Source: Blastococcus sp. (GTDB lineage Bacteria; Actinomycetota; Actinomycetes; Mycobacteriales; Geodermatophilaceae). From it: a DNA stretch of 32,073 nt. The notes beneath the pieces are model-generated. The model was not told the DNA's origin. It ran no database searches and saw only the letters and a list, made by a program, of their open reading frames with translations. This document shows, piece by piece, positions 1-32,073 of the stretch (position 1 is its first letter; each line of letters begins with the position of its first letter). The translations under genes and the position numbers were made by a program. Location of the stretch: positions 1-32,073 of the forward strand of contig JAOPWM010000194.1 in the NCBI GenBank assembly GCA_025965695.1. The letters are read 5' to 3'.

Positions 1-473
1 ATCTTGGCCATCAGCTTCGACGTCCCGATCCCCACCGAACCCGTCACGCCACCGGTGGCCTCGGCGATCCGCTCCTTGAGCGACTGCCCGATCGCCGTCA
101 CGCCGTCCACCGACAGGTCGTGCCCGGTCCCGGCCGCGAGGTCCACGTACGCCTCGTCCAGCGAGGCCGGCTCGACCTGTGGTGAGAGCTCCCGCAGCAG
201 CGCCATGACGACCTCGGACGTGCGCCGGTAGGCGGCGAACCGGCCGCCGAGGAACGCCGTCCCGGCCGGGCACCGCCGCCGGGCCTCCGCGGTCGACATC
301 GCCGAGCGTGCGCCGAAGGCACGCGCCTCGTAGGACGCCGTCGCGACCACGCCCCGGCCGCCCACCCCGCCGACCACCACGGGGCGGCCACGCAGCGACG
401 GCTTGTCCCGCTGCTCGACGGCGGCGAAGAAGGCGTCGAGGTCCAGGTGCAGGATGCTCGCCTCCCGCCGCAT
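1..473 (-). CDS. dinB: DNA polymerase IV (Y-family translesion polymerase), partial
   Basis: This is the N-terminal 157 residues of a Y-family DNA polymerase; the rest lies beyond the left edge of the window. The protein opens with [20 protein letters not shown], which holds the first catalytic aspartates of the palm domain. It continues through [19 protein letters not shown], the second catalytic site SLDEAYVDL, and ends at [10 protein letters not shown], the start of the helix-hairpin-helix/thumb region. These are family signatures of DinB, which copies damaged templates and extends misaligned primers. The ATG at 473 is preceded by a GGGGG Shine-Dalgarno about six bases upstream; an in-frame GTG two codons earlier is a less likely alternative. 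The gene diverges from the NfeD-flotillin pair. I see no LexA-type operator in the 141-bp gap, so SOS control is not supported here. Confidence 0.95.
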
Positions 474-614
474 GCCCACCCCCTGATGATCGCCCGGGAC
501 GCCGACACCCCGCCGGGCCGGTGGTCCGTTCCTCTGGCCGGGGGACTTCCTTGTTGGACCGGTCCCGCAACTGACAGGCTCACCGGGACGACGGCGTCGA
601 GGACGGGGAGCAGG
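474..614. other. Divergent intergenic region dinB / nfeD
   Basis: This 141-bp gap must hold the promoters of dinB (minus) and the NfeD-flotillin pair (plus). It contains the perfect 10-bp palindrome GGACCGGTCC at 556-565. I could not identify convincing -35/-10 hexamers. A Shine-Dalgarno GGGGAG lies just before the GTG at 615. Confidence 0.5.
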
Positions 615-1172
615 GTGGCAGCGGTCTTCCTGCTGGTCGGCGCCCTGGGGATCGGCGTCCTCCTGCTGTCGCTGTTCGCCGGCGAGATCGGCGAGTTCGG
701 CCATCCCGACGCCGACGGCCCGTTCTCCGTCCCGGCCATAGCCGCCCTGCTCGGCGGGGTCGGCTTCGGCGGCGCCGCCGCATCCGCCGTCCTCCCGGAG
801 GCCCTGCCCGACGCCGTCACGGTCCTGCTGGCACTGGCCGTCGGCCTCGCGGTCGCGGTGCCGCTGGCCTGGGGCGCCGTCCGGCTGTCCCGCGCGCTGA
901 AGGACATGCCGACCCAGGAGACGCTCACCCGCCACCACCTGATCGGCGCCCAGGGCGTGGTCATCTCCGCGGTGCCCTGCCCGGGGTTCGGTGAGGTCCG
1001 GCTGTCGCTGGCCGGCCAGCAGCTCAAGTTCGCCGCCCGCAGCGATGTGCCGCTCCCCACGGGGACGCCGGTCTACGTCGTCGATGCCCTCAGCGACACC
1101 GCGGTCGAGGTCGTCTCGACCGCCCCGGATCTGCCCCATCCCCTGCCCGAGCCCGGAGGCGACCACCCATGA
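615..1172 (+). CDS. NfeD-like membrane protein (flotillin partner)
   Basis: This 185-residue membrane protein has two or three hydrophobic segments: residues 1-21 ([21 protein letters not shown]), about 38-60, and about 66-90. A C-terminal soluble domain of about 85 residues ([35 protein letters not shown]...TPVYVVDAL) has the pattern of the NfeD OB-fold. NfeD proteins are typically encoded next to flotillins and are thought to help organise or stabilise flotillin membrane microdomains. Its stop codon overlaps the flotillin start by four bases (ATGA), which fits that pairing exactly. The open frame extends upstream to 447, but the GTG at 615 has a GGGGAG Shine-Dalgarno and begins directly with the first membrane helix, so I chose it. 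The function is inferred from family and neighbourhood. Confidence 0.85.
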
Positions 1173-2704
1173 CCCTGCTCTACGCGATCGGCGGCATCGC
1201 CGTCCTGGTCATCCTGCTCGTCCTGCTCGTCCTCTCCCGGATCAAGGTGGCCGGGCCCAACCAGGCCTTCCTCGTCACGGGGCGGCAGGGCCGGCAGGTG
1301 ACGAGCGAGTCCGGCGCGATCTCGCGCGACTCCTCCGGGCAGAAGGTCGTGATGGGCGCGAGCGTCTTCGTGCTGCCCGTCGTCCAGAAGCTGCACACGA
1401 TGGACCTCTCCAGCCGCCGGATCCCGGTGGGCATCCGTGGCGCGGTGTCCAAGCAGGGCGTCAAGTGCGACCTCGAGGGCGTGGCGATCGTGAAGGTCGG
1501 GGGCAGTGAGAACTCCATCCGGGCCGCCGCCCAGCGCTTCCTCAACCAGCAGCAGGGCATCGACACGTTCACCTCGGAGGTGCTCGCCGGCGCGCTGCGC
1601 TCGATCGTCGGCCGGCTGACCATCGAGGAGATCATCCGCGACCGTGCCGCCTTCGCCTCAGCCGTCGCCGAAGAGGCCGAGTCCTCGCTGACCGGCCAGG
1701 GCCTGGTGCTCGACACCTTCCAGCTCCAGGACATCCAGGCCGAGGGCTCCTACCTCGCCGACCTCGGCCGCCCGGAGGCGGCGCGGGTGCTCAAGGAGGC
1801 CAGCATCGCCGAGGCTCGCGCCCGTCAGGCCGCGCAGCAGGAACAGCTGCTGGCCGACGAGGCGATCGCGATCTCGCAGCGGCAGCTCGCGCTGAAGCAG
1901 GCCGAGATCGCGGCCGAGACCGACGCCGCAAAGGCCCGGGCCGCCGCGGCCGGCCCGCTGGCTCAGGCCGCGCAGGACCAGGCCATCCTCGCCGAGCAGG
2001 AGAAGGTTGCCGTCCGGACGGCGTCGCTGACGGAACGGCAGCTGGACACCAAGGTCCGCCGTCCCGCCGATGCAGAGCGTTACCGCGTGGAGCAGGAGGC
2101 CGAGGGCCGCAAGAACTCGGCGATCCTGACCGCGGAGGCTCAGCGGCAGGCGACCATCGCCGCCGCCCAGGCCGCCGCCGAGCAGGCCAAGCTCTCCGGT
2201 GAGGGCGAGCGGGCCCGCCGGTCGGCGCTCGCCGAGGCGGAGGCGATCGAGGGCGCCAAGCGCGGTGAGGCCGAGAAGCTCCGCCGCGAGGCGATCGCCG
2301 ACGCGGTCGAGCGCGAGGGTGCGGCCGAGGCCGCCGCGATCCTGGCCCGCGGGCAGGCGGAGGCGAAGTCGATGGACGCCCGCGCCGAGGCGTTCGGCAC
2401 CTACGGCGAGGCGGCCATCCTGGAGATGCTGGTCAAGGTGCTGCCCGAGGTCGTCGGCGCCGCTGCCGCGCCGCTGTCGGCCGTGGACAAGATGACGGTC
2501 ATCTCGGCCGACGGCGCCGGCTCGCTGGGCCGGTCGGTGGCGGCGAACGTCGCCCAGGGGCTGCAGCTGTCCGGCGACCTCACCGGCATCGACGTCGCCG
2601 CGCTGCTGCGCCGGCTGGGCGGCGCGGCGAACGCAGGGGTCGCCGACGGCGTCACCCACGTGCCGGTCGTGTCGGTGGACGGAGAGGGTCCGCCCAAGGC
2701 CTGA
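1169..2704 (+). CDS. Flotillin / SPFH-domain membrane scaffold protein
   Basis: This is a 511-residue flotillin-family protein. It starts with a single membrane anchor (residues 2-23, [20 protein letters not shown]). An SPFH/Band 7 domain follows to about residue 190 ([43 protein letters not shown]-like and [16 protein letters not shown] segments). A long Ala/Glu-rich coiled coil with EA repeats occupies about 195-420 and drives oligomerisation in the family. The C-terminal part ([28 protein letters not shown]) matches the flotillin C-domain. Flotillins scaffold ordered membrane domains. The start codon overlaps the nfeD stop, so the two are translationally coupled. Length and architecture are normal for the YqiK/YuaG type. 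Confidence 0.93.
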
Positions 2705-2774
2705 CGCTCCGGCGCTCGCCGCTGCGGCCCCGCGTGCGGCAGCATGCCCACCAGGGCGACGGAGGGGCGGGCGC

Positions 2775-3689
2775 ATGCGCACACCGGCGACGCGTTGGCC
2801 GGCCCTCCCGCTGGCGGCCTGGCAGGACACGCGCGACACCCTGCAGCTGTACACCCAGGTGGTCGGCAAGGTCCGCATGGCGAATGCGCCGATGATCAAC
2901 CACTGGTGGAACGTGACGCTCTACCCGACCGCCCGCGGGCTGACGACGTCCCTGATGCCGCACCCCACCGGTCCTGCCTTCCAGATCGACTTCGACTTCC
3001 TGGCCGACCGCCTCGAGATCGTGACGGTTGCCGGGGAGGAACGCACCCTGCCGCTGCAGCCGCGGGCCGTGGCGGACTTCTACGCGGCGGTCATGGACCT
3101 GCTGGACGAGCTGCACGTCGGCACGCGGATCTGGCCGATGCCCGTCGAGATCCCCGACGTGGTGCCGTTTCCCGACGATCATGCACACGCCGCCTACGAC
3201 GCCGACGCGGTCCGTCGGTTCTGGCTGGCGCTGGTCGAGACGACCCGGGTGTTCACCGTCTTCCGCGGTCGTTTTCTCGGCAAGGCCAGCCCGGTGCACT
3301 TCTTCTGGGGAGGTCTCGACCTGGCCACCACCCGCTTCTCGGGCCGGACCGCCCCTCGCTATTCACGGGACGTGCCGAACTGCGGGCCGCACGTGATGGA
3401 GGAGGCCTACTCCCACGAGGTCAGCAGCTGCGGGTACTGGCCGGGCCCGCCGGGGGAGGAGGGCGTGTTCTACAGCTACGCCTATCCGGAGCCTGCCGGC
3501 TTCCGGACGGCGTCCGTCCTGCCGGACGGGGTGCGCTGGGACGACGACCTCGCGGAGTTCATGCTGCCGTACGAGCGGGTCCGGACGGCGGAGGACCCCG
3601 ACGCAGCGCTCCTTGCCTTCCTGCAGAGCACCTATGAGGCCGCGGCGACGGCGGCGCGGTGGGACCGGGCGGCACTCGAGCGCAACTAA
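2775..3689 (+). CDS. DUF5996 family protein
   Basis: This 304-residue soluble protein lacks a signal peptide and membrane segments. It shows the conserved features of the DUF5996 family: an N-terminal WPALPLAAWQDTRDTLQLYTQVVGKVRMA stretch, NHWWNVTLYPTARGLTT, IDFDFLADRLEI, FWGGLDLATTRFSGR and a C-terminal PDGVRWDDDLAEFMLPYE segment. The biochemical role of this family is not known to me; many tryptophans and histidines are conserved, but I will not assign an activity. The ATG at 2775 has a GGAGGGG Shine-Dalgarno about ten bases upstream. It is convergent with the helicase gene, with only four bases between their stop codons, so it appears to be a single-gene unit. Confidence 0.85.
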   Translation: MRTPATRWPALPLAAWQDTRDTLQLYTQVVGKVRMANAPMINHWWNVTLYPTARGLTTSLMPHPTGPAFQIDFDFLADRLEIVTVAGEERTLPLQPRAVADFYAAVMDLLDELHVGTRIWPMPVEIPDVVPFPDDHAHAAYDADAVRRFWLALVETTRVFTVFRGRFLGKASPVHFFWGGLDLATTRFSGRTAPRYSRDVPNCGPHVMEEAYSHEVSSCGYWPGPPGEEGVFYSYAYPEPAGFRTASVLPDGVRWDDDLAEFMLPYERVRTAEDPDAALLAFLQSTYEAAATAARWDRAALERN

Positions 3690-3693
3690 CTCC

Positions 3694-5418
3694 TCAGCCG
3701 TCGGTCAGGGCTGCGGCCGGCAGCCAGTCGGCCTCGAGCAGTTCGGCGATCTCCTGCAGGGACGACGTGTCGGCCCCGGCTGCGGAGCCACTGACCGCCA
3801 GCCGCTCGACCATCACCCGGGCCACCTGCTCCTCCACGGTGTCCTCGGCGAAGGCGATCCGCCACGGCGACGTCCGCCCGTCGCGGTGGGTGCGGCCGGT
3901 GACCTGACGGGCCTGGATGCCGGAGAAGCGCGGCTGGTGGAACAGCCCGACCCGGGGTGTCTCGGAGGCGCTGCGGCCGTCAGGCAGCAGTTCCCCGGCG
4001 TGCAGGCTGATCGACGCCGTCACGGTGAAGACGCAGACCATCGCCTCGCCGCGCTGGAAGCGCAGCCGCTCGCCCTCGACATCGAACCGGTCGCGGCCGT
4101 AGATGCCCGCGACCGGGATGCCGGAGTCGAGCAGCGCCTCGCGGATCGGGTCGGCGGCCGTCTCGACGAACTCGACCGACACCGCGACCTGCCGCTCCGC
4201 CTCGACCTGGGCCTTCACCCAGTCGACGGTTGCCTGCACGCGGATGAGTCCGGCCTTCTGGCGGAACCGCATGAGGGCGGCCCGGCCCTTGGCGCTCTGC
4301 CGCGCGCGCCGGGCCAACTGCATCTCGGCCCGGAACTCCGACCACTCCGACTCGTACGCGGTCCGCTCGGCGGGGGTGAGAGCCACGGGGGTGCCGGTCA
4401 CCGAGACCGGCCCCCACGGCGCCGGCCGGTGCAGCGTCGCCGGCGGGTCGGCCTCGGCCAGCCAGCTCTGCAGCCGGCTGAGGTCCGCGCGGCGCTCGTC
4501 GGCGTCCTCGGTCCACTGCCAGCCGTAGCGGCCACGTTCCACGTGGAACCCGTGCGCGGCGAGCTTCTTCGGGAGGTCGCTCCAGTCACGGAGCGGCTCC
4601 CCGTGCCGGACGGCGAACTCCGGCGCGAGATAGGGCAGCTCGAGGGGCGTGTGCGCCGGTGTCGCCGTCGCGGCCAGGACGAAGGGCGCGTCCTTGACCC
4701 GGCCGGCGCCGGACACCGCCTTCCAGTGCTTCCACCGCTGGGTCGTCGTGTGCCGCACCATGTGCGCCTCGTCGGCGACGATGACGTCGAACGCCAGCTT
4801 CGAGACCTTGGCCAGCCGGTCCCACGTGGTGACGCACCAGCGCAGGTCACCGTCGCCGAACCCGGCGATCGACCGCGTCCAGTGCGGGATGGTGATCGCC
4901 GCCGGGCGGTCGGCCACGACCAGGACGGTCCGGACGTCGCGCTGCTCCGCGATCGCCTTGACGGCGAGGATCGCCGTACCGGTCTTGCCCACGCCCGGAT
5001 CGTCGCCCAGCAGGAAGACCCGCCCGCCGGCGGCCGCATGGGCGGCGACCACGTCGGCGCCGTCGCACTGCTGGTCGCGGGGCGTCATCGGCCGCGCGAG
5101 GGGAAGGGCGCGGGGCTTGTCGTTGAGCTCGTCCTCGAGGAACCGCTCGAAGGAGTAGGGCGGCGGGTCGTAGGCGGCCAGTTCCGGCGGCAGGTCTGCG
5201 CCGACCCAGACGTGCGCCTGCAGGTCGGCGCGCCACACCGCGCCGGGCGCCGGGGCCCGGAACGGGACGGCGAGCACCCACACCCGCTCCCCCGGCCCGG
5301 CGGTGGGCAGGTCGGGCGCGGGCTTCTTCGTGGTACGGCTCGGTGCGGCCTTCGTCGTCCGCTTGCTGGTGGTGGTCGTGCTGCGGCCGGCCGTGGCCCG
5401 GCGCCGTCGTCCCGGCAT
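3694..5418 (-). CDS. SNF2/DEAH-type superfamily II helicase
   Basis: This 574-residue ATPase has a basic, low-complexity N-terminal tail (residues 1-36, rich in R, K, T and S) that could contact nucleic acid. Walker A is GDDPGVGKT at residues 138-146, the DEAH box is VADEAH at about 214-219, motif III is LAATATPAHT, and the C-terminal lobe carries the SNF2-like motif QVTGRTHRDG. The motif set and spacing indicate a SNF2-related superfamily II ATPase that translocates on or remodels nucleic-acid-protein complexes; the substrate is unknown. An ATG at 5418 with GAGGGGG about six bases upstream is preferred over an upstream in-frame start at 5457. No restriction, phage or defence gene is adjacent. 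The gene contains a perfect parS-like palindrome at 4536-4549, read as Phe-His-Val-Glu. Confidence 0.85.
   Translation of the reverse strand: MPGRRRRATAGRSTTTTSKRTTKAAPSRTTKKPAPDLPTAGPGERVWVLAVPFRAPAPGAVWRADLQAHVWVGADLPPELAAYDPPPYSFERFLEDELNDKPRALPLARPMTPRDQQCDGADVVAAHAAAGGRVFLLGDDPGVGKTGTAILAVKAIAEQRDVRTVLVVADRPAAITIPHWTRSIAGFGDGDLRWCVTTWDRLAKVSKLAFDVIVADEAHMVRHTTTQRWKHWKAVSGAGRVKDAPFVLAATATPAHTPLELPYLAPEFAVRHGEPLRDWSDLPKKLAAHGFHVERGRYGWQWTEDADERRADLSRLQSWLAEADPPATLHRPAPWGPVSVTGTPVALTPAERTAYESEWSEFRAEMQLARRARQSAKGRAALMRFRQKAGLIRVQATVDWVKAQVEAERQVAVSVEFVETAADPIREALLDSGIPVAGIYGRDRFDVEGERLRFQRGEAMVCVFTVTASISLHAGELLPDGRSASETPRVGLFHQPRFSGIQARQVTGRTHRDGRTSPWRIAFAEDTVEEQVARVMVERLAVSGSAAGADTSSLQEIAELLEADWLPAAALTDG
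4536..4549. promoter_or_regulatory. Candidate parS (ParB-binding) site 1
   Basis: The 14-bp sequence GTTCCACGTGGAAC is a perfect palindrome with the CACGTG core and GTT/AAC arms typical of chromosomal parS sites. It lies inside the SNF2 helicase coding sequence. An identical copy occurs at 23689-23702. ParB dimers load at such sites and organise the origin region; intragenic parS sites are common in other bacteria. The call is from sequence match only. Confidence 0.7.
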
Positions 5419-5484
5419 GGTTGTCCCCCTCGTCCCCGGCACGGTAAGGGGCGGCACCGACGGAACGTCTGATGGAATCGCCGT

Positions 5485-6339
5485 GTGACGGAAGAGGGCG
5501 GCAGCGACGAACGTCTCGCCTCACGCACCCTGGGCGAGGCGGGGTCGCGGGTGGTGTTCGTCCACGGCCTGTTCGGTCAGGGCAAGAACTGGACGACGAT
5601 CGGCAAGGGCCTCGCCGATACGCATCGCGTGACGCTGCTCGACCTGCCCAACCACGGGCACTCCCCGTGGACCGACCGCGTCGACTACCTGGACATGGCC
5701 GAGCTGGTGGCCACCGAGCTCGAGCAGTTCGGCGAGCAGGTGACGCTGGTCGGGCACTCGATGGGCGGCAAGGTCGCGATGCAGCTGGCGCTGCGCCGAC
5801 CGGAGCTGTTGCGGGCGCTCGTCGTGGTGGACATCGCGCCGGTCGAATATCCGCCGTCCGGCGGCCGGACCGACGACCCGGACGAGGAGGCCTCGCCCTT
5901 CGCCGCCTACATCGACGCCATGCGGGCCCTCGACCTCGAGAAGCTGACGACCCGGGACGACGCCGACGAGGCGCTGCAGGCCGCCGTCCCCAGCCGGATG
6001 GTGCGCAGCTTCCTGCTGCAGAGCCTGGTCCGGGAAGGGCTGGGAGCCGACGGCGGCTGGCGCTGGCGGCTCAACCTCGAACTGCTGGACCGGGACCTCG
6101 GCGAGCTGCGCGGCTTCCCGGTGCCACCGCCGGGCGCCTCCTTCGACGGGCCGGTGCTCTGGATCGCGGGGGCGAACTCCACGTACGTGCTGCCAGAGGA
6201 CCGTCCGCACATGGACGCGCTGTTCCCTGGCACCCGCCTGGTGCGGGTCAAGAACGCCGGCCACTGGGTGCACTCCGAGCAACCGGAGGTTTTCCTGGAG
6301 ACGCTGCGGAGGTTCCTGACGGCGGTGGAGAAGGGCTGA
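5485..6339 (+). CDS. Alpha/beta-hydrolase fold protein (esterase-like)
   Basis: This 284-residue cytoplasmic alpha/beta hydrolase has no signal peptide. The oxyanion region is VVFVHGLFGQGKNW (about residues 20-33), followed by LLDLPNHGHSPW. The nucleophile elbow is GHSMGG, with the catalytic serine near residue 92. The acidic residue probably lies in the WIAGANSTYVLPED region, and the catalytic histidine is in NAGHWVHSEQPE near the C terminus. The sequence resembles the YbfF-type esterase/thioesterase branch, but the substrate cannot be read from sequence. Translation probably starts at the GTG at 5485 (MTEEGGSDE). The gene diverges from the helicase gene with a 66-bp gap and is convergent with the nitrile hydratase-like genes. 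Confidence 0.9.
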   Translation: MTEEGGSDERLASRTLGEAGSRVVFVHGLFGQGKNWTTIGKGLADTHRVTLLDLPNHGHSPWTDRVDYLDMAELVATELEQFGEQVTLVGHSMGGKVAMQLALRRPELLRALVVVDIAPVEYPPSGGRTDDPDEEASPFAAYIDAMRALDLEKLTTRDDADEALQAAVPSRMVRSFLLQSLVREGLGADGGWRWRLNLELLDRDLGELRGFPVPPPGASFDGPVLWIAGANSTYVLPEDRPHMDALFPGTRLVRVKNAGHWVHSEQPEVFLETLRRFLTAVEKG

Positions 6340-6385
6340 CCGTTGGGGATGGGCTGTTTCCGGGACGACGCAGGAACTCATGCTC

Positions 6386-6409
6386 GGTACGTACCGCGGA
6401 GAGCCGCGG
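6386..6409. terminator. Palindromic hairpin between convergent genes
   Basis: The 92-bp gap between the convergent hydrolase and nitrile hydratase-like genes holds the perfect palindrome GGTACGTACC (6386-6395). This runs into CCGCGG-AGAG-CCGCGG (6394-6409), a six-pair stem with a four-base loop. The position suits a bidirectional terminator, but there is no U tract, so this is a weak call. Confidence 0.35.
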
Positions 6410-6431
6410 CCGCGCTGAGGCCAGGGCGTCG

Positions 6432-6722
6432 TCAGCCGGCGGCGTCGTCGTCCCGGTCGGTGGCGTCCGTCAGCCACTCCTCGTGGAGGTCGGCGAGCAC
6501 CTCGTCGTGCGGGTTCCTGCCGTCGGGCAGCTCGAAGACGACGGAGTACAGCGGCGGGTAGGCGTCGTGATGATCCAGCGGGTTGTCCACGATGCCGTGC
6601 CGGAGCAGCACCGTGCCGGTCATGTCCCGCAGATACCCAGGGGTCCGTGGATTCCCGTTCGGCACCTCGGTGCGTACCCGGACGCGGTCGCCCACACGGA
6701 ACCTGCCCGGGCCCTCGCTCAT
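6432..6722 (-). CDS. Nitrile hydratase/thiocyanate hydrolase beta-type C-terminal domain subunit
   Basis: This 96-residue protein has the SH3-like barrel pattern of the C-terminal half of nitrile hydratase beta: FRVGDRVRVRTEVPNGNPRT, PGYLRDMTGTVLLRHGIVDNPLDHHDAYPPLYSVVFEL and a C-terminal EEWL. In normal bacterial nitrile hydratase this domain is the second half of a beta subunit of about 220 residues. Here it is a free-standing small subunit, as in three-part thiocyanate hydrolase. The ATG at 6722 lies 11 bases after the stop of the large subunit gene on the same strand, so the two form an operon and presumably a complex. The Shine-Dalgarno is a modest GAGG. The substrate (nitrile, thiocyanate or another) cannot be told from sequence. 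Confidence 0.82.
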   Translation of the reverse strand: MSEGPGRFRVGDRVRVRTEVPNGNPRTPGYLRDMTGTVLLRHGIVDNPLDHHDAYPPLYSVVFELPDGRNPHDEVLADLHEEWLTDATDRDDDAAG

Positions 6723-6733
6723 CCGTGCCTGCC

Positions 6734-7771
6734 TCAGGCCGGGGGGCGGGGCGGCTCGATGACGGCTGCTCCCACCAGACTGTCGGCTGTCACGAGAGCC
6801 GCAAGGGCATCCTCGTCGAGGTCGTCCGTGCCGGGCGGTCGCTGCGGCAGCACCATCCATCGCACGTCAGAGGTGGAGTCGTGCACGCGCACCTTCACGT
6901 GACCGGATAGCTCGAGCCCGAACATGTCGCGGATGGTCTCGCGCGGCTGCGCGACGATCCGCTGCTTGTACTCGTCGGTGCGGTACCACCACGCCGGGTT
7001 GCCGAGAAGGTCGTGGGGATAGCAGGAGCACAGGGTGCAGACGACGATGTTGTGCACCTCGTCGGTGTTCTCCGCGACGCCGAGCCGGCCCAGCTTGCCT
7101 GGGGGGATGTCGAGCTCCCGCACGGCCGCGCGACCCGTCGTCAGGAGGCGCTGCCTGAACTCCGGGTCGAGCCAGGCGCGCGCCACGATCCGCGCGCCGT
7201 TGTGGTGGCTGATCGTCTCCAGCTGCTCGCGCCGCTGTCGGATCTGCTCCCCGGTGACGCGACCGCGCGCCAGCAGGGCCCCGGTGAACGCGTCGAGGAG
7301 GCGGTGCGCGTCGGTGAGCTCGGCGTCGAGCGCCGCCAGCCGCTCGGCGAGGCTGCCCTGTCCCAGGCCTCGTGTGGTGATGCGGAAGAACGAGTCGTAG
7401 TCGCCCCGCTCCTTGCGGGTGTCGTCGATCGCGATCGGCGCTGCGCCCGCGTGCGGAACGGTGACCGCGGCGATGCCCCGGACGAGGCGGTCCAGCTCGT
7501 CCTCGACGTGACGGATGGGACCGTCGGCATCGGCCCAGGCTCGTTCCTCCCAGGCCGGTCCCACCGGTCCGGCGTCCGCGCGCAACAGGTCGGCGAACGT
7601 GATGACGCCGCGGCGCAGGAAGTGCAGCACCCGCGACTCCAGGCGCTTGCGCCGGAAGTACTCGAAGTCCGTCTCGACCGCGGTGACGTGCGCGTCCGGA
7701 GCATGGATGTGGACGTGGCCGGGCGCCGCGTGCAGGTGTTCGCCGGCTGCGTTCGGTCCGTGGTCGTCCAC
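6734..7771 (-). CDS. Fused nitrile hydratase alpha-type (cobalt) subunit with His-rich N terminus
   Basis: This 345-residue protein carries the metal-claw motif VCTLCSC (Cys245, Cys248, Ser249, Cys250). It is followed by [18 protein letters not shown] and ends in [32 protein letters not shown], the alpha/gamma subunit of nitrile hydratase and thiocyanate hydrolase. The Thr in CTLC is typical of cobalt rather than iron enzymes. About 180 residues precede the alpha domain, so it is much longer than a normal alpha subunit of about 200. The segment around residues 155-185 ([25 protein letters not shown]) resembles the end of the beta N-terminal half, implying a beta-N/alpha fusion. Residues 1-28 contain seven histidines. 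I chose the GTG at 7771 because GGAGG sits seven bases upstream; an ATG at 7804 is possible. No amidase, activator or cobalt transporter is adjacent. Confidence 0.85.
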
Positions 7772-7847
7772 TGAGGTGCCTCCGGTGCCGTGTGCCGCTG
7801 CCATCCCCCTGTCTGCTTGACATGGGGCCGCCCGGCCGGACGTTGAG

Positions 7848-7863
7848 GCAATCGATTGCGCAA
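7848..7863. promoter_or_regulatory. Candidate operator: overlapping palindromes upstream of the nitrile hydratase-like operon
   Basis: GCAATCGATTGC (7848-7859) is a perfect 12-bp palindrome centred on CG, the shape of LacI-family operators. It overlaps a second perfect palindrome, TTGCGCAA (7856-7863). They lie about 80 bp upstream of the GTG of the large subunit and 150 bp upstream of pgm. No LacI-family gene is in the window. Confidence 0.4.
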
Positions 7864-7957
7864 CTGTGCTGTGAAGGCCCCCGCGATGCAAGGGTGGTCG
7901 CGCAGCCGCCCCGCCGGTCCCCTGTCCGACCTCGTGCTGGGTGGGCATCGGCGAGCG

Positions 7958-7970
7958 GTAGGGCTCCTAC
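7958..7970. repeat. Short inverted repeat upstream of pgm
   Basis: GTAGG-GCT-CCTAC is a five-pair inverted repeat about 40 bp before the pgm ATG, in the 239-bp divergent gap. It may be an operator or a weak leader hairpin; nothing else supports a role. Confidence 0.25.
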
Positions 7971-8010
7971 GGGTCGCGCCACCATGGGCCATGGCGCCAA
8001 GATCGACCCC

Positions 8011-9642
8011 ATGAGCGACCGTGCCGGACAGCCCGCGCAGCCCCGAGACCTGGTGGACGTCGCCTCGCTCGTCACCGCCTACTACACGTTGGAGCCCGAT
8101 CCGGGTGAGCCGGCGCAGCAGGTCGTGTTCGGCACGTCCGGGCACCGGGGCTCGAGCTTCGACGCCGCCTTCAACGAGGCGCACATCCTGGCCACCACCC
8201 AGGCCATCTGCGAGTACCGGGCCGAGCAGGGCTATGACGGTCCGCTGTTCATCGGCCGCGACACCCACGGCCTCTCCGAGCCGGCCTGGGCCACCGCGCT
8301 GGAAGTGCTCGCCGCCAACGACGTCACCGTCCTGGTCGACGCCGGGGACCGCTACACCCCCACCCCGGCGGTGAGCCACGCCATCCTCGCCGCCAACCGC
8401 GGGAAGATCACCGGCCTCGCCGACGGCATCGTCGTCACCCCCTCGCACAACCCGCCCCGGGACGGCGGCTTCAAGTACAACCCGCCCAACGGCGGACCGG
8501 CGGACACCGACGCGACGGGCTGGATCGCCGGCCGGGCCAACGACCTGCTGCGCGCCGGGCTGAGCGGGGTCCGGCGCGTGCCCTTCGACCAGGCCCGCGC
8601 CGCCGCCGCCCCGTACGACTTCATGGGCACCTACGTCGACGACCTGCCGAACGTGGTCGACCTCGACGCGATCCGAAATGCCGGCGTCCGCATCGGGGCG
8701 GACCCACTCGGCGGCGCGAGCGTCGATTACTGGGGTGCCATCGCCGAGCGGCACCACCTCGACCTGACCGTGGTCAACCCGGTCGTCGACCCCACCTGGC
8801 GGTTCATGACTCTGGACTGGGACGGCAAGATCCGGATGGACTGCTCGTCGCCGTCGGCCATGGCCTCGCTGGTCCGCCGCAAGGACGAGTTCCAGGTCGC
8901 CACCGGCAACGACGCCGACGCCGACCGGCACGGCATCGTCACCCCCGACGGCGGCCTGATGAACCCCAACCACTTCCTCGCGGTGGCGATCGCCTACCTG
9001 TTCAGCCACCGCCCGGGATGGGCGAAGGACACCGCCGTCGGCAAGACACTGGTGTCGAGCTCGCTCATCGACCGGGTGGTCGCCGACCTGGGCCGGACGC
9101 TGATCGAGGTGCCGGTCGGGTTCAAGTGGTTCGTCCCAGGTCTGCTCGACGGGTCGATCGGCTTCGGTGGCGAGGAGTCGGCCGGCGCCTCCTTCCTGCG
9201 CCGCGACGGCGGCGTATGGACGACGGACAAGGACGGCATCCTGCTGGCCCTGCTGGCCAGCGAGATCCAGGCCGTGACGGGCCGGTCCCCCTCGAAGCTG
9301 CACCGGCAGCTGACCGACCACTTCGGCGAGTCGGCCTACGCGCGCATCGACGCCCCGGCGACGCGTGAGCAGAAGGCGGCGCTGGGCAAGCTCTCCCCCG
9401 AGGCCGTCACTGCCACCGAGCTGGCCGGCGAGCCGATCACCGCGAAGCTGACCCGCGCCCCCGGCAACGACGCCGGGATCGGCGGCCTGAAGGTCGTCAC
9501 CGAGAACGCCTGGTTCGCCGCCCGCCCGTCGGGCACCGAGGACGTCTACAAGGTCTACGCCGAGTCCTTCCGTGGCCCGGAGCATCTGGCGCAGGTGCAG
9601 GAGGAGGCCCGCTCCGTCGTCACAGAGGCCCTCGGTGGCTGA
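8011..9642 (+). CDS. pgm: Phosphoglucomutase (alpha-D-glucose phosphate-specific)
   Basis: This 543-residue enzyme interconverts glucose 1-phosphate and glucose 6-phosphate. It supplies glucose 1-phosphate for nucleotide-sugar and glycogen synthesis and connects those pools to glycolysis. The visible motifs are the substrate-proximal [10 protein letters not shown], the phosphoserine loop TPSHNPP (Ser145), the metal-binding loop [10 protein letters not shown], the sugar-binding GGEESAG and the C-terminal phosphate loop [13 protein letters not shown]. The start at 8011 gives [17 protein letters not shown], the usual N terminus of actinobacterial Pgm. An ATG at 7984 in frame is possible, but there is no clear Shine-Dalgarno for either. 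The 3' end overlaps the M20 peptidase start by eight bases, so the two are probably co-transcribed. Length and motifs are normal. Confidence 0.96.
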
Positions 9643-10738
9643 CGTGACCGCCGGGGACGTCCCCCTGGACGTCATCGCGCTGGTCCGGGAGCTGGTGCGA
9701 CGGCCCACGATCTCCGGGGACGCCGCCGCTCAGCGCGATGCCCTGGGCGTGGTCACCGACGTCCTCCGCGAACGGGCGCCGCACCTGGAGGTGACCACCG
9801 GTCGCGACCCCGACCACCCGTGGACCCTGCTGCGTACGCCGACCGACCCGGCGCGGCCACAGCTGCTGTTCGCCTGTCACGTCGACACCGTCCCTGCGGC
9901 CGACCCCGGCGAGTGGCAGCGTGACCCGTTCGGTGCCGACCTGGACGAGGGGCGGGTCTGGGGCCGGGGCGGCAGTGACATGAAGGCGGGGCTGGTCGCC
10001 GCAGTGGCCGCCCTCGGCGCGGCCGACCCGCAGACGCCGGTCGCCCTGCTCCTGACCAGCGACGAGGAGATCGGGTCGCAAGGAGCGGCGGCGGCGGCCG
10101 CGGCGGTGGCGGAGCAGCGGATCGGGGCGGTGGTCGTCCCGGAGGCCACCGGCAACCAGGTCGTCCTCGGGCACCGCGGGGCGCTGTGGCTGGCCGTGCG
10201 CACCGCGGGCCGGGCGGCGCACGGCAGCACACCCGAGCGCGGGCACAACGCCGTCCTCGATCTCGTTGCCGTGCTGGGCCGCGCCGCGCGGAACCTCCCG
10301 CTGGGCACCGACCCGTTCCTCGGAACGGAGACGTGGAACCCGGGGCAGGTGTCGGGCGGGACGGTGCCCAACGTGGTGCCCGACCGCGCGGAGGCGGTGA
10401 TCGACATGCGCACCGTGGGGGACGGCCGCGCGCTGCTCGACTGGTGGCGGGGTCAGCCGGAGGTGGCAGACGTCGTCGTGCGGGTCGACCTACCCCCGGT
10501 CGGCACCCCCGCCGACGATCCCTGGGTCGCGACCCTCCCCGCCCCGGTGCTGTCGGTGCCGGCCACCTACTTCACCGACGCCTCGGTGCTCCGACCGGTC
10601 GTGCGGGGTGCGCCGATCGTGGTGTGGGGACCGGGGACACCCGCCGTCATGCACGCGGTGGACGAGTACGTGGAGCTGGCCGAGCTCGAGCAGGCTGCAG
10701 CCGTGTTCGCCGAGGTCGCCGTCCGCTGGAGGGGCTGA
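9635..10738 (+). CDS. M20-family metallopeptidase (DapE/ArgE-like)
   Basis: This 367-residue dizinc hydrolase shows the metal ligands of the M20 family: CHVDTVP (His82, with Asp84 as the activating residue), [10 protein letters not shown] (Asp115, bridging) and SDEEIGSQG (Glu144 general base, Glu145 ligand). A dimerisation insert with the conserved [15 protein letters not shown] follows, and a C-terminal histidine is in the [10 protein letters not shown] segment. Members deacylate N-acyl amino acids or cleave short peptides; DapE makes diaminopimelate. The sequence is not close enough to canonical DapE for me to commit to the substrate. The GTG at 9635 overlaps the end of pgm and has AGAGG six bases upstream; a GTG at 9644 is an alternative. 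It is co-directional with pgm. Confidence 0.88.
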
Positions 10739-10769
10739 CCGCGAGCGGTGTGGCGAAGGACGCACGATT

Positions 10770-10791
10770 TCCGATGCACATGTGTATCGGA
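10770..10791. promoter_or_regulatory. Palindromic operator for the TetR regulator
   Basis: A 22-bp palindrome with a single mismatched base pair is centred on CACATGTG; its inner 18 bases are CGATGCACATGTGTATCG. It lies 31 bp upstream of the TetR start and overlaps the expected -35 region of the promoter at 10809. The size and symmetry are those of a TetR-dimer operator, which suggests autorepression and control of the downstream MMPL gene. Confidence 0.7.
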
Positions 10792-10808
10792 TGCACCCGC
10801 GCATTGAA

Positions 10809-10814
10809 TACAGT
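10809..10814 (+). promoter_or_regulatory. Candidate -10 element for a leaderless tetR transcript
   Basis: TACAGT fits the actinobacterial -10 pattern TANNNT and ends eight bases before the GTG at 10823. No Shine-Dalgarno is present there, so transcription probably begins at or just before the start codon. No good -35 is visible at 17-18 bases spacing. Confidence 0.5.
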
Positions 10815-10822
10815 TCTGCATC

Positions 10823-11458
10823 GTGACCGTCCAGCAGACCGAGACGCGCCCCAAGCGCCGCCGCGCGGAGACCGTGGAGCGGCTGCTGGACGCCGCGCTG
10901 GAGACGTTCGCCGAGATCGGGTTCGCGGCGGCCAGCGTCGAGGACATCTGCCGCCGCGGCGGCTTCACCCGTGGCGCCTTCTACTCCAGCTTCCGCACCA
11001 AGGACGAGCTGTTCGGGGCCCTCTTCGCCCGTGAGACCGCGCGCAACCTGACCCTCGCCGAGGAGGTCCTGGCCGGTATCGAGGCCGAGACGGATCCGGT
11101 CACCGCGGCGGTCGAGCGCTGCCTGTCCACCTTCCGGGCCGACCGCACCTGGGTCCTCGTCCTGACCGAGTACCGCCTGCACGCCGCCCGGCATCCCGAG
11201 GCCGCCGCGGCCCTGCGGGAGCACTCCGCCGGTCTGCACACGCGGCTCACCCACTTGATCGAGGTCGCCACCGTCCGCGCCGGACTCCGGCTCACCGTGC
11301 CGCCGGGGCAGCTGGCGCGCATCGTCCTGGCCCTGCACGACGGCGTGGTGGTCCACTCCGTCGTCCCGCAGGAGCCCGTCACCAGCGGGCGCGACGACGC
11401 GCCCGACCTCGAGCGCACCGCGCTGCTCCTCCTCCTGCGCTCCGCCGTCACGTCCTGA
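10823..11458 (+). CDS. TetR/AcrR-family transcriptional regulator
   Basis: This 211-residue repressor has a TetR helix-turn-helix at residues about 16-62 (ETVERLLDAALETFAEIGFAAASVEDICRRGGFTRGAFYSSFRTKDELFGALF). An all-helical ligand-binding and dimerisation domain follows. The protein is typical in length. It stands directly upstream of an MMPL exporter, separated by 32 bp, and downstream of a palindrome of the right size for its own operator. The arrangement suggests that an export substrate or a related molecule relieves repression of both genes, but the ligand is unknown. The GTG start lacks a Shine-Dalgarno and looks leaderless. Confidence 0.93.
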   Translation: MTVQQTETRPKRRRAETVERLLDAALETFAEIGFAAASVEDICRRGGFTRGAFYSSFRTKDELFGALFARETARNLTLAEEVLAGIEAETDPVTAAVERCLSTFRADRTWVLVLTEYRLHAARHPEAAAALREHSAGLHTRLTHLIEVATVRAGLRLTVPPGQLARIVLALHDGVVVHSVVPQEPVTSGRDDAPDLERTALLLLLRSAVTS

Positions 11459-11490
11459 GCGCCTTCCCACCGATCCGGAGAACGCCTTCC

Positions 11491-13737
11491 ATGAGTTCCT
11501 TCCTCGCGCGGCTCGGCCGCGCCTCCTTCCGGCACCGCGGGCTCGTCTCGGTGGCGTGGCTGGCCGTCCTCGCCACGGTCGTGACCCTGCTGATCACCGT
11601 CGGCAGCGCCTTCGACGACCGGTTCACGATTCCGGGCTCGGAGTCGCAGGACGCGCTCGACCAGCTCGCCGCGGCCTCGCCCGGTGCCACCGGCGCGAGT
11701 GCGCAGATCGTCTTCGTCGCGCCCGACGGCTCGACGGTGACCGACCCGGCATATGCCGCTGCCATCGAGGACGTCGTCGCGGCTGCCGGGCGGGCACCAC
11801 AGGTGGACGCCGTCGTCAGCCCGTTCGACAGCTCGGCCCTGAGCCCCGACGGGCACGCCGCGCTCGCCACCGTCCGGTTCGGTGTGGCGCGCGAGCAGCT
11901 CGACAGCAGCAGCCTCGACGCCCTGCAGGCCACGACGCAGGCGGCGAGTGATGCCGGCCTCGAGGTCGCCGTGGGCGGCGACGTCTTCGGCGCCACCGGC
12001 GTGACCATCGGGGCCACCGAGTTCGTCGGCGTGATCGTCGCGGTCCTCGTGCTGGTGCTGGCCTTCGGTTCGCTGCTGGCCGCCGGGATGAACCTGCTGA
12101 CGGCGATCATCGGCATCGGCGTCGGGATGGGGGCACTGCTGCTCACGTCCAACGTGGTCACGCTGTCCTCGACCGCTCCGACGCTGGCGCTGATGATCGG
12201 CCTCGCGGTCGGGATCGACTACTCGCTGTTCATCCTCTCCCGGCACCGCACGCAGCTGGCCAACGGCATGGACCCCGAGGAATCGGCGGCCCGCGCCACC
12301 GGCACGGCCGGCTCCGCCGTCGTCTTCGCGGGTCTGACCGTCGTCATCGCCCTCTCGGGCCTCGCCGTCGTCGGCATCCCGTTCCTCACGGTCATGGGCG
12401 TGGGGGCCGCCGGCACGGTGCTGGTCGCCGTCCTCGTCGCCCTCACCCTGCTGCCCGCGTTGCTCGGCTTCGCCGGGACGCGACTCGCCCCCAAGCCCGG
12501 TTCGCGGGCGGCCCGGCGCGAGCAGGCCGACGCCCGGGAGACCACCGGAGCGGGCGGGTCGATGGGCGCCCGCTGGACCCGGCTGGTCACCCGCCGGCCC
12601 CTCCTGACGGTCCTCGTCGTCCTCGCCGGGCTCGTCGTCCTCGCGATCCCGGCGCCGCAGCTGCGGCTGGCCCTGCCCGACAACTCAACCGCCGCGCCCG
12701 ACACCCCACAGCGGCAGGCCTACGACCTGATCTCGGACAACTTCGGCCCCGGCCTCAACGGCCCGCTCGTCGTCCTCGTGCAGAACCTCGACCCGGCGAC
12801 GGCCGAGCAGACTGCCGGCGCGATCGCGGCCACGATCGGCGGCGCGCCCTCCGGAACGTCCGGGGAGATCACCGGAGGCCTGGACGACGTCGCCTACGCC
12901 GCGCCGTCCCTGCTGCCCGGAGGCACGACCGCCCTCGTCACCGTGATCCCCGAGAGCGGACCCCAGGAGGAGGCGACCAACGCGCTCGTCGGCGACATCC
13001 GCGACCTGGCTCCGGTGCTCGAGCAGCGGACCGGCACCCGGATCGCGGTGACCGGACAGACGGCGGTCGCGATCGACGTCTCCGACCGGCTCGGCGCCGC
13101 GCTGCTGCCCTTCGCGCTGGTCGTGGTCGGGCTCGCGCTGATCCTGCTGCTGCTCGTCTTTCGCTCGATCCTCGTGCCGATCAAGGCCGCGGTCGGCTTC
13201 CTGCTGTCCGTCGGTGCCTCGTTCGGCGCGGTCGTCGCGGTCTTCCAGTGGGGCTGGCTGAGCGGCCTGCTCGGCGTGCCGGCCACCGGCCCGGTGATCA
13301 GCTTCCTGCCGGTCATCCTCATGGCGGTGCTGTTCGGCCTGGCCATGGACTACGAGGTCTTCCTGGTCTCCCGGATGCGCGAGGAGTACGTGCACGGTGC
13401 CGCACCGCGCGCGGCCGTGGTCACCGGCGCGCGGCACGCCGCCCGCGTGGTGGTCGCCGCTGCGCTGATCATGTTCTCGGTCTTCGCCAGCTTCGTCACC
13501 ATCGAGGACGTCATCGTGAAGGCCATCGCCTTCGGTCTGGCCGTGGGCATCCTGGTGGACGCGTTCCTGGTCCGGATGACGCTGGTGCCGGCTGTCCTCG
13601 CGCTGCTGGGCCGGTCGGCCTGGTGGCTGCCTCGCTGGCTGGACCGGATCCTGCCGGACCTGGACGTCGAGGGCGCCCGGTTGGGTGTCACGGCGACTGT
13701 TCCAGCCGACCGGGAGCCGGTCGCGGCGGCACGCTGA
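11491..13737 (+). CDS. MMPL-family (RND superfamily) membrane transporter
   Basis: This 748-residue inner-membrane protein has two homologous halves. Each has one helix, an extracellular porter domain and a block of about five helices. The first helix is VSVAWLAVLATVVTLLITVG (about residues 18-37). The proton-relay Asp-Tyr pairs typical of MMPL proteins are intact: GIDYSLFILSRHR in the first half and AMDYEVFLVSRMREEYVHG in the second. A basic cytoplasmic linker (KPGSRAARREQADARE) separates the halves. MMPL proteins use proton motive force to export lipids, siderophores or drugs; the cargo here is unknown. Control by the adjacent TetR regulator is likely. The ATG at 11491 has GGAGA about nine bases upstream. 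The gene is convergent with the diguanylate cyclase, 25 bp away. Confidence 0.93.
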   Translation: MSSFLARLGRASFRHRGLVSVAWLAVLATVVTLLITVGSAFDDRFTIPGSESQDALDQLAAASPGATGASAQIVFVAPDGSTVTDPAYAAAIEDVVAAAGRAPQVDAVVSPFDSSALSPDGHAALATVRFGVAREQLDSSSLDALQATTQAASDAGLEVAVGGDVFGATGVTIGATEFVGVIVAVLVLVLAFGSLLAAGMNLLTAIIGIGVGMGALLLTSNVVTLSSTAPTLALMIGLAVGIDYSLFILSRHRTQLANGMDPEESAARATGTAGSAVVFAGLTVVIALSGLAVVGIPFLTVMGVGAAGTVLVAVLVALTLLPALLGFAGTRLAPKPGSRAARREQADARETTGAGGSMGARWTRLVTRRPLLTVLVVLAGLVVLAIPAPQLRLALPDNSTAAPDTPQRQAYDLISDNFGPGLNGPLVVLVQNLDPATAEQTAGAIAATIGGAPSGTSGEITGGLDDVAYAAPSLLPGGTTALVTVIPESGPQEEATNALVGDIRDLAPVLEQRTGTRIAVTGQTAVAIDVSDRLGAALLPFALVVVGLALILLLLVFRSILVPIKAAVGFLLSVGASFGAVVAVFQWGWLSGLLGVPATGPVISFLPVILMAVLFGLAMDYEVFLVSRMREEYVHGAAPRAAVVTGARHAARVVVAAALIMFSVFASFVTIEDVIVKAIAFGLAVGILVDAFLVRMTLVPAVLALLGRSAWWLPRWLDRILPDLDVEGARLGVTATVPADREPVAAAR

Positions 13738-13762
13738 CACCGTGTTCGGCTACGGGGGTCGG

Positions 13763-14650
13763 TCAGCGGGCCCGGCGGCGCCGCGCCTTGTCGGCGTACA
13801 TGGCGTCGTCGGCCTCGCGGACGACGCGCTCGTAGACGTCGCCGGGCTCGAGGCCACCCGCCACCGAGCCCATGCCGACGCTGAGACCGACCGTGACCGT
13901 CGTCCCGCGGAGCGGCAGTGGCTCGGTCACCGAGGCACGCAGCCGGTCGGCGAGGACGTCGGCGTCCGCGGGCTCGGTGTTCTCGCAGACGATGCTGAAC
14001 TCGTCGCCGCCCAGGCGGGCGGCGGTGTCGCTGGCCCGCAGGACGGAGCGCAGCCGCTCGGCGAAAGTCACCAGAACCAGGTCGCCCATCGGATGACCGA
14101 GTTCGTCGTTGATCGCCTTGAAGCCGTCGAGATCGGTGATCAGGACGCAGGTCGGGGTGTTCTCTCGGCGGCCGCGCTCGAGAGCGTGCCGGAGCCGGTC
14201 CTGGAACAGCAGGCGGTTGGGCAGACCGGTGAGCGGGTCGTGCAGCGACCGGTGCACCAGCTGGGCCTCGAGCGCCTTCCGCTCGGTGATGTCCTCGACG
14301 ATCATCACCAGGTGGGCGGCCTGACCGTCCGATGTCTGCTCGACCCACGATGCGGTGACCTGCACGGGGACGTCGGTGCCGTCGGCCCGCAGCAACCGGG
14401 TCTCGTGCCGCATCGGGCGGGTGGGGGCGGCCAGCAGCGCCTGATGGGCCTCACGCGCGGCCGCGACGCCCTCGTCGTGGACGAGGTCGAGGACCGACCG
14501 GCCGTAGAGGTCCTCAGCGGTCCGGCCGACCATCCGGCAGAGGGCGGGGTTGCTGTCGACCAGCACCCCCGCCGGGGTGGTCAGGGCGACCCCCATCGGC
14601 GCGTTGGCGAAGGCGCTCCGCCGGTCCGCCGGAGGTGGTGCATCGACCAT
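13763..14650 (-). CDS. PAS-GGDEF diguanylate cyclase
   Basis: This 295-residue cytoplasmic protein makes the second messenger cyclic di-GMP from two GTP. A PAS sensor domain occupies residues about 12-125 (FANAPMGVALTTPAGVLVDSNPALCRMVGRTAEDLYGRSV, ending in VEDITERKALE). The GGDEF domain follows, with HDPLTGLPNR at about 137-146, DLDGFKAINDELGH and the active-site loop GGDEF at 214-218. The product-inhibition I-site RASD (205-208) sits five residues before GGDEF, so the enzyme should be feedback-inhibited. There is no EAL domain and no membrane segment. The ATG at 14650 is preceded by GGAGG at a rather long spacing of about 14 bases. It diverges from the HMG-CoA lyase gene. The signal sensed by the PAS domain is unknown. 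Confidence 0.93.
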   Translation of the reverse strand: MVDAPPPADRRSAFANAPMGVALTTPAGVLVDSNPALCRMVGRTAEDLYGRSVLDLVHDEGVAAAREAHQALLAAPTRPMRHETRLLRADGTDVPVQVTASWVEQTSDGQAAHLVMIVEDITERKALEAQLVHRSLHDPLTGLPNRLLFQDRLRHALERGRRENTPTCVLITDLDGFKAINDELGHPMGDLVLVTFAERLRSVLRASDTAARLGGDEFSIVCENTEPADADVLADRLRASVTEPLPLRGTTVTVGLSVGMGSVAGGLEPGDVYERVVREADDAMYADKARRRRAR

Positions 14651-14884
14651 CTCGATCGCGTGCCACCTCCCGCCCGTGCTCCCCGTGCTCCCCGCCGTCC
14701 GGGCCTACCGCGTTCATCTTCCGTGACCGGCACCCGGATCGACCCACCGGACACCACGGAACCGTTTCGGGTCGCCCCGTCGGGGGACCGGCCGGGGGTG
14801 CAGGATGCGGGACGAGCCGGGCAGCGGCGGACGGGGCAGGGTGGGACCCGGCAGACCTGACCCGGCCGGGACGAGGAGGCACGC
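14651..14884. other. Divergent intergenic region GGDEF / HMG-CoA lyase
   Basis: This 234-bp gap holds a short direct repeat (CGTGCTCCCC twice near 14675-14695) and a strong GAGGAGG Shine-Dalgarno before the GTG at 14885. I could not identify promoter hexamers or a convincing operator. Confidence 0.4.
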
Positions 14885-15823
14885 GTGAACGAGTTCGACC
14901 TGGTGCTGCCGGCGACGGTCGACGTCCGCGAGGTCGGGATGCGCGACGGACTGCAGCTGGAGGCGGTCGTTCCGCTGGAGGCCAAGCTGGACATGCTCGA
15001 GGCCCTCGTGGCCACCGGCGTCCGGCGGATCGAGGCGACGTCGTTCGTCTCGCCGAAGGCCGTGCCCGCGCTCGCCGACGCCGATCAGGTCGCCGCCGAG
15101 CTGTCCCGCTGGGGCGGGGTGCTGTGGTCGGCACTGGTCGCCAACGCCCGGGGCGCGGTGAGGGCCGTCGATGCCGGCGTCGCGAACCTCGAGTACGTCG
15201 TGTCCGCCTCCGACGGGCACAGCCAGGCCAACGCCGGCCGCTCCACGGCTGAGGCCGTCAACGCCGTCGGCGAGATCGCCCGGCTCGCCCACGGCGCCGG
15301 CGGTTCGCTCGAGGTCATCATCGCCACCGCCTGGGACTGCCCGTTCGACGGCCGCACCCCGATTCCCCGCACCGTGGACGTGGCGCGCGCGGCGGTCACC
15401 GCCGGCGCCGACCAGCTGTGCCTGGGCGACACGATCGGCACGACGACCCCGCTGCGGGTGGTGCAACTGCTCGACGCGGTCCGCCGCGCCTGCCCGGGCG
15501 TCCCGGTGGGCGTGCACTTCCACGACACGCGCGGCACCGGGCAGGCCAACGCGCTGGCCGCGATCCAGGCGGGCGTGACCCAGCTGGACTCCTCCATCGG
15601 CGGCCTCGGCGGCTGCCCGTTCGCCCCCGGCGCCAGCGGCAACATCGCCACGGAGGAGCTGGTCTACATGCTGGAGGAGTCCGGCGTCCGGACCGGGCTG
15701 GACCTCGACGCCGTGCTGGCCGCGGCCCGGGTCACCGAGCAGGCCGTCGGCCACGAGCTGCCCAGCTCGCTCTACCGCGCCGGCGGCCGGTCGGTGCCCC
15801 GCTCCGCGGCGAGCCGCGCATGA
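14885..15823 (+). CDS. Hydroxymethylglutaryl-CoA lyase
   Basis: This 312-residue TIM-barrel enzyme cleaves HMG-CoA to acetyl-CoA and acetoacetate, the last step of leucine degradation. The catalytic start is EVGMRDGLQ (Arg20, Asp21), the metal-binding histidines are in VGVHFHDTRGTG, and the signature loop GGLGGCPFAPGASGN contains the catalytic cysteine Cys244. These are diagnostic for the HMG-CoA lyase branch of the DRE-TIM metallolyases. The length is normal. The GTG at 14885 has GAGGAGG about eight bases upstream. The stop codon overlaps the start of a flavin reductase (ATGA), so the two are translationally coupled. The other leucine-catabolism genes (isovaleryl-CoA dehydrogenase, methylcrotonyl-CoA carboxylase) are not in the window. 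Confidence 0.94.
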   Translation: MNEFDLVLPATVDVREVGMRDGLQLEAVVPLEAKLDMLEALVATGVRRIEATSFVSPKAVPALADADQVAAELSRWGGVLWSALVANARGAVRAVDAGVANLEYVVSASDGHSQANAGRSTAEAVNAVGEIARLAHGAGGSLEVIIATAWDCPFDGRTPIPRTVDVARAAVTAGADQLCLGDTIGTTTPLRVVQLLDAVRRACPGVPVGVHFHDTRGTGQANALAAIQAGVTQLDSSIGGLGGCPFAPGASGNIATEELVYMLEESGVRTGLDLDAVLAAARVTEQAVGHELPSSLYRAGGRSVPRSAASRA

Positions 15824-16332
15824 CCGGCTCGCCCGAGGGTGTCCCCCGGATCGTCGATCCGCAGCTGATGCGCGAGGTGCTCGGCCACTTCGCCTCCGGG
15901 GTCACGGTCGTCACGGCTCTCACCGACGACGGTCCGGCCGGCTTCACCTGCCAGTCGTTCAGCTCGCTCTCGCTCGAGCCGCCCCTGGTCGCCTTCGCCC
16001 CGGCGCGGACGTCGCGGACCTGGCCCAAGCTGCGGGCGATCGGCCGGTTCTGCGTGAACGTGCTGGCCGAGGGGCAGGACGACGTCTCGCAGAACTTCGC
16101 CCGATCGGGAGCGGACAAGTTCGCGGGGGTCCGCTGGACGCCCAGCGCCCACGGGTCACCGGTCCTCGACGGCGTCGTCGCCTGGATCGACGGCGAGCTG
16201 TGGGCGGAGTACGACGGCGGGGATCACAGCATCGTGGTGGCCCGGGTGCTGGACCTCGGCGCCGATCCGGACCGTCGTCCGCTGCTCTTCCACCGCGGTA
16301 CCTACGGGCTGCTGCACCGCAGCGACGCCTGA
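15820..16332 (+). CDS. Flavin reductase-like FMN-binding protein
   Basis: This 170-residue protein is a flavin reductase-like domain. Its visible elements are LMREVLGHFASGVTVVTALTDDGPAGFTCQSFSSLSLEPPLVAFAPARTSRTWPKL (flavin-binding split barrel), RFCVNVLAEGQDDVSQNFA, and the C-terminal DHSIVVARVLDLG and PLLFHRGTYGLL. Members reduce FMN or FAD with NAD(P)H to supply a partner monooxygenase, or bind flavin for other redox tasks. No monooxygenase is adjacent. Its ATG overlaps the stop of the HMG-CoA lyase gene by four bases, so it is probably translated from the same message. Why a flavin reductase is coupled to HMG-CoA lyase is not evident. Confidence 0.9.
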   Translation: MTGSPEGVPRIVDPQLMREVLGHFASGVTVVTALTDDGPAGFTCQSFSSLSLEPPLVAFAPARTSRTWPKLRAIGRFCVNVLAEGQDDVSQNFARSGADKFAGVRWTPSAHGSPVLDGVVAWIDGELWAEYDGGDHSIVVARVLDLGADPDRRPLLFHRGTYGLLHRSDA

Positions 16333-16360
16333 GACCCGGCGGTCGCCGCTGTCGGGGCCC

Positions 16361-18727
16361 TCAGCCGAAGCGGACGGCGATCAGCGCGACGTCGTCCCGG
16401 TGATCGAGGGCACCGCTGACCGCGGCGTCGCAGAGGTCGCGGGGGGAGGCGTCCACAGGGGCGGCGACGATCCGCTCGCAGAGCTCGTGGATGCCCTCGT
16501 CCATGTCCCGGCCGGGCCGCTCGATCAGCCCGTCGGTGTAGGCGATGAGCGTCGACCCGCTCGGCACGTCGAGGACGAGCGTCTCCCGGTGCGTGGAGTG
16601 GTCGACCCCCACGAGCAGACCGGTCACCTCGCCGAGGATCCGGACGGCCCCGCCGGGTGAGCGCAGCATGATCGGCGGGTGCCCGGCGTTGGCGACGTGC
16701 ACGCGCCAGGGCGCGCCCTCGCGCGCCGGCCGCATGGCCCGGACCCAGACCATGGTGGCGAGCGAGGCCACCTGGAGGCCCTGCACCAGCCGGTCCACCC
16801 GGCCCAGCACGGCGCCCGGATCGGCGTTCTCGGCCTCCCACACGACGGCACGCAGCACGCCGCGCAGGTGGCCCATGGCCGCCGCAGCCGCGACATCGTG
16901 GCCGACGACGTCCCCGACCGCGATGCCGACGGATCCGTCCGGCAGGTCCAGCAGGTCGTAGAAGTCACCGCCGACGTCGGCGGCGGACGAGGCGCTGACG
17001 TAGTGGGCGGCCGACTCGATCCCGGCGACGAACGGCAGCTCCGGCAGCAGGGACCGCTGGAGGGTGTCGGCGACGGTGTGCTCCTGCTGGTAGAGCCGGA
17101 CGTTGTCCATGGCGAGTGCGGCACGGGCGGCAAGGTCCTCGGCCAGCTCGACGTCGTCCCGGCTGAACGTCCGGTCCGGTGACGTCATGACCAGGGCGAG
17201 GGCGCCGAGCGTCCGCCGTCGGGCGACCATCGGCACGGTCAGGGCGGACGTGCCGCCCAGCTTCTCGAACGCCTCCCGCGCCCCCGGATGGACGATCAGC
17301 TGCTCCCGGACCTGGTCCGACAGGTCGTCGACCAGCACCGAGCGGGAGGTGGTGATGCTGCGCCGGCTCGGGGACGCGGGCGGCAGGTGCCGGGCATGGA
17401 GGGCGCTGAACTCCTGGAGCTCGGCCTGCCGGCCGTCGCGGTGGCGGGATGCGGTCTCCCGAACCTCGCCGTACTGGTCGACCAGGGTCAGGAAGACCCA
17501 GTCGGCGAGCCGGGGGACGCAGAGCGTGGCCAGCCGGTCGAGCAGTTCGGTCATGTCGAGCGTGGCGATCAGCGCGCTCGTCACCTCGGCCATGAGGGCG
17601 AGCCGGTTCTGTGCCCGTTCGGCGTCGGCCTGTGCCCGCTCGGCGTCGGACCGCGCCTGCTCCGCGATGGACCGGGCCAGCTCGGCCTCCCGCCGCGCGG
17701 CCTGCTCGGCGGCGAAGGCCGATTCCCGCTCCCGCTCGACCCGCACGCGCTCGGTGACGTCGGTCTGCACCCCGACGAAGCTCACGAGCGTGCCCTCGCC
17801 GTCGAAGACAGGGCTCACCGACAGCTGGTTCCAGAAGGCGGAGCCGTCCTTGCGGTAGTTGAGCAGCGTCGTCGTCACCGTGCGCCGCTCCTCCAGCGCG
17901 CTGCGGATCTGGGACACGGCGGCGGGGTCGGTCGCCGGCCCCTGCAGGAAGCGGCAGTTGCGCCCGACGACCTCGTCGGGCTCGTAGCCGGTGATCCGCG
18001 TGAACGACGGGTTGACCCACACCAGCGGGTTGTCCGGCTCCCGCGGGTCGGTGATGGTGAAGGTGATGTCGGTGGCGATCACCGCCCGTTCCCGCAGCGC
18101 CTGGAGGTAGGCCTCCGGGTCGGCGGTGTCCTCCAGCGGGTCCAGCTGCAGGAACACGACGAGGGCGAGCTGCTCGACGCTGTCGACCTGCGACAGGGGG
18201 AAGCCGGTGACCCAGAGCAGCTGGTCGCCGTGGCCGTCGTCGGCGTCGGCGCGCTCGCGCTCGGTGCTCGTGCCCGGGGAGAGCCGCACGGCCTCGCCGG
18301 TGATCGGCCGACCCTGCGCGACGGTGGACAGCGGGCCGCTGCTGCTCGCCAGCGGCCCCCCCGAGAGGTCGGTGAGACCGGCCGCGGCGCCCCAGGCATC
18401 GGCATCGACGGGCAGACCCACGTTGCCGGCCAGCTCGACGGCGGCGCTGTTGGCGTAGATGACGGAGCTGGACTTCTGGTCGATGACGAGGACGGCCACC
18501 GGCACGTCGGCCAGGACGCCCGGGAGGGTCGCGTGCGCACTCTGGCCGCTGTGGCGCGAGACGGCGGCGCTGGCGGCGGTGACGATGCCGGCCTGCTGAC
18601 CGAGCTCGCGGTCGCCGTCCCTGGTCGCCGTCGCGACGGCTCCGGCGGCACCGGCAAGGTCGGCGGCGGCCTCCAGCGCACGGGACGGCGCCGGCAGGGT
18701 GTGGGGACGATCGCGCTCGGACGGCAC
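16361..18727 (-). CDS. PAS-LOV-GAF-PP2C (SpoIIE-type) blue-light-responsive protein phosphatase
   Basis: This 788-residue soluble multidomain protein carries a divergent PAS domain at about 70-195. A canonical LOV photoreceptor domain follows at about 213-328: NPSFTRITGYEPDEVVGRNCRFLQG with the flavin-adduct cysteine at Cys258, then NYRKDGSAFWNQLSVSPV and FVGVQTDVTER. Next come an Ala/Glu/Arg coiled coil (about 329-378), a GAF domain (about 380-545) and a PP2C/SpoIIE phosphatase domain (about 552-788) with metal-binding VGGDFYD (585-591) and VGDVVGHD (604-611). LOV domains bind FMN and respond to blue light. SpoIIE-type phosphatases usually dephosphorylate STAS anti-anti-sigma factors, so light may feed into a stress sigma pathway; no such partner is adjacent. 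The GTG at 18727 lacks a Shine-Dalgarno and appears leaderless. Confidence 0.92.
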   Translation of the reverse strand: MPSERDRPHTLPAPSRALEAAADLAGAAGAVATATRDGDRELGQQAGIVTAASAAVSRHSGQSAHATLPGVLADVPVAVLVIDQKSSSVIYANSAAVELAGNVGLPVDADAWGAAAGLTDLSGGPLASSSGPLSTVAQGRPITGEAVRLSPGTSTERERADADDGHGDQLLWVTGFPLSQVDSVEQLALVVFLQLDPLEDTADPEAYLQALRERAVIATDITFTITDPREPDNPLVWVNPSFTRITGYEPDEVVGRNCRFLQGPATDPAAVSQIRSALEERRTVTTTLLNYRKDGSAFWNQLSVSPVFDGEGTLVSFVGVQTDVTERVRVERERESAFAAEQAARREAELARSIAEQARSDAERAQADAERAQNRLALMAEVTSALIATLDMTELLDRLATLCVPRLADWVFLTLVDQYGEVRETASRHRDGRQAELQEFSALHARHLPPASPSRRSITTSRSVLVDDLSDQVREQLIVHPGAREAFEKLGGTSALTVPMVARRRTLGALALVMTSPDRTFSRDDVELAEDLAARAALAMDNVRLYQQEHTVADTLQRSLLPELPFVAGIESAAHYVSASSAADVGGDFYDLLDLPDGSVGIAVGDVVGHDVAAAAAMGHLRGVLRAVVWEAENADPGAVLGRVDRLVQGLQVASLATMVWVRAMRPAREGAPWRVHVANAGHPPIMLRSPGGAVRILGEVTGLLVGVDHSTHRETLVLDVPSGSTLIAYTDGLIERPGRDMDEGIHELCERIVAAPVDASPRDLCDAAVSGALDHRDDVALIAVRFG

Positions 18728-18734
18728 GATCCAT

Positions 18735-18740
18735 ATTTAA
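18735..18740 (-). promoter_or_regulatory. Candidate -10 element for the LOV phosphatase gene
   Basis: On the minus strand TTAAAT lies seven bases before the GTG at 18727, in a locally AT-rich stretch. The spacing places the transcription start at or next to the start codon, which suggests a leaderless message and supports the GTG start. No clear -35 is visible. Confidence 0.45.
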
Positions 18741-18900
18741 CCGTGCCCCACCGATCTATTCATGCGATGCCTCACGTCTGACCAGCCCTGTCGCCCGCCG
18801 CTGGGCACCGCGTGTGGGCGATCCCGTTCCGGGGAACCCCGGTGCAGGCCTGTTCGTCACCGGGGGTGGACCGGTCTGCGCCGCTCTGGAGAGGAACGCC

Positions 18901-19647
18901 ATGGGAGTGCTCGATCGGCTGTTCGGCCGCCGTGACCGCCCGCAGGACCGCGGTCAGTACCGGCAACCCCAGTACCCGGCCGGCGGCCGCAACGAGCGGT
19001 TGCCCGACGAGCAGGCCGTCGCCCGGTACCGGTACCTGCTGCGGACCGCCCCGCCCGAGCAGATCGAGCAGGCGCACGCGGAGGCCTTCGCCCAGCTGAC
19101 TCCCGATCAGCGCCAGCAGGTGCTGGCCCAGCTGGCGGCCGCCGTCCCGGCCGGCGAGCGGCCGCGGACCGATGACCCGGAGACCCTGGCGCGGGTGGCC
19201 ACCCGCGCCGAGATGCGGCAGCCCGGGACGCTGGAGCGGGCGCTCGGGGGCTACGGCCCGGGATACGGGGCCGGCGGGGGTTACGGCCGCGGCGGCTACG
19301 GCGGGGGTTATGGCGGGGGTTATGGCGGCGGCTACGGGGGGCCGGGCATCGGCAGCATGATCGGCGGCAGCCTGCTCGGCACGATCGGCGGCCTGGTCAT
19401 CGGCACGGCCGTCGCCGACGCCCTCTTCGACACCGGCATGGGGGACGGCGGCCTGTTCGGCGGCGGCGACGAGGAGGCCTACGCCGACGGGTACCAGGAC
19501 GGGGCCCAGGCCGACGGCGGCGGGGGCGACCCGGGCGGTGACTTCTCCGGCGGGGCCGACAACGGCTACGGCGGCGGGGGGAGCGACTACGGGGACTTCG
19601 GCGGCGGCGACTTCGGGGGTGGCGACTTCGGCGGCGGCGACTTCTGA
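18901..19647 (+). CDS. Gly-rich protein with conserved N-terminal helical domain and glycine zipper
   Basis: This 248-residue protein begins MGVLDRLFGR. It has a conserved helical segment at about 34-86 (LPDEQAVARYRYLLRTAPPEQIEQAHAEAFAQLTPDQRQQVLAQL). A Gly/Tyr repeat follows at 116-147, then a glycine-zipper-like hydrophobic stretch (GIGSMIGGSLLGTIGGLVIGTAVADALF, 149-176). An acidic Gly tail ends in repeated GGGDF units. Related actinobacterial proteins are often labelled cation-transporting ATPase, but nothing here resembles an ATPase, so I give no function. The ATG at 18901 has GGAGAGG about eight bases upstream. Its last 61 bases overlap the end of a convergent membrane-protein gene. Confidence 0.8.
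   Translation: MGVLDRLFGRRDRPQDRGQYRQPQYPAGGRNERLPDEQAVARYRYLLRTAPPEQIEQAHAEAFAQLTPDQRQQVLAQLAAAVPAGERPRTDDPETLARVATRAEMRQPGTLERALGGYGPGYGAGGGYGRGGYGGGYGGGYGGGYGGPGIGSMIGGSLLGTIGGLVIGTAVADALFDTGMGDGGLFGGGDEEAYADGYQDGAQADGGGGDPGGDFSGGADNGYGGGGSDYGDFGGGDFGGGDFGGGDF
19290..19340. repeat. In-frame Gly/Tyr tandem repeat
   Basis: This stretch repeats a 12-base unit of the form GGCGGGGGTTAT with third-position variants, encoding about four copies of Gly-Gly-Gly-Tyr. It is prone to slippage, so the copy number may vary between strains. Confidence 0.7.
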
Positions 19648-20090
19648 CCCGTGCGCCGGAGCAGCAGCAGCCCGAGGACGGGCAGGACGAGCGGCACGAA
19701 GTAGTAGCCGCGGCCGTAGGCGGACCAGACCGTCTCGTCGGGGAACGCGGCGCGGTCGGTCAGGGAGAGCGTGCCGACGACGAGGACGCCGACCAGTTCG
19801 ACGCTGATCGCGGCCAGCGCTGTTCGTCGCCCCCCTCGGCCACCGCGGACCAGGCCGACCGTGGCCACGATGTAGACGACTGCCGCGAAGGCCGACAGCA
19901 GGTAGGCCACCGGCGCCTCGGAGAAGCGGGTGCCGAGCTGGACGCCCGCCCGGGCCCCGGCGGCCAGGGCGAAGGTGCCGTAGACGGCGACCAGCACCCG
20001 TCCGGCGCCGCTGCCGCCCGGCGAACCCCCGCCGCCCTCGACCGCGGGGGCCCCCAGGGCCAGGTCCTCACGGGTGCGCTTCTCAGGCAC
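19587..20090 (-). CDS. Four-helix integral membrane protein of unknown function
   Basis: This 167-residue membrane protein has helices near 27-47 (VAVYGTFALAAGARAGVQL), 54-76 (VAYLLSAFAAVVYIVATVGLV), 85-105 (LAAISVELVGVLVVGTLSL) and 130-145 (YYFVPLVLPVLGLLLL), with FPDETVWSAYGRGY between the last two. I recognise the pattern as a conserved uncharacterised actinobacterial membrane protein but know no function. The GTG at 20090 overlaps the stop of the upstream membrane-protein gene by eight bases, so the two are coupled. The final 14 residues are a Ser-Pro-Pro-Pro-Lys repeat read antisense through the GGGDF repeat of the convergent gene, which looks like a strain-specific extension past the last helix (LLLLRRTGQ). 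Confidence 0.8.
   Translation of the reverse strand: MPEKRTREDLALGAPAVEGGGGSPGGSGAGRVLVAVYGTFALAAGARAGVQLGTRFSEAPVAYLLSAFAAVVYIVATVGLVRGGRGGRRTALAAISVELVGVLVVGTLSLTDRAAFPDETVWSAYGRGYYFVPLVLPVLGLLLLRRTGQKSPPPKSPPPKSPPPKSP
19601..19646. repeat. In-frame GGGDF repeat at the 3' end, coding on both strands
   Basis: A 15-base unit close to GGCGGCGACTTCGGC is repeated about three times. It encodes GGGDF on the plus strand and a Ser-Pro-Pro-Pro-Lys tail on the minus strand, in the overlap of two convergent genes. Confidence 0.75.
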
Positions 20091-20448
20091 GGGCCGCCTC
20101 CCACAACTGGAGGAGTCGCCACGCCATGACACCGACGACTGCGGCAGCGACCGCCATGACCGTCCCGGCCCACCGGGTCTGCTCCGAGCGCGCCCACAGC
20201 CCACCGGCGACCGGAACCAGCACGATGCCGCCCAGGTAGCCGAGGAACGTCGGGGTGTCCGCCGGGGTGTCGCCGCCGAGCATCGCGATCCCGGCGACGG
20301 CTGCCTGGACCAGCAGGAGCACCTCCAGCACGCCCGCGACGCCCAGGTGCAGCAGGCCGATCCGCCGCCGCGCGAGCGTCGAGGCGACGCCCAGGACCGC
20401 GAGCAGCACCGCGACCGCCGTGATCGCGCCCACCAGGAACGCCGTCAC
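20083..20448 (-). CDS. Small integral membrane protein, unknown function
   Basis: This 121-residue protein is almost entirely four hydrophobic helices: about 1-26 (MTAFLVGAITAVAVLLAVLGVASTLA), 30-57, 65-84 (LGYLGGIVLVPVAGGLWA) and 90-115 (WAGTVMAVAAAVVGVMAWRLLQLW). I do not recognise a family. Its stop overlaps the start of the next four-helix protein, and the two probably form one operon and perhaps one complex. The GTG at 20448 has only a weak Shine-Dalgarno. It lies downstream of the aldo/keto reductase on the same strand but is separated from it by 190 bp containing a long inverted repeat. Confidence 0.75.
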   Translation of the reverse strand: MTAFLVGAITAVAVLLAVLGVASTLARRRIGLLHLGVAGVLEVLLLVQAAVAGIAMLGGDTPADTPTFLGYLGGIVLVPVAGGLWARSEQTRWAGTVMAVAAAVVGVMAWRLLQLWEAARA

Positions 20449-20550
20449 CGGCAGCTGTCCGTCGGGGCGGGTGACTGGTCGGCGACGGTCGGCACGCGCC
20501 CATCCTCGTACCTGGACGGCACCGGCCCGGCACCGACCCGTTCCCCGTGC

Positions 20551-20632
20551 TCCGCGACGATCATGAAGTCCCGGTGGCGACGCGCCGTCGGCTGCCCGCG
20601 TGTGGCCCCGCCCGCTTCATGATCGCGGCGGA
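20551..20632. repeat. Long imperfect inverted repeat (REP-like or hairpin) between AKR and membrane-protein genes
   Basis: The left arm TCCGCGACGATCATGAAG (20551-20568) and right arm CTTCATGATCGCGGCGGA (20615-20632) pair at 16 of 18 positions across a 46-base loop. The inner 11 bases (CGATCATGAAG) match perfectly. The element begins seven bases beyond the stop codon of the aldo/keto reductase. It may act as a terminator or processing hairpin, or be one copy of a dispersed palindromic repeat. Confidence 0.7.
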
Positions 20633-20638
20633 TGTCGG

Positions 20639-21643
20639 TCAGCGGTGGACGCTGGACATGTCCGGATAGCGGTCGCCGACGGCCGCGCCGACGGGAGCCG
20701 CCTCGTCGAGCCGGCGGAGGTCGTCGTCAGTCAGCTCGATGTCGACGGCGGCGGCGTTCTCCTCCAGGTAGGCCACCCGCTTGGTGCCCGGGATCGGGAC
20801 GATCGTCGGATTCCCCGCCCGCCCGCCGGGCCGGTCGCTCTGCGCCATCACCCACGCGAGGGCCAGCTGGCTCGCCGTGACGCCCTTCTCATCGGCGATC
20901 TCCCGCACCCGGTCGACCAGCCGCAGGTTCTGTTCGAACGCCTCCCCCTGGAAGCGCGGGTTGCGCCGCCGGAAGTCGTTGGCCGCGAGGTCCTCGATGC
21001 TGCGGATCTGACCGGAGAGGAAGCCCCGGCCGATCGGTGAGTAGGCCACGAAACCGATGCCGAGCTCGGCGCAGGTGGCGAGCACCCCGTCGTCCTCGGG
21101 ATCGCGGGTCCACAGCGAGTACTCCGTCTGCACCGCGGTCACCGGCTGCACTGCGTGGGCCCGGCGGATCGTCTCCGGGGCGGCCTCGGAGATGCCGGCA
21201 TACCGGATCTTCCCGGCGTCGACGAGCTCCTTGAGCGCCCCCCACGTGTCCTCGACAGGAACCGTGGTGTCCACGCGGTGCTGGTAATAGAGGTCGATCA
21301 CGTCGACGCCCAGCCGGCTCAGAGAGGCGTCACAGGCCTTCCGGACGTAGTCCGGCTTGCCGTTGACGCCGCGGAAGGAGCCGTCCTCGCCGCGCTCGTT
21401 ACCGAACTTGGTGGCGAGGACGACCTCGTCGCGGCGGCCGGCGATGGCTTGCCCGACGAGTCGTTCGTTGGTGAACGGGCCGTACATGTCGGCGGTGTCG
21501 AGGAAGGTGATGCCGAGGTCGAGGGCGCGCTGGATGGTCCGTTCGGCCTCCTGCTGGTCGCCGGTGCCGTAGAACTCGCTCATTCCCATGCAGCCCAGCC
21601 CCTCGGCCGGGACGGTCAGGTCACCCAATGTCCGTGTACGCAT
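20639..21643 (-). CDS. Aldo/keto reductase
   Basis: This 334-residue NADP(H)-dependent oxidoreductase has a TIM-barrel aldo/keto reductase fold. The catalytic tetrad is visible: Asp49 and Tyr54 in [10 protein letters not shown], Lys79 in ATKF, and His122 in YYQHRVD. The NADP-binding C-terminal part has [23 protein letters not shown] and [16 protein letters not shown]. The pattern is that of the AKR branch related to plant and yeast pyridoxal/auxin-type reductases (YajO-like). The natural substrate is not predictable. The ATG at 21643 has AGGAG about eight bases upstream. The gene diverges from the secreted subtilase, and no metabolic partner is nearby. Confidence 0.93.
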
Positions 21644-21699
21644 GACGGGCTCCTGCCCGCGGGCGGCCCTCGGTAACCCGTATCGGCCGAACGCGCCCC

Positions 21700-21715
21700 G
21701 TTACGGACCAGTAAC
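21700..21715. promoter_or_regulatory. GlnR-like box upstream of the subtilase
   Basis: GTTAC-GGACCA-GTAAC is an inverted repeat of two five-base half-sites separated by six bases. This fits the GlnR pattern gTnAC-n6-GnAAC known from Streptomyces and mycobacteria. A further GTAAC lies at 21673-21677. It is 72 bp upstream of the subtilase start. Nitrogen control of a secreted protease would make sense, but this is inference. Confidence 0.4.
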
Positions 21716-21787
21716 TCCCCCGGTGATCCCTCGTTGAGACAGCGCACACAGTTCCGACCCTGCGGTCGTGATCCTCCGAGGAGTGCA

Positions 21788-23269
21788 ATGAGCCCGAGTG
21801 CGAGCCGGTCGTTCCGCCGAAGCCTGGGGGCGGTGAGCGGCGCGCTCGTCATCGGCGCCCTGATCGCCACTCCCGCCCACGCCACCCCCTCGCTCGCGCC
21901 GGTCCAGGACTTCCTGGCCGGGCAGCTCGGCACCCTGTCAGCAGCCACCCCGACGACGGTGCTGGTGCACGGGACGGACATCGCCGCCGCCCACGCCGCG
22001 GTCGCCGCCACCGGGATGCGGCTGGTCACCGAGTTCGAGCGGATCGGCGTTGCCGTCGCCTCCGGCACGCCCGCCCAGATCCGGTCGGCGCGATCGCAGC
22101 CGGGCGTCACCTATCTCGAGGGCAACAGCCCCATCGCATTCCTCGACGAGACCTCCAACACCGCGACCCGCGGGGCCGAGGCCGTGTCGACGCTGACCGG
22201 TGCGAACGGCCAGGCGCTGGACGGCAGGGGCGTCTCCGTCGCCGTGATCGACTCCGGCGTCGACCCGACCCACCCGTACCTACAGAACGCCGACGGCGGC
22301 AGTGCAGTGGTGGCCAGCCTGAAGAGCGTCTGCCTGGACGAGTCGACGCAGCGCACGGACTGCGTGCTCCCGGTGCCTGGCTTCCTCGACACCGACACCG
22401 TCTCCGGCGGCGGGCACGGCACGCACGTGAACGGCATCGTCGCCGGCCGCCCGACCACGCTGTCCGACGGCACGCAGCTGCAGGGTGCGGCTCCCGGCGC
22501 GAGCCTGGTGTCCATCTCGACCGGCGCGGTGCTGCTGATCGTCGGCGCGGACTCGGCGCTGAACTGGGTGCTGGAGAACCACGACCACCCGTGCGGCGCG
22601 GGCGTTCCGGCCAGCACCTGCCCGCCGATCAAGGTCACCAACAACTCCTACGGCCCGACCGGCGGCGGCTCGTTCGACCCGAACTCGGCGACCGTGAAGC
22701 TGCAGCGCGCCCTGGCGGCCGACGGTGTGGTGACCGTGTGGGCGGCCGGTAACGACGGTGGGGACGGCTCCGCGTCGGTCACCAACCCGCCCGGCCAGGA
22801 CCCGACCGGCGGCATCCTCTCCGTCGCCTCCTACTACGACCAGGCGACCGGCACCCGGGACGGTGTCGTCAGCACCTACTCCTCGCGCGGCGACGCCACG
22901 GACCCCTCCACCTGGCCGGACCTCTCCGCGCCCGGTGAGGACATCGACTCCTCCTGCCGCCTGTACCTGCCGATCTGCTCGACGGGCCTGGCGCCCAAGA
23001 ACGGCCCGGGAGCGCTCGACATCGGCACCTTCAACACCATCAGCGGGACCTCGATGGCCGCTCCGCACATCGCCGGGATCGTGGCCCAGCTCTTCCAGGC
23101 CGACCCCGCGGCGACGCCGGCGGAGATCGAGGCCGCGCTGAAGGGCACCGCCTACCGCTACACCGACGGTGCGGCGTACACGAGCGTCGACGGCTACCCG
23201 ACGTCCTACGACAAGGGCACCGGCCTGGTGGACGTCGTCGCGGCGGTGGAGCGGCTCACGACGGGCTGA
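21788..23269 (+). CDS. Secreted S8-family serine protease (subtilase)
   Basis: This 493-residue protease has a Sec signal peptide (residues 1-32; basic SFRRSL, hydrophobic GAVSGALVIGALIA, cleavage likely after PAHA). An inhibitor-like propeptide follows at about 55-118 (TTVLVHGTDIAAAHAAV...GVTYLEG). The catalytic triad is intact: Asp155 in VAVIDSGVDPTHP, His210 in GGGHGTHVNGIVAG and Ser422 in ISGTSMAAPHIAG. The oxyanion Asn322 is in AAGNDGG. Four cysteines in the catalytic domain (CLDESTQRTDC; CGAGVPASTC) suggest disulfides, fitting an exported enzyme. There is no membrane anchor or cell-wall domain, so it is probably released. The ATG at 21788 has GAGGAG about six bases upstream. A GlnR-like box precedes it. 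Confidence 0.94.
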   Translation: MSPSASRSFRRSLGAVSGALVIGALIATPAHATPSLAPVQDFLAGQLGTLSAATPTTVLVHGTDIAAAHAAVAATGMRLVTEFERIGVAVASGTPAQIRSARSQPGVTYLEGNSPIAFLDETSNTATRGAEAVSTLTGANGQALDGRGVSVAVIDSGVDPTHPYLQNADGGSAVVASLKSVCLDESTQRTDCVLPVPGFLDTDTVSGGGHGTHVNGIVAGRPTTLSDGTQLQGAAPGASLVSISTGAVLLIVGADSALNWVLENHDHPCGAGVPASTCPPIKVTNNSYGPTGGGSFDPNSATVKLQRALAADGVVTVWAAGNDGGDGSASVTNPPGQDPTGGILSVASYYDQATGTRDGVVSTYSSRGDATDPSTWPDLSAPGEDIDSSCRLYLPICSTGLAPKNGPGALDIGTFNTISGTSMAAPHIAGIVAQLFQADPAATPAEIEAALKGTAYRYTDGAAYTSVDGYPTSYDKGTGLVDVVAAVERLTTG

Positions 23270-23296
23270 CCGACCGGCGACGCGGTGGCGCCCCGA

Positions 23297-23608
23297 TCAG
23301 CCGGACTGCTGCATCCGGGGCAGACGGCGGAAGACCTCGGGGCCCACCCGTAGCCCTTCCTCGGCGGAGACCGCCGGGTACACGGAGATGTCGAAGGCGT
23401 CGTTCCATTCGAACTCGATCTCCATGATCGGGGCGACCGTCTCCGCGGCGAACACGGTGACGACCTGGTACTCCCCCGACACGGGCCAGTACTCGGCGAT
23501 CATCGTGACCCCGTCCGGGTACTGCCACGCCGCTCGGCGCATCAGCGCCGCATCGCGCTCGGCGGCGGGAACGGAGGGACGGAAACGCATGAGCGCGACG
23601 AACTCCAT
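23297..23608 (-). CDS. Small DUF3303-like protein
   Basis: This 103-residue cytoplasmic protein begins MEFVALMRFRPSVPAAERDAALMRR. It continues with PDGVTMIAEYWPVSGEYQVVTVFAAETVAPIMEIEFEWNDAFDISVYPAVSAEEGL. The pattern of a small ferredoxin-like alpha/beta domain that opens with a hydrophobic strand and has P-GVTMIAEYW resembles DUF3303 proteins, whose function is unknown. The open frame extends upstream to 23704 through the parS-like palindrome. The ATG at 23608 has GGGGG about six bases upstream and a natural N terminus, so I prefer it. It is convergent with the subtilase gene (27 bp apart). Confidence 0.75.
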   Translation of the reverse strand: MEFVALMRFRPSVPAAERDAALMRRAAWQYPDGVTMIAEYWPVSGEYQVVTVFAAETVAPIMEIEFEWNDAFDISVYPAVSAEEGLRVGPEVFRRLPRMQQSG

Positions 23609-23688
23609 GAGGACCCCCAGGTAGGTGCGGCCCCCGATGCCGGAACGGTAGCGACGCGGGGTGGCTGCCTGAAGGGACGTCGGCCCCG

Positions 23689-23702
23689 GTTCCACGTGGA
23701 AC
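23689..23702. promoter_or_regulatory. Candidate parS (ParB-binding) site 2
   Basis: This is the second identical copy of the perfect palindrome GTTCCACGTGGAAC, here in the intergenic region between the DUF3303-like gene and the NAGGN operon, 19.15 kb from the first copy. The CACGTG core with GTT/AAC arms matches the general chromosomal parS pattern. Confidence 0.7.
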
Positions 23703-23745
23703 ACCGTGGGTGCACGGCATCAGCCGGGACGCGGTGGAGGCGCTC

Positions 23746-23789
23746 GACGCCCTGCGGCCGGGCTGACGACGCCCTGCGGCCGGGCCGAC
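23746..23789. repeat. 22-bp tandem direct repeat, two copies
   Basis: A 22-base unit beginning GACGCCCTGCGGCCGGG occurs twice head to tail (23746-23767 and 23768-23789) and differs at one base. The first copy reads as the end of a short frame with strongly G/C third positions (WVHGISRDAVEALDALRPG then stop) and may be the remnant of a lost gene. The rest of this 260-bp gap shows only the parS-like site and a promoter. Confidence 0.6.
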
Positions 23790-23854
23790 GTTTCGGTGGC
23801 GTGAACTACGCCACGCACGGCCGTCCTCGCGTCGCGGGGCTCTTCCGGCACGGG

Positions 23855-23860
23855 TTAGAT
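23855..23860 (+). promoter_or_regulatory. Candidate -10 element, leaderless promoter of the NAGGN operon
   Basis: TTAGAT lies eight bases before the ATG at 23869 and no Shine-Dalgarno is present. The spacing predicts that transcription starts at or next to the A of the start codon. No strong -35 is visible, which would suit a regulated or alternative-sigma promoter. Confidence 0.5.
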
Positions 23861-23868
23861 CAGTCTGC

Positions 23869-25650
23869 ATGTGCGGCCTCTGCGGCGAGATCACCTTCGA
23901 CGGATCCCTCGCCGACACGACCGCCGTCGCGCGGATGGTCCAGGCTCTCGTGCCCCGCGGCCCGGACGGGCAGGGGTCCTGGAGCAACGGCCGGGTGGCG
24001 TTCGGCCACCGGCGGCTGTCGGTCATCGACCTGTCCACCTGCGGGTCCCAGCCCATGGTCGACAACGAGCTGGGGCTGACGGCGGTCTTCAACGGCTGCA
24101 TCTACGACTACCAGGAGCTGCGGGCCGAGCTGGAGGGCCACGGCTACCGCTTCTTCTCCCACAGCGACACCGAGGTGATCCTCAAGGGCTATCACCACTG
24201 GGGCACCGACGTCGTCTCGCACCTGCACGGCATGTTCGCCTTCGCCATCCACGAGCGGGACACCGGCCGCGTCGTCCTGGCCCGCGACCGCCTGGGCATC
24301 AAGCCGCTCTACCTCGCCGAGACGCCGGGTCGGCTGCGGTTCGCCTCGACGCTGCCGGCTCTCCTGAAGGCCGGCGACGTCGACACCTCGATCGACCCGG
24401 TCGCGCTGCACCACTACCTGACCTGGCACGCCGTCGTCCCCGCGCCGCGCACCCTGCTCAACGGCGTCCGCAAACTGCCGCCGGCCACCGTCCGGGTGAT
24501 CGAGGCCGACGGCTCGAGCACCGAGCGGCGCTACTGGGAGCCGCGCTACGAGCGGCGTCCCGAGCACGCGAACTGGTCTGCCCGCGACTGGGAGGACGCC
24601 ATCGAGGAGGCGCTGCGGACCGCCGTCCGCCGGCGGCTGGTCGCCGACATCCCCGTCGGTGTGCTGCTCTCGGGGGGGCTGGACTCCAGCCTGATCGTCG
24701 GCCTGCTCGCGCAGGAGGGACAGACGGGCCTGGCGACCTACTCGATCGGCTTCGAGTCCGTCGGGGGCCAGGAGGGTGACGAGTTCGCCTACTCCGACGT
24801 GATCGCCGAGCACTTCGGCACCGACCACCACCGCATCCGGGTGGATTCCGACGAGCTGGCCGGGTCGCTCGCGCACGCGATCGGTGCGATGGCCGAGCCG
24901 ATGGTCAGCCACGACGTCGTCGCCTTCGACCTGCTCAGCGAGCGGGTCAGCCAGTCGATCCGGGTCGTGCAGTCCGGGCAGGGCGCTGACGAGGTCTTCG
25001 CCGGCTACCACTGGTACCCCCCGCTGGCGCGCCTCGGGCGCGAGGCGGCGATCCGGGAGTACGCGAAGCGGTTTTTCGACCGCGACCACGCAGCGATGGG
25101 ACGGGTCGTCTCCGGCCGGTACGCCCTGCCTGCGGACCCGAGCCTGGAGTTCGTCCGCCAGCACATGTCCGGGCCCGGTGCCGAGACCGCGGTGGACGCC
25201 GCGCTGCGACTCGACAGCGAGATCATGCTCGTCGACGACCCGGTGAAGCGCGTGGACAACATGTCCATGGCCTGGGGACTGGAGGCACGGGTGCCCTTCC
25301 TCGATCACGACCTGGTCGAACTGGCCGCCATGTGCCCGCCGGAGCTCAAGCTGGCAGACGGCGGCAAGGGCGTGCTCAAGGCGATCGGCCGCCGGATCAT
25401 CCCGCCGGAGGTCATCGACCGGCCCAAGGGCTACTTCCCGGTGCCGGCGATCACCCACCTCGAGGGCAAGGTGCTCGACCTGGTGCGCGACGCGCTGTCC
25501 ACCGACGCCGCCCGCGAACGCGGGATGTTCCGGCCCGAGTACGTCCGGGAGCTCATTGCCGACCCGAACGGCGAGCTCACCCCGCTGAAGGGCAACAAGC
25601 TCTGGCAACTGGGCCTGCTCGAGCTCTGGCTGCAGACGCACGCGGCCTGA
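23869..25650 (+). CDS. N-acetylglutaminylglutamine amidotransferase (NAGGN biosynthesis)
   Basis: This 593-residue protein is related to asparagine synthase. The N-terminal class II glutaminase domain begins MCGLCGEI with the nucleophile Cys2 exposed after Met removal, and has RGPDGQGSW and GHRRLSVIDLS. The C-terminal synthetase domain has the PP-loop SGGLDSS (268-274), GQGADEVFAGYHWY and KRVDNMSMAWGLEARVPFLDHDLVE. The G-CGSQPM and HHYLTWHAVVPAPRTLL segments match the asnO branch that amidates N-acetylglutaminylglutamine, giving the osmoprotectant NAGGN. The assignment is made firm by the GNAT/ATP-grasp synthetase 15 bp downstream. The ATG has no Shine-Dalgarno and appears leaderless. It is the first gene of a likely six-gene operon. 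Confidence 0.93.
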   Translation: MCGLCGEITFDGSLADTTAVARMVQALVPRGPDGQGSWSNGRVAFGHRRLSVIDLSTCGSQPMVDNELGLTAVFNGCIYDYQELRAELEGHGYRFFSHSDTEVILKGYHHWGTDVVSHLHGMFAFAIHERDTGRVVLARDRLGIKPLYLAETPGRLRFASTLPALLKAGDVDTSIDPVALHHYLTWHAVVPAPRTLLNGVRKLPPATVRVIEADGSSTERRYWEPRYERRPEHANWSARDWEDAIEEALRTAVRRRLVADIPVGVLLSGGLDSSLIVGLLAQEGQTGLATYSIGFESVGGQEGDEFAYSDVIAEHFGTDHHRIRVDSDELAGSLAHAIGAMAEPMVSHDVVAFDLLSERVSQSIRVVQSGQGADEVFAGYHWYPPLARLGREAAIREYAKRFFDRDHAAMGRVVSGRYALPADPSLEFVRQHMSGPGAETAVDAALRLDSEIMLVDDPVKRVDNMSMAWGLEARVPFLDHDLVELAAMCPPELKLADGGKGVLKAIGRRIIPPEVIDRPKGYFPVPAITHLEGKVLDLVRDALSTDAARERGMFRPEYVRELIADPNGELTPLKGNKLWQLGLLELWLQTHAA

Positions 25651-25665
25651 CGTGACGATCACACC

Positions 25666-27429
25666 ATGACGACGACACCCCGGGTGGCCGGGCGCCGCCG
25701 GCGGACGGCGGTGCCCTCGGCGCCGGCCATCACCAGCCGGTCCTGGACCCAGCCCTCCGCGCACCAGCTCCAGGGCATGGCGTCCGACGTCGTCCTCGAC
25801 CTCGGCTGGGGGCGGCTGGTCTTCGGCCAGACCTTCTCCGATCTACATGGCATCGTCGACGCGCTGCGGGCCGAGGAGACCGGTGAGCGCGACATCTGCA
25901 TCTATCCGCGGGACCCGCACGTCCTGGTCGGCCTCGCGCCGGACGAGCTGTTCATCGACCCGAGCTACACCTATCGCCTCGACCTCCACCGCTACCGGCC
26001 CCGGTCGGAGCTGATCCGCGGCGTCTTCGTGCGGACGGTGACCTCGCAGGCCGAGATGGACGAGATCAACGAGATCTACGCCCTCAACGGGATGGTGGTC
26101 GGCGACGCCGACGTCATGTGGGGCAACCACCGCACCCGCTGCTTCACCTATCTCGTCGCCGAGGACCGGCGGACCGGGAAGATCGTCGGCACCGTCACCG
26201 GTGTCGACCACGAGCTCGCGTTCGGGGACCCGGAGGGCGGCACCAGCCTGTGGTGCCTGGCGGTGCGCGCCCAGGACGCCCCGACCGGGACCGGTGAGGC
26301 GCTGGTGCGGGTCCTGGCCGAGCGCTACGTCGGCCGCGGCCGGTCCTATCTCGACCTGTCGGTGATGCACGACAACGAGGGCGCCATCCACCTCTATCGC
26401 AAGCTCGGTTTCACCCGGGTGGCGGCGGTCTGCGTCAAGCGCAAGAACCCGATCAACACCCCGCTGTTCGCCGCCCGCCCGCCGGGTCTGGGGGACCTCA
26501 ACCCCTACGCGACGATCGTCGCCGATGAGGCGCTGCGCCGCGGGATCCGGGTCGAGGTGACCGACGCCGAGTCCGGCGAGCTGCGTCTGTCGGTCGGCGG
26601 CCGGACCGTGGTCACCCTCGAGTCGCTGTCGGAGTTCACCAGTGCCGTGGCGATGAGCCGCTGCGACGACAAGCGGCTGACCCGCCGGATCATGGAGCGG
26701 GCCGGGGTGCGCGTTGCCCGTGGCGCCGTCGCCGGCGAGCGCGATCTCGGCGAGGCGATCGCGCTCATGGGCGAGGTCGGTGCCGTGGTGGTCAAGCCTG
26801 CGCGCGGCGAACAGGGCCGGGGGATCACCGTCGGCGTGCGGGACGAGACCGGGCTGGAGCGGGCGGTCACCCTCGCGCTGCAGTTCTGTCCTGATGTTCT
26901 CGTCGAGGAACTGGTGGACGGCGAGGACCTGCGGGTGATCGTCATCGACCGCAACGTCGTGGCCGCGGCGGTGCGCCGGCCGGCCGAGGTCGTCGGCGAC
27001 GGGCGGCACACCGTCACCGAGCTCGTCCGCTCGACCAGCCGACGGCGGGAGCGGGCCACCGGCGGTGAGTCGCGGATCCCGCTGGACGAGACCACCGCGG
27101 AGGTCGTGGCCGACAGCGGCTACGGCATGGACGACGTCCCGCCGAACGGAGAGCGGATCCGCGTCCGGCGCACGGCGAACCTGCACACCGGCGGGACGAT
27201 CGAGGACGTCACCGCCCGCCTGCACCCGGAGATCGCGAGCGCCTCGGTGCGCGCCGCCGCGGCCCTCGACATCCCGGTGACCGGGCTGGACTTCCTGGTG
27301 CCCGACGTCGAGAGCCCCGACTACGTCTTCATCGAGGCGAACGAGCGGCCCGGGCTGGCCAACCACGAGCCGCAGCCGGTCGCCGAGCGCTTCCTCGACC
27401 TGCTCTTCCCGGAGACCCGCCGTCGCTGA
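25666..27429 (+). CDS. ngg: N-acetylglutaminylglutamine synthetase (GNAT + ATP-grasp fusion)
   Basis: This 587-residue bifunctional enzyme makes the dipeptide N-acetylglutaminylglutamine from two glutamines and acetyl-CoA. The N-terminal GNAT domain covers about 120-270 (TSQAEMDEINEIYALNGMVVGDADVMW, TSLWCLAVRAQDAPTGTGEALVRVLAERY, MHDNEGAIHLYRKLGF). The C-terminal ATP-grasp ligase covers about 290-587 (DKRLTRRIMERAGVRVARG, VVVKPARGEQGRGITVGV, LVEELVDGEDLRVIVID, TGLDFLVPDVESPDYVFIEANERPGLANHEPQP). This fusion is characteristic of the NAGGN pathway of rhizobia and pseudomonads. Length and order are normal. It follows the amidotransferase by 15 bp and precedes crcB by 15 bp. The M42 peptidase gene that often completes NAGGN loci is absent here. 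Confidence 0.94.
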   Translation: MTTTPRVAGRRRRTAVPSAPAITSRSWTQPSAHQLQGMASDVVLDLGWGRLVFGQTFSDLHGIVDALRAEETGERDICIYPRDPHVLVGLAPDELFIDPSYTYRLDLHRYRPRSELIRGVFVRTVTSQAEMDEINEIYALNGMVVGDADVMWGNHRTRCFTYLVAEDRRTGKIVGTVTGVDHELAFGDPEGGTSLWCLAVRAQDAPTGTGEALVRVLAERYVGRGRSYLDLSVMHDNEGAIHLYRKLGFTRVAAVCVKRKNPINTPLFAARPPGLGDLNPYATIVADEALRRGIRVEVTDAESGELRLSVGGRTVVTLESLSEFTSAVAMSRCDDKRLTRRIMERAGVRVARGAVAGERDLGEAIALMGEVGAVVVKPARGEQGRGITVGVRDETGLERAVTLALQFCPDVLVEELVDGEDLRVIVIDRNVVAAAVRRPAEVVGDGRHTVTELVRSTSRRRERATGGESRIPLDETTAEVVADSGYGMDDVPPNGERIRVRRTANLHTGGTIEDVTARLHPEIASASVRAAAALDIPVTGLDFLVPDVESPDYVFIEANERPGLANHEPQPVAERFLDLLFPETRRR

Positions 27430-27444
27430 CGGCACACTCTCGTC

Positions 27445-27831
27445 GTGATCTACCTGCTCGCCGCGCTGGGCGGTGCCCTGGGCGCGCTGGCCCGCTGGGC
27501 GGTCGCGGAGGCCCTGCCGCACTCCCCCGGCGCCTGGCCCTGGTCGACCCTGCTGATCAACCTCACCGGCTGCCTGCTGCTCGGCGCGCTCTTCGCGGTC
27601 CTGGCCGCCCGCGTCCCCGAGCCCTCGTGGGTGCGGCCCTTCGTCGGTGTCGGCGTGCTCGGCGGCTACACCACGTACTCGACGTTCGCCGTCGAGATCG
27701 TCGACCTGACCCGTGGGGGTGCGGCGCTCACGGCGGTGGCCTACCTGCTGTTGTCCGTCGTCGGCGGGGTGCTGGCGGTCGCGCTGGGCGCGGTGACCGC
27801 CCGCAGGGTCGTCGGCGAGGCCCACCCGTGA
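27445..27831 (+). CDS. crcB: CrcB/Fluc fluoride channel subunit 1
   Basis: This 128-residue membrane protein has four helices, a conserved LGALARWAV start, NLTGCLLLGALFAVL (the pore asparagine region) and the signature GGYTTYSTFAVE with the phenylalanine of the fluoride-binding F-box. Fluc channels let fluoride leave the cell. They work as antiparallel dimers, and paired genes usually encode the two oppositely oriented subunits. The GTG at 27445 begins 15 bp after the NAGGN synthetase. The gene overlaps the second crcB by four bases (GTGA). No fluoride riboswitch can fit in the 15-bp gap. Confidence 0.93.
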   Translation: MIYLLAALGGALGALARWAVAEALPHSPGAWPWSTLLINLTGCLLLGALFAVLAARVPEPSWVRPFVGVGVLGGYTTYSTFAVEIVDLTRGGAALTAVAYLLLSVVGGVLAVALGAVTARRVVGEAHP

Positions 27832-28184
27832 CGCCGCTGCTGGTCGTCGCGGGTGCTCTGGTGGGGGCGCCGCTGCGGCTGTTCGCTTCCCGGCGGGCGA
27901 TCCGGACGGGGCGTGACCCGGCAGTCGGGACCCTGGCCGTGAACGTCGCCGGCAGCGCCCTCCTCGGTGTGGTCCTCGGCCTGGCCGACGTGCCGGAGTG
28001 GATGGTCGCCCTGGTGGGTGTCGGCTTCTGCGGGGCCCTCACCACCTTCTCCACGTTCGGCGCCGACGTCGTCCGGCTGGTGGAGGAACGGGTACTCGGG
28101 CGGGCGGTCGCCTACCTGATCGCGACGCTCGTCCTCGGCGTGGGTGCCGCCGCGGCCGGTCACGGACTGGCCGGGCTGCTCTGA
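27828..28184 (+). CDS. crcB: CrcB/Fluc fluoride channel subunit 2
   Basis: This 118-residue protein is the partner channel subunit. It has four helices, TLAVNVAGSALLGVVLGL (pore asparagine) and GFCGALTTFSTFGADVV (F-box with Phe-Ser-Thr-Phe), and an unusual basic first loop (FASRRAIRTGRDP). Its GTG overlaps the stop of subunit 1, so the two are translated together in equal amounts, as expected for a heterodimer of opposite topology. The open frame reaches back to 27627, but only the GTG at 27828 gives a normal Fluc N terminus. It precedes otsA by 30 bp. Confidence 0.92.
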   Translation: MTPLLVVAGALVGAPLRLFASRRAIRTGRDPAVGTLAVNVAGSALLGVVLGLADVPEWMVALVGVGFCGALTTFSTFGADVVRLVEERVLGRAVAYLIATLVLGVGAAAAGHGLAGLL

Positions 28185-28214
28185 TCCCGGCCGGTCGGTA
28201 GGGTCGGGGGCGGT

Positions 28215-29705
28215 ATGGCGGACAAGACGGAGCAGCACACGGGGGCGGACAGTCCTGTGGTCGTCGTCGCCAACCGGCTCCCGGTCGACCAGGTGACCGA
28301 TCCCGACGGCACCACGCGATGGCAGCGCAGCCCCGGAGGCCTCGTCACTGCGCTGGAGCCCTTCGTGGCCGGCCGCGGCGGCGCGTGGGTGGGTTGGTCC
28401 GGCTCGGCCGGCGAGGCCCCGGAACCCTTCGAGTCCGGCGGGATGTCGCTGATCCCGGTGCCGCTGACCGAGGAAGAGGTCGACCGCTACTACGAGGGCA
28501 TGTCGAACGCGTCCTTGTGGCCGCTCTACCACGACGTCGTCGAGAAGCCGGAGTACCACCGGGCCTGGTGGGACACCTACGTGCAGGTCAACAAGCGGTT
28601 CGCCGAGCGGGCCGCGGCCGTCGCCGCCGAGAACGCCATCGTCTGGGTGCACGACTATCAGCTGCAACTGGTCCCGGCGCTGCTGCGCCAACAGCGGCCG
28701 GACCTCACCATCGGCTTCTTCCTGCACATCCCCTTCCCGCCGTACGAGCTGTTCACCCAGTTGCCGTGGCGGTCGGCGATCGTGGAAGGGCTGCTCGGTG
28801 CCGACCTGGTCGGCTTCCAGCGCCCGGCGGCCGCGACGAACTTCGTCCAGCTCGCCCGCCGACTGCACGATCTGCCGGCTCGCGGTCAGGTCGTCGAGTA
28901 CGACGGCCGGACGGTGGCCGCCCGCGCCTTCCCGATCTCCATCGACGTCGCCGCGTTCGACGAGCTGGCCCGCTCCCCCGAGGTGCTGGCCCGGGCGGAG
29001 GAGATCCGCAAGGAGCTGGGCAACCCGTCGAAGATCATCCTGGGCGTGGACCGGCTGGACTACACCAAGGGCATCGGTGTGCGCCTGGCCGCTTTCGAGG
29101 AGCTGCTCGAGGACGGCGCGGTCGAGGCCCCGGACACCGTCCTGGTGCAGGTGGCCACCCCGAGCCGCGAACGCGTCGAGCACTACGTCCACATGCGGGA
29201 GACGATCGAGCAGCAGGTGGGCCACATCAACGGGGTCTTCGGCTCGATCGCCGGCCCGGCGGTCCACTACTTCAACCAATCGATGCCCCGTGAGGAGCTG
29301 GCCGCGCTGTACCGGGCGGCCGACGTCATGCTCGTGACCCCGTACCGCGACGGGATGAATCTGGTCGCGAAGGAGTACGTCGCCGCCCGGGGTGACCTCG
29401 GCGGGGCGCTCGTCCTGTCGGAGTTCGCCGGCGCAGCCGCGGAGCTCAAGCAGGCCTTCCTGGTCAATCCGCACGACATCGCCGGGGTGAAGAGCCAGTT
29501 GGTCCGCGCCCTGCGGATGGATGCGACCGAGGGCGCCAAGCGGATGCGGGCGATGCGCCGCCATCTCGCCCGGAACGATCTCGAGCACTGGGCGAACTCC
29601 TTCTTCGACGCGCTCCGCGGTCAGGCTGCCGGCCAGCCGACCGGCCGGGAGGCCGGCCGTGAGTCGGCCCCGCTCTCGCGGGACCGTGGCGGAGCCCAGG
29701 GATGA
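28215..29705 (+). CDS. otsA: Trehalose-6-phosphate synthase
   Basis: This 496-residue GT20 glycosyltransferase joins a nucleotide-activated glucose (UDP-, GDP- or ADP-glucose) to glucose 6-phosphate to give trehalose 6-phosphate. The visible family elements are [10 protein letters not shown] near the N terminus, [63 protein letters not shown] and [16 protein letters not shown], all in normal order. The last 30 residues ([23 protein letters not shown]) are a low-complexity tail. The ATG at 28215 has a GGGGG leader. The stop codon overlaps the first start codon in a repeated junction with otsB. Trehalose protects against desiccation, salt and heat. Confidence 0.96.
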
Positions 29706-29763
29706 CGCTTGCCCAAGGGTGACGCGGGCCCAGGAATGAGCCGGAGCCCAGGAGTGAGCGACC
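29694..29763 (+). repeat. Four tandem 17-18-bp repeats at the otsA-otsB junction with two minicistrons
   Basis: Four imperfect copies of gcccaggRRTGA-plus-linker follow each other: 29694-29710, 29711-29727, 29728-29745 and 29746-29763. Each carries an AGG-type ribosome site and an RTGA stop/start overlap. The otsA TGA overlaps an ATG at 29702 that encodes MTLAQG. Its TGA overlaps a GTG at 29719 that encodes a six-codon peptide starting VTRAQE. The TGA of that peptide overlaps the ATG of otsB at 29736. Confidence 0.85.
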
Positions 29764-30497
29764 TCCCGGCGGAGCTGGACGCGGCGCTGGCCGAGTTCGC
29801 CAGCCGTCGTCCGCTGCTCGTCGCGAGCGACTATGACGGAGTCCTCGCCCGGCTGCGGGACGAGCCGTCGGCGGCGGTGCCGGAGGAGGGTGTCGCCGAG
29901 ACGCTGGCCCGCCTGGCCGGCGTGCCCGGCGTGACGGTGGCGATCGTCAGCGGGCGGGGCGTGGAGGACCTGCAGGCGACCAGTGGGCTGTCGGGACCGT
30001 TCCGCTGGGTGGGCAGTCACGGCGAGGAGTTCGACGGCCCGCTCGCCGGAGACCTCGCACACCGGCGCGACGAGCTGGCCGCGGTTCTGGCGCCGGCCGT
30101 CGCCGACGTCCCGGGCGCCCGCCTCGAGATCAAGCCGGCGAGCGTGGCCGTGCACGTTCGCATGGTCCAGGACCGCGCGGTTGCGGCTTCGGTGCTGGAG
30201 CGGGCCGGCACGCTCGTGGATTCGTCACTGACGTTGAAGCCGGGCAAGAACGTCCTCGAGGTCGCCGTCACCGACGCGGACAAGGGCACGGCGCTGCGGC
30301 GACTGATCACCGAACTCGACGACGCCGCGGCGATGTACCTCGGCGACGACGTCACCGACGAGGACGCCTTCCGCGCACTGCGGCCCGATGACCTCACGGT
30401 CAAGATCGGGGACGGCCCCACGGACGCCCGTCATCGGGTCGCCGACCCCGCCGGCGCGCTCGCCGTGCTGCGCCGCCTCGGTGACCTGCTCGCCTGA
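29736..30497 (+). CDS. otsB: Trehalose-6-phosphate phosphatase
   Basis: This 253-residue HAD-superfamily phosphatase removes the phosphate from trehalose 6-phosphate to give trehalose. Motif I is ASDYDGVLA, with the nucleophilic aspartate at about residue 31. Motif II is IVSGR, the sugar-binding region has GSHGEEFDGP, and the metal-binding motif IV is GDDVTDEDAF. Length is normal for bacterial OtsB. Possible starts in frame are TTG 29709, ATG 29736 and GTG 29754; I prefer ATG 29736 because its ATGA overlaps the preceding minicistron stop. Translation is therefore probably coupled to otsA through two short cistrons. It is the last gene of the compatible-solute operon. Confidence 0.93.
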   Translation: MSRSPGVSDLPAELDAALAEFASRRPLLVASDYDGVLARLRDEPSAAVPEEGVAETLARLAGVPGVTVAIVSGRGVEDLQATSGLSGPFRWVGSHGEEFDGPLAGDLAHRRDELAAVLAPAVADVPGARLEIKPASVAVHVRMVQDRAVAASVLERAGTLVDSSLTLKPGKNVLEVAVTDADKGTALRRLITELDDAAAMYLGDDVTDEDAFRALRPDDLTVKIGDGPTDARHRVADPAGALAVLRRLGDLLA

Positions 30498-30818
30498 GCC
30501 CCCCTTCTGTGACGCGTGTCTCCGCCGGGCGGAAGTGACCGGTGGCGCCGTCGGGGAGTCGTCGCCGCAATGCTGTCGACATTACCGACGCCGAATGGCG
30601 CGGACCAGGTAATTCACCGCTCGAGCCGGTCATCGTGGTCCGGTGACTGCGCGGGCGTTGTCGACATATGTCCGCGGCTGATCTGCTGACCCGTTCTGCG
30701 CATAACAATTGTCCGGGTCATGGGTCATAAGACGCCGCCGGAGTGTCTGGAGTCACAACAATAACCGTGTCACCACAGCCGGGTGGCGCCCGATGCGACA
30801 TCCCCAGGACGGTTTCCT
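30498..30818. other. Intergenic leader region upstream of the chemotaxis receptor
   Basis: This 321-bp region has no gene. It is less GC-rich than its surroundings and is full of short repeats. TGTCGACAT occurs at 30574-30582 and again at 30659-30667, the second overlapping the palindrome GACATATGTC (30663-30672). ACAATTGT lies at 30705-30712, and GGGTCAT is repeated head to tail at 30715-30728. Any of these could be operators or part of a structured leader. I could not match the region to a known riboswitch. Confidence 0.5.
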
Positions 30819-32073
30819 GTGATTTCCACTGCCCCCTCCCCCGCTGCGCCGCGGCGGTCCGGTTGGTTTGCCGACCGGCCGCTGGCGGTGAAGTTCACTG
30901 TTCTGGTCGGCGTCGTGGTCCTCGCCGTCGGCGGAGTGCTGGCCTCGATGCTGGTCGGCAACGGCTCCGTGCGCGCCGCCAACACCGAGCTGATCGACCT
31001 GAACCACGCCCAGGAGCTGGTGCTCCAGCTCGACACCAGGGCCAGCGAGCTGAAGGTCGACGGGTTCAAGGCTCTCGTCCGGGACGACCCGTCGGAGCAG
31101 CTGTCGGAGCTGGCCGACGACATCGCCACCCCGCAGGCCATGCTCGACGAGCTCGGACCCATCCCGCTGACCGGTGCCAGCGCCGACGCGGTCGCCGGCC
31201 TGGCCGACAGCTACAAGGCCTACACGGACGCCATCTCCACGTTCATCGACACCGCGGTCGCCGACCAGGCGGCGACGCGTCTGGCGTGGGAGGACATCCA
31301 GACGGCGAACGACCTCACCGACGGCGCCGTCGGCACGGCGAAGGACGCGCTCGAAGCCGAGAGTGCGGCGGCGGAGACCCGGCTCGGGGATGCGATCGCC
31401 CGCTCCCAGACGGTGAGCCTGCTCATCGCCCTCGTTGGTGTCGTGCTCATCGGCCTGGTCAGCTGGCTGACCATGAAGTCGATCACCGGCCCCGTGAAGC
31501 TGGTCAAGGCGTCCCTGGAGGCGCTCGCCTCCGGCAACCTCACCGTCGTCACCGGCGTCCGATCGAAGGACGAGGTCGGCCAGATGGCCGCCTCGCTCGA
31601 CGCCGCCCAGATCAGCCTGCGGGAGGTCCTGGCCGGCGTGGCCACCTCGGCCGACGCCGTCGCCTCCTCCTCGGAGGAACTGTCCGCCCACTCGGCGCAG
31701 ATCGCCGCCTCGGCGGAGGAGACCTCGGTGCAGTCGGGCGTCGTCGCCTCGGCCGCCGAGGAGGTCTCCCGCAGCGTCGAGACCGTCGCCGCCGGTGCCG
31801 AGCAGATGGGTGCCTCCATCCGCGAGATTGCCAGTAACGCGGCGGAGGCCAGCGAGGTCGCCAGTCGCGCGGTCGATGCCGCGGCCGCGACGACCGCCAC
31901 GGTCGCCAAGCTCGGGGCCTCCTCCGCGGAGATCGGCAACGTGGTGAAGGTGATCACCAGCATCGCGGAGCAGACGAACCTGCTGGCCCTGAACGCCACC
32001 ATCGAGGCGGCGCGGGCCGGGGAGGCCGGCAAGGGCTTCGCCGTGGTGGCGAACGAGGTGAAGGAGTTGGCGC
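30819..32073 (+). CDS. Methyl-accepting chemotaxis protein, partial
   Basis: This is the first 418 residues of a chemoreceptor; the C-terminal part lies beyond the right edge. The first membrane helix is at about 26-47 ([23 protein letters not shown]). A helical extracellular domain of about 140 residues ([34 protein letters not shown]...) has the four-helix-bundle pattern. The second membrane helix is at about 194-215 ([22 protein letters not shown]), followed by a HAMP domain ([23 protein letters not shown]). The signalling domain includes the highly conserved tip sequence [35 protein letters not shown], broken into by the window end. Receptors like this control CheA and flagellar rotation, so the organism is probably motile. 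The GTG at 30819 has AGGA about ten bases upstream. Confidence 0.93.

Follow-up and report, generated by a model that had tools for sequence, protein, structure and literature searches.

A Geodermatophilaceae stress-gene neighbourhood in which a compact row of NAGGN, fluoride channel, and trehalose genes looks like a local fusion of ordinary units

Introduction

Six adjacent genes on a contig of Blastococcus sp. (JAOPWM010000194.1) raise the question of whether synthesis of two osmoprotectants and export of fluoride are combined in one stress operon or are the business of separate units that share a neighbourhood. The window that we analysed is the whole stretch of 32,073 nucleotides, and it contains all six open reading frames—asnO, ngg, crcB1, crcB2, otsA, and otsB—with every one on the plus strand. 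A preliminary description of the window had taken them for a single operon, a tempting reading that we correct here in favour of units that can be tested: asnO–ngg and otsAB with separate starts, and a crcB pair between them. On balance, we consider it fairly probable that the locus is a Geodermatophilaceae stress-gene neighbourhood composed of two or three ordinary units, with no single dedicated operon.

Identity of the six genes

The open reading frames and matches to family models agree with the preliminary description on the names of the six genes and their common strand, and they support its assignment of the outer genes to predicted NAGGN and trehalose pathways. The predicted N-acetylglutaminylglutamine amidotransferase gene asnO (23869..25650, plus strand; TIGR03104, 986.7 bits, cut-off 570.1) and the predicted N-acetylglutaminylglutamine synthetase gene ngg (25666..27429, plus strand; GNAT and ATP-grasp; TIGR03103, 800.9 bits, cut-off 569) both score above the curated cut-offs of the NAGGN enzyme families. 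The amidotransferase model TIGR03104 over-calls: in 19 of 112 family genomes a protein exceeds its threshold although no ngg reaches that of TIGR03103. A second asnO clade (asnO-B) adjoins another ligase in the loci examined, where it forms a set with a GCS2/ATP-grasp ligase and an S9 peptidase. As defined by sequence, this clade beside a different ligase is a new observation; the asnO of the window groups with ngg-linked proteins in the asnO tree.

Downstream follow crcB1 (27445..27831, plus strand; TIGR00494, 86.6 bits, cut-off 80.45; PF02537, 99.9 bits) and crcB2 (27828..28184, plus strand; PF02537, 83.8 bits, cut-off 32.9; TIGR00494, 75.0 bits and thus slightly below cut-off), the predicted first and second subunits of a paired fluoride channel. 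Alignment to Fluc 5a40 (66 bits for CrcB1, 37 bits for CrcB2) showed that both retain the conserved pore Asn and that CrcB2 also retains TTFSTF, with TTYSTF in its place in CrcB1; we take the pore Asn and a TTFSTF-type motif to be the residues that matter in Fluc/CrcB. Since the number of crcB matches is exactly two in 103 of 112 family genomes, the pair is readily explained as ordinary fluoride export, and the previously proposed building of fluoride handling into osmoprotection is a link that is not needed. Control of crcB by a fluoride riboswitch was rejected for lack of any Rfam match at gathering score in the window or in seven related loci.

The row ends with otsA (28215..29705, plus strand), a predicted trehalose-6-phosphate synthase gene (PF00982, 492.9 bits, over its cut-off), and otsB (approximately 29709..30497, plus strand), a predicted trehalose-6-phosphate phosphatase gene (TIGR00685, 108.6 bits, cut-off 68.05). 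OtsA reaches 544.4 bits against the equivalog model TIGR02400 and stays below its cut-off (564.85), a point that weighs against the reading favoured here; its best solved structures are trehalose-phosphate synthases, the nearest being the alpha,alpha-trehalose-phosphate synthase 5jij (611 bits). Candidate starts of otsB are TTG at 29709, ATG at 29736, and GTG at 29754, which would place it 3, 30, or 48 bp behind otsA, respectively.

By open reading frame coordinates, the gaps of 15 bp (asnO/ngg), 15 bp (ngg/crcB1), −4 bp (crcB1/crcB2), and 30 bp (crcB2/otsA) are as first described. The short ngg–crcB1 gap and the overlap of the two crcB genes would suit one transcript and to this extent count against separate units. 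Together with the common strand and the absence of terminator-like sites between the six genes, this spacing favours one six-gene stress operon in which NAGGN and trehalose would be made together with fluoride export built in, a reading that we nevertheless regard as unlikely on the comparative evidence described below.

A neighbourhood shared across the family

The solute genes are common in the Geodermatophilaceae: exactly one GT20 (OtsA-type) match was found in 108 of 112 family genomes and ngg over cut-off in 78 of the 112. Modestobacter includes cases of ngg without an adjoining asnO. In 74 of these 78 genomes, ngg lies within 12 kb 5' of otsA on the same strand, so that chance is no explanation for the neighbourhood, which recurs in relatives and is not confined to one genome—a matter that the preliminary description had left to a neighbourhood survey. 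The placement of NAGGN genes 5' of crcB–crcB–otsA–otsB is a trait of this family, in which two loci titled Bacillus (UNVERIFIED_ORG; L044) and Frankiales (L056) were counted by sequence. Ten ngg-bearing genomes sampled from other families of the order included none with ngg in this position upstream of otsA, and 42 loci outside the family showed neither crcB nor otsA beside asnO–ngg in the flanking DNA examined, which was partly short. Elsewhere in the order, the closest crcB and otsA were at least 192 kb apart in a comparison that typed one crcB place per genome (63 genomes with both genes, only 20 of them with both on one contig).

Within the family, crcB is found near otsA in at least 95 genomes, a lower bound because the typing of crcB covered 107 of 109 genomes and mostly one place in each (G014 also qualifies). 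At least 20 genomes without ngg have retained crcB by otsA, an association that speaks against a single conserved six-gene operon. AKR, CoA-transferase, and MCP genes are recurrent neighbours of the row. Furthermore, asnO and dnaA both lie inside the contig in two complete genomes, at a distance of ~69 kb in G046 and ~76 kb in G042, and in the complete genomes checked the neighbourhood is close to the replication origin; the window's own draft genome gave no DnaA match. Both the position near the origin and the recurrent neighbours would fit a plain positional neighbourhood of unrelated housekeeping and stress genes that is rarely rearranged and has no regulatory or metabolic coupling, as would the single sets of crcB and otsA in most genomes. 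We view this as a serious possibility that nonetheless falls short of being probable, given that ngg and otsAB are all genes of osmoprotectant pathways and that the compact gene order appears several times.

An intervening gene and the compact order

The same-strand contiguity of the six genes is not kept across relatives: 17 of 33 named family loci have an opposite-strand gene between ngg and crcB1, mostly a CoA-transferase gene (PF02515, 15 of 33). Contiguity in the window and recurrence in relatives thus stand from the earlier operon proposal, but its extension to one conserved stress operon is not supported. Among the matches listed, 71 genomes have ngg and crcB on the same strand within 8 kb, and in 24 of these the gap between them does not exceed 358 bp (G107 was scored at a gap of 839 bp, with its other crcB ~100 bp from ngg). 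On the otsA tree, which has 36 scored rows, compact and spaced order switch at least nine times, and on the ngg tree at least eight times. Short gaps in many genomes and repeated emergence of the compact order both favour the six-gene operon, and the repeated switching could mean selection for fusion.

In the otsA tree, the window and RYN_128 are nested among CoA-transferase-bearing Blastococcus (SH-aLRT 85 to 93 at the enclosing forks). Of the 16 Blastococcus genomes compared, 12 contain a CoA-transferase copy of at least 84% identity (in pieces in G032), and the best identity is 59% in G031 (99% complete) and 35% in the window's own draft genome (81.5% complete), which has no close copy. The compact row of the window therefore looks like the result of losing the CoA-transferase gene between ngg and crcB1, as far as these comparisons indicate. 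An assembly artefact at the ngg–crcB1 junction is unlikely because RYN_128 (L033) and another Blastococcus, G031 (L153), share the same GGCACACT junction.

Promoter-like elements before asnO and otsA

Each of the two solute gene pairs is preceded by a conserved element for which we infer a promoter role. TTAGAT (23855..23860, plus strand), a −10-like element that does not fit TANNNT, lies 8 nt before the asnO ATG, and 33 of 34 distinct loci have TTRGAT (TTAGAT or TTGGAT) 5 to 12 nt 5' of this start codon, compared with 5 of 11600 random 18-nt stretches. Similarly, the −10-like element TAGGGT (28199..28204, plus strand) lies 10 nt before the otsA ATG; of 50 distinct loci, 49 including the window have it close to the start of otsA (44 of 11600 random 90-nt stretches; L053, whose match starts late, was excluded). 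In 46 of the 50 loci, ATG or TTG follows 5 to 10 nt after TAGGGT, while L142, L152, and L158 have the element without a close start codon downstream and L150 lacks it. TAGGGT is retained where otsA is preceded by other DNA, which argues against one conserved operon. At the ngg–crcB1 junction, GGCACACT (27431..27438, plus strand) may be a weak crcB1 promoter remnant; 28 of 52 loci, with some duplicates among them, have its loose, weak motif GCAYNCT within 80 nt 5' of crcB1, versus 374 of 10800 random stretches. A sigma-70 consensus scan, of little use in high-GC actinobacteria, found no sites. Given the intervening opposite-strand gene and their own promoter-like elements (TTRGAT and TAGGGT), asnO–ngg and otsAB are probably separate units.

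A parS-like palindrome upstream of asnO

The palindrome GTTCCACGTGGAAC (23689..23702, no strand assigned) is a candidate parS site located 166 bp 5' of asnO. Its pattern GTTYCACGTGRAAC occurs at 7 to 12 copies per genome in the ten genomes searched (0 for a reversed-pattern control), and these copies cluster round dnaA in the seven complete genomes listed in full, with contigs assumed to be circular; in G078, however, a distance of 356 kb separates dnaA from the single copy among the matches listed. By listing counts, the 16-mer form of the palindrome occurs in four publications on parS. With few copies that cluster round the origin, the palindrome is likely a chromosome-segregation site. With 7 to 12 copies per genome, we did not adopt a private operator of asnO as its main interpretation.

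Of 46 distinct family loci, 38, including 7 distinct ngg-first loci, have such a site within 400 bp 5' of the NAGGN cassette, and where present its distance is 33 to 226 bp (L161 was excluded, having neither asnO nor ngg to score). No site was found beside the cassette in 37 loci outside the family or beside asnO-B in 20 loci. Four of the 8 family loci that lack a site within 400 bp are ngg-first: L067, L068, and L162, with apparent extra ngg copies, and the contig fragment L163. Judged by sequence, the parS-like palindrome beside the NAGGN cassette is a new observation for this family, and search listings yielded no publication pointing to the asnO–ngg–crcB–otsAB neighbourhood or to a link between parS and osmolytes.

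The short and recurrent distance would allow ParB at this site to affect NAGGN synthesis and so link osmolyte supply to segregation or growth state, and the excerpted source (PMC7022226) describes certain genes close to parS that respond to ParB. We consider this influence highly improbable: the same excerpts report that Spo0J has no effect on genes beside its sites (PMC7022226), 8 of the 46 loci have no such site, and, among four scanned loci without ngg, L134 and L145 carry a parS-like site near the corresponding place (L133 and L135 do not), so that the site need not serve asnO. Equally far-fetched at present is the bolder proposal that the cassette was captured at an origin-near parS, is under ParB influence there, and is being joined stepwise to the crcB and ots genes by repeated loss of the intervening gene; if true, a compatible-solute pathway would be wired to chromosome partitioning. 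In any case, the site beside the cassette offers an easy test of ParB influence on a metabolic gene next to it.

Proposed history of separate units

The preferred reading of two or three ordinary units would work as follows. In the first, Ngg would acetylate glutamine and join a second glutamine, and AsnO would amidate the product to give the osmoprotectant NAGGN, with transcription from a near-leaderless promoter of its own 3' of the parS-like site. In the second, crcB1–crcB2 would encode a heterodimeric fluoride channel, and in the third, otsA–otsB would serve trehalose synthesis from its own TAGGGT promoter. The probable older order is AKR (minus strand), parS, CoA-transferase (minus strand), crcB1, crcB2, otsA, and otsB. 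Among 15 crcB loci fetched from genomes that lack ngg, 6 have a CoA-transferase gene beside crcB1, and because the other 9 show no CoA-transferase match, we infer rather than observe this order. The asnO–ngg pair would then have been inserted between parS and the CoA-transferase gene, whose later loss in the window's lineage would have left ngg 15 bp from crcB1. With the gap now this short, read-through from asnO–ngg into crcB is likely in this lineage. The compact six-gene row thus seems to be a product of transcription units that were once apart and fused locally, rather than one purpose-built operon.

Comparison with known systems

NAGGN genes of high-GC Gram-positives have already been published for Frankia and Micromonospora, as excerpts of that literature indicate. 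The asnO–ngg locus of Sinorhizobium meliloti and PA3459–PA3461 of Pseudomonas aeruginosa have the two enzyme families and the order of asnO followed by ngg in common with the window, and the P. aeruginosa locus has an extra third gene (aminopeptidase) and a divergent MarR regulator (excerpts of PMC8070244). Neither was found among the nine window proteins scanned with family models and, unlike in both of these loci, crcB and ots genes lie downstream of the cassette. In other Actinomycetota (Micromonospora, Jiangella, Kineococcus, Salinispora, and others), asnO lies directly 5' of ngg on one strand at nearly all loci, as in the window. TAGGGT before otsA and TTRGAT before asnO resemble the TA-type signal of leaderless genes as excerpted from PMC3160421. 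Like the paired Fluc proteins La1/La2, which are encoded by two tandem homologous crcB genes (excerpts of PMC3755343), the window has a tandem crcB pair, but this one sits between ngg and otsA and its CrcB1 has TTYSTF compared with TTFSTF of Fluc 5a40. Finally, the window shares its enzyme families and adjoining otsA and otsB with the actinobacterial OtsA–OtsB pathway (5jij) and differs from this pathway by the linkage of its ots genes to the crcB pair.

Gene content and distribution of the locus

The locus is a real, conserved neighborhood of known gene families. All six genes lie on the plus strand where the preliminary description had placed them, that is, asnO (23869-25650), ngg (25666-27429), crcB1 (27445-27831), crcB2 (27828-28184), otsA (28215-29705), and otsB (approximately 29709-30497), and family models agree with the families it had named; its gaps of 15, 15, -4, and 30 bp are correct, with the start of otsB uncertain. 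AsnO and Ngg score far above the curated cut-offs for both NAGGN enzymes, and both CrcB proteins belong to PF02537, with CrcB1 above the TIGR00494 cut-off and CrcB2 slightly below it (75.0 versus 80.45). OtsB exceeds the TIGR00685 cut-off; OtsA falls below that of TIGR02400 (544.4 versus 564.85), and the solved structure closest to it is 5jij, from a trehalose-phosphate synthase (611 bits). Ngg is described to acetylate one glutamine and join a second, after which AsnO amidates the product to NAGGN (PMC8070244), and heterodimeric fluoride channels are described as made of paired CrcB proteins (PMC3755343). The crcB1-crcB2 pair is probably an ordinary fluoride exporter, because exactly two crcB matches are found in 103 of 112 Geodermatophilaceae genomes. 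Neither the window nor seven related loci gave any Rfam match.

The NAGGN-crcB-ots neighborhood is a family trait of Geodermatophilaceae. It recurs across related genomes: ngg exceeds its cut-off in 78 of the 112 family genomes (CRCB is found in 109, GT20 in 108), and in 74 of these 78 it lies upstream of otsA, on the same strand and no more than 12 kb away, the exceptions being three genomes with the cassette at a contig end (G005, G035, and G060) and one where the genes are truly apart (G088). With crcB rows typed for 107 genomes, crcB and otsA are no more than 8 kb apart in 95 or more, including 20 without ngg. The closest named ngg to that of the window is from the Blastococcus MAG RYN_128 (94% identity), followed mostly by Blastococcus and Geodermatophilus, which assigns the window to Geodermatophilaceae. 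Outside the family, neither crcB nor otsA was found beside the NAGGN genes in 42 named loci, some covered by short DNA stretches. In an order-wide sample of other families, ngg occurs in 10 of 68 genomes, 5 of which have an otsA on the same contig, at a distance of 69 kb or more; 63 of the 68 genomes have listed matches for both crcB and otsA, which never lie less than 192 kb apart, though only 20 have them on one contig. NAGGN genes have been published for the Gram-positive relatives Frankia (PMC5768760) and Micromonospora (PMC8146288); among the papers listed by our full-text literature search, no entry pointed to the combined neighborhood.

Some loci vary in content. At L036 and G033:C112, otsA directly follows ngg with no crcB between them (gap of about 155-173 bp); Geodermatophilus-type genomes carry extra ngg copies without adjoining asnO at L067 and L068; and five genomes have partial ngg matches (G043, G046, G049, G055, and G063).

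Compact and spaced gene orders

The preliminary reading of the six genes as one stress operon with built-in fluoride handling is supported only in part: the neighborhood is conserved, but a single operon as its conserved unit is not supported. Intergenic counts are based on the 33 of 38 named family loci that show ngg, crcB, and otsA together. An opposite-strand gene splits ngg from crcB1 in 15 + 2 of them—a CoA-transferase gene in 15 (PF02515, from a scan of one representative), a GGDEF-EAL gene in L049, and a histidine kinase gene in L038. A same-strand TerC gene or remnant intervenes in 4 of the 33, and the gap is small in 12. In the genome sample, the distance from the ngg match to the typed crcB match does not exceed 358 bp in 24 of 71 genomes and amounts to 1.2-4.2 kb in 46 others; in G107 the typed crcB lies 839 bp from ngg and the other crcB about 100 bp away.

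The order with the CoA-transferase gene next to crcB1 is probably older, since 6 of the 15 crcB loci fetched from genomes lacking ngg have this gene beside crcB1 (the remaining 9 gave no match). In the otsA tree, with moderate support, the window and RYN_128 are nested among Blastococcus that carry the CoA-transferase gene, and 12 of 16 congeneric genomes have a copy of at least 84% identity, which is in pieces in G032; the best match in the draft genome that holds the window as C48:1-32073 (4.09 Mb, 317 contigs, 81.5% complete) has only 35% identity. Judged from these sequences, the compact row of the window looks like a loss of the CoA-transferase gene. The trees require no fewer than 9 switches between compact and spaced order for otsA (36 scored rows) and 8 for ngg, and such repeated switches leave room for selection favoring fusion.

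A second asnO clade and a parS-like site

The asnO-B clade and a parS-like site are of specialist interest. TIGR03104 over-calls NAGGN, because 19 of the 96 family genomes (out of 112) exceeding its cut-off have no ngg over cut-off. In an asnO tree of 64 rows, 20 asnO-B proteins branch apart from those linked to ngg. A second asnO-type gene of the window's genome that matches TIGR03104 (G000:C213, 8895-10664, within L113 at 5981-12637) lies between the genes for a GCS2 plus circularly permuted ATP-grasp ligase and an S9 peptidase. By clustering with a simple gene caller, one neighbor recurs in 19 of 20 asnO-B loci and another in 12; Pfam analysis of two of these loci identified the neighbors as a circularly permuted ATP-grasp ligase, which carries a GCS2 fusion in the window's genome, and an S9 peptidase. 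Among 10 ngg-bearing Modestobacter-type genomes, asnO adjoins ngg only in G088, eight carry a single TIGR03104 match at another place in the genome, and none was found in G098; those proteins placed in the tree (G085, G089, G101, and G105) are asnO-B. The Modestobacter-type loci L062-L066 and L156-L160 show ngg-crcB-otsA with no asnO beside ngg and a parS-like site 33-84 bp upstream.

In the window, the parS-like palindrome GTTCCACGTGGAAC occurs at 23689-23702, 166 bp upstream of asnO, and again at 4536-4549. A divergent DUF3303 gene upstream of asnO (23297-23704) has a first-listed start codon that abuts the site; its true start is probably further in. The form GTTYCACGTGRAAC is present in 7-12 copies per genome in 10 genomes searched (reversed-pattern control: 0). 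Copies surround dnaA in all seven complete genomes with full listings, with contigs taken as circular (G007, G009, G022, G042, G046, G047, and G061), and each of these genomes has one copy upstream of asnO at about 74-92 bp; asnO is about 69 kb from dnaA in G046 and 76 kb in G042, where both genes lie inside the contig. Counting against origin clustering, the single copy among the matches listed for G078, which lacks ngg, is 356 kb from dnaA; no DnaA match was found in the window's own draft genome. Of 46 distinct family loci, 38 have the site no more than 400 bp upstream of the NAGGN cassette (45 of 54 when repeated loci are counted), compared with none of 37 loci from outside the family and none of 20 asnO-B loci. 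Full-text match counts place its 16-mer form in four papers on parS, and the half-site GTTCCAC is mentioned in PMC7022226. The putative parS site may predate the cassette, because two of four scanned loci without ngg (L134 and L145, not L133 and L135) carry a copy near the same place.

Promoter-like elements

TAGGGT is present close to the start of otsA in 49 of 50 distinct loci (all except L150) and is followed after 5-10 nt by a start codon in 46, with no start codon close behind it in L142, L152, and L158; it appeared in 44 of 11600 random 90-nt stretches and is kept where the DNA preceding it is not crcB2. Similarly, 33 of 34 distinct loci have TTRGAT 5-12 nt ahead of the asnO ATG, compared with 5 of 11600 random 18-nt stretches. 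We infer from these motifs that asnO and otsA would each have their own transcription start. A motif upstream of crcB1 in 28 of 52 loci is weak evidence for a crcB1 promoter. Four Geodermatophilus and Trujillonella loci (L047, L057, L061, and L073) carry a long inverted repeat, GGCATAGGAAGCT ... AGCTTCCTATGCC or close to it, upstream of crcB1, which gave no Rfam match in L061. In high-GC actinobacteria, TANNNT some 10-12 bp ahead of the start is described as a mark of leaderless genes (PMC3160421), a signal that the window's TTAGAT before asnO matches imperfectly.
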